Below, in pieces: positions 1 to 57,551 of a stretch of DNA of 57,551 bases. Source of the stretch: a virus; the IMG/VR virus record IMGVR_UViG_3300009158_000060, positions 1-57,551 of that record; one strand, 5' to 3'. Under the pieces are notes generated by a model. That model did no database searches. It was not told the origin of the DNA and worked only from the letters and a program-made list of their open reading frames with translations. Made by a program: the position numbers and the translations under genes. Numbering within the stretch: the first letter of the stretch is position 1; each line of letters opens with the position of its first letter.

Positions 1-645
1 ATGACACCACAACAAAACAAATACTATCGAATGCTGAAAGAGCAGATGATGGTGCGTGCGGCAGGGGAAATCATCAGCGCAGTCAACGCGGGTGTTGCGG
101 TAAACAAGCTGCTACAAATATCCTGCGGTGCCGCGTACACAGACGACAGGGAGGTTGTGGAGTTCGACGCATCTCCTCGCCTACACGTGCTGGACGAAGT
201 GCTTGAGGAGACTGAACGCAAAGTCATCATCTTTGCGTTGTTCCGTTCCAGCATCGACACCATAGTGACGCACCTCAGCAAGCAAGGCTATGCCGTGGGA
301 CAGATTCATGGCGACGTGAGCGCCAGCAAACGTGGACAGATCATCGGCGACTTTCAGACCACTGACAGGATACGCGTGCTGGTCTTGCAACCACAAGCAA
401 CAGCGCACGGGATTACCCTAACTGCCGCAGACACTGTTGTGTTCTTTGGGCCACTGATGAGCGTGGAGATGTACACGCAATGTATCGCTCGCGCTGATCG
501 CAAAGGTCAAGACTCTGACAAAGTTACTGTGGTACACATTGAGTCAAGCCCGATTGAGAAAAAACTATTCAAGGCTATGGAGGGTAAAGTTGACGAGCAT
601 AAACTGCTTGTAAACATGTTTGACAGCGAAGTAAAAAATATTTAA
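1..645 (+). CDS. SNF2-family DNA helicase, C-terminal part (5' end cut by window)
   Basis: 214 residues matching the second RecA-like lobe of superfamily 2 SNF2/Rad54-type helicases. Visible are the strand following 'ERKVIIFALF' (about residues 72-81), the 'GQIHGDVSASKR' segment (about 99-110), and a motif V/VI region with 'ATAHGITLTAADTVVFF' and 'QCIARADRKGQ' (arginine finger region). The N-terminal lobe with the Walker A motif is absent, and the first codon reads like an internal methionine, so the gene very probably starts to the left of the window. In phages such helicases usually sit in replication or recombination blocks, which fits the primase-helicase downstream. The piece seen is motor-domain only and gives no target. 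Confidence is high for the family and low for the start. Confidence 0.85.
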   Translation: MTPQQNKYYRMLKEQMMVRAAGEIISAVNAGVAVNKLLQISCGAAYTDDREVVEFDASPRLHVLDEVLEETERKVIIFALFRSSIDTIVTHLSKQGYAVGQIHGDVSASKRGQIIGDFQTTDRIRVLVLQPQATAHGITLTAADTVVFFGPLMSVEMYTQCIARADRKGQDSDKVTVVHIESSPIEKKLFKAMEGKVDEHKLLVNMFDSEVKNI

Positions 646-654
646 AGAAAGGAG

Positions 655-682
655 TTGCATTGGATTTTGTTCCGTGTATGAT
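655..682 (+). promoter_or_regulatory. possible promoter before the 149-aa gene
   Basis: A TTGCAT box (655-660), a 16-nt spacer and TATGAT (677-682) resemble a weak sigma70 promoter. The following bases (GTTAAAC, then AACAGGAGAAG) resemble those after the better promoter at 50728-50736, which is the main reason for listing it. Only three of six -35 bases match consensus. Confidence 0.3.
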
Positions 683-715
683 GTTAAACGTTAGACAAAA
701 CAACAGGAGAAGCAA

Positions 716-1165
716 GTGACTACAACAATAGACGATGACGCTCCCGCACAAGAGGAGCACAACGAATTAACCACTGTCCCTATGGACAAGTTGGCTAAGG
801 TGTACCGTAAGATGGCGGCTCGAATTCAAGAGCTGACTCAAGCGTACGAAAACGAAGTTGAGGAAATCAAGCGGCAACAAGACACCGTGAAGATCGCACT
901 CAAAGATCAGATGCTTGCACTGGGCATGTCCTCTGTGCGCACTGACCAAGGCACTGTGGTGTTGTCAACAAAGACACGCTACAACACACAAGACTGGGAT
1001 TCATTCAAGACATTCGTGCTTCAACACGAAGCCGTTGACTTGTTGGAGAAGCGTATTGCGCAGACCAACATGGCAACATTCCTTGAAGACAACCCCGGCC
1101 TCGTACCACCCGGATTGAACTCATTAACTGAGTACGCAATCTCTGTTCGCAAACCAACCAAGTAA
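716..1165 (+). CDS. Hypothetical coiled-coil protein, Gp157-like layout
   Basis: 149 residues starting at GTG behind a good AGGAGAAG ribosome site. An acidic N-terminus is followed by a long helix (about residues 25-70, rich in K/E/Q heptads), then a beta-rich segment ('VRTDQGTVVLSTKTRY') and a short C-terminal part. This layout, a coiled coil followed by a small beta unit, resembles siphovirus Gp157-type and Gam-like proteins found beside phage single-strand binding and replication genes. I cannot confirm homology by eye. The next gene begins 16 bases later, so the two are probably co-translated with the helicase. A role in DNA protection or recombination is inference from position only. Confidence 0.75.
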   Translation: MTTTIDDDAPAQEEHNELTTVPMDKLAKVYRKMAARIQELTQAYENEVEEIKRQQDTVKIALKDQMLALGMSSVRTDQGTVVLSTKTRYNTQDWDSFKTFVLQHEAVDLLEKRIAQTNMATFLEDNPGLVPPGLNSLTEYAISVRKPTK

Positions 1166-1181
1166 TCAGGAGAAATATCAC

Positions 1182-2135
1182 ATGACTAATGTGACGCTTT
1201 TTAACAAAGCAAACGTACCCGCGTTTGCAAAGAATCGTGAGGGCATGTCCTCAGTTGCTAAAGCTCTGGCTGGCAACAACGTAGATACATCCAAACGTAT
1301 CTCAATCAGAGGCGGCGTGTTCCGTCTGTACAGCGGCGGTAAAGAGATCGCTTCAATCGAAGAACGCTATCTGGACGTTGTGTTCGTTGCCGCTGCGCCA
1401 GACATTGGCCGCGTGTTCTACGCCAAGTCCTACGATGGTGAGGTGTCTGCGCCTGACTGCTGGTCGGCTGATGGTAAGACCCCCTCTATTGATGCGGGTA
1501 ACAAACAGCACGCCAACTGCAAAGACTGCCCACAGAATATTGCAGGGTCTGGTCAGAACAACAGCCGCGCATGCCGCTTCCAGCAACGTGTTGCCGTAGT
1601 ATTAGCCAACGATATGGATGGCGACATTCTCCAGTTGACTCTGCCAGCTAAGTCCATCTTTGGTGATGGTGAAGGTGACAACCGTCCGTTGAAGGCGTAC
1701 GTCAAGTGGTTGATGGCGCAACAAGACCCTATTGACCCCAGCTTGGTCGTGACGCGTCTGAAGTTTGATACCAAGTCGGAAAGCCCGAAGCTGTTCTTCA
1801 AAGAGATGCGCTGGTTGAACGATGACGAGTATGAGACAGTCTCCGCAAAAGCCGCTTCTCCCGAAGCCCAGCGTGCCGTTTCTATGACTATGCCGAAACC
1901 CGCTACGGTGGCGGCTCCTCTGGCTATTGCTGGCAAACGTCCTGCCGTGGCTGAAGTGGCTGAGGAAGAAGAACCGCCAGCACCAGCACCCAAGGCAAAG
2001 AAAGCCAAGGCCGCGCCTGCTGTGGAGGAAGAAAGCGAAGAGCCTACTGTGCGTAAGGAAGAGAAGAAGCCGAATGCCGTGCCTGCCAAGAAATCAAACT
2101 TGGCGGCAATGGTTGACGATTGGGAAGAAGACTAA
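1182..2135 (+). CDS. Candidate single-stranded DNA-binding protein with zinc site
   Basis: 317 residues. The N-terminal two thirds look like a folded beta-rich domain with four cysteines (C93, C113, C116, C131) that could bind one zinc ion. From about residue 220 it becomes a low-complexity linker rich in A, P, K and E, ending in an acidic, aromatic tip ('MVDDWEED'). A folded core, flexible linker and acidic tip is the plan of bacterial SSB, T7 gp2.5 and T4 gp32, where the tip docks replication partners. It lies between helicase and primase genes. I see no clear OB-fold motif, so the assignment rests on architecture and context. It could instead be another zinc-binding replication accessory protein. 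Confidence 0.55.
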   Translation: MTNVTLFNKANVPAFAKNREGMSSVAKALAGNNVDTSKRISIRGGVFRLYSGGKEIASIEERYLDVVFVAAAPDIGRVFYAKSYDGEVSAPDCWSADGKTPSIDAGNKQHANCKDCPQNIAGSGQNNSRACRFQQRVAVVLANDMDGDILQLTLPAKSIFGDGEGDNRPLKAYVKWLMAQQDPIDPSLVVTRLKFDTKSESPKLFFKEMRWLNDDEYETVSAKAASPEAQRAVSMTMPKPATVAAPLAIAGKRPAVAEVAEEEEPPAPAPKAKKAKAAPAVEEESEEPTVRKEEKKPNAVPAKKSNLAAMVDDWEED

Positions 2136-2163
2136 GGAGGAGGGGGCTTCGGCCCCTTACAAC
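2136..2163 (+). promoter_or_regulatory. Ribosome site with CUUCGG hairpin between Shine-Dalgarno and start
   Basis: GGAGG (2136-2140) lies 23 bases before the ATG at 2164, too far for normal use. Directly after it is a stem of GGGGC (2143-2147), a TTCG loop and GCCCC (2152-2156), extended by G-T and A-T pairs to 2141-2158. Folding this C(UUCG)G hairpin leaves five bases between GGAGG and ATG. No T-run follows, so it is not a normal terminator. Confidence 0.7.
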
Positions 2164-2442
2164 ATGGCTTACTCACAACAAACAATCAACATGGTCATGA
2201 AAGCGCCGAAGACGTTGGGTAACCAACTCGGGCGCTGGGCTGTTCACCACAACTTTTCTGTCGTAAGAATCTCTCAAGCACTTGGTGTTTCACGCCAATC
2301 TGTTTACAACTGGTTCGGCGGCGGCGAAGTTTTTGTAGCTTACCGGCCATCGGCAAGCTCACTTCTCAAAATCCTACAAACATCAAGCACAGCCGACGAG
2401 GCTTGGAGAAAAACATGCAAGGCATTCAACCTAAGCAACTGA
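2164..2442 (+). CDS. Small helix-turn-helix DNA-binding protein
   Basis: 92 residues starting MAYSQQTINM. The central segment 'VRISQALGVSRQSVYNWF' (about residues 34-51) is a textbook helix-turn-helix of the XRE/homeodomain-like type: a helix, the 'GVS' turn and a recognition helix 'RQSVYNWF'. The remainder is basic and helical. I chose this ATG rather than upstream codons in the same frame because those run inside the preceding gene and because the hairpin-spaced GGAGG serves this ATG. It overlaps the next gene by 28 bases. It is probably a phage transcription factor or replication-associated DNA binder. The target is unknown. Confidence 0.75.
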   Translation: MAYSQQTINMVMKAPKTLGNQLGRWAVHHNFSVVRISQALGVSRQSVYNWFGGGEVFVAYRPSASSLLKILQTSSTADEAWRKTCKAFNLSN

Positions 2443-2624
2443 GTAACAACGAACTTCTACGCTACATCTACATCACGGGCTTCGACAAAGTTCCACCGGA
2501 CTGGGTTGAGACGCTTGTAGAACGCTTGGCTGGTTTTATTGATGCCAGAGAATCAATCTACCAAGATGGCTTTGAAGAAGGTTTTCAGCAAGGCGTAGCA
2601 CACGCTAACGACGACTTCAAATAA
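2415..2624 (+). CDS. Hypothetical protein, 69 aa
   Basis: A short acidic protein with an N-terminal helical part ('NNELLRYIYITGF', then 'DWVETLVERLAGFIDAR') and a C-terminal 'GFEEGFQQGVAHANDDF' stretch typical of small helical phage proteins. The ATG at 2415 has GGAG six bases upstream; a TTG at 2403 in the same frame is less likely. It begins inside the helix-turn-helix gene and ends 14 bases before the primase gene, suggesting translational coupling. I do not recognise a family. Confidence 0.65.
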   Translation: MQGIQPKQLSNNELLRYIYITGFDKVPPDWVETLVERLAGFIDARESIYQDGFEEGFQQGVAHANDDFK

Positions 2625-2638
2625 CCCAAAGGATAGAC

Positions 2639-5548
2639 ATGACTCCGCTTGAGTTCCTAGCGGTGGTTTTGCCGTCTCCGGGTTTAGGCTCGTATTGCGC
2701 GGTAGAACTCACGAAAAGAAAACAACATGTGTTCACGGACACAATCGAGGAACTGCACCCCCACATAGACAACTGGAACAACGATAACTGCGACATCTTC
2801 TACGCTGTCTCATGCTTCAATGGAAAGAAGCGCGAAGCTGACAAAGCTACGCACGTAAAGTCTTTCTTTGTTGACTTGGACGGGTACGCATCAAAGAAAG
2901 ATGCAGTACTGGCGCTGGATGCGTTCATGGCAAAGGTCGGGCTTGATGCGCTCGGCAAACCGTGGATTGTTGGTTCAGGTGGGGGACTGCATTGCTACTG
3001 GCCGATGTCCCGCGACATGACGATTGCTGAATGGCGACCTGTTGCGCAGAACATAAAACTTCTATGCAAACAAGAAGGTATGGTCATCGACATGGCTGTC
3101 ACCGCAGATGCGGCTAGGCTGATGCGGGTGCCGGGCACCAAGAACCACAAGAAGAAGTATGTGCAACCTCTTCCTGTAAAGCTGTTGATGGAAGGCGACC
3201 TGTTTGACTTTGATGCGTTTGCTGAAGTCATTAACTCCAACCTCAAGGAGAAGGCACCACCGCAAGCTGACCCCATCATGTTGCCGGGGGCGCGGCCAAA
3301 GAACGTGAAGACAACTGCACAGATCAAGATGATGCAGAACAGCCGCACAGTCTTTGCCGAGTTCCAACCTCACTGCGCCCAGATTGCTGACTACGTTGCC
3401 ACAGCCCAAGAGGACGGCAAAGAACCTATCTGGAGGGCGTTGCTGTCATGGGCTAAGGTCTGTGATGATGGTATGGAACACGCGATTAAGCTAAGCGACC
3501 TGCACCCGTACCCACACGAGCGCATGCACCAGAAGTTGGCTGAGATCAAAGGGCCGTACTCTTGCTTGGCATTAGACTCGCTGAACCCCGGGATATGCAC
3601 AAGTTGTCCACACTGGGGGAAGATTACAAATCCGCTGATCCTTGGCAGGGAGATCAAGGTTGACAACACAGAGAAAGTCATACCGCTAAATACTGTCAGC
3701 GAAGACTTTGTAGAAGAAGAATTCTTTGCGCTTGAGGATGCAGGAGACAGCGACGAACCAGAACACATTGATGCAGTCAAGCGCCCTCCTCCACCACGTG
3801 GGTACAGCTACGGCGAGAACGGCGGTGTGTACTTTGTAAGGATTGATGAAGACGAGGACGGCAAGAAATCCAAGAAGACTACGCAGCTTGTTCCGTACGA
3901 CTTGTTTGTGGTTGACCTGCTTAAGATGGAGGAAGACCATCTGGTTCACATGGCCGCTGTGCGTCCCGAAGGCGTGCTGACACTTAACTTCCCACAGAAA
4001 TCAATCGTGAGCAAGGACGAGACTCTCAAGTGGCTGGCAAGCCAGAACATCGTGTCCACATTTGCTGGCTTCGACAAACAGCTTTATGAGTATGTACGCG
4101 CTTGTGTAGGTGAGGCATCGCAGTCCAAGAAGCCCATCGTTGTGCCGTACCAATGTGGTTGGCAAGAGAACGACAGCTTTGTTTACAACCACCGCGTGTT
4201 CAGCAAAGATGGTGGAGAGACCCGCGTCCCGATGCCCGGCCTTGAGAACATCAACCGCAACACATCGGGGGCTGGCAGTATAGATAAGTGGCGTGAGTTG
4301 TGGCAGACCATATTCGTGAACAAGCCCGGCATGAATACCGCGCTGGCTGTGTGTCTGGATTCGTTCGGTGCACCACTGATGCGGTTCACGGAGTACGAGG
4401 GGTTTGTGTGGCACATTGGTTCACGCCATTCTGGTACTGGTAAATCACTGGTGCTGAGCGCAAAGGCTGGCGTGTGGGGACACCCACTGCGGTACAGAAC
4501 AGGTAAGGGCACATCTCCGGTTGCAATGCAGCAACGTGCAGGTCTGCTTAACAGCATGCCGCTTCTGATTGACGAGATCACAAACACCCAACGTGCCAAC
4601 ATGGAGTGGGCACCAACGTTTATCTTTGACTTTGCTGAAGCGCAGGGCAAGGAGCGTATGGAGTCTGGTGCAAACAAAGAACGCATCAACAACACGACAT
4701 GGAAGACAACGTGCACCATGACTTCCAACGAAAGCCTGACAGACTACATGGCAGGGGCAAGGAAGTTCAGCTCAAACGGTGAGCTTCTGCGTATGCTGGA
4801 GTGGAATCCAAACGTCAAACTGGAATGGACTCCGCAAGAACGTGAAATTCTGTTGGAGATGAAGCACAACTATGGCGTGGCTGGAGAAGCGTGGATCAGG
4901 TGGCTGACAAAGAACCAGCACGTTGCAGAACAAGTTGTAGCCAAGACGCACAAGCACTTGAAAAAGGTCATGGACTTCGATGATGACGAACGCTACTGGC
5001 ACGCTGGTTGCACGGTCATTGTTGCGGCGGCTGTGCTTCTTCGCAGGGACTACGCCGGTATCATTGATGTAGAGGTGCAGAAAGTTATTGATGCGCTTAA
5101 GCTTGTTGTTGAGAAAGCCCGTGGCATTATCCGTGGCAGTGTGCGCACCGCTGAGGATGTATTGAACGCCTACACCGGAGACAACTACGGAAGCTTCATC
5201 ATCATTAAGAAAGCTGAGGGTCGCCTGATGGCCGCATGGGGGGATGGCGAGTCTGTTGACAAGTCGCTCACCAGATCAAAAGTACTTGGACGTGTTGAGC
5301 ATGGGACGCTTGCAGATGGATTCAGAGAGTATTACATTGAGGAACAACTTCTCAGGAAGCATTGCGTCAGCATGAGCTTTAGCTACGATGACTTTAAGAA
5401 GCAGATGGAGAAGATGTTTCGCGTCAAGTACTCCAAGAAAGATATGCTGGGCAAGACCAACGGCCCATCCATGCGCGTCAACGCTATGCACATAACTTTT
5501 GAGGAAGAGCAGTTCAATGGAAATAATCTATCCGTGGGCGACACTTAA
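2639..5548 (+). CDS. Primase-helicase fusion (AEP-type primase plus DUF927-like helicase)
   Basis: 969 residues. The N-terminal region has the signature of an archaeo-eukaryotic primase catalytic core: 'FFVDLDGY' (metal-binding D79 and D81), 'GSGGGLHCYW' (H118) and 'RLMRVPGTKNHK' (about 160-171), as in RepB/PriCT-type primases. A cysteine segment 'GICTSCPHWGKI' follows at about residues 317-328. The C-terminal half has a Walker A 'GSRHSGTGKS' (594-603, K602) and Walker B 'LLIDEI' (D645, E646) in a DUF927-like helicase context. It would prime and unwind the phage origin. The ribosome site is AAAGGA. No separate primase or helicase loader is visible, so this protein could run initiation on its own. 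The last 32 bases overlap the start of the next gene. Confidence 0.88.
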   Translation: MTPLEFLAVVLPSPGLGSYCAVELTKRKQHVFTDTIEELHPHIDNWNNDNCDIFYAVSCFNGKKREADKATHVKSFFVDLDGYASKKDAVLALDAFMAKVGLDALGKPWIVGSGGGLHCYWPMSRDMTIAEWRPVAQNIKLLCKQEGMVIDMAVTADAARLMRVPGTKNHKKKYVQPLPVKLLMEGDLFDFDAFAEVINSNLKEKAPPQADPIMLPGARPKNVKTTAQIKMMQNSRTVFAEFQPHCAQIADYVATAQEDGKEPIWRALLSWAKVCDDGMEHAIKLSDLHPYPHERMHQKLAEIKGPYSCLALDSLNPGICTSCPHWGKITNPLILGREIKVDNTEKVIPLNTVSEDFVEEEFFALEDAGDSDEPEHIDAVKRPPPPRGYSYGENGGVYFVRIDEDEDGKKSKKTTQLVPYDLFVVDLLKMEEDHLVHMAAVRPEGVLTLNFPQKSIVSKDETLKWLASQNIVSTFAGFDKQLYEYVRACVGEASQSKKPIVVPYQCGWQENDSFVYNHRVFSKDGGETRVPMPGLENINRNTSGAGSIDKWRELWQTIFVNKPGMNTALAVCLDSFGAPLMRFTEYEGFVWHIGSRHSGTGKSLVLSAKAGVWGHPLRYRTGKGTSPVAMQQRAGLLNSMPLLIDEITNTQRANMEWAPTFIFDFAEAQGKERMESGANKERINNTTWKTTCTMTSNESLTDYMAGARKFSSNGELLRMLEWNPNVKLEWTPQEREILLEMKHNYGVAGEAWIRWLTKNQHVAEQVVAKTHKHLKKVMDFDDDERYWHAGCTVIVAAAVLLRRDYAGIIDVEVQKVIDALKLVVEKARGIIRGSVRTAEDVLNAYTGDNYGSFIIIKKAEGRLMAAWGDGESVDKSLTRSKVLGRVEHGTLADGFREYYIEEQLLRKHCVSMSFSYDDFKKQMEKMFRVKYSKKDMLGKTNGPSMRVNAMHITFEEEQFNGNNLSVGDT

Positions 5549-5735
5549 ACCGGGGGAGGGGTTTTTTGTTCCCGGGTTGGATGTCGTAAAGATAAAGGAA
5601 CTGGGGCTACGCGCCTCAGTTCCTTACAAGTACCGGACTCAATCCTTTATTGGTATCAGAAAGGGGTTGATAGGTGTATGGTTTTATCGGAAACCTGTCT
5701 CACAGTCTCCGCCACGGCGATCTTTATCTTCCTGA
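5517..5735 (+). CDS. Small conserved phage protein, 72 aa, overlapping the late operon end
   Basis: Starts MEIIYPWATL at an ATG preceded by GAGGA (5501-5505). Its pattern, 'PWATLKPGEGFFVPGLD' followed by 'GLRASVP' and a C-terminal 'GIRKGLIGVWFYRKP', matches a type of short protein I recall from many phages and prophages; its function is not known to me. It overlaps the primase-helicase gene by 32 bases. At its 3' end it overlaps the opposite-strand polyvalent protein gene by 80 bases. A - strand terminator hairpin also lies within it. Confidence 0.65.
   Translation: MEIIYPWATLKPGEGFFVPGLDVVKIKELGLRASVPYKYRTQSFIGIRKGLIGVWFYRKPVSQSPPRRSLSS
5586..5625 (-). terminator. Intrinsic terminator of the late operon
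   Basis: Read on the - strand: AAGGAACTG pairs with CAGTTCCTT (9 bp), with four more inner pairs around a 5-base loop, followed by TTATCTTT. It lies 31 bases past the stop codon of the giant polyvalent gene and inside the coding region of the small + strand gene. On the + strand no T-run follows, so it should act mainly on the late transcript. Confidence 0.65.
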
Positions 5736-8700
5736 TACTGTCGAGTTGCGCACGCTTTTCTTCTGGCGACATGTTTGATGCGGCAATCGCCCGTTCAGCT
5801 TGAGTCAACTTATTCATGTTGGCTTTAAACTTGTTGGCCATATCGGCTTGCATGTACTCATTGCCGCGACGTTGCAGTAAACCCATTGCGCCAGACATGT
5901 TGCCTTCTTTCACCATCTGGTCAAACGTGTGCTTAACCTTGAGGTTCTCGTTCATGCGCTCGTACACGTTGTTGATGATGCCGCCAGCGTCATTGGGTTG
6001 GAACGCACCACCAACAATAGGGTAGTCTGACAGCCGCTTAACAGCTTGCTCAGGGGTTTCACTTGCGGGTATGCCCACACTGAGTGCGTGCATGAACGCT
6101 GTACCCATAGTGCCGGTGTAGCCACTGATGAGCTGCTCAAACACAATGGGGGAGATGCCCAGTGCTTTACCAACACTTTTGGCCAACTCTGATGTGTTGG
6201 CGCGGAACTGTTCTTCCGGCAGTAGCTGCTTCTCACGCGCAGACAAAATATCCCTACCTGTGTAGAACGACTTGCCAAGCCCGGCTTCAATAGCGGGTTT
6301 CATTATCTGCGGTATGCCGTATGACGAACCGCCGGGTATTGTCTGAAGCAGAATTTGTTTGAACGCTTGCACAGCTTCTTCGCCGCCATGCTCATTGACC
6401 ATGCTGTTGTACAACGCCTCAGGCAACGCTTTGAAAATGTAACCAACTTCAAACGGAACTGGTATACGTACAGGCTCATCCAAACCCGGAATGCGCACAA
6501 ACCAGTTGCCGTATTTTTGGTCAGGGGTAGCGTTCTTGTACGCGTCGTCGTCCTGCATCAAAGCGGCATAGGCAAGGCTGGCCACGGCCATCATGGCACC
6601 ACGCTGTAACATCTTTTCACGGATACGCAGTTGATCGTTGAAAGGCATTTTGCCCATTGACGCTTTGTACAACACGTTCAGACCTTGAATCTGTGCGTTG
6701 AAGAACGGTATCAGTGCATTGGCTACATGTATTGATGGGGACGCGCCTCGCTTGTTGAAGTTCATTGACTCCAGCGCCAACAGTGTTGCCTCCATCTCAG
6801 ACAAACCTTGGTTAATGTAGCTGTTGTACTGCGCACGGCGTGTCGTAGCATCTGCCTCCATACCCATAGCTTCAAGCTTGCCAAGCGCAGACATCCAGCC
6901 CGGCTTGCCCTCAGACACATCACGCAGAATCTTGGTGAGGTCGGCGGCACCGCCAGTAAACTGCTGCCCACCGGTAATACCACGGCGCTCAAGTGTCTGC
7001 TTGGTTGAGGAGTTCAGTTCTTTCAGCGCACCAATGACCGGCATGAAGTCAGCACCCGAGATGATGGGCGCGGCCACAGAGTCACGGAACAACTGCTTCG
7101 CCATGTACAACGGGCTGATAGTAATTGCTTTACGCAACAACAAAGATGGCATCGCCATGACGCGCAACATTGCGGGCATCTGTGTAGGAATACCCTCCAT
7201 ACCTTTGACCAGTATGTCGGCGGGCACGCCAGTATCAAATTCCTTGTTGCCGATCTTGACCTTCTCGGTAGCCAGCACTGCGTAACGATCTTCCCCGTCA
7301 ACACGGAACTTGACCACGTTGGTGCCAGAAGATATTTTTACAAACTTAGCGGCGTTCAGATCAACAAGTTCATGCACAGCATTCTTGGTTGCCAAATTGC
7401 GCATGCCCATATCCATCAACAAGTTGGTGTTTTGCACAGAGCTTGTCAAAAAGTCAAGGATAGGGTTCTCACCGCCAACTAACTCATGTAGGTATGGTTG
7501 CTCCGCAATGCTGCCTATGCGGATAGGAGACTCACTACCAATCACAAGCTCGGCCACGCCGTTGCGTTCACGATAGAACGGAATGTAATCATTCTCGCTG
7601 AGCAGACGCTTTGCAACATCTTTAGATAGAGCGCCAGTGCTGACAACAAAGTTCACCAAGTTGCGGTTGTACGCGTTGTACTCATCTCGCGCACGTTTGA
7701 ACACATCTTCTAAGCCGGGTGTTGCCTTGATGGCGGCCATAGTGTCGTTCAGCAGTTCCTGTGTCACGCCTTCACCAAAGTTCAGTGAACTCAGACCTTT
7801 GTTACCTGCACGGATAGATGCCATATACATGGTGAATTGCCTGTTGACCGCTTCAGCATTGCCGACCATTGGCTGTGCGTCTTTCAGAATCTGCACCACG
7901 TTGTGGATGTTAGCGCTCTCTTTGCTCTCCAGTACGCGCTCAACGCGTCCGTCGGGACGAGTCTTCTCAGTGATTGCTGGTGCACCGTTAGAGATTGCCT
8001 GTGACACAAAGTTCATGCGCTGGTCGTACATGCGCAAGTAGTACAGCATTTGCGTACCCTTGAGCGGCTCCATGTATTTGGCCAGACGCTCGAAGCCTGC
8101 AAACCTATCAACAAGCTGTGTCTCAAAAGCTAGACCTGTGGCGTTGGCCTTAATCTTTTCAGACCAGCCTTTTTGTTTAGCCACAATCTTGTCAACAAAC
8201 TCACTGTGTTTGGCAATCTCTGGGTTGGTGTATTCCGCTGAACGCGAGAACAGCATCTCGCCTTTTTGCCTTGGTTGTGTTTGACTGACTGGGTTGATGT
8301 CAGTAGCGATGATCTGCGCACCTTCATCTTTGTCGCTGAAATCAACGTAATTGTATGTACCGGGCGCTGCTGTGTATAAGGAAGCGTGTCTTGATACAGC
8401 ATCAAAAAACTTTACACCCGCAACGCCTTCGGCATGCAACATTTCAGACGTAAACATAGGGCACAACTCACTTGGCATACCACTTTGTTCAAGCACAGCA
8501 CTTAAAGCGTTATATAAATCACTCCCGCTTTGCCGATCTGGCCGTACATGGCCTATTGAACGGTTAAATACTGCTTGCTGTCTGCTGTCTAACAAATCAT
8601 AGATACGTTTGAACGCATCTTTAACAACTTCTGTTTGTTTGTCTGCATGTTGATCCCAAAGAATGTATTCGTTTTCAGGCCGCGTGTGTAGTGTACGCAT

Positions 8701-11700
8701 CATGTAACCCGCTGGCTCAGGCACAGGCGGCCCAGATGGCGGGTTGTATTGAAAGTCGTTTACGTCAAGCGCGTCAATAGTGTCTAGAACTTCTTTTGCC
8801 GTGTTGTATGCGTCTTTTGACGCAGGGTTTTCAAAACCTTCAAAGTCTTTTAAATCCTTTTTAGCCTCAACTTTTGTTGCAGCAATAGCTTCTTTCCAAG
8901 TTGGCGGAGTGCCGTTGTTTTCTCTAATAGTATTTTCAAAAACATTTACTGTGTATGCGGCAGCTCTGTTTGTGTTCCACAATTCATGAAACTGTTTGCC
9001 CTTGTAAACCGCATTTACAAAAGGAACTTTTAAATGTTCATCCGCAGTTTCTGCAAACTTTTTAAGTTCTTTAATTTTCTTATCTACTTCTGCAACGGAT
9101 AATTCACGCATCCATTCAACACGCCAACTTGTAGGTTTGGCAATAGGCGTTTTTAACTTAGTGTTCACAACAATAGGTCTGGCAACAGTTCGTGCGGGTG
9201 TTGCAGTTACAGGCCCGTACCCATAGTCTTTAACTGGCAATGCAGATGCGGGTAAAGCTGCTAAAGCATGTTTTGGCCTTTCTTCTTCAATGTTTTCTAT
9301 TTCGCCTTGAACAGCTTCTTTAAAAATTTTATACGGGTTTTCACCGGTTTGCGCGTTATTAACTTCGCGCAAAGGCATGTTTAAAAACTGTTCTGGGATA
9401 CCCGCTGGCAGTTTGCCTGTAAATTCAGGTTCTTGACTTTTAAACCACGCTCTTATGTCTGAACGATCTACCCACTGGTCATACAGGCCACCTGTTTTTG
9501 TAACTGCTTCTACACGGTAATAATCGGCCGTTCCATATCTTTGCCCGCGATATGTTCCCCAACCAAAAGTTTGCATCCCTGAACCAGTACTCATATGTGT
9601 ATGGTCAAACATGTCAAAAGTAACGCCTGTACCGTGCCAAGTTCCTTTGAGTTCAATGTGCGCCGCGCCGTAGGCAAAGTTAACCAAGTCGCCAGCAGTC
9701 AAGTTCTTAGAAGTGATGCCAAACTTTTCAAGCGCTTTTTTAAACGCATCCACCACCATATTCAACCAGTTCTTGACTGCGTTGCCACCTTTAACGCCGA
9801 CAGGCTCAACACCCATCTGCATGGCTTCTTCAACAGCATATGCCAACAACTCATCGTCAATCTGGTGTGGGGGAGTGTTAGCAGCCTCAACCCTGCGCAC
9901 GGCGGCTTTACCAACACGCGCTTCCATTGAGTCTTCAGTTTTGTTTGCCCAGTTCTTAACTGTCTTGACCAACGCGTTGTACTGGCCTTCATTAAAGAAA
10001 TTGCGGAACCCCATGTGCACGCCAACTTCGTGGAGCAGCACGCCAAGTCCGTGACCTTTACCAATGTTGTTGGCAAACAGTACCGCTTTGCCGTTTTGAA
10101 CAAAGCCTTTGGCATTTGTTGGAATCTTGTTGCGCAAATCGTTTCGAGTGACTTCTTTAAACTTGCTCAGGTATTCGTCAAGATTTTCATACACTGCTAA
10201 CTTCTCGGAAACCATTGCCTCAATCTTGCGCCCAGTAACTGGCTCGCCCATACCGGCGGTGAGTTCTGCTTCAAGCTCCGCCTTGGTCAATCCTTTAACT
10301 GGTGTACCACGAGAAAATTCAAAGTCGTCAAACAATCCCATATTGGGATCAACCATTTTGCCTTGCTTACGCTTGCTTGGTTCTTTCAACTGCGGGGCTT
10401 TGGTGCCAAGAATTTGTTTGGCCAAAGCATTGGCATCACGCAATTCAGCGCGATCCATCTCATCCATTTCTGCTGGAGTAAACGCTTTTGCTACGCCTGA
10501 CCCAGTACGGAATGGTTTAGCCGCCGCCAACGCGGCAGTGCTTGGCACAGTAGCTGCCTTGGGTGCTTTAGCTGGCTTGCCTGTAAGGAACACTTCTTTT
10601 TGCGCTTCCAACGAAGCCAGCTTCTGCATAGCGCCCAGCTTGAGCGTTGCCTGTACACGTTTGACGTTGGTTGTCTTGGGGTCGGCCATGATGTCGGCCA
10701 ACTGATTTGTGTCTTCTGGCCCCATGAACGTCTGCACTTCACCACGTGCGTCAAAGATTTCGTCATCAAATATCTGAATCTGTTTGTCTTTGACTCGTTG
10801 AAGTACTGCGGCCTCATCAACTTCTTTTGCCGCCTGCATACCGTTGTCGCGCAAATCATCAAGACGCTTCTGTTCTGGCGTGTTGATGTCTGCAACCTTG
10901 CGGCCTTTTTCAAACACTGCGCCGGGCAAGTCTTTGACGCTGATGCCGTCCTTTTTGAACGCAGCAGTAACCTTGGGCCACCATACCTGCACATTTTTCT
11001 GAAACTCATCCGCACGTTTCTTGGCTTCATCCACAGCAGCTTGCTGTGCTTTTACTTGTGACTCTACGCGTTGTGCAGAGAATGGGTACTTGAGTTTGCC
11101 TAGTTCGCCTGCTCTGCCAGTTTCAACCGCAGTCAAAGGTTCTTTGCGCATGTCTGCCAACTGGCGCTCAAGTAGTTCTAGATACTCACGTTCTGTCTTG
11201 AGGTCTTTGTCCAGCATGGCTTCGGTGACAACAACGTCGTTTTCAATTTCACCAAAGCGGGTTTCTTGCAAGTCGGCCAGTTCTGTTTCAGCGGTCTCAA
11301 TGTTTTCAACAAGCCCTTGAACTTTTTGCAAGTTGTTAATTAAGTTTGGCGCTTGGCCAGTACCCTCAGTCATTTCTTTCTTGGCTGCTTCAATCTGTGA
11401 CTCAACAGTAGCCAGACGTGTCTTGGCCGCTTTCAAAGCACGACGTGCGCGTTCAATTTCAGGATCAAGCAACTCACCCAACGTATCAGACAAACGCTGT
11501 CGGGCTTTGCCCATCGCGGTGGCCATAGCCTTTTGATACGCATTACGCTGGTTCTGAAGTGAAACTTCTGAGTCAAGCATTGCGCGTTGGCCGTCAGTCA
11601 ACATAACTGAGTTACGCAAACTATCTTTGATGAGCTTTAACTTCTCCAGTAGTGGTTCAACAGTTTTACGAGCTGCTTCTGATTGTTTACGCACAGCCGC

Positions 11701-14700
11701 ATTGTTGTCTTGCATCAGTTCAACTAAACGGTTATTTGTGCTTTCAAGACGTTGTCCCAATGAAAGTGCTTGCAAAGCTTGCTTAACGTTCTTTTCGTAC
11801 TCAGGAATCTTGTTTGTGTTGAAGTCTTGGATTAACTTGTTTACTTTTTGTTTTTCTTCCTCAGTAAACACAGACATGTTTTTTTCTTGCTGTTCAGCGG
11901 TCTTACCAATGCCTTGCCTTGATACTTGCAAGTAACGATCCATCAACGCCTTATCTTCTTTGGTAACGCCTGCTTCTGGATATGACGCAAACATTTTTGC
12001 AATGTCTGCATTTGAATACTTGCCAATATTGAAGTCTCCCGGCTTAAGCAGGAAAAACTGCATTTGATTTTTAAGGGCTTCAAGCTGTTCTTCTATTGCT
12101 TCAATTTGCGCAAAACCTTGCTTGTCTCTGGTAGCGCGTGCTTTCTGATTGGCTTCTGTTTTTGCCTTGAGCTTGCGTGCCTGATCCAACGCCTCCCACA
12201 CGGGTTTAATCTCAGGGGACTTGGCAAAGTTGGCCGGTGTGGCACGGATGTAGCCAATGTCTTTGCGTGTTTCAGGGAACAACTGGCCTTGACCTTTTGC
12301 GCCTTCACCAGCAATCTCACCTTCTTGAGCTGTGCTTTCATACAGCTTTATGGCATCTTGAAGCTCACGCAATGAGCTACCCTCGGGTGCCAGCGCGGCT
12401 TCGTAACCTACTGATTTGTATGTACGGCGTTCTCCAAAACGGGTTTCAGCTTCTCTGCCGGGGACATTCTCTACAACGCGTTTGCCGGGGACAGCTTCAC
12501 GGCGGGTGTAAGTTTGCTTGCCGAGGTCTTCACCGCGCAGGATGCGTGCGGCTTGGTTCTGAGCTGCGTCCAACAAAGGCTTGCTGGCTTTGCCGTCTTC
12601 AATGATTTCCTTGACGCGTTCCAGTGCTTCTCGAATACCTTGAGTGCGGATCGGGCCGTCTTCAGTTTCTGTGACCGCGCCTTCTGGGATGTTCCGTGTC
12701 AGCGCCTTGTCAATCATGTTGCCCACGTATTCACGCAGGCGGCGCATCTCTCCACCCGCCGTCTTGGCAGTTTCACCCCGGGCTTCAGCAACCTTCTGAG
12801 CTTCCGTAGTAGCAAACTGCTGTTTTAGCAGCGGTGTTTCACGTGAAACCTGTGATGGCATCTGAGACAGGCTGTCAACAACCTTGGCAATCTGCGCTTT
12901 GAAATGCTTTACTTCTTTGTCACTCAGGCGTGCAATGTCGTTCAACGGCGTGGTAGCCAGATCACGGGTCTTCAAAACACGTTTGGTAACAGCGCCACGC
13001 ACAATCTTGTTGGCTCGCATCTGTGCAGGCTGCACAATTACTTCTTCAAGCTCTGGTTTTTTAGGCACAGCCTGTGCGCGGCTCAACCATTCACCCACCA
13101 CATCATGAATGCGCGACGCGGCTTTGATTGCCTCATCATAGGTTAGTGCGGGTTTACCCGCAACACGGCGGTGGATGGCAGCTTCTTCCAACACCGCAGA
13201 AATGTATTTGCCACGGGCTTCTTCAGCTTGTTGAGCCAACACCGCAGGAGAGGCCGCAGACGCGCCTTGGCCGTACGGCAGTAGTTCTTCTCTGTATTCA
13301 CCTGTTTTTTTATCCAGTATACGTTGACGTTCTTTACCCAACGCATCACCGCGACGCAGACGATCAATCTTGTCTTCAATCGTGTTTAAAGCGGTGTCTT
13401 GCTCGTTGCGTGTGCGCAGTACTTCTTGGGCGTAAACGCTGGCTTGTGGGCTTGTTGCGGCGCTTGGGAACTTGCCTTTTGTCAGGTCGCCAGCAGGTGT
13501 TGGTTCTGCAAAAGCGTTGAGTTGCTCAAGTGCCTGATTACCTCTTTCAAACGCAGCAGTTGCCGCATCGCGGTTGTTTGAGCGCAGTGCGGCATCTCTG
13601 TCCGTATTAGCTTGGTCTATTTCATCAAGCAGTGTGTTTATTTTGCTACGCACACGTTCAGCTTGCTTAGGTTGCGCAAACGGTTTCAACTCAGGGTTTA
13701 CAGCAATTACTGGGGGTTTACCCTCACTTATTTTCTCCAGCTTTGGCTCGACCATGTATTTGAAAAACATGTCATCGCCAACGTCATTGCGCGTATCTTT
13801 GAGGTCGTCCATGTACGAGGTGAACGCCTGCACATGTGGGGATTCTTTTTCTGCGGGTTTAGCGGCACCAAAAGCTGCTTTGCGTGTTTCCATCTCCTGC
13901 TTAAAGCCCGGAGCAATTTGCAACTTCAACGCATCTAAAACCGCAGAGTTACGCACACCGGTAGGCAACCCGGGTAATTGCATACGTTTACTGACAATCT
14001 GATCCGCCAGCATTGGGTTACGCATCAAGTATGAAACGTAGTCGGACACAGCCTCGTTGGGGGCTTTTTCACCGGAAAGTTGTTGGTCATTGGCCAACTG
14101 AATACTCTGGGCAGCATGCTGCGCTGCAATATCCTCTGCCTTCGGCGGCTCAGGCGGCTTGGCAATCTGTTGTTCGTACAGCTCAGGCTCAGCGGGTTTT
14201 TTTGCCGTTTCCTCAGGCTCCATGCCAAACGCATATTCTTGCGGGGTTAACTTGGCAACACGTGCCTGTTCTGCTGCTTGTTTCAGAATAGGTTTGACAC
14301 GCACATACTCATCAGCCAGTGGTTTAAGTTCTTTGTTTATGGCATCAATCTGGCGGTTAACTTCTCGATTGTTTGCGTAATCCGTTTCTGGAGACACGCC
14401 TTTCTTTATTGGAATTAACTGTTGTTTGAGCGCCGTACGCTGGGCTTCCAAGTCCTGCGTCTTCTGGAACACTTCTTGGGCGTACGCTGGGCTGTTGAGG
14501 CGAATCTTCTCTTCTTCCTGCCGCTTTTCTTCATCGGCGCGAAGTTTCTTGAACTCCTCTTGATCTGCGCCACGTTGTTTGCCGCGCTCTTCCCCGCGTT
14601 CAAAATACCTACCAGCAGGGGCCAATGTGCCGCCAAGAACAGCGCCCCCAATAAAGTTATCAAAATACTCACTTCGAGCTTTTTCGTCGGTAATAGACAG

Positions 14701-15504
14701 GCCCGCTTGTAAACGTTCAAACACCTGTTGGCCCGCTTCGGTCAGACCTTCGGTGCCCATTGCCTTACCTGTAGCAAGTGCGTAATCTTTGGCAATTTGC
14801 GCAGTAGATTGCTTAGTAGCCTCCAACAACACTTTCTCTGGAACTTCTTTACCAGCAGCCGAGAAAATTCCACGAATACCGGGGAGCATCTTTAAGCTCA
14901 GTACATCCAACGCAGCCTGAGGAATAGATGCCGCAAACGCAGAGCCAAGAGAAGTCTCACCCAGTTTCTTGCCCTCGTCCATCTGACGGGACAAGTTTGA
15001 ACCAGTGAACTGCGCAGCGGAGGTCAGGCCGGTAGCACCAATACCTGCGGCTTCTCCGGCAGTAAGTAACCCACCAAGCACAGGCGCAGCAGCCGCAGCT
15101 TCTGGTAATGCCAAAGCAGCCAGACCAGCGGCCACAGGCGCGGCCATGTACGGCAAAGACCCGCCCAACAGTTCAGTGGTTTTGGTTAAGGGGGCTTGGA
15201 GCCATCCTTCTTGGGTAGGCGCAAATGTGCGCTTCTTATATTCTTCTTGTTCTTGGATGTACTTCTCAGCCGCAGCTTCATCCATCAATCCGGTCTTACC
15301 GGCCAGCGCAGCAACGTCGCCTTTTAATGAAGCAATCCCTGCTTTGGCGGCAGGAATAAATCCAGACTCAGGTTTAGCTTGTGGTTCTGGGCGCTTAAAG
15401 GCTTCAGGGTACATCTGCTGCGCTCGGGCGTATGCCTGTTCCGGGGTCTCCCCGTCTCTAATTAATACTTGAGTACCGTCTGGTAATGGAACAGCTTGAG
15501 GCAT
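5656..15504 (-). CDS. Giant polyvalent internal/ejection protein with protease-like, ADP-ribosyltransferase-like and LPD38-like regions
   Basis: 3,282 residues, last gene of the late operon. Order: an N-terminal 'LPDGTQVLIRDGETPEQAY' segment; alanine-rich hydrophobic stretches (about 110-170) that could enter a membrane; long charged coiled-coil regions (about 310-450 and 1250-1570); a metalloprotease-like 'LLHEVGVHMGF' (H1825, E1826, H1830); an ADP-ribosyltransferase-PolyVal-like domain opening with 'WHGTGVTFDMFD' (H1957) and 'FGWGTY' (Y1985) and closing with 'GVAGVKFFD' near 2358; then an LPD38-like C-terminal region (about 2465 to the end). Such giant proteins beside short-tail genes are usually packed in the virion and ejected with the DNA. 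The catalytic claims are from motif reading only. Base composition falls in the ADP-ribosyltransferase part. Start ATG 15504 is 76 bases after the upstream gene. Confidence 0.85.
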   Translation of the reverse strand: MPQAVPLPDGTQVLIRDGETPEQAYARAQQMYPEAFKRPEPQAKPESGFIPAAKAGIASLKGDVAALAGKTGLMDEAAAEKYIQEQEEYKKRTFAPTQEGWLQAPLTKTTELLGGSLPYMAAPVAAGLAALALPEAAAAAPVLGGLLTAGEAAGIGATGLTSAAQFTGSNLSRQMDEGKKLGETSLGSAFAASIPQAALDVLSLKMLPGIRGIFSAAGKEVPEKVLLEATKQSTAQIAKDYALATGKAMGTEGLTEAGQQVFERLQAGLSITDEKARSEYFDNFIGGAVLGGTLAPAGRYFERGEERGKQRGADQEEFKKLRADEEKRQEEEKIRLNSPAYAQEVFQKTQDLEAQRTALKQQLIPIKKGVSPETDYANNREVNRQIDAINKELKPLADEYVRVKPILKQAAEQARVAKLTPQEYAFGMEPEETAKKPAEPELYEQQIAKPPEPPKAEDIAAQHAAQSIQLANDQQLSGEKAPNEAVSDYVSYLMRNPMLADQIVSKRMQLPGLPTGVRNSAVLDALKLQIAPGFKQEMETRKAAFGAAKPAEKESPHVQAFTSYMDDLKDTRNDVGDDMFFKYMVEPKLEKISEGKPPVIAVNPELKPFAQPKQAERVRSKINTLLDEIDQANTDRDAALRSNNRDAATAAFERGNQALEQLNAFAEPTPAGDLTKGKFPSAATSPQASVYAQEVLRTRNEQDTALNTIEDKIDRLRRGDALGKERQRILDKKTGEYREELLPYGQGASAASPAVLAQQAEEARGKYISAVLEEAAIHRRVAGKPALTYDEAIKAASRIHDVVGEWLSRAQAVPKKPELEEVIVQPAQMRANKIVRGAVTKRVLKTRDLATTPLNDIARLSDKEVKHFKAQIAKVVDSLSQMPSQVSRETPLLKQQFATTEAQKVAEARGETAKTAGGEMRRLREYVGNMIDKALTRNIPEGAVTETEDGPIRTQGIREALERVKEIIEDGKASKPLLDAAQNQAARILRGEDLGKQTYTRREAVPGKRVVENVPGREAETRFGERRTYKSVGYEAALAPEGSSLRELQDAIKLYESTAQEGEIAGEGAKGQGQLFPETRKDIGYIRATPANFAKSPEIKPVWEALDQARKLKAKTEANQKARATRDKQGFAQIEAIEEQLEALKNQMQFFLLKPGDFNIGKYSNADIAKMFASYPEAGVTKEDKALMDRYLQVSRQGIGKTAEQQEKNMSVFTEEEKQKVNKLIQDFNTNKIPEYEKNVKQALQALSLGQRLESTNNRLVELMQDNNAAVRKQSEAARKTVEPLLEKLKLIKDSLRNSVMLTDGQRAMLDSEVSLQNQRNAYQKAMATAMGKARQRLSDTLGELLDPEIERARRALKAAKTRLATVESQIEAAKKEMTEGTGQAPNLINNLQKVQGLVENIETAETELADLQETRFGEIENDVVVTEAMLDKDLKTEREYLELLERQLADMRKEPLTAVETGRAGELGKLKYPFSAQRVESQVKAQQAAVDEAKKRADEFQKNVQVWWPKVTAAFKKDGISVKDLPGAVFEKGRKVADINTPEQKRLDDLRDNGMQAAKEVDEAAVLQRVKDKQIQIFDDEIFDARGEVQTFMGPEDTNQLADIMADPKTTNVKRVQATLKLGAMQKLASLEAQKEVFLTGKPAKAPKAATVPSTAALAAAKPFRTGSGVAKAFTPAEMDEMDRAELRDANALAKQILGTKAPQLKEPSKRKQGKMVDPNMGLFDDFEFSRGTPVKGLTKAELEAELTAGMGEPVTGRKIEAMVSEKLAVYENLDEYLSKFKEVTRNDLRNKIPTNAKGFVQNGKAVLFANNIGKGHGLGVLLHEVGVHMGFRNFFNEGQYNALVKTVKNWANKTEDSMEARVGKAAVRRVEAANTPPHQIDDELLAYAVEEAMQMGVEPVGVKGGNAVKNWLNMVVDAFKKALEKFGITSKNLTAGDLVNFAYGAAHIELKGTWHGTGVTFDMFDHTHMSTGSGMQTFGWGTYRGQRYGTADYYRVEAVTKTGGLYDQWVDRSDIRAWFKSQEPEFTGKLPAGIPEQFLNMPLREVNNAQTGENPYKIFKEAVQGEIENIEEERPKHALAALPASALPVKDYGYGPVTATPARTVARPIVVNTKLKTPIAKPTSWRVEWMRELSVAEVDKKIKELKKFAETADEHLKVPFVNAVYKGKQFHELWNTNRAAAYTVNVFENTIRENNGTPPTWKEAIAATKVEAKKDLKDFEGFENPASKDAYNTAKEVLDTIDALDVNDFQYNPPSGPPVPEPAGYMMRTLHTRPENEYILWDQHADKQTEVVKDAFKRIYDLLDSRQQAVFNRSIGHVRPDRQSGSDLYNALSAVLEQSGMPSELCPMFTSEMLHAEGVAGVKFFDAVSRHASLYTAAPGTYNYVDFSDKDEGAQIIATDINPVSQTQPRQKGEMLFSRSAEYTNPEIAKHSEFVDKIVAKQKGWSEKIKANATGLAFETQLVDRFAGFERLAKYMEPLKGTQMLYYLRMYDQRMNFVSQAISNGAPAITEKTRPDGRVERVLESKESANIHNVVQILKDAQPMVGNAEAVNRQFTMYMASIRAGNKGLSSLNFGEGVTQELLNDTMAAIKATPGLEDVFKRARDEYNAYNRNLVNFVVSTGALSKDVAKRLLSENDYIPFYRERNGVAELVIGSESPIRIGSIAEQPYLHELVGGENPILDFLTSSVQNTNLLMDMGMRNLATKNAVHELVDLNAAKFVKISSGTNVVKFRVDGEDRYAVLATEKVKIGNKEFDTGVPADILVKGMEGIPTQMPAMLRVMAMPSLLLRKAITISPLYMAKQLFRDSVAAPIISGADFMPVIGALKELNSSTKQTLERRGITGGQQFTGGAADLTKILRDVSEGKPGWMSALGKLEAMGMEADATTRRAQYNSYINQGLSEMEATLLALESMNFNKRGASPSIHVANALIPFFNAQIQGLNVLYKASMGKMPFNDQLRIREKMLQRGAMMAVASLAYAALMQDDDAYKNATPDQKYGNWFVRIPGLDEPVRIPVPFEVGYIFKALPEALYNSMVNEHGGEEAVQAFKQILLQTIPGGSSYGIPQIMKPAIEAGLGKSFYTGRDILSAREKQLLPEEQFRANTSELAKSVGKALGISPIVFEQLISGYTGTMGTAFMHALSVGIPASETPEQAVKRLSDYPIVGGAFQPNDAGGIINNVYERMNENLKVKHTFDQMVKEGNMSGAMGLLQRRGNEYMQADMANKFKANMNKLTQAERAIAASNMSPEEKRAQLDSIRKIKIAVAETVRQVSDKTIHLSTPF

Positions 15505-15534
15505 AGTATTTTCCGAATTGTGCGGCAGGGTCTT

Positions 15535-15567
15535 ACAACCGCAGCAGGCCGAACTGCATGCGGTTGT
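15535..15567 (-). promoter_or_regulatory. Intergenic RNA hairpin before the giant gene
   Basis: ACAACCGCA and TGCGGTTGT (9 bp) enclose a further GCAG/CTGC stem and a 6-base loop. It fills the only sizeable gap in this part of the operon, 30 bases upstream of the giant gene's start. No T-run follows on the transcript strand, so it is more likely a processing or translation-control element than a terminator. Confidence 0.5.
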
Positions 15568-15580
15568 GGAAGTTTACTAC

Positions 15581-17182
15581 TTACGGACGAGCGTTGGGGG
15601 CTGCTGGTACGGCAGTTACTGTGGGCGACACACCCATTATCCGAAGATAGTCGTCGATGTTTGGGTACTTGGCTTGCAAGTAAGGGTCTGTTGCCCACTT
15701 GTCTCGGTGAACAGCATCCGCACGCATACCGGTTGCAGCCGTCTGTGACTCCATGTGTTTCTTGAACAGCTCGGGGTTGCGGTAAATGCGCTCCAAACCA
15801 GTAGGTGCGTTTGCTTGAACTTGTGTACGTTGCAATGCTGCGGCATCCGCTTGAGCTTGTTTGGCAAAATCTGTTTTTGCTGTGAACATTGTGCGCTCAT
15901 TCTGCGCATTCTCTTTGAGCTTAGTTTCAAAGATGCCTTTGGCAGTGTCCGTATCAACTTGGAATATCTTGGCAATACCCTCAATGGTGCGGTTCTTGGC
16001 GGTGCCAAGTGCATCAATACCTTTGGCTTGCAACTCAGTGTGCGCTTTAAGGTCACCACGTTTTTCAGCATTTCGGGCAGCTTCAATATCCCCAAAGGCT
16101 TTATCACGTTCGCGCTGGGCTTTCTTTAAGTCTTTCAACGCCGACTGGTAGTTATCCAGTCCAGCCAACGCGCCCTTGCCAATGTTTTCAAACGCGTATT
16201 GAGAAGTGCCAGACATCATGCCCAAACCTGCTTGAAAGATAGACATGCCCAAAGCTTTGTCTTTGTCGGTGGCGGCTTCGGCTTCTTCTTTTTTCAAACG
16301 CTCTTCATAGCCTTTATAGGCCTCAGGCATTTCAGAAACTTTTTTGTCGTAGTCACCAAGCAACTTGTCGTAGGCTTTGGTTGTGAAAGATTCGTTTGCT
16401 TCTAACTTGCCGCGCAACTCAGTTGAATCACTTAAAGCCGCTGCTTCAGCTTTTGCTTGTGCAGGAGTTTTTGCAGTGGTATCCAGCGCAGTTATTCCAG
16501 CCATTGGGTCAACAGGCTTTACCGGTTTAACTATTGGTGCTCCTGCGCTGGGAGGTGGCACTGCGCCCGCACCGGGAGGTGGAACTGCTCCTGCACCGGG
16601 AGGTAAAGTACCCGCGCCAGTCTGTGCCGCAGGCATTCCCGGAGGAGTAAAGGTTGTGCCAGCGGGGAGTGTGTTGGATGCATTCTCTTTAACGCTTTTT
16701 AAATACGCATCCGTGGCACTAAGCGGCATCGGGTTGTTTTTGTCGTACTGTTTTGCTTCGCGGTACGTTCTACGAACGCCAGACTCAGGAGGAAAAGCTT
16801 TAAGCCATTCAGGAAGGTCTTCTTCCCCTGTGCTGCCGCCGGGGCCAAACGCAACGATACCGCCTTCAGCCATACCCTGCATGTTCTGGGCTGGAAGTTG
16901 GCCAATGCCTTGATCTTCTGGAAGCATCTGTTGCTGCGGAGGAGCCATCCCTTGCTGTGGGGGAGGAGCCACCATCTGGGCAATCTGCTGGTCAGCCACT
17001 TTGGGCTGCGGCTGCATTCCCGCTTGGCCCTCTTGTCCGGCCTTCATCTGTTTCTTCTGGTTTGCAATAGACAGCGCCAGCGTCACAATGTAAGGATCAT
17101 TCTTGTGCAGTGCAGCATACTGCTGCAACTGCGGCAACTGCATGCGGGACATCGTATCGGTGAGGGTTTTTACGTTAAGCAT
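15581..17182 (-). CDS. Internal virion / ejection protein, 533 aa
   Basis: The N-terminal third is helical then Q- and P-rich, with an 'AEGGIVAFGPGG' peptide (about residues 106-117) that recurs in internal proteins of related phages. A proline-alanine-glycine linker with repeated 'GAGAVPPP' units (about 195-220) follows, then a long helical, coiled-coil-like region rich in K, E and A (about 245-460). No enzyme motif is visible. Its place between the 329-aa protein and the giant polyvalent protein fits the set of internal proteins that short-tailed phages eject before or with DNA. That role is inferred from position and composition. Confidence 0.65.
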   Translation of the reverse strand: MLNVKTLTDTMSRMQLPQLQQYAALHKNDPYIVTLALSIANQKKQMKAGQEGQAGMQPQPKVADQQIAQMVAPPPQQGMAPPQQQMLPEDQGIGQLPAQNMQGMAEGGIVAFGPGGSTGEEDLPEWLKAFPPESGVRRTYREAKQYDKNNPMPLSATDAYLKSVKENASNTLPAGTTFTPPGMPAAQTGAGTLPPGAGAVPPPGAGAVPPPSAGAPIVKPVKPVDPMAGITALDTTAKTPAQAKAEAAALSDSTELRGKLEANESFTTKAYDKLLGDYDKKVSEMPEAYKGYEERLKKEEAEAATDKDKALGMSIFQAGLGMMSGTSQYAFENIGKGALAGLDNYQSALKDLKKAQRERDKAFGDIEAARNAEKRGDLKAHTELQAKGIDALGTAKNRTIEGIAKIFQVDTDTAKGIFETKLKENAQNERTMFTAKTDFAKQAQADAAALQRTQVQANAPTGLERIYRNPELFKKHMESQTAATGMRADAVHRDKWATDPYLQAKYPNIDDYLRIMGVSPTVTAVPAAPNARP

Positions 17183-17191
17183 GAGTGTTCC

Positions 17192-18181
17192 TTACTGCAT
17201 TTTCATCAGTGCCAGCTCAGCCAAACCTGCTGGGCGTTTCTTTTCTTTGACCGCGCCGCCTTTAGCTTTTCCCACAGTTGAACTGCCCATCTGAGACAGG
17301 CCGTAGGCTGCGGTGCCAAGACCGGCCAGTTGAGACCCCACGCTTGGCGCAGCTTGATAAACACTTGTGCTGGTGTTTTGCATGGGCATACCCCGTGTCA
17401 AGGCGCTCATGTTGGCCAACTGCATCATCGGGTACTGCTGTGCAGTAGCGTAATCTTGAATCTGTTGGTTTATCTTTGACTGCTCAAGCCCTTGTTGCTG
17501 TGCACCAAGTTGGTTTTGCAAACCAATTAAACCTGTTTGTTGGCCAAAGCCAGTGTTGTACTGTTGTTGAGCTTGGTTGAATGCGTTTTGCATTCCCGTT
17601 GCCATGATGTTGGACTGGGTGTCGCCAAGAGCGCGTTCGCGTTCCGCACGCATGATCGCGTCGCGCCCACCACCAAAAGCGCCTGCTTGCGCGGCTTGGG
17701 CTTGCTGTTGTTGCCCTTGAATAGCAGATTGTCTTGCGGCTGCTTGCATTTGGGGTTGAAGCGCATACTCTGCGTACGGTGACATGTACGCGCCAACATC
17801 TTGCTGAAACCCTTGTGGCCCAGCCTGCATGTTTTGCGCCTGCTGTTGCGCCTGCTGTTGCATGGGAGAGAACCCAGCAAAATATGCGTTAGGGTCTGTG
17901 TTGAAAGGCTTGTACGCTTTTAAACTTGTCGGGCTTTCCGTAATTGGCGTGGTTCCGGTTTGTTTTCCCCGGCTGTTGTATATCGGGTCGCCGCCTGTTT
18001 TACCGTAGTTAAACAACTCTTTTTGCGCAGAGCCAAGCATCTGCTCAACGTACGGCTGCGCATACTCAGGAATGTTTGAAGTTTGGGAGTACGTAGTATT
18101 TGGCCCACCACCTCCGCCACCACCACCCCCAAAACAAAATGTGGGAATGAAAAAATTAATAATGCTGCGCAGCTTAAACAT
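17192..18181 (-). CDS. Internal virion / ejection protein with glycine tract, 329 aa
   Basis: Begins with a short hydrophobic, basic stretch ('MFKLRSIINFFIPTF') followed by a run of nine glycines. It is then very rich in Q and A (for example 'QQQAQQQAQNMQAGPQGF') with a conserved-looking 'IPEYAQPYVEQMLGSAQ' near residue 37. The C-terminus is basic. Such Q/A-rich helical proteins with an N-terminal membrane-like segment are common among ejection proteins of short-tailed phages. The start at 18181 has AAGGAG upstream on its strand and overlaps the previous gene by 8 bases. No enzymatic feature was found. Confidence 0.65.
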   Translation of the reverse strand: MFKLRSIINFFIPTFCFGGGGGGGGGPNTTYSQTSNIPEYAQPYVEQMLGSAQKELFNYGKTGGDPIYNSRGKQTGTTPITESPTSLKAYKPFNTDPNAYFAGFSPMQQQAQQQAQNMQAGPQGFQQDVGAYMSPYAEYALQPQMQAAARQSAIQGQQQQAQAAQAGAFGGGRDAIMRAERERALGDTQSNIMATGMQNAFNQAQQQYNTGFGQQTGLIGLQNQLGAQQQGLEQSKINQQIQDYATAQQYPMMQLANMSALTRGMPMQNTSTSVYQAAPSVGSQLAGLGTAAYGLSQMGSSTVGKAKGGAVKEKKRPAGLAELALMKMQ

Positions 18182-18626
18182 CTAAATGCTCCTTGCGGTA
18201 ATCGTCAAACCGCTCAAAAAAAATTGTTTTCCACATCTCAGGCAAACACTCTTTGGCTTTTTCTGGGCCAACACAGACATGGACGGCATAAGCCATGATG
18301 TTGCCAGCAGCGTACCGAAGACCGTGCGCAATTTCAAGCCCATGCGCATCTTTGTTTGTTTCAAAAAAGTTTGCCGTTTCGTACGCTGATACTACCGTGA
18401 GCCACATAGGTAGTATCTCATTCTGAATACTGCGGTAAAACGGGTTGGCAGGCAAGTACACAAGGCAAGTCAAAAACGCTTGGTTAATTTGATTTGCAGA
18501 TACAGGACTATCTTTGTCTACTAGATCGTCCCAAATATGTGCCAAGTCAGCAAAGGCGTGGAACATCCGCAAAGCATCTTCATTGCCTCCGAACCATTCC
18601 AACTTGCCTTCTTTTTGGTTGTTCAT
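18174..18626 (-). CDS. Hypothetical all-helical protein with a DDxxD-like motif
   Basis: 150 residues, apparently all helical. 'HAFADLAHIWDDLVDKD' (about residues 23-39) contains DDLVD (D33, D34, D37), which looks like the metal-binding DDxxD motif of isoprenoid synthases, although the protein is much shorter than those enzymes. A second helical segment 'AHGLRYAAGNIMAYAVHVCVG' is moderately hydrophobic. It overlaps the upstream gene by ATGA and the downstream one by 8 bases, so it is part of the internal-protein block. I do not recognise the family, and the motif may be coincidental. Confidence 0.6.
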   Translation of the reverse strand: MNNQKEGKLEWFGGNEDALRMFHAFADLAHIWDDLVDKDSPVSANQINQAFLTCLVYLPANPFYRSIQNEILPMWLTVVSAYETANFFETNKDAHGLEIAHGLRYAAGNIMAYAVHVCVGPEKAKECLPEMWKTIFFERFDDYRKEHLDV

Positions 18627-20251
18627 GCCAAGTACTTTTCAGGGTTGATCTGCTTGCCTTGTTTCTTGTTGCCAGTACGCGCCTGACGAACTCTATCCAT
18701 CATCTTGTACAGCACCTTGGCACCAGCTTCTGAGGAGCCATTACCGAGGTGGGACACGACATCGGCAGGTACTACAAACTCTTCGTTGGCCAAGCGTGCT
18801 GGCTGCTTGTTGGCGATTGTCGCAGGAATGTCGTCAGACATGCCATCTCCCGGCCCTTTGAGCATGCGCCCACCACGAGCATAGTCGGAGTAACCACCCA
18901 GATCAGCCAGACCGCCGTGTGCGTAGTTGGGTCTATACGGTGTTGGCTGCACGGGTTGGTATCCTGTGTAGTTGCTGCCATTCCATGTGGACTTGTACTT
19001 TTCTTTTTCGTATGGTTTGGGGCGATTCAGCATCTCGTATGCACTAGAAGCCAGCATGCCTGTCATCAACTTGTTTGGCAACGACATTTTTGTAAAATCT
19101 TGCCAAGCACTTTGAAGTCCACCAACTTCTGGGGCAAGGGCACCTGAACCAATTGTTTGTGGGTAAATTGTTTCACCTGAAACAGCTTTTACCGGTTCCA
19201 TTCCTCTGTACGCTTCTTTCATTGCATCAGCGTATTCCGGCGTTGTTTCAAACGGCTGCAACGTATTTGCGCCAAAGTTTGAAACATTGCCAGCAACTTG
19301 GGCGGGTGTACTACCGACAGGGGAAAACGGTGTTTTGGCTACCGCTTCCTGATAAACCCCCGGATTCATTCCTTCGCCTGTCAACGCCCCCCGTACTTGC
19401 ATTTGGGTGAACTGATCTGCGCCAACCGGATTAACCGCTTGAGTTACCGATGGTGGGGGTAGGTTGGAACCCAGTGGGCCGCTTAAATTTGTTTGCAACC
19501 CTTGTAGTCCCGATTGCGCATATGTGGGATTAGCCATTGGTGCCGCAGGATTAAAAGTTGTCGGTAGGGTAGACGTAGGCGCACCAGCGCCATACTGTGT
19601 CAGCGTAGATGCGGGGGTATTAAACGCGCTTGTTGCGCCAACTTCGTTTGCCAATGCTTGAATACCGCTTAGATTTTCAAAACCGGCAGTATCAAACCCC
19701 CCCGAAGTACGCAAGGGTGTAGATGTCGCTTGAACTGGGTTTGAAGGGTTAACTGGAGTAGTTGCCGCAGATTCAACAAGCGGTTCAGCAGGGGGAGCGC
19801 CCGTATAGCCATAGTTGGAAGGCGGCATAGCCGGTGGAGCAGGAGGCGGAGCAGTAGGAGCAACAGGAGGTGCCGCAGGAGGCCCAGCAACAGGAGGTGC
19901 CGCAGGCGGTGGAGCTTCAAACGGATTGACCACCTCTCCAAAGTTGCTCATTGAGCCGGGGCCGGTGTATGTATTGACCGCCAAATCCGCAAGCCCTCCA
20001 CCACTGGGAGAAACGGGGTTCAAATTTACTGCGTCAAGCACAGATTGGTTTGTAGCCGTTTGTGCGGCTTGCCCAGCAGCCTGTGTAGCGGCTTGTTCGG
20101 CGGCAGCTTGTGCGGCGGCTTGTTCGACTGCGGCTGCGGTAGCGGCTTCGGCTGCGGCTGCGGCAGCAGCTTCGGCTGCTGCAATCTCTGCGGCAGTCAT
20201 TGTGCCTGCAACGGCTCCTTCTGCTACTAATGGTATTGCTGCTTCTGGCAT
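18623..20251 (-). CDS. Virion-associated protein with alanine-rich start and conserved C-terminal module
   Basis: 542 residues. Residues 10-70 are almost all A, E, Q and T and form a low-complexity helix. The middle is P/A-rich, disordered-looking linker. The last 80 residues hold a compact module, 'GPGDGMSDDIPATI' then 'NEEFVVPADVVSHLGNGS' then 'GAKVLYKMMDRVRQA', which I know as a recurring C-terminal unit of structural proteins in phages of this type. It probably anchors the protein in the virion. It lies directly upstream of the other internal proteins. No catalytic residues stand out. Confidence 0.65.
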   Translation of the reverse strand: MPEAAIPLVAEGAVAGTMTAAEIAAAEAAAAAAAEAATAAAVEQAAAQAAAEQAATQAAGQAAQTATNQSVLDAVNLNPVSPSGGGLADLAVNTYTGPGSMSNFGEVVNPFEAPPPAAPPVAGPPAAPPVAPTAPPPAPPAMPPSNYGYTGAPPAEPLVESAATTPVNPSNPVQATSTPLRTSGGFDTAGFENLSGIQALANEVGATSAFNTPASTLTQYGAGAPTSTLPTTFNPAAPMANPTYAQSGLQGLQTNLSGPLGSNLPPPSVTQAVNPVGADQFTQMQVRGALTGEGMNPGVYQEAVAKTPFSPVGSTPAQVAGNVSNFGANTLQPFETTPEYADAMKEAYRGMEPVKAVSGETIYPQTIGSGALAPEVGGLQSAWQDFTKMSLPNKLMTGMLASSAYEMLNRPKPYEKEKYKSTWNGSNYTGYQPVQPTPYRPNYAHGGLADLGGYSDYARGGRMLKGPGDGMSDDIPATIANKQPARLANEEFVVPADVVSHLGNGSSEAGAKVLYKMMDRVRQARTGNKKQGKQINPEKYLA

Positions 20252-20252
20252 A

Positions 20253-20564
20253 TCAAACTCCTCGTTTCATCACAACAAGCCCTTGCTTGCGACTAAGTTC
20301 TTTGAAGCCAAACATGGCTATCAGTTTCTGTGCTTTGACATCGTTCTCAAAGGGTGTAGCATACACTTCCTTGTAACTTTTGTCTCTCAAAAATGGCAGG
20401 ATTTGCTCTGCAAAGATGCCTTTGTACCGCTTGAATTTGGCCGGTGACCACGCTCCGGGGTTGAAGTTCAGATGCAGGGTCACCTTTGTTCGGTTGAGTA
20501 TGTAGTCGCACAGGACTCGCGCATCTGCATCTTCGTATATCTTTTCTCTTACTGGCGGCATCAT
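20253..20564 (-). CDS. Small GNAT-like acyltransferase-fold protein
   Basis: 103 residues. The C-terminal part, 'YKEVYATPFENDVKAQKLIAMFGFKELSRKQGLVVMKR', has the spacing of the last strands of GNAT proteins (an N.A..L....GF segment followed by a strand). The usual acetyl-CoA loop (Q/R-x-x-G-x-G/A) is not seen in this short version, so enzymatic activity is doubtful. It starts with an ATGA overlap on the preceding 103-aa gene and sits between tail and internal-protein genes, where related phages often carry small GNAT-like proteins. Confidence 0.5.
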   Translation of the reverse strand: MMPPVREKIYEDADARVLCDYILNRTKVTLHLNFNPGAWSPAKFKRYKGIFAEQILPFLRDKSYKEVYATPFENDVKAQKLIAMFGFKELSRKQGLVVMKRGV

Positions 20565-20872
20565 GTTTTAATCTTCAACACGTTAGATGCTGTTGTGTCG
20601 TAGTAAATATCGCCAACCCGCAAATTGGCTGTATCAGCTTGCGTTGGCAAGCTAAGTATAAACGTATTCGGCACTGTTGGGCTGGGCCGGACAAAGCTTA
20701 AAGCAGCAACAATATCTGCTCCGTTAATTTCTGTAGCCGCCGCAATCGGGCCAACGTTGTCTAGTTGGTTGAAATATAGCCGCAAGCTTGCAAGCAGCTT
20801 GTCCATATACTGGCGGTCGTACTCATCCGGCGGTAACGGTAGGTTGGGTGCGCGAACATTTTTTGCTGACAT
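20561..20872 (-). CDS. Small tail-associated hypothetical protein
   Basis: 103 residues beginning 'MSAKNVRAPNLPLPPDEYDRQYMDKL', with a helical segment 'DKLLASLRLYFNQLDN' and a beta-rich second half ending 'LRVGDIYYDTTASNVLKIK'. The opening 'APNLPLPPxxY' plus one amphipathic helix is a familiar pattern in short-tailed environmental phages, always near tail genes. Function unknown; it may join fibres or cap the tail. It is separated from the large tail gene by two bases and overlaps the GNAT-like gene by ATGA. Confidence 0.6.
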   Translation of the reverse strand: MSAKNVRAPNLPLPPDEYDRQYMDKLLASLRLYFNQLDNVGPIAAATEINGADIVAALSFVRPSPTVPNTFILSLPTQADTANLRVGDIYYDTTASNVLKIKT

Positions 20873-20874
20873 AT

Positions 20875-23466
20875 TTATCTCCTGCCGTCAGGTCGGATGT
20901 CGATACGAGGCGCACCAAGCTGCCATGTCGTACCAATCTGATTAGATGAAATCTTCAAAGACATCTGGCGACCGCGCACTCGCGTGTAAACCTGTCCAGT
21001 GAACTGATCTACGGTGTATGTACCGATGCGGTCTACGTTGGCGTAGCTGACCCCGCCAACCGATTGGTTGGCTGACTCCACCGGGTCGTTGTACCCAGAA
21101 CCCGAATTCTGAAGCGGCAGTAAGTACATGGTGACCTGCGGAGTCAGTCCTGTAGTAGACGACCCCCGGAAGGTAAGGTCAGGCACGATGCGCCAGACAA
21201 ACCCAAAATTGTGTCCGTCTCCAATGTCATACTGCGATGAGGTGATGTACGCCTCTATGGCTTGAGTTGTGTCGGTGGTATTGTCGTCAATTCCATACTC
21301 ATGGAACACCAAGTTGTAGCTGTACGTTGCCGCCAGCGGGTAATTGGTCAAGCCAGAATCCAGCCAAGCTGTGCGGCCCATTGAGCCGTAGTACCAGACA
21401 TCTTCAGCATAGTTATACACAACGTAGCGGTCGATGACCGTAGAGCCTGATGTGCAGTAAAACCACCAGACTTCGTTAAAACCTTCATTCGTACCAGCAA
21501 AGAACTGAGATTGCTGGTCAAGGTTAATGTCGCCGTAGATAAATTGACGCAGGTCGCAACGGAGGGTGGCAACCCGACCATCGTACTTATAGAACTTGTC
21601 TACACCCATCCAGTACACCACACCAGATGCAATGATGGCTGTGTTATATCCGGCTATGGATGTGTTGTCGCCCAGAAGTTGTGTGCCCCACACATAGGGT
21701 GGGCCAAGGTACTGCATAGAGTAGATAGATGTGTCAGTGAACACAACAATCTCTTGCCGCGCCTGCACTGCTGTCAAGATTTGAGAGCCGTGTGATAGAC
21801 GCACAAACCCCGCCTGATTGGTTACCGCAGGAGTCCAGTTGACTACAGACTCTTGGTCAGACCAGCGGATCAGCATAGGGTCTAAGTCGCCGCCACCGTA
21901 AGGCGTGCAGCCAAATGCAATCGTGAACCGGCTGGTATCTGACACCATCATGTAGTTCACATAAGCAGGGACATTAGATGCCCCTGAAAGCTCGGTTACC
22001 GCAATGCCGTGAGGATAAATTGTGTGCGTGCCGGTCTGTGTTCCGGTCAGAACAATCAAGTCACCGCCTGATGTGGCTGAGATATTGAATGTACTACCAG
22101 AGAAGTTGTTGACGTAGTACGTTGTGCCAAGCGTCATGCCTGTGGGTAAAGTGCCTGTGCTGACAATTTGGATAGCCGTATTGTTGTTCAGCGTACCAAG
22201 CGCAGTGAACGTGGCGGGGGTAAAAATTGAGATCGTGCCTGTGCCTGCGCCTGTTATGTTGATTGCAGCACCGCCCACAGTCGTGGCAAGCTGCGCCGTA
22301 GCTGCTACGGGGTTCACAATGTAGTACACCGTATTTGCAGTCAGACCGCCCGGAACCGTACCGGTAGATGTGAGCTTGACGGGCGTGCCGGTAGCAATTG
22401 CTGTTGAGAACGTGATGTACTCGGTAATCGTATTGACTGCGGATACTGTTTGTGAGTTCAGCGTGATTGTGACGCCAAGCCCAGTTGTCCCAATATAGCC
22501 TGTCCAATAATACAGGGGGCCACCACGGTAACCAAAAACTAAGTCCTGACCAAAGTTGTTTTGATACCAAAGACGAGCCGCAGCAGTACCAGACTGCCCT
22601 GTGCCCCATGATCCTGAACCCCATGAGCCAGCGCCCCACCCAGTAATTGGCTGCGCATCGTCTGCGCCCACATGGATTTCATAATTGGCGTTGACTGTGC
22701 CACCAGCACCTGTGTCATAAGTTCCCGCCACAACAGGCGTGGTGATGGTGAATGAATCAGCATCAATGACAGTGACGGCAAAGCTGCTGTTCAGTACATC
22801 GGCTGTTAAGTTAGTGTTTACATACAGAGAGAATGTGCCTGTACCTGCTGTAGTTGTACTGACTGCCGCACCGCTTGGTACGTTGGCAAACTGGATTGTT
22901 GTGCCGGACACCACTTGTATATAGTACTGATACCCCGTAATCAACCCGGTTGGCAATGCGCCTCCCGCAGATACTGTGAGAATTACCGGCGTGTTGGCAG
23001 CAAGCGCAATGGACAGTACAAAGTTGGTGGCGGTCGAGCGTGTAAACGTCTGCGTACTGAGAGCTACCGCGCCCATGAAGTTGACGTAATCTCCTGTGGT
23101 TGCGCCATGCGCAACATTTGTCACAGTCACTACGGCAGAGCCAGCAGTAGCGGCAAACGGGCCGCTCAAGCCGTTTGCATAAGAGCGGATAGGCGTGATG
23201 TCGTTGTACTGACCGCCCTGCTCAATATAAAACTTCAGGTATGTACCAACCCCAACATAAACAATACCGCCCAGCGATGCCCATGACCACAATGATCGGC
23301 AAGTGCCTACGTATGTGTATGCAGAAATCCTGTCCCAGCCACCGATCTTCTCAGGCGTACCTTGGCGAAAGCGAATCTTGTCGCAGTCATACCAGCCACC
23401 TTCGTTGGTGTATCGGGTGTTCTCTTTGTTTACACCGGGCTTGAGCTGTATCTTCTGTAATGGCAT
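20875..23466 (-). CDS. Tail protein, P22 gp10-like stabilisation/hub type
   Basis: 863 residues. The N-terminus ('GVNKENTRYTNEGGWYDCDKIRFRQGTPEKIGGW') and the C-terminal half ('RFTIAFGCTPYGG', 'WSDQESVVNWTP', 'IVVFTDTSIYSMQYLG', 'VWYYGSMGRTAWLDSG') show repeated Trp/Tyr-rich strands like a beta-propeller, as in P22 gp10-type packaged-DNA stabilisation proteins. Between them lie at least three units of the pattern LPTGL...YY (near residues 169, 369 and 439), small beta modules inserted in the core and making the protein longer than gp10. It probably plugs or extends the portal channel. The assignment is by pattern, and a tail-fibre hub is the main alternative. Confidence 0.6.
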   Translation of the reverse strand: MPLQKIQLKPGVNKENTRYTNEGGWYDCDKIRFRQGTPEKIGGWDRISAYTYVGTCRSLWSWASLGGIVYVGVGTYLKFYIEQGGQYNDITPIRSYANGLSGPFAATAGSAVVTVTNVAHGATTGDYVNFMGAVALSTQTFTRSTATNFVLSIALAANTPVILTVSAGGALPTGLITGYQYYIQVVSGTTIQFANVPSGAAVSTTTAGTGTFSLYVNTNLTADVLNSSFAVTVIDADSFTITTPVVAGTYDTGAGGTVNANYEIHVGADDAQPITGWGAGSWGSGSWGTGQSGTAAARLWYQNNFGQDLVFGYRGGPLYYWTGYIGTTGLGVTITLNSQTVSAVNTITEYITFSTAIATGTPVKLTSTGTVPGGLTANTVYYIVNPVAATAQLATTVGGAAINITGAGTGTISIFTPATFTALGTLNNNTAIQIVSTGTLPTGMTLGTTYYVNNFSGSTFNISATSGGDLIVLTGTQTGTHTIYPHGIAVTELSGASNVPAYVNYMMVSDTSRFTIAFGCTPYGGGDLDPMLIRWSDQESVVNWTPAVTNQAGFVRLSHGSQILTAVQARQEIVVFTDTSIYSMQYLGPPYVWGTQLLGDNTSIAGYNTAIIASGVVYWMGVDKFYKYDGRVATLRCDLRQFIYGDINLDQQSQFFAGTNEGFNEVWWFYCTSGSTVIDRYVVYNYAEDVWYYGSMGRTAWLDSGLTNYPLAATYSYNLVFHEYGIDDNTTDTTQAIEAYITSSQYDIGDGHNFGFVWRIVPDLTFRGSSTTGLTPQVTMYLLPLQNSGSGYNDPVESANQSVGGVSYANVDRIGTYTVDQFTGQVYTRVRGRQMSLKISSNQIGTTWQLGAPRIDIRPDGRR

Positions 23467-23468
23467 TT

Positions 23469-23810
23469 TTAACCCACGTTGCGCTCAAAGTGAGGGCAGT
23501 CTACAAGGTTGGAGAAATTCCCGCCCCAACGGTTTTTGGGGTGAAGTGACTCCCAGTATGCGCCCAACGGAGCAATGGTCGCCTTGTCCCAGATTATCTT
23601 CCCATCCTTGAAGAAGTTCAAGTCTCCGGCGCACCGCTTAAGGTGGATGGACTTCATGGTCTTTGAGCGGCCTGTCTTGAAGTAAATGGCCTGCTGCTCA
23701 GGTGTACGGGCAAGCTCACCAGCAGTCACAACAAAACCCTGCTCTGTTGCGTAGGTGACGAGTTTGCAGAAGTCCAGCAAGAATGCGGCTTGTTCGGTGC
23801 TTAAGCTCAT
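23469..23810 (-). CDS. Endolysin, M15-type peptidase
   Basis: 113 residues with the zinc-peptidase signature of the M15 (D-Ala-D-Ala carboxypeptidase / L-Ala-D-Glu endopeptidase) family: SxHxxxxAxD as 'SIHLKRCAGD' (H56, D63) and the late 'DCPHFE' (H107) preceded by 'NRWGGNF'. It would cut the peptide cross-links of peptidoglycan at lysis. There is no signal peptide, so export needs a holin; two membrane proteins lie just upstream in the operon. The start overlaps the preceding gene's stop by ATGA. The size is normal for single-domain phage endolysins. Confidence 0.88.
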   Translation of the reverse strand: MSLSTEQAAFLLDFCKLVTYATEQGFVVTAGELARTPEQQAIYFKTGRSKTMKSIHLKRCAGDLNFFKDGKIIWDKATIAPLGAYWESLHPKNRWGGNFSNLVDCPHFERNVG

Positions 23811-24028
23811 TTTTCTTCCTCATCATGGGACAGTTTCACGCCAGCCAACAACCCAATAAACCCGCCCACAATGGTTTGAAATGCCGGGCTAATCAGTTTG
23901 AAGATTTCAGCGTTGTCCACTTTTTCGTCAAACAAGCCCATCATTAAAACGCCAACCATGCTGATGATGACAACGCACAAAGTGAAGCTGACCATCAGCG
24001 TTACAAAAAAAGTTAGTTTTGCCTTCAT
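23807..24028 (-). CDS. Small two-helix membrane protein, possible holin
   Basis: 73 residues with two hydrophobic helices (about 7-32, 'FFVTLMVSFTLCVVIISMVG', and 48-64, 'AFQTIVGGFIGLLAGV') and a charged C-terminus 'SHDEEEK'. It lies between a 3-TM holin-like gene and the endolysin, with ATGA overlaps on both sides, so the group is translated together. It may be the holin itself, an antiholin or a pinholin partner. Sequence alone does not decide which of the two membrane proteins makes the lesion. Confidence 0.6.
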   Translation of the reverse strand: MKAKLTFFVTLMVSFTLCVVIISMVGVLMMGLFDEKVDNAEIFKLISPAFQTIVGGFIGLLAGVKLSHDEEEK

Positions 24029-24537
24029 TTTTTGCCTTTCAGTTCAGCCAGCTTTTCAATGGTTCTGCCACCGAAGTATGCGCCCATTATCAACATTCCC
24101 CACTGTCCAAGCAAGGAAACGTAAGACTCATTGGCGTTTAAACCAAAGGCCGACATCATGGCAAACAGGAAGTACCCGCAGAATATAGCAATCAGGGACA
24201 TGGGGCGGATGTTCTTGGACAGCCAAGAGTCTGATGCCATGTCGGCTTGCCAGCGATCCGTAACATTGTCGGCATCGCTTTGCGCAGCCTTGGCAAACAT
24301 CTCCATCTCAGCCAACTCCATCTTGGCCTTTTCAATGCCAAGCTCAAGGAGCTTCTCCTCATGGGCAAACTGCAACTCACGCAGCTTGGAAACATCTTCT
24401 GAGGTTGGATTGTCAGGAATCTTCACGCCCAGCGTGTTCTCAACGACTTCTTTGCCTTTGGCTTGGATGGCAGACGACAGTAAACCCAGCCCGTTTTCGG
24501 CAAGTGTGCCAAGAAGTGATGCAATTAAAGGCAACAT
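24025..24537 (-). CDS. Holin-like protein of the GTA 3-TM type
   Basis: 170 residues. The N-terminus has a short hydrophobic helix. A charged coiled-coil stretch (about 50-95) is followed by 'WQADMASDSWLSKNIRPMSLIAIFCGYFLFAMMSAFG' and a final membrane segment 'LLGQWGMLIMGAYFGGRTIEKL'. The 'D..SWLS...RP' entry into the membrane pair is characteristic of the holin family described from gene transfer agents. Role: inner-membrane permeabilisation or control of endolysin release. The start overlaps the upstream stop as TAATG. Confidence 0.7.
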   Translation of the reverse strand: MLPLIASLLGTLAENGLGLLSSAIQAKGKEVVENTLGVKIPDNPTSEDVSKLRELQFAHEEKLLELGIEKAKMELAEMEMFAKAAQSDADNVTDRWQADMASDSWLSKNIRPMSLIAIFCGYFLFAMMSAFGLNANESYVSLLGQWGMLIMGAYFGGRTIEKLAELKGKK

Positions 24538-24695
24538 TATTTTTCCCGTTCTTTCTGTTCAAGCTCACGCCTGAGTTTCTCTACTTTTTCTACCTGCGCC
24601 TTGACCTCATGCTTGGCCTCAAGAATGTCCATGAACAACATTGCGTTCAACGGGAGCATCAGGCCAACCAAAATCAAGGCAGCGATCCAGCCCAT
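24537..24695 (-). CDS. Small membrane coiled-coil protein, spanin-like
   Basis: 52 residues starting MGWIAALILV: one membrane helix (about 2-22) followed by a highly charged coiled coil 'EVKAQVEKVEKLRRELEQKE'. This is the layout of an inner-membrane spanin (Rz) but much shorter. I chose this ATG because it forms a TAATG overlap with the upstream stop, has a GGGGGAAG ribosome site, and matches the TAATG/ATGA linkage of its neighbours; a longer frame beginning at 24818 would overlap the upstream gene by 124 bases. No outer-membrane lipoprotein partner is evident, so the spanin role is tentative. Confidence 0.6.
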   Translation of the reverse strand: MGWIAALILVGLMLPLNAMLFMDILEAKHEVKAQVEKVEKLRRELEQKEREK

Positions 24696-25282
24696 TATGT
24701 CTTCCCCCACCGATTCAGCAGCAGGAGCCACGCCCAGAGATACAGGAGGAATATAGTAGTCGCTACTAGGTACGCTGACTTTGCTTGGAAGCTTCTTTGC
24801 TTTTCCCGCCGTTGCCATAGCTTGTACCTCTGCTGCGCTTCCTGTTTCAGCCTTGCCTGTTCCTGCTCCTCTTGAATGATCTCCCGCATCTCAAACACTT
24901 TGCTGTACAACGCACCCATCTCGGGCGGGGATTGGTACACCATCGTTTCCCTGACAGTCACTATCAGTTCCGCCATCTGCTGCTGTGCCATCACTCGCTG
25001 CAATGCAGCTTCCATCAAGTTGGCATCAGGGTCGTAGACGTTTCTGGACTTCTCTTCTTCCTCTCGGATGTGCGTTGCTAACTGCTCTTCAAGCCTGAAC
25101 AGCTTGGTAAGCTGGCTGACAATGTCAGCCATGACTTGGGTTTCGTCAATGGCAACGAACTTCTCCGTCTTTTTCGCCACAGGCTTGGACGGCTCGGGGT
25201 TTGTTCCGAACAGCTTTTGCCAAAAACTCCGAACCTGCTTTGCATCAGAAACAATTTCATCAACAGTCTTCTTGACCTCCAT
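24695..25282 (-). CDS. Lysis-cluster coiled-coil protein with C-terminal membrane helix
   Basis: 195 residues counted from ATG 25282. A mostly helical, charged protein with 'AALQRVMAQQQMAELIVTVRETMVYQSPPEMGALY' in the middle, then a long E/Q/R-rich helix, and a C-terminal membrane segment 'YLVATTIFLLYLWAWLLLL'. The ATG at 25282 has no ribosome site. The open frame continues upstream through 'IDPLSLLLAANACVAAIKQG' to an ATT at 25375-25373, only one codon after the preceding gene's in-frame stop; this extra 31-residue part looks like a real protein start. The true N-terminus is therefore uncertain. Function unknown, perhaps structural or lysis-related. Confidence 0.6.
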   Translation of the reverse strand: MEVKKTVDEIVSDAKQVRSFWQKLFGTNPEPSKPVAKKTEKFVAIDETQVMADIVSQLTKLFRLEEQLATHIREEEEKSRNVYDPDANLMEAALQRVMAQQQMAELIVTVRETMVYQSPPEMGALYSKVFEMREIIQEEQEQARLKQEAQQRYKLWQRREKQRSFQAKSAYLVATTIFLLYLWAWLLLLNRWGKT

Positions 25283-25378
25283 GAAAGACGTTTTAGCGTC
25301 TTTGTACAGCTTGCATCCCTGCTTGATAGCAGCGACACAGGCATTGGCGGCAAGAAGAAGGCTGAGCGGATCAATTTT

Positions 25379-26020
25379 TTACTGGTACATTATGTTGATT
25401 GAACCAGCGTCAAAGGTGTCTGTGCCGTTTGATGTGGTGACTCGCAATCTATCAAGCGTGCCGCCAAGCGCGATGCCACCAGCACCTAAAGTTGCCACAG
25501 TACCGCTTTTAGAAAAATAACCGTTACCAACCCAAGTATTGCCGGTCACTCGACTAAATGACATAGAGCCATATCCAACATCTGTTCCTGTGTTGTAGTA
25601 CAAAACAAAACCAGATGTACTGCTTGTAAAGTTAACAGCAGTAGCAGACTGGAGTTGAGAGCCGCTTACATAGCCTGTTGTTGTTACGGAGCCAGCGCCA
25701 AGTTGTATTAAGACAAACGCAGTTCCACTGGTTGACACGCCACTGAACATCAGGGTTACGCGATTAACCCAAGAAGGTATGCCTGTGAAGTCGATGCTTG
25801 TTCCGCTAGTTGATGCAACCGCAGTAGCAGGTGTAATAACACTGGATGCCATCGTAGTCATAACGGCACTGGAAATGCTCGGCCCAGTGATTGTCGGACT
25901 GGTCAGCGTCTTGTTTGTCAGCGTCTGAGTGTCGGTCGTGCCAACGACTGTGCCAGCAGGGTTACCTGTTCCACCTGCCGGGAAAGTTACGCCGGATGAT
26001 CCGCTAATTGTGGCTGTCAT
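25379..26020 (-). CDS. Tail fibre-like protein, 213 aa
   Basis: Low-complexity T/S/G-rich beta protein. The N-terminal part has 'TQTLTNKTLTSPTI', a peptide widespread in phage tail fibres. The C-terminal domain ('STSGTSIDFTGIPSWVNRVTLMFSGVSTSG' onward to 'LDRLRVTTSNGTDTFDAGSINIMYQ') closely repeats the C-terminal domain of the 279-aa gene at 26175-27014, so the two probably arose by duplication or form a mixed fibre. Its stop TAA is followed in the same frame by AAA ATT and the next open frame. Confidence 0.65.
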   Translation of the reverse strand: MTATISGSSGVTFPAGGTGNPAGTVVGTTDTQTLTNKTLTSPTITGPSISSAVMTTMASSVITPATAVASTSGTSIDFTGIPSWVNRVTLMFSGVSTSGTAFVLIQLGAGSVTTTGYVSGSQLQSATAVNFTSSTSGFVLYYNTGTDVGYGSMSFSRVTGNTWVGNGYFSKSGTVATLGAGGIALGGTLDRLRVTTSNGTDTFDAGSINIMYQ

Positions 26021-26169
26021 GTTTGAACTCCTTGTTCAGCAGGCGGCTGCGCCTGTTGTTCGGCTTGCTGTGCGGCTACCGCTGCATCGTATGTAGCTTG
26101 CTCTTCAGGCGTGTACTCAATGAATGTGGTTTCGCCTGTTTGTACGTTAACTTCAATTCTGTGTGTCAT
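26017..26169 (-). CDS. Small protein between fibre genes, 50 aa
   Basis: Starts MTHRIEVNVQTGETTFIEYT and continues into an A/Q/E-rich helix ending 'EQGVQT'. The stop overlaps the next gene's start as ATGA, and it begins 6 bases after the upstream fibre gene, so it fills the gap exactly. The opening, a short strand pair with 'VNVQTGE', then an acidic helix, resembles short fibre-assembly or fibre-tip partner proteins. A chaperone role is a guess from position. Confidence 0.6.
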   Translation of the reverse strand: MTHRIEVNVQTGETTFIEYTPEEQATYDAAVAAQQAEQQAQPPAEQGVQT

Positions 26170-26174
26170 GATTT

Positions 26175-27014
26175 TTACTCGTAGATAATGTTGATTGTTC
26201 CGGCATCATAAGTATCAGTTCCATTCGATGTGGTAATACGCAGCCGATCAAGTGCGCCAGACAATGCCACATTTCCACCAGAAGTTCTGGTTCTTGCGCC
26301 TGTTGTTTCTTGCAAATTTCCTGTTGAAACCCAAGTGTTTCCAGTAATCAAATTAAACACAACTGTGCCACTTGAAAGTTCAGATGCCGCAGAAGCATTG
26401 GTTAATATAAACCCGCTTGTCGATGTGACTGTTTGAGGAGATCCACCGTTATAAATATTTGCTGCGCCACTTGCATAACCAGTAGAAGTTATTGAACCCG
26501 AACCTAGTTGAATCAAAAAACTTGATATACCACTTGCACTTACCCCGCTGAACATCACAGTAATGCGCTTCACCCATGACGGGATAGAAGTAAAGTCAAT
26601 ACTTGTTCCACTGGTAGATGCAACAGCAGTGCCGGAAGTGATGATGCTGCCGCCAGCAGGTGTTGCTGGCACGTTGGTTGGTACTGACTCGTATGGATAC
26701 CAAGTCGTGTTTGACAGTCGGTATATATAGCCACCAGCTTGTCGTGCAGGCAGAACCGTTGCCGCACTGACAATGCTCTGACCAGTGTTTGCATTCACAG
26801 TCAACGCGGTAATTGTCTGGGTTGAACTGAACGTGATGGTCATGCCGTCAGCAGGAGCCGCAGGCATTGTGATTGTGCCTGTTGCCAGCGTACCAGCAGG
26901 GTTCATCACCAGAACAGTTGTTCCTGCTGCGAATGTGTAAGAGAACCCAGTCGTTGAGACTTGGTAGTCGTACTGCTGGAGAAGTCCCGAAGTTCCATCT
27001 ATTTTTGCTGTCAT
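26175..27014 (-). CDS. Tail fibre-like protein, 279 aa
   Basis: The N-terminal half (residues 1-115) is a beta-rich domain with 'TTVLVMNPAGTLATGTITMP' and a 'GGYIYRLSNTTWYPYES' turn, a common fibre knob pattern. The C-terminal half repeats the 213-aa neighbour ('GTSIDFTSIPSWVKRITVMFSGVSASG', 'LDRLRITTSNGTDTYDAGTINIIYE'). No cleavage or lyase motif. Probably part of the receptor-binding fibre set. The shared C-terminal domain may trimerise or bind receptor. Confidence 0.65.
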   Translation of the reverse strand: MTAKIDGTSGLLQQYDYQVSTTGFSYTFAAGTTVLVMNPAGTLATGTITMPAAPADGMTITFSSTQTITALTVNANTGQSIVSAATVLPARQAGGYIYRLSNTTWYPYESVPTNVPATPAGGSIITSGTAVASTSGTSIDFTSIPSWVKRITVMFSGVSASGISSFLIQLGSGSITSTGYASGAANIYNGGSPQTVTSTSGFILTNASAASELSSGTVVFNLITGNTWVSTGNLQETTGARTRTSGGNVALSGALDRLRITTSNGTDTYDAGTINIIYE

Positions 27015-27017
27015 GGT

Positions 27018-27305
27018 TTACACCTTTGGATATTTAGCTTTGACCGCCAAGCAGTCAGCTATGTACTTGTCGATCTGCGCTTGGTTACCTTTGACCACGC
27101 CATCAAGGTAGTCAGTCATTGGCGGATATTCAGCCGCACGCTTCTGCGCGTAGGTTAGTACAGCAAATAAAACCGCTTGTTGCTCTGCTCGTATGGCATC
27201 AGCTTCTGCATCTGTGATTAGCGTTTTGTTGCCAATCAAATCATCCTGCGAGCCATCAAGCTCATAAGCAAAAATGTTGTTGTTAGCGTCTTTAAACAGT
27301 TTCAT
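27018..27305 (-). CDS. Small tail-associated protein, fibre-assembly-like
   Basis: 95 residues: a short beta start ('KLFKDANNNIFAYELDGSQ') followed by helices with 'AQKRAAEYPPMTDYLDGVVKGNQAQ' and 'CLAVKAKYPK'. The 'EYPPMTDYLDG' element and the overall size are typical of small proteins encoded beside phage tail fibres (fibre assembly or fibre-tip proteins). Separated by 3 and 9 bases from its neighbours. The exact role is unknown. Confidence 0.6.
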   Translation of the reverse strand: MKLFKDANNNIFAYELDGSQDDLIGNKTLITDAEADAIRAEQQAVLFAVLTYAQKRAAEYPPMTDYLDGVVKGNQAQIDKYIADCLAVKAKYPKV

Positions 27306-27314
27306 GATCTGTCC

Positions 27315-27785
27315 TTATCTCAATTCAAGCCAAAATACACCGCTATTTACGCTTGCAATTCTGTATGTGTCACCGTTTGGAACTATAAAAGTTACAGGGA
27401 CAAATGCCGCAAATGTTTGCGTAGTTAGCCCGCCGATAATTACGCTATTACTTGCAGAACTGCCTCCCATAATAAATACAGTAATTGGCCTGCCTGAACT
27501 ATTTGTGTACGTTGTTGCAGCGGCTCTACTTGCGCTTAAGTTTTGCCATGTTTGACCAACGCCTACAGGCTGTACCGCAGTTGCCAACTGCGTGGTAGTA
27601 ACACTTGCTGCTACTAACTGTGAGGCATCTATTGTTTTGTTTGTCAGCGTATCGGTTGTGGCCTTACCTACAAACGTATCTGTTGCTGCTGGCAGCGTCA
27701 GCGTAAAGTTGCTTGCTGTGTTGGGCGCAGCAATGGTCAGGACACCTGCCCCGCTTGCGTTTCCTGAAATGGCTACTGAACTCAT
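27315..27785 (-). CDS. Tail fibre-like protein, 156 aa
   Basis: T/A/S-rich beta protein with the fibre peptide 'TDTLTNKTIDASQLVAASV' (about residues 43-61) and a C-terminal small beta domain ending 'VNSGVFWLELR'. The opening 'ISGNASGAGVLTIAAPNTASNFTLTLPAA' is the usual fibre shaft-start pattern. It belongs to the block of short fibre genes and carries no enzyme motif. Confidence 0.65.
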   Translation of the reverse strand: MSSVAISGNASGAGVLTIAAPNTASNFTLTLPAATDTFVGKATTDTLTNKTIDASQLVAASVTTTQLATAVQPVGVGQTWQNLSASRAAATTYTNSSGRPITVFIMGGSSASNSVIIGGLTTQTFAAFVPVTFIVPNGDTYRIASVNSGVFWLELR

Positions 27786-27795
27786 GTTTTATCCT

Positions 27796-28395
27796 TTAAA
27801 CAACTGTCCATACAGAACCACTTGGAACTGTAACTGTGACACCGGAATTTATCGAAACTGGCCCGAACGTACCGGCGTTCTTCCCCGTGGGGATGGTATA
27901 GCTTCCAGTGACTGTCAGGTCGTTCTGGAAGAATATCTGGTTTGCGCCTGTACCGGCTGCACCTCCACCGCCACCTGCAATCTTTACAAAATCATTAGCT
28001 GTGGAATCCCATGCAACCAAGGCTGAACCCAAAGCCTCAATCTCAACGCCGGTAGTGTACGAAGACGATGTGCCGCCACGGATATAAACAGAGCTTTGAT
28101 CCGTACAGTTATTGACCACAACGTACATCTTGCTCAACTGCGGGGCGTAGATGTATCTTGTTGTTCCGGGCGCACCGGTAGCAATTAGGATAGCCAAACG
28201 AGCTTGGTTGGATACACCACCTGCGGTGGTCGTCAGAGTCCAGTCTCCGCCTGCGACTGACTGGCTCGCAGAGCCAGCAATAGAATCTTCAATCAGTTGT
28301 GTCAGGGACGAGTTTACCGTTGTCCCCCACGTATTCGTGAGTTCCCCGGTTGTGGGCAGTACAAGCCCTAGCAGTGTTGTGTATGAGGATGCCAC
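27796..28395 (-). CDS. Tail fibre-like protein, 199 aa
   Basis: The N-terminal part 'LLGLVLPTTGELTNTWGTTVNSSLTQLIEDSIAG' is a recurrent phage tail-fibre attachment-type domain. A beta domain with a glycine run 'IAGGGGGAAGTG' follows. The C-terminus ('NAGTFGPVSINSGVTVTVPSGSVWTVV') is nearly the same as that of the next gene upstream in the operon (28428-28886), suggesting a shared tip or assembly peptide. Confidence 0.65.
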   Translation of the reverse strand: MASSYTTLLGLVLPTTGELTNTWGTTVNSSLTQLIEDSIAGSASQSVAGGDWTLTTTAGGVSNQARLAILIATGAPGTTRYIYAPQLSKMYVVVNNCTDQSSVYIRGGTSSSYTTGVEIEALGSALVAWDSTANDFVKIAGGGGGAAGTGANQIFFQNDLTVTGSYTIPTGKNAGTFGPVSINSGVTVTVPSGSVWTVV

Positions 28396-28427
28396 GTTTA
28401 AACTCCTTTTTGCATTCTATTGGTTTA

Positions 28428-28886
28428 TCAGACAACAGTCCAGACGGAACCGGACGGAATGGTCACCGTGATGCCTGAAGCTACCGTGATTGGCCCTGCG
28501 CTGATGGCATTCCTGCCTGTGTTGATGGTTGAACTTACGTCAATCTGAGCATCATTCTCTGTGTAGCCTTCGCCGCCATACACTGACCGGCCTGCCGGGT
28601 AGGTGACAAACACATCTTTTGTACCGGCGCTGAACGAAACCAAGCTGCCTGAATTGCTGGAAGACAACACAGTTGTCCGGGCCAGTGTTGTACCTGCGGA
28701 GGTGTACGTACCAATACCAACCTCCCACTCGGCTGTACCCTGTCCGGCGATGGTGTAGTACGTGGTGTTGGCGTTGCCAACGACCGCAAATGATTGGAAG
28801 CCAGTAACGGCTCCGGCAAGCGTGACTGTGCCTGTACCAGTGGTGGTAGTAGTTTCCCTAACTCGGTCAGCTAAAACTAAGGCCAT
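28428..28886 (-). CDS. Tail fibre-like protein, 152 aa
   Basis: Beta-rich protein opening 'MALVLADRVRETTTTTGTGTVTLAGA' (a common start for phage tail proteins), with 'YYTIAGQGTAEWEVGIGTY' and 'VFVTYPAGRSVYG' segments. The C-terminus repeats the 199-aa neighbour: 'NAISAGPITVASGITVTIPSGSVWTVV' against its 'NAGTFGP...VTVPSGSVWTVV'. Probably an adaptor or shaft segment in the fibre set. A 32-base gap with nothing recognisable follows. Confidence 0.65.
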   Translation of the reverse strand: MALVLADRVRETTTTTGTGTVTLAGAVTGFQSFAVVGNANTTYYTIAGQGTAEWEVGIGTYTSAGTTLARTTVLSSSNSGSLVSFSAGTKDVFVTYPAGRSVYGGEGYTENDAQIDVSSTINTGRNAISAGPITVASGITVTIPSGSVWTVV

Positions 28887-28895
28887 GTCTTACTC

Positions 28896-29984
28896 TCAGG
28901 TTGTCCCAATTTTTGTCCAAGTATTGGGGTTGCTGCTGTCAATCTCTGCCCAGCCTGCGGTTTCTGCGGTATCAACAGTTGTCCAGCTTGCGGTTTGCGC
29001 AGCGTTGATTGTCGCCCATGTTGTGCTTTCTGCGGTATCTATATTGCCCCAGCCTGCGGTCTGGCTGTCGTTGATAAGCTCCCACAAGAACCGGGCAAAG
29101 AACGAGTCTGACGCTGTGATTGTCTCTTGAATGGCGCACAGGAACACCTGTGCCACCACAACTTCATCAATGGCAGAGCCAAATTCCTCAATCAAAGCCT
29201 CAAAGGTAGCGGCTGCGTCGATGGCATCTGTAGCTGCGGACGACTCAGAAATGTTGGTAACCCACAGGTTTGAGGCCACATTGGTATCTGTAGCCGTGGA
29301 TGTCTCGCTGACATTTGCAAGGAAAGCAAACGAGCTTGATGTTGCATCTGTGGCGGTCGCCGTCTCGGCAATCGTGGACGCGAATGTCTGTTTGCCAGCG
29401 GTGGAGTCCGTGGCTGTAGCTGTCTCTGCCACGTTCGTAGCAAAGGTTTGTGCAGCGGCAAACGTGTTGGTTGCTGTCGATGTCTCTGTGACCGCAGTTG
29501 GGAATGTAGCTGCTGCTGAGATTGAGTCCGTTGCCGTGGCAGTCTCTGTCACAGGCGCATTGAATGTGCTGGCTGCTACTGCATCGGAGTCAGTGGCTGT
29601 TGCCGTTTCTGCAATCAATGACAGGTATGTCTGTACTGCTGAGAATGTGTTGGTCGCTGTAGCCGTCTCAGAGACTGTGGTGGCAAATGTCTGCGCAGCA
29701 GACAGGGAGTCCGTAGCTGTTGAAGTCTCAGTGACCGTAGTTACGAATGTCTGAGCCGCAGCAAATGTGTTGGTTGCCGTTGAAGACTCAGCAATAGCCG
29801 TTGGAAATGTCGCAGCCGAAGACACCACATCTGTGGCGGTGGATGTCTCTGATACGGCTGAAAGGAAAGTTAAAAGCGAAGAAACGCTATCCGTCGCTGT
29901 GGCTGTCTCTACTATGGATGCGTTGTAGGTAGAGCTTGCAAGCGACGAAAAGGGGGACTGCGAGAATGCGGATATGCCGAACAC
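28896..29984 (-). CDS. Repeat-built tail fibre protein, 362 aa
   Basis: Almost wholly repeats. From about residue 18 to 302 it is 14 units of about 20 residues with the core '(T)F...V.ETATATDS..AA', losing regularity toward the C-terminal side. From about residue 307 to the end come five 11-residue units of the form T..W..ID.A., each with one tryptophan (GW, TW, SW, GW, TW). Such short-period repeats usually make a beta-solenoid or fibrous shaft. The single-tryptophan units recall terminal parts of fibres in related phages. The first residues 'MFGISAFSQSPFSSL' look like an attachment peptide. No enzymatic motif. Confidence 0.7.
   Translation of the reverse strand: MFGISAFSQSPFSSLASSTYNASIVETATATDSVSSLLTFLSAVSETSTATDVVSSAATFPTAIAESSTATNTFAAAQTFVTTVTETSTATDSLSAAQTFATTVSETATATNTFSAVQTYLSLIAETATATDSDAVAASTFNAPVTETATATDSISAAATFPTAVTETSTATNTFAAAQTFATNVAETATATDSTAGKQTFASTIAETATATDATSSSFAFLANVSETSTATDTNVASNLWVTNISESSAATDAIDAAATFEALIEEFGSAIDEVVVAQVFLCAIQETITASDSFFARFLWELINDSQTAGWGNIDTAESTTWATINAAQTASWTTVDTAETAGWAEIDSSNPNTWTKIGTT
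28899..29066 (-). repeat. Tandem 33-bp coding repeats (11-residue tryptophan units)
   Basis: Five consecutive units of about 33 bases, each encoding one tryptophan followed by an I/V-D or I-N step. They form the very end of the repeat fibre protein and differ in period from the 60-bp array before them. Confidence 0.7.
29080..29933 (-). repeat. Tandem 60-bp coding repeats (20-residue units)
   Basis: About 14 consecutive units of about 60 bases, each encoding a version of F-x-x-x-V-x-E-T-A-T-A-T-D-S. One unit is 63 bases. Units are diverged rather than identical, so they are older than a simple slippage array, though internal gain or loss of units is likely between isolates. Confidence 0.75.
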
Positions 29985-30003
29985 TCGTCATGCCCCGCTC
30001 ATA

Positions 30004-30180
30004 TCAGGCTGCTGCCAGTTCGGCTTCAGCGAACCAACGCTGTTGCACATGGCTTTCAACATCCGTCCACTCAATCAAGTAGGACACATTGCCGTCTTCA
30101 TCCATGCGCATACCGATCACCGGGCCAAGAGGCACAACACCAATCAGTTTTACGGTATCGCCTTTTTTAAATGTTGCCAT
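30004..30180 (-). CDS. Small SH3-like protein, YodC/DUF2158-like
   Basis: 58 residues: 'MATFKKGDTVKLIGVVPLGPVIGM' then 'GNVSYLIEWTD' and 'VQQRWFAEAELAAA'. The order, a KKGDxVxL opening strand, a G-P-V turn, a W-containing strand and a final F..AEL, matches the small SH3-like YodC (DUF2158) family seen in bacteria and phages. No catalytic role is expected; it may be a chaperone or binding module in the tail region. It ends 19 bases before the repeat fibre gene starts and is linked to the upstream gene by a 2-base gap. Confidence 0.6.
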   Translation of the reverse strand: MATFKKGDTVKLIGVVPLGPVIGMRMDEDGNVSYLIEWTDVESHVQQRWFAEAELAAA

Positions 30181-30182
30181 GA

Positions 30183-30764
30183 TTAACCTGCCAGACTAAG
30201 GGTATACGTTACGTTCAATGTGTCGCCAGACACAACAGAGCGATCACCGGGGGATGTAAAGTCAGAAGCTGAGTACAGCGTACCAGTCGATCCGCTCTTC
30301 GTGCTGTTACTAATCAAGAATGCACCACCAACAGTTGAGGTTGCGTTAATACTGTAAACAGCGGGAGAAGCTGAGTTGGTCGCCACAGACGGATTGGCTG
30401 TGGTTGGTGTTGCAAATGTGCAAGCCGGACGGGTTGCTTGGCTGTAAGGAACGACTTCAGTCCAACCAGCGTGCGAGGCAGAGGTGTCTCCAGCGGCAGG
30501 GCTGTTGGTCGCGCCTGCACCGTACAAACCGATGTACCAAGTGGCAGTGTATGCACTGCCCAAGAAGTACTTGTTGTTCATGTCCTGCAAGCCGCCATTG
30601 ACAACCAAGTTGGGGCATTCAGCTTCCCACTTCAGCTTGCCGTCTTTGTCAAAACACTGCATCGTGTAAACGCCTTTGGCGGTAGCTGACTCGCCAGCCT
30701 CCAAGGCTTTGGTGATTGCGCTGCCGATGGTATCGGCTGCTTGGGCTTTTTCTATTGCTGACAT
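30183..30764 (-). CDS. Phage structural (tail) protein, 193 aa
   Basis: An N-terminal helical part ('ADTIGSAITKALEAGESATAKGVYTMQCFD') precedes a beta domain with 'NLVVNGGLQDMNNKYFLGSAYTATWYIGLYG' and 'ASHAGWTEVVPYSQATRP'. This 'N.G...L...F' then 'YIGL' then 'GWTEV.PYS...RP' pattern is common in structural proteins of short-tailed and siphophage-like genomes. Likely a tail or baseplate component; no enzyme motif. Confidence 0.6.
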   Translation of the reverse strand: MSAIEKAQAADTIGSAITKALEAGESATAKGVYTMQCFDKDGKLKWEAECPNLVVNGGLQDMNNKYFLGSAYTATWYIGLYGAGATNSPAAGDTSASHAGWTEVVPYSQATRPACTFATPTTANPSVATNSASPAVYSINATSTVGGAFLISNSTKSGSTGTLYSASDFTSPGDRSVVSGDTLNVTYTLSLAG

Positions 30765-30774
30765 TTATTGCTCC

Positions 30775-31194
30775 TTACGCAATGCGAATGATCGCTGAAG
30801 TGTTGGTACTAGCTGGAAACTGTACCGTGAAAGTTGCTGCCGAGGTCTTGTTTGAACCAAAATCTAAAACGCAAACAGCGCCGCCAGATGTGTATATCAA
30901 AGCTCCCCGAGCCGTAATAGCGCCTGTCCATTCAGCATTTGCAAACGAAATGTACGCTGTTGTATTAGGTGAATTGCCTATCGTAGGTGTCTGTGTAATC
31001 GTGAGAGCAAGACCGCCAGCCGTGTACCCGTCAGCCACAACTTCGCCCGTAGCCGTATAAGCCGTGGTAGCCGGATTAAGTGTGGCTTCATTGGTGTACA
31101 ACGCCATATAGAACGTGTCGGTCGTAAAGTCGAACGTGCCGTTCATCAGCCCAGTCTTGAAAGTGTTGCAAGCAAAGTTGCCAGTGAACGCCAT
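30775..31194 (-). CDS. Phage structural protein, 139 aa
   Basis: A small all-beta protein: 'CNTFKTGLMNGTFDFTTDTFYMALYTNEATLN', 'AYTATGEVVADGYTAGGLAL' and 'ISFANAEWTGAITARGALIYTSGG'. This FTTDTFYMALYT...TGEV....GYTAGG pattern recurs in virion proteins of environmental phages, next to a similar but longer protein, as here (30183-30764). The two may form one layer or ring. Its start codon region overlaps the upstream stop by one base. Confidence 0.6.
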   Translation of the reverse strand: MAFTGNFACNTFKTGLMNGTFDFTTDTFYMALYTNEATLNPATTAYTATGEVVADGYTAGGLALTITQTPTIGNSPNTTAYISFANAEWTGAITARGALIYTSGGAVCVLDFGSNKTSAATFTVQFPASTNTSAIIRIA

Positions 31195-31895
31195 TATTTA
31201 ACCCCATTGTTCTGCGGTAACGGGGCCACACGTACTTGACCGCTGCGGTAAGCATCACTGCGCTCCATACCGTTGCCCAGACGAATGGCCAGACCAAGGG
31301 CTTCTTTGTACTTCATGTCGTAGCCGGTCATGATGTCAACTTCACCTTTCATATAGGTGTAAGCCTCAACCAAAGAACCGTATAACAGTACAGAGTCAAG
31401 GTTGTCACCCAACCATGTTGTGGATGCGGTGACGATTGACTCGGGGTAGTAGTAATAGTGCAGCTCTACGTCATAGGCCGCATCAGGTGTTGGGCCAAGG
31501 ATGAAGCTCAACTCATTGGTTACCACAGGGCTTGCACCAGAGGTTGTGGTCGGGCCAAACAAAGCGTAGTATTTTGGAATGGCCGTATCTGTTGGTGCGG
31601 GATATGCCTGCCGTATGAAGTTCACATCTTTGTTCAGCAGATACTCGTACGTACCCGCTGCATCAATTACCGCCAATGAATATACCGCCAAGAAATCGCC
31701 GGGGCAAGATAAGTACTTGTTGCTTGCAGTTGTTACACCTGTCTTATTTGCCCTCAGAGATGGGAACTGCACCGTGTTGTAAATGCGTTGCTCCGCCTGC
31801 TGAATAAATGTATTCATAGGCGTAGGATCAGTCGAATAGTTAAAACTATTCTCCGTGTAATCCTGAATTGCAATTACAAGCTGGGCGTAATTCAT
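31194..31895 (-). CDS. Tail adaptor / connector protein, 233 aa
   Basis: Starts 'MNYAQLVIAIQDYTENSFNYS' with a helical 'MNTFIQQAEQRIYNTVQFPSLRAN' segment, then a beta domain and a C-terminal helical part 'GDNLDSVLLYGSLVEAYTYMKGE' and 'YDMKYKEALGLAIRLGNGMERS'. This layout (two helices, beta insertion, helical bundle with Y-rich segment) is that of head-to-tail adaptor proteins of the P22 gp4 / T7 gp11 kind. It is the second adaptor-like gene in the operon, after 32730-33659. Confidence 0.6.
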   Translation of the reverse strand: MNYAQLVIAIQDYTENSFNYSTDPTPMNTFIQQAEQRIYNTVQFPSLRANKTGVTTASNKYLSCPGDFLAVYSLAVIDAAGTYEYLLNKDVNFIRQAYPAPTDTAIPKYYALFGPTTTSGASPVVTNELSFILGPTPDAAYDVELHYYYYPESIVTASTTWLGDNLDSVLLYGSLVEAYTYMKGEVDIMTGYDMKYKEALGLAIRLGNGMERSDAYRSGQVRVAPLPQNNGVK

Positions 31896-32092
31896 GCCAT
31901 CGGGCCTCTGGCCATCACGCCTTTGGTGGCTGCGCCAGTACCACGGATTTTAATGCCGTCAGTCTTGGTGCCCTTGTAGTCTCCGCTGCGCACGTTGGCC
32001 ACAGAGACGTTTGCTTCACGCAAATACTCTTTGTTGGGCTGGTTGTACACATCCACGGTCGGGATAGTTTTGGGTTGTTTGTATTCAGCCAT
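31892..32092 (-). CDS. Small glycine-rich basic virion peptide, 66 aa
   Basis: MAEYKQPKTI... with a C-terminal 'KTDGIKIRGTGAATKGVMARGPMA'. The RGTGAATKG..ARGP motif is one I have seen repeatedly in tiny proteins of phages of this type. The ATG at 32092 was chosen over an earlier GTG because GGAGG lies just upstream on its strand and the upstream stop is one base away. It overlaps the adaptor gene by ATGA. Role unknown, possibly virion DNA- or capsid-binding. Confidence 0.65.
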   Translation of the reverse strand: MAEYKQPKTIPTVDVYNQPNKEYLREANVSVANVRSGDYKGTKTDGIKIRGTGAATKGVMARGPMA

Positions 32093-32093
32093 T

Positions 32094-32291
32094 TCAGCCT
32101 CCGCGACCAACAGAACGCTGGTTCATGACCTTGGCCATGTTGCGTCCGTACTTGAGCATGTCGCCGTTGGTTTTACCGCCAGCCTTGAGCTTTGTCATCG
32201 GCTTGCCGGGGTGCATATTCTTTTCATGCTTACCAACGGCGGACTTAATCATCTTCTTGTCCTGTGCCAAATCTTTCTTGTCTTCTGCCAT
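32094..32291 (-). CDS. Small basic phage peptide with KAGGK motif, 65 aa
   Basis: Starts MAEDKKDLAQDKKMIK behind AAGGAG on its strand. Very lysine-rich, with 'PMTKLKAGGKTNGDMLKYGRNMAKVMNQRSVGRGG' at its end. The 'KxGGKxxxDMxKYGRNMAK' pattern is shared in style with the other tiny basic genes at 31892, 33659, 33912 and 34467. Such proteins could neutralise packaged DNA or bind the capsid interior. There is no direct evidence here. Confidence 0.65.
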   Translation of the reverse strand: MAEDKKDLAQDKKMIKSAVGKHEKNMHPGKPMTKLKAGGKTNGDMLKYGRNMAKVMNQRSVGRGG

Positions 32292-32301
32292 GATCGACTC
32301 C

Positions 32302-32730
32302 TTATGTCGTTGCAATCGTAACTGTACCAAGTTCCACCACTAAAACCAAGTTATTTGGTGTTAAAGCTGCGTCAAAGAACGCTGCTCCACCAACCGGGTT
32401 CCAGCCCCACTGAAATATCCGGCTACCCCCACTGAGTATGCCCTGTGCATCTTCGGCAGTGCTATCCGTCTCAACCACTTGCAAACCTGTGCGCCCAGAT
32501 ACTTGGTAGCTCAGGTCAGGACGCGGATCACGCACCCCTTGCGGGTCATCCACTGGGTACATACCCAGCAACAACTGCGGCTGATCTGGTTCCCAGCACT
32601 CAGGGCACACTTTCAAGTCGTATGTCTTGGTTTTGACAACGAGCTTCTTGAGCGCCGTGAGCTTGAACCGGAAACCGCAACGGTCGCACTCGGCAATTGA
32701 GTTTTTGCCACTGGCAAACCGATTTCCCAT
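32302..32730 (-). CDS. Structural zinc-ribbon protein, 142 aa
   Basis: N-terminal zinc ribbon with C15, C18, C42 and C45 ('CDRCGFRF' and 'CPECWEPD') followed by 'VDDPQGVRDPRPD' and a C-terminal beta region ('IFQWGWNPVGGAAFFDAALTPNNLVLVVELG'). It overlaps the adaptor gene at 32730 by one base. I associate this zinc-ribbon plus 'DPRPD' type with tail-adaptor neighbourhoods in phages of this kind. Function unknown, probably structural rather than regulatory. Confidence 0.65.
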   Translation of the reverse strand: MGNRFASGKNSIAECDRCGFRFKLTALKKLVVKTKTYDLKVCPECWEPDQPQLLLGMYPVDDPQGVRDPRPDLSYQVSGRTGLQVVETDSTAEDAQGILSGGSRIFQWGWNPVGGAAFFDAALTPNNLVLVVELGTVTIATT

Positions 32731-33659
32731 CAGCCGCCCCCAATGAACATCTGTCTGGGCACGAGACGCAACGCGGCGCGTTCTTGATCTTCATCCGCCG
32801 CCGACATCCAAGCCTCGTCATACTGGGCTTTCAGCACCACCAACCTATCCATGCCACCCGGAACCTTCAAAGCGATGTAGTAGGCCAATCCAGCCACCAT
32901 ACAGGGCACAAAACGGAAGGGAACGTCCATGACGTTGACACCACTGCCAGCATCCTGCACCCGGCGCATGCGCCAGTACACGAATTGATAGGTTTGGGAG
33001 CCATCAGGAGTGGGCCAGACAGTGATTCGGGGGAGGTTGGGTACGTAGACAGCCGCGCCAGCGGTGTGGGCTGCGGCGGTCGTGTTGTTCTGGGCACGGA
33101 AACAGTCACCCAAGTCGTTGCCGTCCACGTATGTGTAGTAGATCGTCTCGCTGTCCAGCGTGATGTAGCCCGATGTGGCCAGACCAACTGTGCTGGAGAG
33201 GGTGATTGTGGTGTCTGTGGACGTGATGGTGGTCGCCAAAGTCACGCCAGAAGGAGCATTCTGGCCATCCAGACGCTGATACCAGACCTGAATCGGTCTG
33301 GCTTGGGTCAGTTTGTTGGGGATGGTTGCGTAGGTTGACACGCTGATGCGTGTGATTGTCAAATCTGACTGGGTTGCGGCCACGTTTGCGTTGGTTCGGA
33401 TCACATGATCCAGCAAATCCACCGTATCGGTGGGGATGGCGTAGGTATTTAACCCCTGCTCAAAGGTAATCGTGCCCTGCTCAAACGTCCACATGTTGAT
33501 GCCACGGTTTGCCCAGTCAGCAAACAGTAAGTTCAGTGATCGCCGTGCAGTTTTCAAGTCATAACCGGTGCGCAACTCTGAACCAGCACGCTCAAAAGCT
33601 TCCTCTACCAGTTCGGTGAGGTCTAAATTGAAGCCTGTTGATCCAGAGGTGTTCGCCAT
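32730..33659 (-). CDS. Head-tail connector / tail tubular-like protein, 309 aa
   Basis: Helical N-terminus ('LDLTELVEEAFERAG' and 'DLKTARRSLNLLFADWANRGINMW'), a long beta middle ('TIYYTYVDGNDLGDCFRAQNN') and helical C-terminus ('AGLAYYIALKVPGGMDRLVVLKAQYDEAW'). The 'TARRSLNLLFADWANRGINMWTFEQ' part is the recognisable opening of tail tubular / gp4-like connector proteins that extend the portal. In gene order it follows capsid genes and precedes the tail genes. High confidence for connector family, lower for which paralogue. Confidence 0.65.
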   Translation of the reverse strand: MANTSGSTGFNLDLTELVEEAFERAGSELRTGYDLKTARRSLNLLFADWANRGINMWTFEQGTITFEQGLNTYAIPTDTVDLLDHVIRTNANVAATQSDLTITRISVSTYATIPNKLTQARPIQVWYQRLDGQNAPSGVTLATTITSTDTTITLSSTVGLATSGYITLDSETIYYTYVDGNDLGDCFRAQNNTTAAAHTAGAAVYVPNLPRITVWPTPDGSQTYQFVYWRMRRVQDAGSGVNVMDVPFRFVPCMVAGLAYYIALKVPGGMDRLVVLKAQYDEAWMSAADEDQERAALRLVPRQMFIGGG

Positions 33660-33910
33660 TATTTAGACATCCGCATGTTGTCAATCAGATTGGGGTAGGG
33701 TCTACCAGCAGCTTTTGCCGCAGCCTTAGCTTTGGCTTTTTTGTCGGAAGACAGTTTCTTGGGGGCACCCAAATCCTTTGGCCGTGGTTTGTCCCACACG
33801 GCTCCACCCTTTTTGTACTGAGTGAAGTCGGTGTCATCGCGGCGTGATTTCTTCACACCGTTGGGCATTTTGGAGGGGTTGATGTCCCCCATTCCACGGC
33901 TGGCTCTCAT
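33659..33910 (-). CDS. Small basic phage peptide, 83 aa
   Basis: 'MRASRGMGDINPSKMPNGVKKSRRDDTDFTQYKKGGAVWDKP' then a lysine-alanine-rich stretch ('KKAKAKAAAKAAGRPYP'). The 'RGMGDINPSKMP' start and 'YKKGG' are typical of tiny proteins in related phages. Strongly basic, so it could bind nucleic acid. The stop overlaps the connector start by one base. Confidence 0.6.
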   Translation of the reverse strand: MRASRGMGDINPSKMPNGVKKSRRDDTDFTQYKKGGAVWDKPRPKDLGAPKKLSSDKKAKAKAAAKAAGRPYPNLIDNMRMSK

Positions 33911-33911
33911 C

Positions 33912-34280
33912 TCAGCACATCTTTCCGCCGGATTTCATGGTAATCATTTTGCCTTTGGTCTTGCCTTTGACAGCAACACCATCACGGCTGGGGGCAGCAG
34001 TTTTTACTGAACCCATCTTGGCAGAAGTGATGCCGCCAGAGGCCATCTTCTTCATTGGCATTTCTGGTTTCTTACCTGCTGCCATCGCTTTTTTCTTGGC
34101 AATCATTTCCATGAACGGGTTTGCTTTAGCCATATCACCACCTCTTTTAAAAGTTTTGCCTTTGTCGGCAGTTGAAAAATCCTTGCCCACAGACTGCGGG
34201 ACTCCGACTTTCTTGGCAAACGACGGGTTGTTAGCCACCGCCGCCATGAAATTGTGTTGCTTCTTACTCGTGCTCGGCAT
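33912..34280 (-). CDS. Small basic phage protein with KGKTKG motif, 122 aa
   Basis: Starts 'MPSTSKKQHNFMAAVANNPSFAKKVGVPQSVGKDF', a widespread short domain of phage genomes. It continues lysine- and methionine-rich with 'KRGGDMAKANPF' and ends 'SRDGVAVKGKTKGKMITM'. The DGxxxKGKTKG element is shared with the 96-aa gene at 34467. Not an enzyme; candidate virion-packed basic protein. It overlaps the membrane-protein gene upstream by 17 bases. Confidence 0.65.
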   Translation of the reverse strand: MPSTSKKQHNFMAAVANNPSFAKKVGVPQSVGKDFSTADKGKTFKRGGDMAKANPFMEMIAKKKAMAAGKKPEMPMKKMASGGITSAKMGSVKTAAPSRDGVAVKGKTKGKMITMKSGGKMC

Positions 34281-34470
34281 CGTCTGCCTTCTTTTTACTG
34301 AGCAGTTTGTAAAAATCTTTACCTGTGGCCATTTCGTAAATGCGCATGGCCCCCACTACTGCGCCAATCAAGGCAAACAGTGGGTTAAACATTTCCAAGA
34401 ACGCGCCAAACGTGCTGAAAATAGCCACGAAATCCAATACGTTTTTTACGTTGTCTGTGTGTTCTGTCAT
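34264..34470 (-). CDS. Small membrane protein, 68 aa
   Basis: 'MTEHTDNVKNVLDFVAIFSTFGAFLEMFNPLFALIGAVVGAMRIYEMATGKDF': one long hydrophobic region (about 13-43), probably one or two membrane helices, and a charged C-terminus. The ATG at 34470 overlaps the upstream stop by ATGA and was preferred over an earlier codon in frame. It is unusual among the surrounding basic peptides. It could be a second holin-like protein or part of the ejection channel; the sequence does not decide. Confidence 0.6.
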   Translation of the reverse strand: MTEHTDNVKNVLDFVAIFSTFGAFLEMFNPLFALIGAVVGAMRIYEMATGKDFYKLLSKKKADDAEHE

Positions 34471-34757
34471 ACCATCCGACCCTTTGTTTTGCCTTTGACG
34501 CAACAGCCGTCTGCACGTTTGGAAGCTGTCATGCCGCCTTTTGCCAGTTTCTGCATCTTCACGTCTTTACCCACATTTGCTGGAGCAAGACCTTTATCCA
34601 TTTTCAGGTTTTTTGCAGCATCGGGCGTAGCAATAGGCAACGGGGTAACCCGGATACCGCTACCAAGCATCTCAGGCATACCGGGTTCGTTTTTGCCAAA
34701 CTTTCGGCCTGCTGATGCGTCATCCGGTTCATCCGGTGCTTTGATGTTCTTTGCCAT
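34467..34757 (-). CDS. Small phage protein with KGKTKG motif, 96 aa
   Basis: 'MAKNIKAPDEPDDASAGRKFGKNEPGMPEML' then 'IRVTPLPIATPDAAKNL', ending 'KRADGCCVKGKTKGRMV'. The RADGxxxKGKTKGRMV end is a well-known signature of tiny proteins in environmental phages and is shared with the 122-aa gene nearby. The two adjacent cysteines are odd for this motif. Function unknown; possibly virion-associated. Confidence 0.65.
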   Translation of the reverse strand: MAKNIKAPDEPDDASAGRKFGKNEPGMPEMLGSGIRVTPLPIATPDAAKNLKMDKGLAPANVGKDVKMQKLAKGGMTASKRADGCCVKGKTKGRMV

Positions 34758-34765
34758 GATTTACC

Positions 34766-35020
34766 TCAACATTTCCAAGCCCGAAGGCTTTTGTTAATCC
34801 TCGAATCTGGGTCTTTTGCGGTCTTGGCGCTTGTCAGCTTCTTCTTCATGCCTTCCATCCGGGCGCAGAAAGAGTCGCGGCGTTTGCCGCCCTCTGGTTG
34901 AGGAGCTTTCAGACCCGGCTTGCCGGGGTTCGCCTTGTTGTAGGAAGCCCGACCTTTGGCGTTCAAGCCGCCCTTCTCGGATTTCCCTTCCTTGCGTGTC
35001 CATGCTGCTGACTTAGCCAT
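34766..35020 (-). CDS. DUF6321-like small protein, 84 aa
   Basis: 'MAKSAAWTRKEGKSEKGGLNAKGRASYNKANPGKPGLKAPQPEGGKRRDSFCARMEGM' is the signature of the DUF6321 family: an AAWTRKEGK..KGGLNAKGRASY opening, a G/P-rich middle and 'RR.SF.ARM'. The family is common in phages and bacteria, with no known function and a basic, probably DNA- or virion-associated character. Here it lies between capsid-associated genes and the other tiny basic proteins. Confidence 0.8.
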   Translation of the reverse strand: MAKSAAWTRKEGKSEKGGLNAKGRASYNKANPGKPGLKAPQPEGGKRRDSFCARMEGMKKKLTSAKTAKDPDSRINKSLRAWKC

Positions 35021-35294
35021 AGAACGTCGTAATTTTTGCGGTTGCGGGTAGCGTTACATGAATGTCTGTTGTAAACAAAATGCCCTCGCCCGGAACAGAT
35101 AGCGTGATTGGTTGCGTGCCAGTGCCAATATTAAATTGCAAACGAATCGTGCCAGAAGCACCCCCGTCTCGGAAAATAACATCTCCCGCTGTTCCGCCAG
35201 AAATGCAATGATATGCCTTTAGGCGGTTGCGCTCAGATACCACTGTGCCTGTAGCTTCTACGTGCGCGGCTTTTACGTCTGTCTGCATTGTCAT
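35013..35294 (-). CDS. Small structural protein, 93 aa
   Basis: Begins MTMQTDVKAAHVEATGTVVSERN, then 'RLKAYHCISGGTAGDVIFRDGGASGTIRLQF' and a beta-rich end 'GILFTTDIHVTLPATAKITTFYG'. The ATG at 35294 has a CAGGAG ribosome site; earlier codons in frame are not ATG. A beta-sandwich-like small structural protein, of a kind found near capsid and decoration genes. It overlaps the DUF6321-like gene by 8 bases. Confidence 0.6.
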   Translation of the reverse strand: MTMQTDVKAAHVEATGTVVSERNRLKAYHCISGGTAGDVIFRDGGASGTIRLQFNIGTGTQPITLSVPGEGILFTTDIHVTLPATAKITTFYG

Positions 35295-35315
35295 AATCAA
35301 ACTCCTGATTTAACA

Positions 35316-35329
35316 GGGGCCGAAGCCCC
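35316..35329 (-). promoter_or_regulatory. CUUCGG hairpin in the late leader
   Basis: On the - strand the gap between the 180-aa gene and the 93-aa gene holds GGGGC-TTCG-GCCCC, a 5-bp stem with a UUCG loop, extendable by nearby pairs. No T-run follows; an AGGAG ribosome site is 10 bases on. It may help insulate or stabilise the message. Confidence 0.55.
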
Positions 35330-35339
35330 GTTGGGTTGA

Positions 35340-35882
35340 TTAAGAGTTGGCAAACGGTGTGGCAACAGAACCAGTAGCCATCACCAAACCATTGACCATG
35401 TACTTGTTGGCGGCGATTGCAAAAATCTGCACCCATGAACCAGCAACACCACCAGTGGTTGTGCCATTCAAATTGATGAAGTCGTTTGCGGCTGCGGCTG
35501 AGTAACCCAGCATAGTAGCGCCGTCACTGTCAGTGTCATTCAAAAGGATTGTGCCAACGTACTTGTCAGTGCCGTTTGTGCCAATCTTCAATGAGCTGGT
35601 AGCAATGGTTGTGGGAACCCAGATTGTGTACACAACGCCTTGGTTGTTTGATGTACTTGGGTCTTGGCCGGGGCCAGAGGTTGTGGGGTTAGTTGAAACG
35701 TCAATGGCGGGCAAAGTCAAAACGACATCTGCGGCCAATGTGCCACCAACAGAAATAATGCGGCCAGCGTGATCGGTGGGGTTTAATGTGGTTGAAGCAG
35801 TGATTGCAACAACAGCGGCTGGGCCTTGGTTGTACATACCCGCCAATGAACGAACTGGGCCTTGAAACGTAGTGCGTGCCAT
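35340..35882 (-). CDS. Head fibre / decoration-like protein, 180 aa
   Basis: 'MARTTFQGPVRSLAGMYNQGPAAVVAI' then a beta-rich, T/G/S/N-rich body with 'GRIISVGGTLAADVVLTLPAID' and 'GVVYTIWVPTTIATSSLKIGTNGTDKYVGTILL'. This opening and beta content suit a capsid-surface (decoration or head-fibre) protein, and it is the first gene after the terminator that follows the capsid gene. No enzyme signature. Confidence 0.55.
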   Translation of the reverse strand: MARTTFQGPVRSLAGMYNQGPAAVVAITASTTLNPTDHAGRIISVGGTLAADVVLTLPAIDVSTNPTTSGPGQDPSTSNNQGVVYTIWVPTTIATSSLKIGTNGTDKYVGTILLNDTDSDGATMLGYSAAAANDFINLNGTTTGGVAGSWVQIFAIAANKYMVNGLVMATGSVATPFANS

Positions 35883-35984
35883 GATTTTTCCTTACATGCA
35901 AGTTAGCGTATCTGTCTGCATGTCGTCAGCCGGGACTGTCAGATACACCGGAAACCCCGGAATGGTTTGAATATACCTCAAAAG

Positions 35985-36008
35985 AAAAGGGGGCGCTAGC
36001 CCCCTTTT
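35985..36008. terminator. Strong intrinsic terminator after the major capsid gene
   Basis: A 10-bp stem, AAAAGGGGGC (35985-35994) with GCCCCCTTTT (35999-36008), around a four-base loop, 11 bases after the capsid stop. In the - direction the stem ends with TTTT and is followed by CTTTTGAGG. The A/T runs at both ends of the perfect stem also make it usable in both directions. It probably reduces transcription of downstream genes relative to the capsid. Confidence 0.8.
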
Positions 36009-36018
36009 CAGCTTTTGC

Positions 36019-36948
36019 TTACGCGCCAGCAGAACCCCACATACCGAGGGGATCAGACCAGCCGAAGCTATAACGCTCACGAGCTTTGTAACGGACGTTG
36101 CCGGTATCAAAGTCGCCGTCCATTGAGTTAGCCAGAGGCATACGCTCAAAGTGCTTCATGCCGTTGGGAACGTCAGTAATCAAATACCAGCCGTTGACAT
36201 CGGTCAAGAAGTGATTGACGGTGTAGCCTTCAGGGATTGCACCCATCTGCTTCAACGCGTTGATGTCGTTGTCAGCAGTAGAGACACGCAGTTCAGTGTC
36301 AAGCAAACGCTTGGCAACGAACATCAGTGAAGGTGGAATAACCATCTTGCGAGGCTTGGCGGCGATCAACAGACCACGCTCATCAGTCCATGCTGCGATT
36401 TGAATCACGGCATTTTCCAAAGAGGTTTCGTTCAGGTCAACACCAGTGGTGGGGCTGTTGTAGTTAACAGAGCCGTTCACCAGCGGGTGGCCAACACGAG
36501 TGCTGGAGCTGTTGTTACCAAACAAGGTAACGCCGTCACCGCCCAAGTATGAACCGTTGAAACCGTTGTTGATAACGGAAGCGGCTTTGACTTGCTTGGT
36601 GTAGGACATGGCACGGGCCAGAGCTTTGGTGTAACGAGCAGACAGGCTGTCGTACAAGTTATCTTCGACCGCTTCTTCAGTGATCGAGAAACCCAGAGCA
36701 ATGGTTTCGTGGTTGTAACGTGCGGTGAAAGCTTCCTGCGCATTGTCATAAGAAATTGCAGAACCTTCATTCTTTACGGGAGCGGCACCGAAACCAGCAA
36801 GCTTGGTCTCTTCTTCAAAGCTACGCTCAGATTTCTCTGTTTCGTAGATTTCTTTGTGCTCTTCGCCGTAGCGTGCGTACTCCATACCAAACAATGCGTT
36901 CAGTCCGGGGAGCAACTCTTTCAGTAGTTGTGCGCGTGAAATTGCCAT
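36019..36948 (-). CDS. Major capsid protein
   Basis: 309 residues, HK97-fold type by pattern. An N-terminal helical, charged arm ('LLKELLPGLNALFGMEYARYGEEHKEIYETEKSERSFEEETKLAGFG') is followed by 'DNAQEAFTARYNHETIALGFSITEEAVEDNLYDSLSARYTKALARAMSYTKQVKAASVIN', a capsid helix-and-loop region, then beta strands with 'WTDERGLLIAAKPRKMVIPPSLMFVAKRLLDTEL' and the terminal 'KARERYSFGWSDPLGMWG'. The scaffold gene lies upstream and a strong terminator downstream, as expected for the most highly expressed late gene. Confidence 0.88.
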   Translation of the reverse strand: MAISRAQLLKELLPGLNALFGMEYARYGEEHKEIYETEKSERSFEEETKLAGFGAAPVKNEGSAISYDNAQEAFTARYNHETIALGFSITEEAVEDNLYDSLSARYTKALARAMSYTKQVKAASVINNGFNGSYLGGDGVTLFGNNSSSTRVGHPLVNGSVNYNSPTTGVDLNETSLENAVIQIAAWTDERGLLIAAKPRKMVIPPSLMFVAKRLLDTELRVSTADNDINALKQMGAIPEGYTVNHFLTDVNGWYLITDVPNGMKHFERMPLANSMDGDFDTGNVRYKARERYSFGWSDPLGMWGSAGA

Positions 36949-36961
36949 TTTGAGTTACTCC

Positions 36962-37588
36962 TTACAGGCCAACTGCGTTGGTAAATGAGTGATAGCCGGG
37001 GTTAATTTTGACAAGTATGTCGGTGTAAGCATCGCCTACAGTCGAGAAGCCTTGCATATTAACGAACCCAACAACACGGAAAGCTGCGGTGGTAGTCACA
37101 GCAGAGGAACCAACCACGACAGAAGCCGTAGAGTTACCTGTTGATGTGCTGCCTGTTGCCACAGCGCTGGTTGAGAAGAATATGTTTGCGCCCAATGCAG
37201 TTTGTGCAACAGTACCAGCGGACTGGACTTGGAACACAACACCGGGATCATCCACAACGTAAGCGTTAATTACGCCAGTAACACCTGTGGGGTAGTACTG
37301 TGCATAGATCACTTGACCTTGCGTGTTGATGTACGAACAGCCAACGAACACACCCACGATACCGGTATTAGCGGTGCCAGTAGGAAAGCCATTGGTGGTC
37401 GCGTCAGCGCCGGTTGCGGTTGCCACAGCCAGATAGCCAGACGAGTTCACATACACGGGCGAACCGTTGTAAATGCTCGAGGCAGTGCCTGCGGGGTCGA
37501 TGAGATAAGAACGGGTCGCACCTGCATATGGTGTGCCGCCCAACTCATTTACGGGTTTTAGGCCGTAAGGGGATGCTACTGATGCCAT
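36962..37588 (-). CDS. Head-associated structural protein, 208 aa
   Basis: 'MASVASPYGLKPVNELGGTPYAGATRSYLIDPAGTASSIYNGSPVYVNSSGYLAVA' continuing as a beta-rich protein with 'GIVGVFVGCSYINTQGQVIYAQYYPTGVT' and 'VVDDPGVVFQVQSAG'. The opening and repeated glycine turns are typical of structural proteins encoded immediately before a major capsid gene, perhaps a decoration or capsid-lining protein. Separated from the capsid gene by 13 bases. Confidence 0.6.
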   Translation of the reverse strand: MASVASPYGLKPVNELGGTPYAGATRSYLIDPAGTASSIYNGSPVYVNSSGYLAVATATGADATTNGFPTGTANTGIVGVFVGCSYINTQGQVIYAQYYPTGVTGVINAYVVDDPGVVFQVQSAGTVAQTALGANIFFSTSAVATGSTSTGNSTASVVVGSSAVTTTAAFRVVGFVNMQGFSTVGDAYTDILVKINPGYHSFTNAVGL

Positions 37589-37603
37589 TTAAGGACTCCT
37601 TGT

Positions 37604-38056
37604 TTATTTAGAACCTGAACCAAATCCGGCTCCGCGACTGACTGACGATTTTTTCTCGGCAAACAGCGGCATTATCGGATTGTTGTTTCGCATGAAGTGG
37701 TTGTCCACTGATTCCATCTGGTTCTGAGCTTGTTTGTCGTAGTACTCATTACGTGCATCCGCTTTATCAGAAGGCATCTTGCAAAGCATTAGGCCACCAA
37801 TTTCAACGTTACCCGTTTTTTCACTACCAACAATCATTAACTCAGGATGATCTACTGCTTTCACCGGCTCCCAGCCATCGCGGAACTTGCGTGACACGTT
37901 GGTCGGTTCGTGCTGACCCAAGACATGTGTAGCTACCCAACGGTAGATATATCCGGGTTCAGGTGTCGGATCGGGCAGTGCAGTCGGCGGTACGTATACA
38001 GCACGAGCTTGCTTTTCGCGTGACACATTGTCACGAGGGTTACGGTTTTCAGCCAT
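37604..38056 (-). CDS. Hypothetical virion-associated protein, 150 aa
   Basis: A basic-acidic mix with 'YIYRWVATHVLGQHEPTNVSRKFRDGWEPVKAVDHPE' and 'LMLCKMPSDKADARNEYYDKQAQNQMESVDNHFM'. The N-terminal 'EPGYIYRWVATHVLGQHEPTNVSRKFRDGWEPV' is a conserved-looking small unit near scaffold genes in similar phages. Function unknown; a capsid-assembly partner is plausible. Eight bases overlap the scaffold gene. Confidence 0.6.
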   Translation of the reverse strand: MAENRNPRDNVSREKQARAVYVPPTALPDPTPEPGYIYRWVATHVLGQHEPTNVSRKFRDGWEPVKAVDHPELMIVGSEKTGNVEIGGLMLCKMPSDKADARNEYYDKQAQNQMESVDNHFMRNNNPIMPLFAEKKSSVSRGAGFGSGSK

Positions 38057-38999
38057 TTTGATTCTCCAATTTTAAAACTTCTGCAACATATTTTTTCGGG
38101 TCGAGGTTGTACTTTTTAATTAACGCCGCTTGTGTTGGCGTTAACTGTATCTTCCTTGTCCCGGTTGAACGTGATGCAGGGGCCACCACGGATGATGGAC
38201 GCCTCGGAGTCTCACTCGACCTAGGCCTTTCGTCGCTTCCACCGAAAACTTCAGGGAACTTCGACTTCACGCGAGCATCTATCTGCTCGAAGTAATCATC
38301 GCTGCGGGGATCGACCCCGTTGTTGACTAGTTTCTGGTGCAGCCCTAGTGCAAAGCTGGTAACTTCTTCAAACCCGTCTGTGCCAAACCACTGGTTTTTT
38401 GCTTGCCAGCGCAAGGTTTTTTCGTCAGCACGCACCGGTTCGGGTGCTTGTTGTCGCTGTTGTACCTCATAATTTTCGTTCTGTAAAGGGGGTGGACGAA
38501 AATTCTGCGCATTTTGCACTTTTGTTTTGGCTTCAAACAACGCTTCTTGGGCGGCAAGGATGGCATCAGAGTCAAAAGACTCCTGTGCGGCCTTGTAATC
38601 CCGGCGTGCTTTGTCCAATTCAGCCTCGGCAGCAGACTTGGCCATTGCGCCGTACTGTTCTGTGCCGTTGCTTACGTACTGCTTTAGTTTGTTGTTTTCA
38701 CTGACGTAGTGCTGTGCAAGACGCTCAAGCTCTTGCTTTTCCCGTAAAAGGGTCTCTTTGGCTCGACGTTCGTCGTGACGGGCGTGGGTCAACTCTTTGA
38801 TGCGTTTTTGGGCACCTTGGGTGTATGACTCAATCTCATCATCGGTTGGGTCTGCTACCTCTTTGTCAAGGGGGCGACGACCACGATCCTGTTCAGGTGT
38901 GTCGTCAACGATTTCAATTTCAACATCATCTTCGGTTTGAATTTCAACCTTCTGATTCTTGTCGTCATCAAGTTCGTCGGGGAACTTGTATTCGGCCAT
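38049..38999 (-). CDS. Capsid scaffolding protein
   Basis: 316 residues: a strongly acidic first third ('DDVEIEIVDDTPEQDRGRRPLDKEVADPTDDEIESYTQG'), then a long coiled coil with lysine/glutamate heptads (about residues 60-170), a Q/A-rich linker, and a basic C-terminal domain ('RKIQLTPTQAALIKKYNLDPKKYVAEVLKLEN') that could bind capsid. This acidic-coiled-coil-basic plan and its place just upstream of the capsid block are typical of phage scaffolds. No protease motif, so removal must be by exit or by another protease. Confidence 0.75.
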   Translation of the reverse strand: MAEYKFPDELDDDKNQKVEIQTEDDVEIEIVDDTPEQDRGRRPLDKEVADPTDDEIESYTQGAQKRIKELTHARHDERRAKETLLREKQELERLAQHYVSENNKLKQYVSNGTEQYGAMAKSAAEAELDKARRDYKAAQESFDSDAILAAQEALFEAKTKVQNAQNFRPPPLQNENYEVQQRQQAPEPVRADEKTLRWQAKNQWFGTDGFEEVTSFALGLHQKLVNNGVDPRSDDYFEQIDARVKSKFPEVFGGSDERPRSSETPRRPSSVVAPASRSTGTRKIQLTPTQAALIKKYNLDPKKYVAEVLKLENQNG

Positions 39000-39010
39000 A
39001 TCTACTCCTT

Positions 39011-39445
39011 TTAAGCGCGGGTAAGCCCACGAGGGTCTTGCACAACAGCGTCCACTTGGTCATCATTGATGAGCCGGAACTCTTTTCCGAAAATCTTAAA
39101 GCGCGTACCGGAATATGTACGCACGAGCACAAAGTCACCTTTTTTGCACCATGCTCCTGCGGGGAACTTGGTCTGGTCTTTGTACGCGTCTGGGCCAACC
39201 TTGAGCACAAACAGAACAGTTGTTGCATGTTCTTCTTGGCGCATGGAGGAGGTGGCTTTCACGAGATCAAGCTCAGTACCGTCAATCCTTTCGGAGATGT
39301 CGGGTACGGCACACAGCAACTTCCAGCCTGTCGGCTCTGGCAGCATGGTGGCTTTTTCATCGTCTGTTGCGTCTTGCGCTGGCGCTTCGACGGGTTGGAT
39401 TTCAGGCAGGGCAAATTGCCCCGGTTCTAGAACGAGTTCACTCAT
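39011..39445 (-). CDS. GroES-like co-chaperonin
   Basis: 144 residues. The C-terminal two thirds fit the Cpn10 fold: 'PTGWKLLCAVPDISERIDG' (GWKLL, first strand), 'LFVLKVGPDAYKDQTKFPAGAWCKKGDFVLVRTYSGTRFKIFGKEFRLINDDQVDAVV'. The 'VGPDAY.D..KFP.G.WCK.GD' stretch is a familiar phage GroES-like signature. T4 Gp31 shows that such proteins can direct host GroEL to fold the phage capsid; a similar use is inferred. It lies between portal and scaffold/capsid genes. The loop that contacts GroEL cannot be judged by eye. Confidence 0.75.
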   Translation of the reverse strand: MSELVLEPGQFALPEIQPVEAPAQDATDDEKATMLPEPTGWKLLCAVPDISERIDGTELDLVKATSSMRQEEHATTVLFVLKVGPDAYKDQTKFPAGAWCKKGDFVLVRTYSGTRFKIFGKEFRLINDDQVDAVVQDPRGLTRA

Positions 39446-39632
39446 CGGATTTTTCTACTTTCTCAGCAAGGTCAAGGAGATGGCGCTCTGCGATAGCTAG
39501 ACCCTGAATAACACCGCAAAGTTTTTGATACTCTTCAAAAGTGCGACACCCACCACCAGCGCAGTCATCTGCGTAGTTGTTCATGTCGGTACGTATTTTT
39601 TCGCGCAATACGCGTGCGAATTCGGAAATCAT
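39438..39632 (-). CDS. Small conserved phage protein, 64 aa
   Basis: 'ISEFARVLREKIRTDMNNYADDCAGGGCRTFEEYQKLCGVIQGLAIAERHLLDLAEKVEKS': two helices with a cysteine-containing turn and 'FEEYQKLCGVIQGLAIAERHLLDL', a pattern I know from portal-adjacent tiny genes. Function unknown. It overlaps the portal gene's stop region and the GroES-like gene by a few bases, so it is translated with them. Confidence 0.65.
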   Translation of the reverse strand: MISEFARVLREKIRTDMNNYADDCAGGGCRTFEEYQKLCGVIQGLAIAERHLLDLAEKVEKSDE

Positions 39633-42115
39633 TGTTTAGGCGGCTCCTTTTGTTTGTTGGTCAGATCATGAATGCGCTGCACGGACTGCTGGCGCTCGGT
39701 CATCTGCATTTGTTCACGCTTGGTTTTTATGTCCCCCGCCTTGCCCATTGCAGAGATGTTTGCCGCTGACTTCTGCTGTTGCAGTTGACCGGCTTTGTTC
39801 ATGGCATCAATCTGAAGCCGCTTGTTGTCCAGCTCCAACCGACCCTGCATCTCTTGCGCCTTGAGTTGCAAGTCCTGCTGCTTGATTTGGAGTTCTTGTT
39901 GCTTGATCTGCAACTCTTGCTGCTGCATCTGGATCATCGGGTCTTGCTGTTGTTGCTGAGCTTGCTTCTGAGCTTGCTGCGCTTGGCTTTGCTGGAGCAC
40001 TTGCTGTGCAGCTTGGGCCATCATGCCGGAGAGTTGAATCTCCATCTCAGGCGGCAGCTTATCGTCTTCCGGTGGCAGGGGCATACCCATCTGCTGTTCA
40101 ATCTTCTGACGGTATGCGTACCCAACGTGCTCGGCAACGTGCGCCATCATTGCACCTTGAATCTGCGGAGCTTTGGGGTTCTGGCCAATCAGTTCCATGA
40201 CGATGGGGTCTTGCATCGCCATCATGTGCACCTTGATGTGGGACTCATGGTCTTGGTAGAAGAATGCCTTCAGTGGCTCCAAGCGCAGCGCAGCCATGTT
40301 CTCAGACACAGGGTCTTTTGGCTTCTGGTCGTCCGGCAGGGGCACGAGCTTGTCAGCATCCTTGATACCCAGCACCGCCAGCATCTGCCTGTGAAGCTGG
40401 GGCAAGTCGTAAATATCCGGTGCCATTTGAGCCATTTGTATGACTGCTTGGTACTGAACCACCCGTTGACTCATGGTGGCTGCGTTCGGATCGCTCACGG
40501 GGATGATGTCTACGTGGTCGTAGTCAGCAGCCTTGGCCTTGCGTGGGGCATCAATCGGATCGTAGTCATAGTCTGGGTCGGTGTAGTCGCGGATGATCGC
40601 GGCCAGCAGACGCAGCTCTTGTTTGAATGTGTAGTGCAGCCGCGCTTGCACGGCGCTCATGACTTTAAGCTGGCGCTCCAGCAGAGCTAGTGTGGTGCCC
40701 ACAGGTGCTTGGGCGGACATGTCCGACACTTTCATGTCGGCAGTGGCCGCAAACCTGCGGCCTTCTTCCACGATCTGGCCAAGCAGACCCATCAGAACTT
40801 GGCTTGGCTCCTTGTATGGCAAGGGCAGGATACTGTCGCGCAGCGCACCGGAACCAATATCTACGTCACGCCATTCTCCGGGAGCGATGGGGGTGTCGTC
40901 ACCTTTGATGCGCATGCCACGGGATTTGAGTCCCCCGGGCAAGTTTGAGAGAGTACCTGCGTCAACAAGTTGGCGCATGAGACTCGTGGCAGATTTGGCA
41001 TACCCTCCAATGAGATGGAAAAGGCCGAAGCCGTACGCTCCAAAACCCGGGATGTATTGATAGTGAACAAAGTGTTGTCGTTTAATTTCAAGTGGGTCTT
41101 CCTGTTCCCAGTTTCTACGGATGGCCAAAACATCGTTCGAGCCTTTGATTAGGGTAACTACGTATGGACGCGTGATGCCGGTCGGTTCGCCGTCGTCATC
41201 CTTGTCTTCATCACCCTTGAGCACCAAGTCAACATGTGACTCATATAGTGTGTAGCGGTCGTCATTTATATCAGAGAAGCCTGTTTCTTTGTCCTTGGCC
41301 TTCTTGATGTTGTCTTGTTCCTTGCTGGGGTCAGGCAACTCAATGTCGCGGTAAAAACCTGCCTGTTGCAGTTTGACAATCTCGTTCTTTGTCTTGCGCA
41401 TGACGTGCGTCAGGCGGTAGCAGGTGTCCAGATCGGATGTGCCGTAGGGCAGCAGAATGTCTTCAGCCGGTACAAATATTGAAATCTGACGGCCAATGTT
41501 GGGGTCGTAGTACACCTTCTTGAACGCCGAGCCGGTGGCTGGCAAGCTCCACAGCATGCGCTCATGCTCGGGACGGAACTCGCGCATGACTTCTGTCAGC
41601 TCGTAGTTCATGTCTTCTTCAACGCGGATGGACGCTTCTTTCTTCTCGGGGGTCTCTTTGCCCAGAATTTTTGTACGTACCGGCCCTTGGGCGGGGAATG
41701 TCTCGGTGATGGTCTCTGACTGGAACCGGACAACCGCCTCTGTAATCATGGGGTGGAACACACCAGATGCGCCGTTCCACGGCTCCGTGCGTTCTTCGTA
41801 CTGCAAGCCCAGCAGTTTGATGCCTTCTGTATATGCGCGTTCCCAGTCCTTGCGGGAACTCTTGTCTTGCTCAATGTCTCCAGCCAACTCAGAAGCCATC
41901 TCCATGATGTCATCTTCGGATAGAGTGTCGGCCAAGTTCTCATCAAAGGTGTCTTCCTCTTCACCGGGCTTGATGCTCAGCTCCAAGTCCCCTGCGTGGA
42001 TGTTTACCTCTTCCGGGTCAATGATCTCAATTTCAATCGGCTCCTCGTCTTGGGCAAGGTCGTCCATGCTTTGGGGTTGCTGGTACAGAGCTTTATCTAT
42101 ATTGGTGGCCATCAT
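39629..42115 (-). CDS. Portal protein
   Basis: 828 residues, the size of P22-like portals. 'DWERAYTEGIKLLGLQYEERTEPWNGASGVFHPMITEAVVRFQSETITETFP' near the start and 'FRPEHERMLWSLPATGSAFKKVYYDP' are strong portal signatures; 'DILLPYGTSDLDTCYRLTHVMRKTKNE' follows. The core ends near residue 640. A Q-rich helical tail ('QQVLQQSQAQQAQKQAQQQQQ', then heptads of 'QELQIKQQ') is likely the crown barrel. It forms the dodecameric gate for DNA packaging and ejection. The ATG at 42112 is an equally good start. Confidence 0.88.
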   Translation of the reverse strand: MMATNIDKALYQQPQSMDDLAQDEEPIEIEIIDPEEVNIHAGDLELSIKPGEEEDTFDENLADTLSEDDIMEMASELAGDIEQDKSSRKDWERAYTEGIKLLGLQYEERTEPWNGASGVFHPMITEAVVRFQSETITETFPAQGPVRTKILGKETPEKKEASIRVEEDMNYELTEVMREFRPEHERMLWSLPATGSAFKKVYYDPNIGRQISIFVPAEDILLPYGTSDLDTCYRLTHVMRKTKNEIVKLQQAGFYRDIELPDPSKEQDNIKKAKDKETGFSDINDDRYTLYESHVDLVLKGDEDKDDDGEPTGITRPYVVTLIKGSNDVLAIRRNWEQEDPLEIKRQHFVHYQYIPGFGAYGFGLFHLIGGYAKSATSLMRQLVDAGTLSNLPGGLKSRGMRIKGDDTPIAPGEWRDVDIGSGALRDSILPLPYKEPSQVLMGLLGQIVEEGRRFAATADMKVSDMSAQAPVGTTLALLERQLKVMSAVQARLHYTFKQELRLLAAIIRDYTDPDYDYDPIDAPRKAKAADYDHVDIIPVSDPNAATMSQRVVQYQAVIQMAQMAPDIYDLPQLHRQMLAVLGIKDADKLVPLPDDQKPKDPVSENMAALRLEPLKAFFYQDHESHIKVHMMAMQDPIVMELIGQNPKAPQIQGAMMAHVAEHVGYAYRQKIEQQMGMPLPPEDDKLPPEMEIQLSGMMAQAAQQVLQQSQAQQAQKQAQQQQQDPMIQMQQQELQIKQQELQIKQQDLQLKAQEMQGRLELDNKRLQIDAMNKAGQLQQQKSAANISAMGKAGDIKTKREQMQMTERQQSVQRIHDLTNKQKEPPKQ

Positions 42116-42121
42116 TTATCC

Positions 42122-43660
42122 TCAGTAGTACGCCGCCACGCGGCGCTTGAAAAATCGGGGTTCGTCCGGCTCATCGGTGTCGATTCTGATGAAGCCGCCT
42201 TGTCTGACGCGCAGCAGTGCTTGGGTGGTTGTGTCCACGTAGTCATCGTTCTCCCCCACAGGGAAGGCCGCAACTTCTTCAATCACTTCGCGTGCCCAGC
42301 GTGTGTCAGGTGCCCACACCAAGCCGGATGCAAACATGTCGGCCACGGCATTGACACGCACCATCTTATCGTTTCCACGGCTGGGTGTAAATTCCTGCAC
42401 CGGGATGCCCATCGCCCGAAGCTCTTGGATTAGGGGGCCACCAGCGGCTTTCTTCTCCACAATGAACGCATCCGGCTCCCACTCCGTCCAGTGCTTGAAG
42501 GCAGAGACCTTGAGTTCAGGAAACGCCATCCTGTCCTTAAACGCGTCCAGCAGGATCACCTGCGCCTTGTTGTTCTCTTCTTCGTTGTAGAACACGCCCC
42601 ACGTTGTGCACGCACTGTAGTCAGATGTGCTCTTTGTCTCGTGTGCCGTGTCCCAGCTCTGGATTATGTATTCACAACTGGGGGGTTCTTTGGGTTCCCA
42701 TATGCGCCAATGTTTTCTGGAGATGATCGCCGCCGTGTCGCTGGTTGGCTGCTGCATGTACTGCGCGTTCCAGTACCGTGGCTCCATTGAGGACTTGGCG
42801 CTCAGGAGGGACTCCAGTGGCCACTGCTCTGGCCAGAGTGACTTCTCGTTCTCCTTACCTTCGTTCAGAATGGCCGGTAGCTCCACGATCTCCCACTGGG
42901 GTGAGTCTGGGTTATTGGCTTGGTACTGTATTAGGCGACCGGTCAAGTCCAACGGCCCCCAGCGCGTCATGATGACAATGATCGCCCCGCCCGGCATCAG
43001 TCGTTGGAGTGGGCCTGTCTGGAACCACGACCACGCCGTGTCGAAGGCGAGTCGGCTATTGGCTTTAACATCTTGCTCAGAATGCGGGTCGTCGATAACG
43101 AAAAGATCAGCTCCCCGACCAGCCAGAGCACCACCAACACCGGCAGCATAATACTGACCACCAGCAGCAGTAGACCACTTTCCAGCAGCCTTCTGATCGT
43201 CAGCCACAAGCGTTTGAGGAAAAAGTTCATGGTATTGCTCATCGTCCAGTAAGTTTCTGACTCTGCGTCCGAAGTCCTCGGACAGCGATGCGGTGTGCGT
43301 TCCCATGATGATCTTCTTATTAGGGAAATTACCTAGGAAGAACGCGGGGAACAGATAGCTGGAGAACTCGGACTTACCCATCCGTGGCGCAATATTGATG
43401 ATGACGCGCTTCTTTTTACCGGCAATCACGTCCTGAAATATCTTGGCCAGCTTCCTGTGGTGCGGCCCGACTTTAAATCCGGGGTAGACGTGCATGGCAA
43501 ACTTAATCATGTCTGTGCGCCCGGCCACCAGCGCGTACCGTTTCTCACGTTCCTCCAACATGTCCATTAATTCCACTTTCTCTTTAAGAGAAAGCGTTGG
43601 GAGGGCGCGTTGAATCGCCTGCGCTTCAGTCGGGCTGAGCGTCAGTTCGTTCAGGTTCAT
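42122..43660 (-). CDS. terL: Terminase large subunit
   Basis: 512 residues. The ATPase domain has 'IINIAPRMGKSEFSS' (Walker A, K96) and 'DLFVIDDPHSE' (Walker B, D190/D191), with 'IIVIMTRWGPLDLTGRL' as a coupling motif. The RNase H-like nuclease domain has 'QSWDTAHETKSTSDYSACTTWG' (D337), 'DAFIVEKKAAGGPLIQEL' (E402) and 'GENDDYVDTTTQALL' (D472-D476), the Terminase_6C acidic triad. It pumps DNA into proheads and cuts concatemers. The overlap with the small subunit is 35 bases. Confidence 0.93.
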   Translation of the reverse strand: MNLNELTLSPTEAQAIQRALPTLSLKEKVELMDMLEEREKRYALVAGRTDMIKFAMHVYPGFKVGPHHRKLAKIFQDVIAGKKKRVIINIAPRMGKSEFSSYLFPAFFLGNFPNKKIIMGTHTASLSEDFGRRVRNLLDDEQYHELFPQTLVADDQKAAGKWSTAAGGQYYAAGVGGALAGRGADLFVIDDPHSEQDVKANSRLAFDTAWSWFQTGPLQRLMPGGAIIVIMTRWGPLDLTGRLIQYQANNPDSPQWEIVELPAILNEGKENEKSLWPEQWPLESLLSAKSSMEPRYWNAQYMQQPTSDTAAIISRKHWRIWEPKEPPSCEYIIQSWDTAHETKSTSDYSACTTWGVFYNEEENNKAQVILLDAFKDRMAFPELKVSAFKHWTEWEPDAFIVEKKAAGGPLIQELRAMGIPVQEFTPSRGNDKMVRVNAVADMFASGLVWAPDTRWAREVIEEVAAFPVGENDDYVDTTTQALLRVRQGGFIRIDTDEPDEPRFFKRRVAAYY

Positions 43661-44234
43661 TGCGGCTTTCGTTTATCTCTATGTCTTCTATTGGTTCAGC
43701 GTCGGTCACGCCCATGAACTTGGCCAGCTTTTCTTTGAGCTTGCGGTCGATCTCTTCGTCTGTCAGATCGGTCTTTTTGATTTCAATCTTGTCGGTAAAT
43801 AGCCCGACTTCTGTAACTTTACCCAGTAAGCCTAAAGCTTTCAGGCGAATGTTGGCGTTGGGGGATTGCGTTTCCTCAAACAACTTGGCCACCGTGTACC
43901 CACGGAGTTCCTTGGCCATCTGTACAAATTCCCAGTCGTACGCTGTGAGCATGCCCGTGATGTGGCGCACAGCGGCGGGGGTTTTGAGTTGCAGGAGTTT
44001 TGTTTTCTGTTCGTCGGTGTCTTGGTCAGACACGATCATCTTAAAAGCGTCGCGTGCCAGATGGGTCTGGGTTTCTGTATGTATCTTCTCGTCAGGCGTT
44101 GCGCCCAATTCTTCTAGCCACTGCGCGGTGGCAATTTGCGCCGACAGAAGTTCCGCCGTATCTACAGCAGCTATTGTTACGAAATCTTCCAGACCGGTGT
44201 CGTCTGGGGAAAACTGCACCAAATGCTCCAACAT
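43626..44234 (-). CDS. terS: Terminase small subunit
   Basis: 202 residues: helical N-terminal region, 'LQLKTPAAVRHITGMLTAYDWEFVQMAKELRGYTVAKLFEETQSPNANIRLKALGLLGKVTEVGLF' (the recognition helices and oligomerisation part) and an acidic C-terminal tail ending 'ERTDAQPD'. It recognises the packaging site and controls the large subunit. The first ATG (44234) has no ribosome site and lies close behind an AT-rich TTATAAAA, so initiation may be unusual or the message nearly leaderless. It is the first gene of the late operon. Confidence 0.8.
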   Translation of the reverse strand: MLEHLVQFSPDDTGLEDFVTIAAVDTAELLSAQIATAQWLEELGATPDEKIHTETQTHLARDAFKMIVSDQDTDEQKTKLLQLKTPAAVRHITGMLTAYDWEFVQMAKELRGYTVAKLFEETQSPNANIRLKALGLLGKVTEVGLFTDKIEIKKTDLTDEEIDRKLKEKLAKFMGVTDAEPIEDIEINESRNEPERTDAQPD

Positions 44235-44280
44235 TTTTATAAGCTGTGTTTTTACACAGGGTTGTTGCGCGTTGGGTTGC

Positions 44281-44309
44281 AGTGTACACTTATTTCAAGT
44301 TGTGGGCAA
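44281..44309 (-). promoter_or_regulatory. possible late-operon promoter
   Basis: On the - strand TTGCCC, a 17-nt spacer and TACACT lie about 50 bases before terS. Four of six bases match at each box. The -10 lies in the palindrome AGTGTACACT, so it could be used in both directions. Confidence 0.35.
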
Positions 44310-44371
44310 CCACTGCTTCTCCTAGACTGCAAAGTCTTTTAGCCCCCGTCAGCAATGCCGGGGGTTTTTTT
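44296..44371 (+). ncRNA. candidate small RNA with two GCAA-capped hairpins
   Basis: Downstream of a possible + strand promoter (TTGTTG 44262-44267, 17-nt spacer, TACACT 44285-44290) are two short hairpins capped by GCAA, a GNRA-type loop: GTGG-GCAA-CCAC (44302-44313) and AGACT-GCAA-AGTCT (44324-44337). A strong intrinsic terminator ends the stretch. There is no open reading frame of note. The unit would give an RNA of about 75 nt on the strand opposite to the late operon leader. Function unknown. Confidence 0.4.
44343..44371 (+). terminator. Intrinsic terminator in the divergent region
   Basis: CCCCCG (44343-44348) pairs with CGGGGG (44359-44364) around a 10-base loop, followed directly by seven T. 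The direction is +, so it cannot end the late operon. It fits the candidate small RNA. Confidence 0.75.
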
Positions 44372-44603
44372 ATGGGCGGTTATTTCTAAATTTTATAAAA
44401 ATTTATGGGGGTAGGGGCGTTTTGACTTGACGGGGGGTGTTGTGGGATTGGAGTGGTATTAAGTATTACAGAAGTGCTGGGAATCGGAGGGGAATAGTGT
44501 TCACGGCCAGACGGGTCGTCGCTGTCCACAAAGGGGGATGGGGGTATGGTGGGGTCTAAGGTATACACATATACCATGTCAAGGGGATACCACAACCTGT
44601 TTG

Positions 44604-44612
44604 TGCTATAAT
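44604..44612 (+). promoter_or_regulatory. Extended -10 promoter of the early block
   Basis: TG-C-TATAAT is a full extended -10 promoter (TGnTATAAT). There is no good -35. Transcription would start near 44619, about 30 bases before the terminator hairpin at 44649. Confidence 0.65.
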
Positions 44613-44648
44613 AGATTTATCGATTGGGGGAACTCAGTCGTTCTGTCG

Positions 44649-44674
44649 CCCCGCCAGTTGCGGGGTTTTTCTTT
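44649..44674 (+). terminator. Terminator/attenuator before the first early gene
   Basis: CCCCGC (44649-44654) pairs with GCGGGG (44660-44665), 5-base loop, followed by TTTTTCTTTT. It lies between the extended -10 promoter and the gene at 44688, so a transcript would have to read through it. A short leader of about 30 nt precedes it. Confidence 0.75.
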
Positions 44675-44687
44675 TGGAGAGTTAACA

Positions 44688-45080
44688 ATGAAACTTGCAA
44701 CACACATCAACAGCAACATCTATCAGGCTATCGTGCCTACTCTGAAACTCGCAGACATCACGTCTGCCAGTCTGCTAGACACACTGCTCAAGAACGGGAT
44801 AGGTACACGCAAGGATGCAGTGCCTTATGTCGTGTTCTATGTCTCTGAGTTACCTAGTGCCACACGCAAGCCTTACGAGGGTCAGCGGGGTTGGACATTC
44901 GGGCGAGGCACTGCTGAGCAGAAACGCACCGACAGGATTCTCGACAACATCTTTGTGGATGTCGAGGCAGACGCAAAGAAACCAAAGACAAGCAAGAAGA
45001 AGGACAAGGTTGCTCGCCTTGTGACAGCGTACGAGGGAATGACTGCGGCTGAGAAGCGTCGCTTCTTGGCTTCAATCTGA
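44688..45080 (+). CDS. Hypothetical early protein, 130 aa
   Basis: Starts MKLATHINSNIYQAIV behind GGAG at 44675-44678. The N-terminal half is helical ('PTLKLADITSASLLDTLLKNGIG'), the middle has 'GWTFGRGTAEQKRTDRILDNIFVD', and the end is lysine-rich ('KKPKTSKKKDKVARLVTAYEGMTAAEKRRFLASI'). A basic C-terminal helix suggests nucleic-acid contact, but I recognise no family. The stretch 44746-44772 codes for 'LADITSAS' and at the same time forms an inverted copy of the palindromic element found after later genes. The first gene after the attenuator. Confidence 0.65.
   Translation: MKLATHINSNIYQAIVPTLKLADITSASLLDTLLKNGIGTRKDAVPYVVFYVSELPSATRKPYEGQRGWTFGRGTAEQKRTDRILDNIFVDVEADAKKPKTSKKKDKVARLVTAYEGMTAAEKRRFLASI
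44746..44772 (-). repeat. Palindromic element, inverted copy inside a gene
   Basis: Reverse orientation version of the 27-bp element: AACTC-GCAGAC then five bases then GTCTGC-CAGT. It is in frame within the 130-aa gene. The match to the copies at 46712 and 48067 is close apart from the loop and the last base. Confidence 0.7.
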
Positions 45081-45113
45081 AACTGGCAGACAAGTTGTCT
45101 GCGAGTTTTTTCA
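45081..45113 (+). repeat. Palindromic element copy with terminator tail
   Basis: AACTG-GCAGACAA-G-TTGTCTGC-GAGTT directly after the TGA of the 130-aa gene, followed by a T-run, making it look like an intrinsic terminator. The outer AACT/AGTT pairs are interrupted by one G-G mismatch. Confidence 0.75.
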
Positions 45114-45114
45114 A

Positions 45115-45152
45115 AGCGGCGTGGATGTCCTGTCCCGCCGCTGTTTCTTTTC
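45115..45152 (+). terminator. Second hairpin after the 130-aa gene
   Basis: AGCGGCG (45115-45121) pairs with CGCCGCT (45136-45142), 14-base loop, followed by GTTTCTTTTC. With the preceding element it forms a tandem terminator. Confidence 0.6.
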
Positions 45153-45175
45153 TTGTCCATTCAGCCCCTGATCGT

Positions 45176-45188
45176 TCAAATAATTTGA
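45176..45188. promoter_or_regulatory. Palindrome TCAAAT-A-ATTTGA, operator-like
   Basis: A perfect 13-bp palindrome lies 38 bases before the 44-aa gene. GATC occurs on both sides. No convincing promoter was found here. It may be a regulator site. Confidence 0.4.
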
Positions 45189-45225
45189 TCGGTCGCATTC
45201 AACTCAACTCAACTGGAAAGTCATC

Positions 45226-45360
45226 ATGACACAACACTACCTGCGACTCTTAACGCTTCAAGACTACTGCTTCCGCACGAACAAACGCCGTTGGGCTAAA
45301 GCCATTGGCGAAGAACTCAAAGCCTTCCTGCTCGACAACCCAACCTTCCGCAAATACTAA
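45226..45360 (+). CDS. Small hypothetical protein, 44 aa
   Basis: Starts MTQHYLRLLTLQDYCFRTNK with GGAAAG just upstream. Basic (R/K-rich) helical peptide ending 'LLDNPTFRKY'. It forms a run with the next two tiny genes, each preceded by AAGGAA-type ribosome sites, between two copies of the palindromic element. No family recognised. Confidence 0.55.
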   Translation: MTQHYLRLLTLQDYCFRTNKRRWAKAIGEELKAFLLDNPTFRKY

Positions 45361-45369
45361 GGAAACATC

Positions 45370-45477
45370 ATGACCAAAGCACAACTGAAAGAGATCCGCC
45401 AAATCATGGCGCATGAGTACCGCATGGCTATCGTCTGCAAGCGTAGCTTCACACCAATCTGGTATCTGTTCGTTTAA
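45370..45477 (+). CDS. Small hypothetical protein, 35 aa
   Basis: 'MTKAQLKEIRQIMAHEYRMAIVCKRSFTPIWYLFV', with an N-terminal amphipathic helix and hydrophobic end. AAGGAA ribosome site 8 bases before ATG. It is one of three short genes in the 45.2-45.7 kb run. The short length means a real chance that it is not expressed, though spacing and ribosome sites agree with its neighbours. Confidence 0.5.
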   Translation: MTKAQLKEIRQIMAHEYRMAIVCKRSFTPIWYLFV

Positions 45478-45488
45478 GGAAGAACACC

Positions 45489-45656
45489 ATGAAACCATCC
45501 ATCAAAGCCAAACTCAGTGCCCTCAAGGCGCAACTCAAAGCCGACGAAGAACTCAGACTCAAAGACCCACGGCGTGCAGAGATACTGCGACAGGCACGCT
45601 GGAAAGAGGACTGGCACACCATAAAGACCCAATGCAAACAGCTAAACCTCCTCTGA
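45489..45656 (+). CDS. Small hypothetical protein, 55 aa
   Basis: Strongly basic helical protein ('MKPSIKAKLSALKAQLKADEELRLKDPRRAEILRQARWKEDW'), ending 'KQLNLL'. AAGGAAG ribosome site. The palindromic element begins 10 bases after its stop. A nucleic-acid-binding role is possible from composition; no recognised family. Confidence 0.55.
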   Translation: MKPSIKAKLSALKAQLKADEELRLKDPRRAEILRQARWKEDWHTIKTQCKQLNLL

Positions 45657-45665
45657 CAACAGGCA

Positions 45666-45691
45666 AACTGGCAGACACACTGTCTGCCAGT
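45666..45691 (+). repeat. Palindromic element, perfect copy
   Basis: The two 11-bp arms (ACTGGCAGACA and TGTCTGCCAGT) enclose CAC, giving a perfect 25-bp inverted repeat, 10 bases after the 55-aa gene. In this copy the usual G-G mismatch is a G-C pair. Confidence 0.8.
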
Positions 45692-46074
45692 ACAGTAACT
45701 AATCCTTCTACTGTGTTTAAATACAGTAGTGGGTATCATACCCACCATTTTGCGCATCGTGACACACACGCGGGTATCGGCATCGTCAATACCTGCGGGG
45801 CTTCAAGCGTTGTCCAGCCCACAATACCTATATATATATAAGAGATTAAAAGATAGATATATATATATACGGGTAAGTGGGTGTGGTTTTGTTTGAAAAA
45901 AAGAAAAAAGGTTTTAGTATTCTGGAAATCAGGTAGGTATCGAGGTATGGAGTAGTAAAATTACCAATAACCACGGGACAATCCTGATACCCGCGTGTTT
46001 GTCCCCTCATGCAAAATGGTGGGTATCACAAGGCAACAAGTGGGTATCTCCCACTAAAAAGAAAGGTCTTTCTC
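45692..46074. other. Non-coding region with AT-rich core and repeated GGGTATC sites; possible replication origin
   Basis: No credible gene. Contains GTGGGTA-tca-TACCCAC (45729-45745), further GGGTATC or GATACCC sites near 45772, 45986, 46021 and 46042 and a related AGGTATC near 45932, an AT-rich core with alternating TA runs (about 45829-45870), and purine-rich runs near 45896-45910. The layout, iteron-like sites on both sides of an easily melted stretch, resembles phage and plasmid replication origins or a multi-site operator. It lies directly before a zinc-finger gene. The function is inferred from layout. Confidence 0.5.
45708..45729. repeat. Inverted repeat CTACTGT / ACAGTAG
   Basis: Two 7-bp arms (45708-45714 and 45723-45729) separated by GTTTAAAT. 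It adjoins the first GGGTATC palindrome and is operator-like. Confidence 0.5.
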
Positions 46075-46713
46075 ATGCAAAAGGACTACAAAAAATGTGC
46101 TAAATGCGGGACAGAAAAGCCCCTTGCACAATTCAAACGCCGACTATCTCGTGCACAAATGCAAGCACGAGGTATGAAAGGTGCCGTGCTGATGACCATC
46201 AGTTCAAAGAATTGCAAGGACTGCCAACCCAAACGCAAGCCGCCGCGCAAGCAAACGCCCAAGCAACTACACAACATGGTGGTGAGTGGCGACATCAAAG
46301 AGGCACGCATGCTGGAGATACTGGCAGAACGCCAACGCATGGCGAGGCTTGTGATGAGCAAGGCGAGATATGAGGCGTGGGTTGACCAGTGGCGCAAAGA
46401 ATTAAAAGCGGTGTTGTCGCCAATGACATACGAGATACACAAGGTGCGGGCGCAGATACGCTACGCTGAAGAAGTAAACAATGACGAGTATTTAAAACTG
46501 CTGGAGAAGTACTTGTCAGTACTGACAAGGGAGAAGAGCCGCATCCTGCTCGACTACGAGGCAGACCCACATAAATATAAAAACGAGAAGAGAAACTGGT
46601 GGGACTTGGTGTCCGACTTCGGAGTCGAGTCCTTGCGTGACAGGTGGATGAGCATAAGAAAGGAGGACAAGGCGAGCATGAAAGTGCCCGAGCTGTTGGC
46701 TCGGCGTAAGTAA
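46075..46713 (+). CDS. Zinc-finger protein next to the possible origin, 212 aa
   Basis: Start chosen at ATG 46075 with GAAAGG upstream; an ATG at 46009 in frame lies among the repeats. Four cysteines (C8, C11, C47, C50; 'KKCAKCG' and 'KNCKDC') form a treble-clef-like zinc site. A long highly basic helical region follows, then a C-terminal helical domain ('LLEKYLSVLTREKSRILLDYEADPHK', 'RNWWDLVSDFGVESLRDRWM'). It is probably DNA- or RNA-binding. Being immediately after the repeat region, it is the best candidate to bind it; this is inference. The palindromic element begins at its stop codon. Confidence 0.7.
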   Translation: MQKDYKKCAKCGTEKPLAQFKRRLSRAQMQARGMKGAVLMTISSKNCKDCQPKRKPPRKQTPKQLHNMVVSGDIKEARMLEILAERQRMARLVMSKARYEAWVDQWRKELKAVLSPMTYEIHKVRAQIRYAEEVNNDEYLKLLEKYLSVLTREKSRILLDYEADPHKYKNEKRNWWDLVSDFGVESLRDRWMSIRKEDKASMKVPELLARRK

Positions 46714-46738
46714 CTGGCAGACATGGTGTCTGCGAGTT
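46712..46738 (+). repeat. Palindromic element copy
   Basis: AACTG-GCAGACA-tgg-TGTCTGC-GAGTT, starting within the stop codon TAA of the zinc-finger gene. Same as the copy at 48067 across all 27 bases. Confidence 0.8.
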
Positions 46739-46764
46739 TGTATAAACAACTTTGGGAGAAGTAA

Positions 46765-47037
46765 ATGAGTGACTTTGATTTCACATGGAACTACCGCATC
46801 GTCAACGCCAAGTCAGAGAACAACGGGGAGGATTGGTACTGTCTGAAAGAGGTGACATACAACGACGGCAAACCCACAGGCTATGGCAACCCATGCACAG
46901 GGTCAGAAACGCCTGAGTCCATGCGTGATGTGTGGCACATGATGGAGAAGGCAATGCAGTTGCCGCCGTTGCAAGAGGAGGACTTTGAAAAGGGGGAGGG
47001 GTACACATTCGAGGACTTATTCAATGAGGGGGTTTAA
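46765..47037 (+). CDS. Hypothetical protein, 90 aa
   Basis: 'MSDFDFTWNYRIVNAKSENNGEDWYCLKEVTYNDGKPTGYGNPCTGSETPESMRDVW' then an acidic end 'EEDFEKGEGYTFEDLFNEGV'. GGGAGAAG ribosome site. The 'YRIV...NGEDWYCLKEVTYNDG' opening is a small beta unit of a kind I have met in phage accessory proteins, without a known role. Its stop adjoins the next ATG. Confidence 0.6.
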   Translation: MSDFDFTWNYRIVNAKSENNGEDWYCLKEVTYNDGKPTGYGNPCTGSETPESMRDVWHMMEKAMQLPPLQEEDFEKGEGYTFEDLFNEGV

Positions 47038-47256
47038 ATGAAAGTCAGACAGATACGCCAAAGGGCTAAGACCCACTACATATCAGAGGAAGGCTTCAAG
47101 TTCTTGCGTGGTGCCATAGGCAAGCGATGCCGTACCTATGAGGCAGGGTGCGCTGTCTGTGATGAGTGGCGCTTTCGTGATGAGCATGGACGCTTCGTCT
47201 ACAACTTTGAAGAGTTGCGTAAATACATGGACATAACAGAGGGAGAAGCAGAATGA
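47038..47256 (+). CDS. Small cysteine-containing phage protein, 72 aa
   Basis: 'MKVRQIRQRAKTHYISEEGFKFLRGAIGKRCRTYEAGCAVCDEWRFRDEHGRFVYNFEELRKYMDI': basic N-terminus, then C-x7-C-x2-C ('CRTYEAGCAVCDEW'), which may bind a metal with one further ligand. The stop overlaps the next start by four bases. Function unknown; composition suggests RNA or DNA contact. Confidence 0.6.
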   Translation: MKVRQIRQRAKTHYISEEGFKFLRGAIGKRCRTYEAGCAVCDEWRFRDEHGRFVYNFEELRKYMDITEGEAE

Positions 47257-47675
47257 AAACAAATCAACTGACAGGACACGCCCTTAACTGGGCGGTGGCG
47301 CAAGCCGAAGGTGACAAGGTGTACCGCCCACGCTTGGGTAGACCCGAGGACTGGGACAAGGAAGCGTATCTTGCGGATGGGTCAGACGATAGGTGGGTGG
47401 TGCGTGTGGAGAACCCGACACTCGCTTACTTTGTGGACTGGACATACAACCCAAGCGGTAGCTGGTGGCAAGGTGGGGAGATTGTTGAGAGGGAAGTGCC
47501 GATGCTGATGAGGACGAACGGCGGCGACTGGATTGCTCAAGGCTGTTACGACATAGCCAACGACACAGAGGCGAAGAGGTACTACGGAAAGACGCTACTT
47601 GAAGCCGCCATGCGGTGCTATGTAGCAAGCAAACTCGGCGATGAAGTCGAGATACCCAAGGAGTTAACAACATGA
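47253..47675 (+). CDS. NinX/DUF2591-like protein, 140 aa
   Basis: Begins 'MKTNQLTGHALNWAVAQAEG' with later 'SGSWWQGGEIVEREVPML' and 'AAMRCYVASKLGDEVEIPKEL'. This order (LTG.AL.WAVA..EG, then W.QGG.I.ERE, then AAMRCYVASK.GD.VE.P) is the signature of the NinX-related DUF2591 family of phages and prophages. Its role is unknown; it occurs in early or nin-type regions. ATGA-type overlap with both neighbours. Confidence 0.8.
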   Translation: MKTNQLTGHALNWAVAQAEGDKVYRPRLGRPEDWDKEAYLADGSDDRWVVRVENPTLAYFVDWTYNPSGSWWQGGEIVEREVPMLMRTNGGDWIAQGCYDIANDTEAKRYYGKTLLEAAMRCYVASKLGDEVEIPKELTT

Positions 47676-47899
47676 CACACAAACAAATAACCTTAACAGT
47701 GGAACAAGCAGAGGCATTGTTCATCGCCATACAGGGACACATCTACAAAAGGGCGGGAGGAAATGTGCGCGAGTATGTGGACTCACGCTACGAAGAACAG
47801 GATGAGGCGTGGCGCAATGTGAAGATAGGCGAGATACAACGCCGCTTCGATGTACTCAACCAAGTGCGTGAGAAGTTAACAACGGTGTACACAGCATGA
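47672..47899 (+). CDS. Small helical phage protein, 75 aa
   Basis: 'MTHKQITLTVEQAEALFIAIQGHIYKRAGGNVREYVDSRYEEQDEAWRNVKIGEIQRRFDVLNQVREKLTTVYTA': short strand then two helices, charged. Fits the pattern of short early phage proteins adjacent to NinX-like genes. No recognised family. Its stop overlaps the next start by ATGA. Confidence 0.55.
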   Translation: MTHKQITLTVEQAEALFIAIQGHIYKRAGGNVREYVDSRYEEQDEAWRNVKIGEIQRRFDVLNQVREKLTTVYTA

Positions 47900-48033
47900 C
47901 ACGCTTCAAACCAACACCAACATTCACACCAATACGCATCGCCTTTGTGGGTGCGTATCTGACAGCGTTCATCGTTCTCGCCCTCGACCTGTTCGTGTGG
48001 CGCGTGCATACAGGTGTGATGTGCTACTTGTAA
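47896..48033 (+). CDS. Small single-helix membrane protein, 45 aa
   Basis: 'MTRFKPTPTFTPIRIAFVGAYLTAFIVLALDLFVWRVHTGVMCYL': a positively charged start, one hydrophobic helix (about 15-35), short tail. An ATGA overlap links it to the previous gene. It may be a small early inner-membrane modulator of the host. The element at 48067 follows 33 bases downstream. Confidence 0.55.
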   Translation: MTRFKPTPTFTPIRIAFVGAYLTAFIVLALDLFVWRVHTGVMCYL

Positions 48034-48066
48034 GCCAAGGCACGTCGGGAACACTCATCGTAGAAA

Positions 48067-48093
48067 AACTGGCAGACATGGTGTCTGCGAGTT
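48067..48093 (+). repeat. Palindromic element copy
   Basis: AACTG-GCAGACA-tgg-TGTCTGC-GAGTT, the same 27 bases as at 46712, in the 106-base gap between the 45-aa and 186-aa genes. A second hairpin, GTTGGTG-cgctt-CACCAAC (48099-48117), follows at once. Confidence 0.8.
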
Positions 48094-48098
48094 GCGTC

Positions 48099-48117
48099 GT
48101 TGGTGCGCTTCACCAAC
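48099..48117 (+). promoter_or_regulatory. Hairpin before the acidic-protein gene
   Basis: Perfect 7-bp stem with a 5-base loop, 22 bases before the ATG at 48140 and just upstream of AAGGAAAG. No T-run, so it is more likely a stabilising or processing hairpin than a terminator. Confidence 0.5.
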
Positions 48118-48139
48118 AAACCAGTAAAGGAAAGTAATC

Positions 48140-48700
48140 ATGAACCAAGTAAACCAAACCGAAATCAACGCAGTGGAACAAGTAGCACAACCAACCCCCG
48201 AGGTAACCCCTCAGCCAAAGACCACGCTTATCCACACCCTGCTTCACGCAATTAATGAGCACATTGACCAACAAGTTGACGCAAAGGTCAGCGCCGTGCT
48301 TGAAGCGCATAGTGCCGTGCGATATATCGACGAGGCGTTCAGGGAGACCATCAAGGACATCGCAGAAGAATCTATAAGCGAGCACAACGACACAGAGGAA
48401 CATCTGAACAATGACTCGGTGTTGGAGTTAATGGACGATAGGATTACCGAACAAGTACGCAGAGAGGTGCGTGACACCGACATCAGCGACCAAGTGCATG
48501 ACGCAATCACTGACTACGACTTCGATGACAAGTTTGATGCGTATGACGTTGACGACAAGATAGAGACATACCTCAGCGACAACGACTACCCTGACGCAGA
48601 CCGCGTGGAGGAGATGATTATTGAAACTGTGGAGGAAATACTTGAAAAGAAAATGGTGGAGGTATTGAAGAAACTACTGGAGAAAATGAATGGAATTTGA
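48140..48700 (+). CDS. Very acidic hypothetical protein, 186 aa
   Basis: Dense in D and E, particularly from residue 70 on ('DIAEESISEHNDTEEHLNNDSVLELMDDRITEQV', 'DYDFDDKFDAYDVDDKIETYLSDNDYPDADRVEEMI'), with an N-terminal P/Q/T-rich stretch and a basic end 'KKMVEVLKKLLEKMNGI'. Such charge density suggests a DNA-mimic or a strongly hydrated interaction protein, as in several phage anti-restriction proteins, but no fold is evident. Ten bases overlap the next gene. Confidence 0.55.
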   Translation: MNQVNQTEINAVEQVAQPTPEVTPQPKTTLIHTLLHAINEHIDQQVDAKVSAVLEAHSAVRYIDEAFRETIKDIAEESISEHNDTEEHLNNDSVLELMDDRITEQVRREVRDTDISDQVHDAITDYDFDDKFDAYDVDDKIETYLSDNDYPDADRVEEMIIETVEEILEKKMVEVLKKLLEKMNGI

Positions 48701-49334
48701 AGACCTCGACCAACGAGCAAAGGACAACGCCATACAACTGTATGGCGAGCCGCCTGATGATTGGTACGAGTGTGTGTACGCACGCTTCAAAGATGATGGA
48801 CTCGCTAAAGGGTTTGACCTTGATGACATTCAATTCAGCGGGTTCTATTCTCAAGGCGATGGTGCTTCGTGGACAGGGCGTGTGTATTTGATGACGTTCA
48901 TTGAGCACTTCGTCACACACGAACATCCTGAGTTCTCAAGGTACACAGTACTATTGGAACTACTGCGAAACGATTGGGTGGATACACGCATGGGCGTGCA
49001 ACGCAAGTCTTTCCACTACAACCACTCAGGGACGATGAGCTATGAGGGCATCAGATGCTATGCGTCTTTGGGTGAGGACAACGGCGACGTTATACAGCAC
49101 GGCATCTTGCAAGGTGCGCCAGTGTGTGAGTTAAACCAAGCAATCGACACCGAGCGCTTGGTCTGTGAGCTTGAAGAGTTTGCGATCAGTCGGGCAAAAG
49201 AATACGCCGATGAAATCTATGACGCTTTGAGAGAGGCGTATGAGGGCTATACAAGTGAAGAAAACTTTAAAGAACTCATTTACATCAATGGCTGGAGATT
49301 CAACAACAAGGGAGAGCTAACAGATGGGGTATAG
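48690..49334 (+). CDS. Conserved phage protein with GFYSQGDGASWTG motif, 214 aa
   Basis: Acidic protein with 'FDLDDIQFSGFYSQGDGASWTGRVYLMTFIEHF' (residues about 40-72), 'WVDTRMGVQRKSFHYNHSGTMSYEGI' and a helical C-terminal 'EEFAISRAKEYADEIYDALREAYEGYTSEENFKELI'. The 'SGFYSQGDGASWTG' block is shared by a family of uncharacterised phage and prophage proteins. I know no function. ATG 48690 lies inside the previous gene's end, and the next gene starts 10 bases before its stop. Confidence 0.7.
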   Translation: MEFEDLDQRAKDNAIQLYGEPPDDWYECVYARFKDDGLAKGFDLDDIQFSGFYSQGDGASWTGRVYLMTFIEHFVTHEHPEFSRYTVLLELLRNDWVDTRMGVQRKSFHYNHSGTMSYEGIRCYASLGEDNGDVIQHGILQGAPVCELNQAIDTERLVCELEEFAISRAKEYADEIYDALREAYEGYTSEENFKELIYINGWRFNNKGELTDGV

Positions 49335-49725
49335 ATCAAACGTAGCGTATGTCATACGCTTTCACACAACAGATGAACGCGATGTGTTCACTGAGCTAGT
49401 CAGGCATCGTCGAGATGACGCACTGACAGAAGCAATCAACGACTGCGAGACAAGGTATGAGGCACCGATCATCACCTACTACGCGGAAGACATCAAGTGG
49501 TACGAGAGCTTTGATTATGTGGAAGCACACAACGTAATCATGGAGTGGGCAGTCGAGCTGTACAAGAACGCAGGGTATCGCATCATGCAGGTCGGTGAGG
49601 ATGGAGTTGAAACAATTAACGAGGGTGGGGACGATACCACTGAGCTTCACGAATACATCTACTCATCACACCAAGTACACACAGATTTCCCCGCACTTAA
49701 ACAAGCAGCAACAACACAGGAGTAA
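49324..49725 (+). CDS. Conserved phage protein starting MGYRSNV, 133 aa
   Basis: 'MGYRSNVAYVIRFHTTDERDVFTELVRHR' then 'IITYYAEDIKWYESFDYVEAHNVIMEWAVELYKNAGYRIMQVGEDG' and an acidic end. The MGYRSxV start and 'DIKWYESF..V' centre identify a small family common in phages, with a ferredoxin-like look by strand/helix order. No function known to me. Overlaps its upstream gene by 11 bases. Confidence 0.7.
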   Translation: MGYRSNVAYVIRFHTTDERDVFTELVRHRRDDALTEAINDCETRYEAPIITYYAEDIKWYESFDYVEAHNVIMEWAVELYKNAGYRIMQVGEDGVETINEGGDDTTELHEYIYSSHQVHTDFPALKQAATTQE

Positions 49726-49730
49726 ACAAC

Positions 49731-50687
49731 ATGTTTGGAAACACAACAAGACACATGCCTTATGTACGCACATACGAAGAGGCAGAGAAACAATTCAATG
49801 TACGCGGTGCGGTGCGTAGTAAGACTTGGGCAGAGAACGAACGCCCCATCTATAAAACCTACCACCACTATCGTTTAGTCAAACACGCTGAGTACTATGA
49901 CTTGGTTCTGTACAGCACAGTGATGGCAAGGTACTTCACACCGCAGGTAATCGACGGCAAGCTACACGAACGACGCTTGTATATGGGCGACCAATCCATA
50001 ACGAGTAGAGACTTCATGTACCACGTGCTGGGTGTTAGTAGCGGCAAGAGAGAGATACTTGCGGATGAGAATAAGGTAGTGATAGCACCCATCTACCACA
50101 GGTCATCGCTACATCACGACGGCGCTAACTTCAGTGCCGACTACCACTACGTGGATGGCGTGTTGGATACCACCAACTCAGTGCACACCAAGCACTACCG
50201 CAAAGTCTCAAGCAAAGACGACAGAGCGGCGCGTGCTGAGGTGGTCAAGTTGTTCGAGCCTTACATCATGTTGGCGCAGATGCGGATGCCTGAGTTCCAC
50301 AACAACGCAGAGGTGACCCGCAACACTGGTTCTCCATTCAGTGGGGGCAGTGAGCGTAGGTATCAGGACTCGGTATGTGATATGGCAAAAGGTAGCACTG
50401 ACCAGCTAGCTATCAATCACTTCTTCGAGCTGTGTCAGAACGCATACGACGTGCTCGCATCCAAGCGTGCATACAACCAACGCGACTTCAACATGGGGTC
50501 ATGGCAGAACCGCACTGTTGACTCCATCGACAAGCTGGAGAAGCAGATAACCCCGCCCGAGTTTCGCACCGCCATCATTGGGCGTATCAACAGACTGACA
50601 GGAGGTGACCAACGTTCCGAGAAAGTAGAGATTCCACAATTCGTTGTGGAGAGTGACTACCCGCGTACCAACATCGTGTTCGGGTAA
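49731..50687 (+). CDS. Hypothetical protein, 318 aa
   Basis: Mixed charge, no low complexity. Segments 'YKTYHHYRLVKHAEYYDLVLYSTVMARYFTPQVIDGKLHERRLYMGDQSITSRDFMYHVLGV' and 'LASKRAYNQRDFNMGSWQNRTVDSIDKLEKQITPPEFRTAIIGRINRLTGG' give a folded N-terminal half and a helical C-terminal half. I do not recognise a family. It sits just before the MoxR/VWA set but is separated from it by a promoter (50728-50736). Confidence 0.6.
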   Translation: MFGNTTRHMPYVRTYEEAEKQFNVRGAVRSKTWAENERPIYKTYHHYRLVKHAEYYDLVLYSTVMARYFTPQVIDGKLHERRLYMGDQSITSRDFMYHVLGVSSGKREILADENKVVIAPIYHRSSLHHDGANFSADYHYVDGVLDTTNSVHTKHYRKVSSKDDRAARAEVVKLFEPYIMLAQMRMPEFHNNAEVTRNTGSPFSGGSERRYQDSVCDMAKGSTDQLAINHFFELCQNAYDVLASKRAYNQRDFNMGSWQNRTVDSIDKLEKQITPPEFRTAIIGRINRLTGGDQRSEKVEIPQFVVESDYPRTNIVFG

Positions 50688-50696
50688 GTCCTAGTA

Positions 50697-50723
50697 CTGT
50701 CAAGGCTGTCCAAGCTTTGACAG
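50697..50723 (+). promoter_or_regulatory. Hairpin overlapping a -35-like box
   Basis: CTGTCAA (50697-50703) pairs with TTGACAG (50717-50723), with two inner pairs. It lies 10 bases after the stop of the 318-aa gene and just before the extended -10 promoter. No T-run. It could be an operator or processing site. Confidence 0.45.
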
Positions 50724-50727
50724 ATTG

Positions 50728-50736
50728 TGATATAGT
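50728..50736 (+). promoter_or_regulatory. Extended -10 promoter before the VWA gene
   Basis: TG-A-TATAGT, five of six -10 bases with the TGn extension. Transcription would begin near 50743, 17 bases before the ATG, with AGGAG in the leader. The -35 region is weak. Confidence 0.55.
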
Positions 50737-50759
50737 GTTAAACATAACAGGAGAAGTAA

Positions 50760-51956
50760 ATGAGTTTCGAGAAGATGACCCTCAACCAACGCATACAAGC
50801 GGTCAACATAGACTGCATGCGGCATCCAAAGTTTGCACTGCTCAGCGCAGTGATCTGCATGGGCAAGTCTGAGGTATCAGACAAGGTGCCTACTGCATCC
50901 ACCAATGGGCGTGACAAGAAGTATGGCGTGTCTTTCATCACACCCCTCAACCGCAAGCAACTGCGGTATCTAGCACTGCATGAAAACTTCCACGTTGCAC
51001 TCAAGCATTGTGTGTTGTATCGCGCAGAGGTCAAGCGTATGCCTAAGCTGTGCAACATAGCGCAGGACTACGTGGTCAATGCACTCATCGAAGAGCTTGA
51101 CCCTAACTTCGAGTTTGTTGAACGCCCCACAAAGACGCTACTGATTGACCGCAAATACTTCGGTTGGTCTTTCCCTCAGGTACTCAATGACCTCATCAAA
51201 CAGGGACGTAAGGAACCCGAAGAAGGTGACGGTGATGGCGATGGTGACAACGGACACGATGAACCCATCGACGCGCATGAGGATGGCGAGTTTGCTGAGG
51301 ACGATAAAGAGAAGCTAAGCAAACAGATTGACGATGCCAATCGTCAAGGCGAGATGCTTGCTCGCAAGCTAGCGGGTCAAGGTGCAGGTGGTCGTGACAT
51401 CTTTGGTCATGCCAAGGAACGCATCACTGACTGGCGACCTGCTATGCAGGACTGGATAACTTCCATGTCCCAAGGCGATGACAACTCACGCTTCTGCCCT
51501 CCCAACAAACGACTGCTTGCGTCTGGCTTCATCATGCCATCGCACTTCACTGAGTCAGTCGGCGAGTTGATACTCGCATGCGATACATCTGGTTCGATGT
51601 ATCCCTACTATCGTTTACTCTTTGGCGAGGTTGCTCGCATCTGTCAACTGGTCAAGCCCGAAGCTGTTCGTATCCTGTGGTGGGACAACGCTGTATGTGG
51701 TGACCAGTTGTTCAAGCCAACTGAGTACGAGTTAATTGCATCTCTCTTGAAACCTCAAGGCGGTGGCGGCACAACTCCACAAGTTGTCGTTGACTACATT
51801 CGTGAGCACAAGATAGAAGCAAAAGGAATCGTATGGCTGACCGATGGGTACCTCGGTTGCGATACGCCTAGCACCCCGATGCCGTCACTGTGGGGTGTGG
51901 TGGACAACGACTCGTTCGTTCCCACTCACGGCAAGCTGTTAAACATCTCTCTGTAA
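50760..51956 (+). CDS. VWA-domain metallopeptidase-like protein (DUF2201 type)
   Basis: 398 residues. The N-terminal putative metallopeptidase part has an HExxH motif, 'LALHENFHVALKH' (H74, E75, H78). A glycine-aspartate-rich linker (about 155-185) follows. The C-terminal VWA domain has a MIDAS signature 'LACDTSGSMYPYY' (D275, S277, S279) and 'GGGTTPQVVVDY' as the second threonine motif. This is the DUF2201_N plus VWA-like pair found with MoxR-type ATPases in bacteria and phages. Here the ATPase gene follows 21 bases later. The phage role of the pair is not established. Confidence 0.85.
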   Translation: MSFEKMTLNQRIQAVNIDCMRHPKFALLSAVICMGKSEVSDKVPTASTNGRDKKYGVSFITPLNRKQLRYLALHENFHVALKHCVLYRAEVKRMPKLCNIAQDYVVNALIEELDPNFEFVERPTKTLLIDRKYFGWSFPQVLNDLIKQGRKEPEEGDGDGDGDNGHDEPIDAHEDGEFAEDDKEKLSKQIDDANRQGEMLARKLAGQGAGGRDIFGHAKERITDWRPAMQDWITSMSQGDDNSRFCPPNKRLLASGFIMPSHFTESVGELILACDTSGSMYPYYRLLFGEVARICQLVKPEAVRILWWDNAVCGDQLFKPTEYELIASLLKPQGGGGTTPQVVVDYIREHKIEAKGIVWLTDGYLGCDTPSTPMPSLWGVVDNDSFVPTHGKLLNISL

Positions 51957-51977
51957 TCAACTCAAAGGAAAGTAACC

Positions 51978-53102
51978 ATGAATCAATATCTCTCTTCTTC
52001 TCAGGTCATCAACCTCATCGCCGCTATCGGTCACAAGCGCACAGTAATCGTTGAGGGTGAGAACGGTATCGGTAAGACCGCGCTGTTCCATCAACTCAAG
52101 CGCATGCCCAAGTTCGCTGACCACATTGCCGTTGACCCTATCGACTGCACTCAGTTGTCCGATGGTTCGGTGTGGATGCCTGACCTTGACCGCGACAACG
52201 GCGTGTCGCGTGAGCTTCCCAATGAACGCTTCGGTGTCAGCAAGACTAATCAACGCGGTGTCAATGGCGGCAAGCCAATCATGGCGTTCTTAGATGAGAT
52301 CGCCAAGGCACCGCAGTTCATCAAGAACGTACTCGCGCCTATCGTGTACGAGCAACGCGTTGGTAACTACCACTTCGTTGAGGGTAGTGTTGTCTTTGCC
52401 GCTACCAATCTATCGGTCGAGGGTCTTGGCGATTCCATCCAAGCGCACTTGCGTAACCGTCTTGTGTTCGTCAAGATGCGTAAGCCGAATGCGGTCGAGT
52501 GGGTGCGTTGGGCTACCGATGCGGGTATCAATCCTATGGTCATCGCATTCGTTGACAACAACCCGATGGTGATGGACTCGTTCCTTGACTACGAGAAGGG
52601 TGGCAAGTTTGAGGGCAAGACGTTATCCAAAGATAACGGGCACATCTTCAATCCCAAGTCTGTGCAACTCGCGTATGCAACTCCTCGTTCACTCGCCGCC
52701 GCTGGTGACATCTTGGATGAGGGCATGCACGTACTTGACGACGACACTCTTGAGCAAGCATTGATAGGCACTGTCGGTATCGTTACTGCTGAGGCGATGG
52801 CATCGTTCGTTCGCTTCGGTCGTGACATCTGTGACTATGCGCGTGTGATCGCTGACCCTGCTAAGGCACCGCTGTCTGACAATCCCACCGCGCAGTTGAT
52901 TCAAGTCTTTCAGTTTGTGTCGCGTGCACAGACCAGAGACGAAGCAGCAGCAGTCACTGAGTATGTGTGGCGTATGCGTGCAGAGATGCAGTCAATCTTC
53001 TGCAACACAGTGTCTACATCTCAGCGCGTAGGTGTGTTCGTTACCAACACTAACTTCGGCAAGATGTTGGCTGAGCACAAAATCTTTTTCGGCACTAAGT
53101 AA
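51978..53102 (+). CDS. MoxR-like AAA+ ATPase
   Basis: 374 residues. Walker A 'GENGIGKT' (27-34), Walker B 'IMAFLDEI' (D106, E107), sensor-1-like 'VVFAATN' (N144), and an arginine-rich 'SIQAHLRNRLVFVKM' near residues 153-167. MoxR ATPases act as chaperones that load or remodel partners, usually with VWA proteins. The upstream VWA-metallopeptidase gene and the downstream 295-aa gene form the operon with it. The ribosome site is AAGGAAAG. Confident for the family, open as to substrate. Confidence 0.85.
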   Translation: MNQYLSSSQVINLIAAIGHKRTVIVEGENGIGKTALFHQLKRMPKFADHIAVDPIDCTQLSDGSVWMPDLDRDNGVSRELPNERFGVSKTNQRGVNGGKPIMAFLDEIAKAPQFIKNVLAPIVYEQRVGNYHFVEGSVVFAATNLSVEGLGDSIQAHLRNRLVFVKMRKPNAVEWVRWATDAGINPMVIAFVDNNPMVMDSFLDYEKGGKFEGKTLSKDNGHIFNPKSVQLAYATPRSLAAAGDILDEGMHVLDDDTLEQALIGTVGIVTAEAMASFVRFGRDICDYARVIADPAKAPLSDNPTAQLIQVFQFVSRAQTRDEAAAVTEYVWRMRAEMQSIFCNTVSTSQRVGVFVTNTNFGKMLAEHKIFFGTK

Positions 53103-53127
53103 TCAACCAACCAAAGGAAAGCAAACC

Positions 53128-54015
53128 ATGAATACAAACACCACCCCTCGTTACAACATCGACACATGCGCGATGCTTGTTGAATTCAACGCGTCCGTAT
53201 GGACAGCACGTAAGCTGGACAAGACAACAACCGATGAGGTTGTAGCAACCAAGCATGCCGCCGCTAGAGATGCGGCGCGTGTCAACGTGCACCTGCTTGC
53301 AGGTCGCACAGAGTTGGAAGTTATCCAACAAGCTGTTGGTCGTGCGCGTCAGTATGTTTACGACAAGACATCGCCTTGGTCTGACTCCGGCTTGCGCTTG
53401 TTGCCGAACATATCGTTCATGGCATTCACTGAGAAGCTCGATGACTTCGAGCATGAGTTCACTGCGTTGGTCAAGTCGTTCGTGACAATCTATCCCACGC
53501 TGATTACTGCTCAGGCTATGGCTTTAGGTGACATGTTCAAGAGAGATGCCTACCCCACCGCGAATGAGATCATGACTAAGTTTTCGTTCCGCGTTAACTA
53601 CATGCCCGTACCCACAGCGGGTGACTTCCGCGTAGACGTAGGCAATGCCGCACAGGCTGAGCTGAAAGCTAAGCTGGACAAGCTGACCCAAGAACGTATC
53701 GACAACGCCATGTCAGATGTGCGTGAACGACTGAGTGCTCACCTGAAGCGCATGTCCGACAGGCTGACTACTGACTATGTGCAGGGTGAAGCTAAGCCTC
53801 GACGTTTCCACGATACGTTGGTAGAAGGTGCGCTTGAGTTGTGTGACTTGACTAAGGCACTCAACATTGTGAACGACCCCGCGTTGGAGACAGCGCGGCG
53901 TGACCTCGAACAAGTACTGGTTGGTGTAACACCGACTGAGTTACGTAGGAACGAGGCTGTGCGTCAAGATGTCAAGAAGAACGTCGATGCAATCTTAAGT
54001 AAATTCAGTTTCTAA
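53128..54015 (+). CDS. Third protein of the MoxR-VWA set, 295 aa, unknown function
   Basis: Start ATG 53128 with AAAGGAAAG upstream; an earlier codon in frame lies in the ATPase gene. Largely helical: 'MLVEFNASVWTARKLDKTTTDEV', 'VGRARQYVYDKTSPWSDSGLRLLPNISFMAFTEKLDDFEHEFTALVKSFV', and 'KAKLDKLTQERIDNAMSDVRERLSAHLKRMSDRLTTD'. The 'TSPWSDSGLRLLPN' and 'F.HEF..LV..F' segments match a protein type I have seen next to MoxR/VWA pairs in other phages. It may be the substrate or adaptor. Function unknown. Confidence 0.7.
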   Translation: MNTNTTPRYNIDTCAMLVEFNASVWTARKLDKTTTDEVVATKHAAARDAARVNVHLLAGRTELEVIQQAVGRARQYVYDKTSPWSDSGLRLLPNISFMAFTEKLDDFEHEFTALVKSFVTIYPTLITAQAMALGDMFKRDAYPTANEIMTKFSFRVNYMPVPTAGDFRVDVGNAAQAELKAKLDKLTQERIDNAMSDVRERLSAHLKRMSDRLTTDYVQGEAKPRRFHDTLVEGALELCDLTKALNIVNDPALETARRDLEQVLVGVTPTELRRNEAVRQDVKKNVDAILSKFSF

Positions 54016-54030
54016 GAAGAGGGAACACTC

Positions 54031-54546
54031 ATGCCTGACATAAAGACGGCGCTGACCACGGCGCTTTCAACGTGGGAACAAGACGATAAACGAATTCAAC
54101 AGGAGAAGCAAGTGCCAAAAAATATATTCACCCCAACCAACAACGTGTCACGCGAGACGTTCAACTACGTCAAGAACAACCCTTTTCGTAGCAGCGGTGA
54201 GATACGTGCCGCACTGACAGCGCGAGGGTTCAACGCAGGGTCAGTGGGTTCCCTCATCACGCAGTTCTTAAAGCAAGGGCAAGTATCGAAAGATGCCAAT
54301 GGTAGATACAACACTATCGTGCCTGAGTACACACCACTGAAAGCAACCAAGCATTTTCGGGCAGAGGGTAAGCGTGTCAACAAAATTGTGAACAAGCCCA
54401 AGGCGGTGGTAAAGGGGCAAGGCATTGCCGCGCTGACACCTCAAAGTACAACAACTCCGTGGGACGTAGACACAGTGCTCGACACCATGAGTATTGTGCA
54501 GGCACGCACCCTGTACGATGCCCTCAAGAAAATCTTTGGAGGTTGA
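54031..54546 (+). CDS. Winged-helix protein with a second possible start, 171 aa
   Basis: The middle (about residues 39-96: 'VSRETFNYVKNNPFRSSGEIRAALTARGFNAGSVGSLITQFLKQGQVSKDANGRYNTI') is a winged helix-turn-helix fold by spacing: three helices and a beta wing ending 'DANGRYNTIVPEY'. A basic linker and small C-terminal helix 'DTVLDTMSIVQARTLYDALKKIFGG' follow. Two starts are possible: ATG 54031 (AGAGGGAA upstream) and in-frame GTG 54112, preceded by the same CAACAGGAGAAGCAA string as the gene at 716. Probably a DNA-binding regulator. Confidence 0.7.
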   Translation: MPDIKTALTTALSTWEQDDKRIQQEKQVPKNIFTPTNNVSRETFNYVKNNPFRSSGEIRAALTARGFNAGSVGSLITQFLKQGQVSKDANGRYNTIVPEYTPLKATKHFRAEGKRVNKIVNKPKAVVKGQGIAALTPQSTTTPWDVDTVLDTMSIVQARTLYDALKKIFGG

Positions 54547-54547
54547 T

Positions 54548-54667
54548 ATGTGGGATGTACTAATAACTGTGGTACTGATGGGTTTCGGTGCAGTCGCGCT
54601 GATTACTATCTGCGCCCTGATTGGATGGGCGATATTCTGGATGCAGAACGGAGGCGGAGATGACTAA
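54548..54667 (+). CDS. Small single-helix membrane protein, 39 aa
   Basis: 'MWDVLITVVLMGFGAVALITICALIGWAIFWMQNGGGDD': one membrane helix (about 4-31), glycine/aspartate end. It starts one base after the preceding stop and its last 8 bases overlap the next gene, whose ribosome site GGAGGCGGAG lies inside it. Possibly a small host-membrane modulator; no recognised family. Confidence 0.6.
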   Translation: MWDVLITVVLMGFGAVALITICALIGWAIFWMQNGGGDD

Positions 54668-54866
54668 ATACCGCATCACATACAGCGATGGTTGCTTTGC
54701 CGACTGGGATGCCATGCAGAAAGACCTTGCATGGGGGTACAGGTGGGGCATCTTTTTGTACGCAGTCCGTTTAAACATTGGCGCATGGAGAGCAGGACAT
54801 AAGTCATTTAAGTATTGGCTGTACGTCCTACGCAGGAAGCCGAAGATCACAAGGGAGAAAGCATGA
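54660..54866 (+). CDS. Hypothetical protein, 68 aa
   Basis: 'MTKYRITYSDGCFADWDAMQKDLAWGYRWGIFLYAVRLNIGAWRAGHKSFKYWLYVLRRKPKITREKA': aromatic and basic, perhaps amphipathic and membrane-associated rather than spanning. ATG 54660 was chosen for the GGAGGCGGAG ribosome site rather than upstream codons in frame. ATGA overlap with the next gene. Confidence 0.55.
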   Translation: MTKYRITYSDGCFADWDAMQKDLAWGYRWGIFLYAVRLNIGAWRAGHKSFKYWLYVLRRKPKITREKA

Positions 54867-55159
54867 CTGAATTCAACAGACCAACACCAGAGACATTGCC
54901 TGAGAAACCACAATTTGAAGCCATAACAACAAGGCTAGACAGAATTGGCGCTGAATCTGGTATTAAAGAAATGACAAATGAGCTATATCTTTATGGTGTA
55001 AATGTCAGGGAGGATTTGGGTAAGGAGTTTAATTACCTTTTTCACCTTACAAGAAACGACACCATTGAAGAAGTGGCGCTGCACGTTGAGAAGCTCAAGG
55101 GCTTTGGTAACGATACCACCAGTTCACTGGCTATCTACATCAGGGAGATGAAGAAATGA
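54863..55159 (+). CDS. Hypothetical protein, 98 aa
   Basis: 'MTEFNRPTPETLPEKPQFEAITTRLDRIGAESGIKEMTNELYLYGVNVREDLGKEFNYLFHLTRNDTIEEVALHVEKLKGF' then 'TTSSLAIYIREMKK'. Helical, charged. ATG 54863 follows GGGAGAAAG and overlaps the previous stop; its own stop overlaps the next start. I recognise no family. Confidence 0.55.
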   Translation: MTEFNRPTPETLPEKPQFEAITTRLDRIGAESGIKEMTNELYLYGVNVREDLGKEFNYLFHLTRNDTIEEVALHVEKLKGFGNDTTSSLAIYIREMKK

Positions 55160-55479
55160 GAGATGACATCATAGACAGCTTCAAAATCACGGGCTTTGTA
55201 ATTCTTGCAGCATTAGTTGCGCTTGGTTCTATGCTTGGTTTTATTTGGGTATTGCAGTCAACATTTGGCCCAAGCGATGAACAGAGGATCGAGATGCGTG
55301 TGCCGCGACTCTTGTCCGAATCGGATGGTTGCAGGGTTTACAAGTTTGTGGATGATGGGACGCACTACTTTACACGTTGCGGCGAACAGGTAAACACTGT
55401 GCGTCACTACACAGAATCTTGTGGCAAAAACTGCATACGCAATCGCACCGAAGAAATAACAACGGAAGGTAACAAATGA
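55156..55479 (+). CDS. Membrane-anchored hypothetical protein, 107 aa
   Basis: One N-terminal membrane helix (about 11-33, 'ITGFVILAALVALGSMLGFIWVL') followed by a soluble domain with four cysteines ('CRVYKFVDDGTHYFTRCGE', 'ESCGKNCIR'). The 'GCRVYKFVDDGTHYFTRC' segment resembles a short periplasm-facing domain seen in some phage and plasmid proteins. The cysteines may form disulfides if it is outside the membrane. Function unknown. Confidence 0.6.
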   Translation: MRDDIIDSFKITGFVILAALVALGSMLGFIWVLQSTFGPSDEQRIEMRVPRLLSESDGCRVYKFVDDGTHYFTRCGEQVNTVRHYTESCGKNCIRNRTEEITTEGNK

Positions 55480-55760
55480 ACATTGATGAACACAAGTTTT
55501 TACTTGAAGTAGAACACCGTGCAAAAGACCCAGAGACAGCAAGAGCCATCATTAACTTTGCCATCAATGGTATGCACAACAAGGCGGTGGAAAACCGTGA
55601 ACACGCTGTTGACATGGAAGTCGTGGCAAACATGGCAATGAACACACGCTTGTTCAAAGGCAACGAACGGTTCATAGCTGACAAGTTGGAGAAATGGAAA
55701 CACAGGAACGGACTTAAGTGGGACGACCACATCAAAACACTACGGGAGAAAGCAAAATGA
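55476..55760 (+). CDS. Hypothetical protein, 94 aa
   Basis: 'MNIDEHKFLLEVEHRAKDPETARAIINFAINGMHNKAVENREHAVDMEVVANMAMNTRLFKGNERFIADKLEKWKHRNGLKWDDHIKTLREKAK'. A fully helical, charged protein without recognised motifs. It is linked by overlapping start/stop to both neighbours, so it is probably part of one translated chain of small genes. Confidence 0.55.
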   Translation: MNIDEHKFLLEVEHRAKDPETARAIINFAINGMHNKAVENREHAVDMEVVANMAMNTRLFKGNERFIADKLEKWKHRNGLKWDDHIKTLREKAK

Positions 55761-55990
55761 ACATGACTGATGAAGAAATTATTGCAGCAGCAGAAGCTAC
55801 TGGCTTGAAGTTGTTCGGGCTTGGTATGGACAAAGCCAAGTTTGAATTTTGCATACTGGCATTTGCCAACCTTGTAGCCGCCAAAGAACGTGAAGCCTGT
55901 GCAAAAGTGTGTCAAGAGGCACAAGAGTATTGGGGTTGGGACAAGGTTGTTGATGCCGCAAAACTTATCAGAGCCAGAGGTGAAGCATGA
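55757..55990 (+). CDS. Small phage protein with EREACAKVC motif, 77 aa
   Basis: 'MNMTDEEIIAAAEATGLKLFGLGMDKAKFEFCILAFANLVAAKEREACAKVCQEAQEYWG' and an end 'AAKLIRARGEA'. The 'F..LVAAKEREACAKVC...' and '.A..IRARG' pattern is a familiar accessory phage protein type with unknown function. ATG 55757 overlaps the upstream stop by ATGA. Confidence 0.6.
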   Translation: MNMTDEEIIAAAEATGLKLFGLGMDKAKFEFCILAFANLVAAKEREACAKVCQEAQEYWGWDKVVDAAKLIRARGEA

Positions 55991-56217
55991 ACAAACGGAT
56001 TAAACAACTTTCGGAACAAGCTGAAAAATATGCTGATGAAAACTTTAGAGGTGAACCCACTTGGTCTGAAGCATTTGAGTCAAAATTTGCCGAGTTGATT
56101 ATTGTGGAATGTGCAACCTTGGTTGATGCCGCATTTGACATAGACGAACATAGCGGCGAAGTTGTTTCTTATGCAGATGGTGGTCAGTTGAAAGAACATT
56201 TTGGAATTGAATCATGA
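55987..56217 (+). CDS. Small phage protein, 76 aa
   Basis: 'MNKRIKQLSEQAEKYADENFRGEPTWSEAFESKFAELIIVECATLVDAAFDIDEHSGEVVSYADGGQLKEHFGIES': an opening helix with 'QAEKYADEN' and a core 'KFAELIIVECA', a common layout of accessory phage proteins related to the previous one. ATGA overlap with both neighbours. Function unknown. Confidence 0.6.
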   Translation: MNKRIKQLSEQAEKYADENFRGEPTWSEAFESKFAELIIVECATLVDAAFDIDEHSGEVVSYADGGQLKEHFGIES

Positions 56218-56432
56218 AAGAAGCAGAGCAAATAATGAAACGGTGTCAGGTTGGCACACGCAATTACGAAGAAGCAAACAATCTTCATGCCGCTTGCTAC
56301 GGAATTATTGGCAAGCTGTTGGCGCAGACAAAGCAAGAACGTGAGTTGTGGCAAAAGCAATTAACCAGCGCACAGCGCAACGAGCTTAAACAAATTGAAG
56401 ACGGCACATGGGAGGCAGACAGAAATGGATAA
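56214..56432 (+). CDS. Hypothetical protein, 72 aa
   Basis: 'MKEAEQIMKRCQVGTRNYEEANNLHAACYGIIGKLLAQTKQERELWQKQLTSAQRNELKQIEDGTWEADRNG': helical coiled coil. It overlaps the next gene by 8 bases. Two cysteines, no motif. Unknown function, one of the chain of small accessory genes. Confidence 0.55.
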   Translation: MKEAEQIMKRCQVGTRNYEEANNLHAACYGIIGKLLAQTKQERELWQKQLTSAQRNELKQIEDGTWEADRNG

Positions 56433-57321
56433 CACTACTGAAGCATTGAAGCTGGCGCTTCCATTGCTGGAAGATTGCGTAAATAGCTATCGCTTGAAAT
56501 ATGAGCGCCCCGCTTTTGACAAAGCCATAACCGCCATCAAAAAAGCCTTGGCAAAAGAGCAAGAGCCTTGGTGCATGAAGATGAACGGCTGCAAAACGAA
56601 GTGCGAAGACTGCCCCGATGAGCCGCTAGATATTTGCTGTCAGCAATACGATACTTGTTTAAAGCCTTGTACACCAAGGGCTGTGCATCTTGCACAGCGC
56701 ACAGAGCAAGAGCCTGTGGCGTGGCGCACGTTTGATGGTGAAGGTGGATATGACTACCAGACTTACGAAAACAACGAAAGCTATGCGGATGACTGGAATA
56801 AAAGAAATCCAAATCACAAAGGTTGGGTTGAACCCCTCTACACCCACCCACCACAGCGCACAGAGCAAGAGCCTGTGGCGTGGATGACAATCAACGAGTA
56901 TGGGGAGGAGGATGACATCCACTACGAAAACCCAGAAGGGCATTTGCTTGATGGCTGGACTTACAAACCGCTTTACACCACGCCGCAACCAGTGCAGGAG
57001 GAGTCGCTTGAACCCTTTGAATACTGGAATGCGGTTGAAGGCTGGGTGAAGATTGACGAGGTTCGTAAGCATTTTGGTTCAGTTGGGTGCGGCACGATTT
57101 ACAAGACTGCGGGTGAAGACCGCGTACCCCTCTACACCGCCCCATCACAGCGCACATGGGTAGGGCTGACGGGGGAGGAGGCTATGGACGTAACACGCAA
57201 AGAAGGGCATGAGTTGCTTGATTTTATTTATGAATACGGTACAGGCTCAGAAGGAGTTGAAGAACGCATTGTTGCTATTTGCAAAGCCATTGAATCTAAG
57301 CTCAAGGAGAAGAACACATGA
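56425..57321 (+). CDS. Modular repeat protein with QRTEQEPVAW and PLYT units, 298 aa
   Basis: Start ATG 56425 (GGAGG upstream). An N-terminal helical unit ('TEALKLALPLLEDCVNSYRLKYERPAFDKAITAIKKALAKEQEPW'), a cysteine-rich stretch ('CMKMNGCKTKCEDCPDEPLDICCQQYDTCLKPC'), then modules where 'QRTEQEPVAW' begins and '(P)LYT.P' ends a unit (two full modules and degraded later ones). Such EPVAW...PLYT modules occur in many phages and prophages in differing numbers. The DNA repeats are nearly exact, so module number may vary. Function unknown. Confidence 0.65.
   Translation: MDNTTEALKLALPLLEDCVNSYRLKYERPAFDKAITAIKKALAKEQEPWCMKMNGCKTKCEDCPDEPLDICCQQYDTCLKPCTPRAVHLAQRTEQEPVAWRTFDGEGGYDYQTYENNESYADDWNKRNPNHKGWVEPLYTHPPQRTEQEPVAWMTINEYGEEDDIHYENPEGHLLDGWTYKPLYTTPQPVQEESLEPFEYWNAVEGWVKIDEVRKHFGSVGCGTIYKTAGEDRVPLYTAPSQRTWVGLTGEEAMDVTRKEGHELLDFIYEYGTGSEGVEERIVAICKAIESKLKEKNT
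56693..56724 (+). repeat. 32-bp direct repeat, first copy
   Basis: Identical to 56852-56883, starting CACAGCGCACAG and ending CTGTGGCGTGG. The copies are 159 bases (53 codons) apart and in frame. Confidence 0.8.
56852..56883 (+). repeat. 32-bp direct repeat, second copy
   Basis: Second identical copy of the repeat at 56693-56724. A third, partial copy (CACAGCGCACA) with an ACCCCTCTACACC upstream context lies near 57148. Confidence 0.8.
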
Positions 57322-57551
57322 CACCCATACCACTGCAACCCAACATGCCTATGCCTACCGACTACAGTGGCGACCCTGTGCCGCCCAAGCAGTACTACAT
57401 TTGCCCACACTGCAAAGAACAAAGCCCACTGACAAAAGAATGGGTTGACTTAACTCAACAAGAGCTTGACGAATTAGATGAACAAAGCCCATCACTACAT
57501 GAGTTTGTTCAAAATTTAATGTCCAAACTCAAGGAGAAGAACAGTGCTTGA
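57318..57551 (+). CDS. Small protein with CPHC zinc motif, 77 aa
   Basis: 'MTPIPLQPNMPMPTDYSGDPVPPKQYYICPHCKEQSPLTKEWVDLTQQELDELDEQ' then 'SKLKEKNSA'. A single CPHC pair could be half of a zinc site completed by dimerisation or be a remnant. The start overlaps the previous stop by ATGA. The last four codons repeat the 'LKEKN' end of the preceding protein. The gene ends exactly with the window. Confidence 0.55.
   Translation: MTPIPLQPNMPMPTDYSGDPVPPKQYYICPHCKEQSPLTKEWVDLTQQELDELDEQSPSLHEFVQNLMSKLKEKNSA

Follow-up and report, generated by a model that had tools for sequence, protein, structure and literature searches.

A 3,282-residue phage protein with a predicted metallopeptidase, an ADP-ribosyltransferase-like domain and an LPD38 end: a probable polyvalent virion protein

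Here we describe P0001, a 3,282-residue protein of an uncultivated virus, which is probably a DarB-like phage polyvalent virion protein that would be packaged, ejected and cut by a peptidase, and whose ADP-ribosyltransferase (ART) would act on the host. P0001 combines at least two unlike predicted domains (a metallopeptidase motif, an ART-like domain and LPD38) with a late virion-gene location, which are two of the traits that define polyvalent proteins. By analogy with characterized systems, it is probably carried in the particle and injected with the DNA of a lake-type bacterial virus, and it may fairly be inferred to act right after ejection on host proteins or defences. The proposed course of events has four steps: (i) P0001 would be made late, at the same time as the structural proteins, and incorporated into the head, (ii) it would enter the cell during DNA ejection, (iii) the zincin-like peptidase would cut the long chain, before or after delivery, freeing its working parts, and (iv) soon after infection begins, the freed ART would ADP-ribosylate at least one host macromolecule. 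A previous sequence-only reading had arrived at a similar layout; its polyvalent arrangement of metallopeptidase, ART and LPD38 is upheld by a Pfam LPD38 match, motif conservation and synteny with a virion-proven homologue, while the ART scores below the family cut-off. Neither the exchange of the enzyme part as a cassette nor the constant zincin motif ahead of LPD38 had been noticed in that reading.

The domain types, the injection of polyvalent proteins and their processing by metallopeptidases (MPTases) were already published in 2017 (Iyer et al., PMC5512222). What is new here is P0001 itself, an ART clade that scores below threshold and bears a helical insert, the exchange of cassettes, and a rule for the peptidase slot.

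Gene context and the LPD38-containing end

The window analysed is the whole 57,551-base IMG/VR virus record. The P0001 gene occupies 5656..15504 on the minus strand, as do all P0001 features given below, and consists of 3,282 codons with an ATG start and a sole stop at its end; similarity to relatives begins at M1. Both the 9.8-kb, 3,282-residue gene and its placement at the end of an internal-protein block, as claimed from the sequence alone, were confirmed; the gene closes the late structural block. Read from right to left, the late operon encodes the terminase large subunit (42122-43660), portal (39629-42115), major capsid protein (36019-36948) and a structural block, with P0001 last. The late genes ahead of it (15581..23466, minus strand) encode proteins of 533, 329, 150, 542, 103, 103 and 863 amino acids (aa), the last being a virion structural protein with a phrog_3287 match (20875-23466, minus strand) that is separated from P0001 by the six others. 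Two further minus-strand genes, one inside the structural block (32730-33659) and one near its end (25379-26020), encode proteins with partial matches to tail-fibre families, and a 969-aa DUF927/primase-helicase-like protein (phrog_25314, phrog_8841; 2639-5548, plus strand) is encoded convergently with P0001. Relatives of P0001 are encoded at 75 IMG/VR loci; a DNA-level comparison of window positions 1-25000 with GenBank phages returned no close relative, and two contig scans of bacterial genomes found no relatives of P0001.

The chain begins with an N-terminal part (residues 1-350; 14455..15504) that has one hydrophobic stretch (residues 124-142) and is kept in some relatives (58% in L020, L042 and L073) and replaced in others. 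It is followed by a charged, Ala/Glu/Lys-rich region that varies among relatives (residues 351-1790; 10135..14454), then by the MPTase (1791-1950), the ART-like domain (1951-2415) and a conserved C-module (about 2416-3282); the segments 1780-1860, 1940-2410 and 2460-3282 delimited earlier agree well with these last three parts.

The C-module (5656..8259, ~865 residues) is common to all relatives containing that end, with 53-100% identity among them, and is homologous to large late proteins from cultured phages. Within it, LPD38 (PF18857; residues 2986-3164; 6013..6549) was matched by Pfam over the full profile (1-189) with 108.6 bits against a cut-off of 27 (E 5.4e-31), in agreement with the LPD38-like end claimed previously; Pfam gave no other convincing match to P0001. 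Foldseek, suggested earlier as a check, bore fruit for one part of the protein: the C-module model matched mainly predicted viral proteins annotated as "large polyvalent protein associated domain" (best E 2.4e-37), where it is important to note that, with a modest model (pLDDT 63) and poor superpositions (rmsd over 20), only the E-values, which are helped by sequence, are usable. No PDB structure matched the C-module model, and none matched the MPTase and ART region.

The evidence for virion carriage comes from homologues. CsCl-purified virions of phage JC1 yielded 51 unique peptides of gp69 (4,515 aa), a distant homologue, a number surpassed only by that for the capsid protein (PMC9144972). 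Like this and other DarB-like proteins of Bcep22-like phages (PMC9144972), P0001 is huge and closes the morphogenesis block, and gp69 stands last in the same gene order. LPD38 (4195-4401 in gp69) lies about 115 residues before the end of both proteins, with a zincin motif upstream, and P0001 residues 2913-3186 align to gp69 with E 5e-6. The two differ in that gp69 carries methylase/helicase, LPD3 and lytic transglycosylase parts in place of the ART cassette, and only the C-terminal part can be aligned (20% identity over about 310 alignment columns). An annotated DNA ejection gene precedes the homologue in phage VvAW1. In P1, DarB belongs to the head, and its first 30 residues are enough to get a reporter packaged (PMC9024508). 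The function of LPD38 was left open in the portion of PMC5512222 consulted; the best reading of the C-module with LPD38 is that it forms the virion/ejection end of P0001.

A peptidase slot ahead of the C-module

The predicted zincin-like metallopeptidase (residues 1791-1950; 9655..10134) is of class A, with a zincin motif of the HEXXXH rather than the HEXXH form. The motif, HEVGVH (residues 1825-1830; 10015..10032), is followed by a conserved Glu 1885 in a later helix, and H1825, E1826, H1830 and E1885 together supply the zincin pattern of polyvalent-protein peptidases. The metalloprotease-like HE motif noticed earlier is present, and it is invariant in all 22 aligned homologues; the first His, the Glu and the later Glu are furthermore invariant across 15 peptidases from six motif classes. 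A motif of the HE..H/HE...H type occurs by chance in 0.00135 of random 120-residue windows of P0001 composition. Pfam peptidase families did not match the P0001 MPTase. In an AlphaFold2 (AF2) model the predicted order of helices and strands fits a zincin, with no structural match to this weak model (pLDDT 67).

Of the relatives, gathered through patterns spread over the protein, 63 (53 distinct junctions) extend far enough upstream to be judged, and in every one of them a zincin motif precedes the LPD38 module; since these relatives are not independent, no combined probability is claimed for the recurrence. The motif is mostly found 110-160 residues before the module, and farther away where an ART or another part has been inserted. 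What occupies the slot is variable: HEVGxHxG (19), HExxHAAxE (18), HExxGH[FY]GL (11), HExxGHYGVD (8), HELxHAAT (8) and HELFHKG (1), two of the 63 proteins being counted with two motifs. Profile comparison by hhalign nonetheless connects several classes (D-E 98%, B-F 98%, A-F 94%, A-B 74%). Among distant cultured phages (20-28% module identity), 8 of 10 have the upstream motif, namely PTXU04, phiARM81mr, Vibrio 1.232.O, Pag-Yong1, VvAW1, X14, CF418P1 (at -397) and JC1 (residue 3465); Bacillus phage Palmer and Pelagibacter phage HTVC010P are without it, and their proteins are short. Escherichia phages PTXU04 and Pondi are cultivated relatives; in PTXU04 the homologue has 2,197 aa, and its motif, HEIIVH, stands immediately ahead of the LPD38-type module.

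Individual loci show variations on this arrangement. In CF418P1 (L182, residues 1432-1829) the motif is 397 residues before the LPD38-type module, and another part may sit at the position of the P0001 ART. In L074 (ORF residues 1460-2296) it is 836 residues ahead, with a large insert at the same place. The large ORFs upstream of the C-module in L037 and L068 contain two zincin classes (HEVGAH and HELTHAAT) whose order is opposite between the two phages, and the class A peptidase is followed by a stretch, MSRRAFLRGAVAAVGGM, similar to a twin-arginine signal.

The predicted metallopeptidase probably processes the P0001 chain. In an unlikely alternative, the chain stays whole and the peptidase serves as the effector by cutting host proteins, with the ART as its helper. 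Iyer et al. allow for such a role, and the N4 vRNAP, which includes an MPTase, is packaged uncut (PMC5512222); moreover, peptidase classes are swapped, as effectors are. Retention of a zincin motif of whatever class, both in every relative with sufficient upstream sequence and in most of the distant cultured phages, is however a better fit to a housekeeping cut. That the peptidase always precedes the module while its class is free thus favours, without proving, processing over an optional effector. We propose, as an idea slightly less likely than not to hold, that the LPD38 module and the one zincin peptidase just ahead of it act in these phages as a general unit for delivery and release. In such a unit the position of the peptidase would be obligatory and its class free, and recombination near residues 1665 and 2418 would either load effector cassettes (here the ART) between the two or replace them along with the peptidase. 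If this is true, LPD38 would be the conserved carrier or ejection end. The portion of PMC5512222 consulted mentions no fixed order of MPTase and LPD38.

The ART-like domain and its exchange

The HYD-type ART-like domain (residues 1951-2415; 8260..9654) contains a helical insert (2031-2245; 8770..9414). H1957 and Y1985-X10-Y1996 are invariant in all 47 ART homologues, H1957 being assigned to strand 1 and Y1985 to strand 2 from the published description and the motif rather than from a good model. In the last strand, position 2388 is Asp or Glu in 45 of 47 (D 33, E 12) and D2391 is Asp in 35 of 47; D2388 and D2391 are thus candidates for the third catalytic residue of the predicted ART. The invariant H, Y and Y, together with an Asp/Glu in the last strand, fit the H-Y-D layout that published ARTs from polyvalent proteins display (PMC5512222). 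For the ART-PolyVal-like domain claimed by the sequence-only reading, this conservation is favourable and the profile scores fall short: the P0001 ART reaches 14.2 bits against Pfam ART-PolyVal (PF18760), whose cut-off is 31.2 bits. PF18760 is weakly matched by 20 of the 47 homologues (best E 1.8e-6), and none of the family members tested passed the cut-off, the closest being L157 (29.2-30.2 bits). Profile searches of P0001 hence recovered LPD38 outright and the ART only beneath its threshold. Pseudomonas phage F116, a clear PF18760 member (133 bits), was reached from L157 by tblastn (E 5e-3). This link and the sub-cut-off scores suggest that the P0001 ART belongs to a sister clade of PF18760 rather than to its curated membership. 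The clade shares with PF18760 (e.g. F116 p60) the H-G-[TS] and Y-X10-Y motifs and an FVVF/NYVxF-type last strand; unlike PF18760, it scores below the cut-off, contains a helical insert of 200 residues and is longer in its C-terminal half (TRPENEYILWD...GxKFFDxxSR...NYVDF). A second ART form, with a last-strand Glu and no long insert, occupies the same place in L020, L032, L091, L092 and others.

A structural route to the ART and MPTase was abandoned: in the AF2 model of residues 1700-2425 (pLDDT 67) the start of the ART core is under 50, no Foldseek hit had an E below 0.6, and VIA-align gave only middling matches to helical proteins. A sequence search of the PDB with an MPTase and ART profile likewise returned nothing.

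Comparison of relatives reveals where the chain is exchanged. P0001 and L017 are mostly 74-100% identical over residues 351-1650 (54-60% in a few 50-residue blocks) and 74-96% identical from about 2450 to the end, and are unrelated between about 1665 and 2415; there L017 carries a different peptidase class (HEVAGHFGL) and lacks an ART. Against L005 and L006 the pattern is reversed, with dS of 0.04-0.13 in the ART region and 0.08-0.18 in the MPTase versus 0.86-0.98 in the C-module, and 2.4 in the N-terminus of L005; identity falls straight after GEMLFSR/AEYTN, at about 2418-2426. The low dS of MPTase and ART relative to the C-module indicates that this block moved recently between phages as a unit. 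Its geometry is tightly kept, the ART lying between a class A MPTase and the C-module with a one-residue MPTase-ART gap in 53 of 54 distinct proteins and 2-23 residues to the module in 50 of 51, although, because ART loci were found partly via MPTase patterns, ARTs without a class A MPTase would have been missed. Compared with the set described in PMC5512222, what differs here is that the MPTase and ART are traced as one exchangeable cassette in a fixed place.

F-S-R tripeptides occur only twice in P0001, at either end of the MPTase and ART block: before the MPTase (residues 1730-1732; 10309..10317) and at the ART/C-module junction, close to the exchange breakpoints (residues 2419-2421; 8242..8250). 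They could be cut sites or mere linker. F-S-R on both sides was seen in class A only, a weak lead, and S-R-G ahead of the MPTase is invariant in 22 homologues. The broader idea that every cassette is bracketed by matched short motifs acting as cleavage sites was rejected, given that similarity between the N- and C-side was no better than in random windows and did not track peptidase class.

The domains of P0001 are under purifying selection with no sign of decay: dN/dS is 0.03-0.13 in the C-module, 0.07-0.17 in the MPTase, 0.11-0.33 in the ART core and 0.06-0.47 in the ART insert. The insert changes fastest against more distant relatives (0.32-0.47), which may mark it as a surface following a changing partner. 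These values bear on the view, which we consider improbable, that P0001 is mainly a structural or ejection (inner core) protein whose enzyme-like parts are decayed and serve as filler or spacer. Such a protein would be in keeping with a gene that closes the structural block, with long helical regions, with models of low confidence and with a sub-threshold ART score, but dN/dS of 0.07-0.33 in the MPTase and ART core, H, Y and Y of active-site type retained in every ART and the HE motif in every MPTase, and the clean gain or loss of the ART with the rest unchanged, speak against it. Least probable of the readings weighed is that the ART is directed against a competing phage, or against the virion or DNA of its own phage, for superinfection exclusion or packaging control; superinfection is mentioned as an option in PMC5512222 and the swapping of cargo among related phages would also fit phage-phage conflict, but the place of the gene among the late genes points rather to delivery into the next host.

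Implications for polyvalent proteins

Like the phage-type polyvalent proteins of Iyer et al. (2017; PMC5512222), P0001 is a large late protein of a tailed phage that unites several dissimilar domains, and its components (an HEXXXH MPTase, representing one set of polyvalent-protein peptidases, a HYD-type ART and LPD38) are all described there. It also shares with phage T4 Alt the idea of a head-carried, injected ART, and differs in that Alt is a separate protein of the R-S-E ART clade without peptidase or LPD38 (in part after PMC5512222). P0001 is consequently a good example, though not one without precedent, of a multi-tool protein that is probably injected.

The proposal of polyvalent proteins came from domain architectures, and their packaging, cutting and use are still poorly understood. 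The P0001 family offers a natural experiment, in which one conserved carrier bears many swapped payloads, with or without an ART, in closely related phages. Since cultivated phages, among them those of E. coli, Vibrio and Shewanella, also possess this carrier end, release of the payload by the adjacent peptidase is testable in laboratory strains, and the P0001 ART is a candidate modifier of the host in the first minutes of infection.
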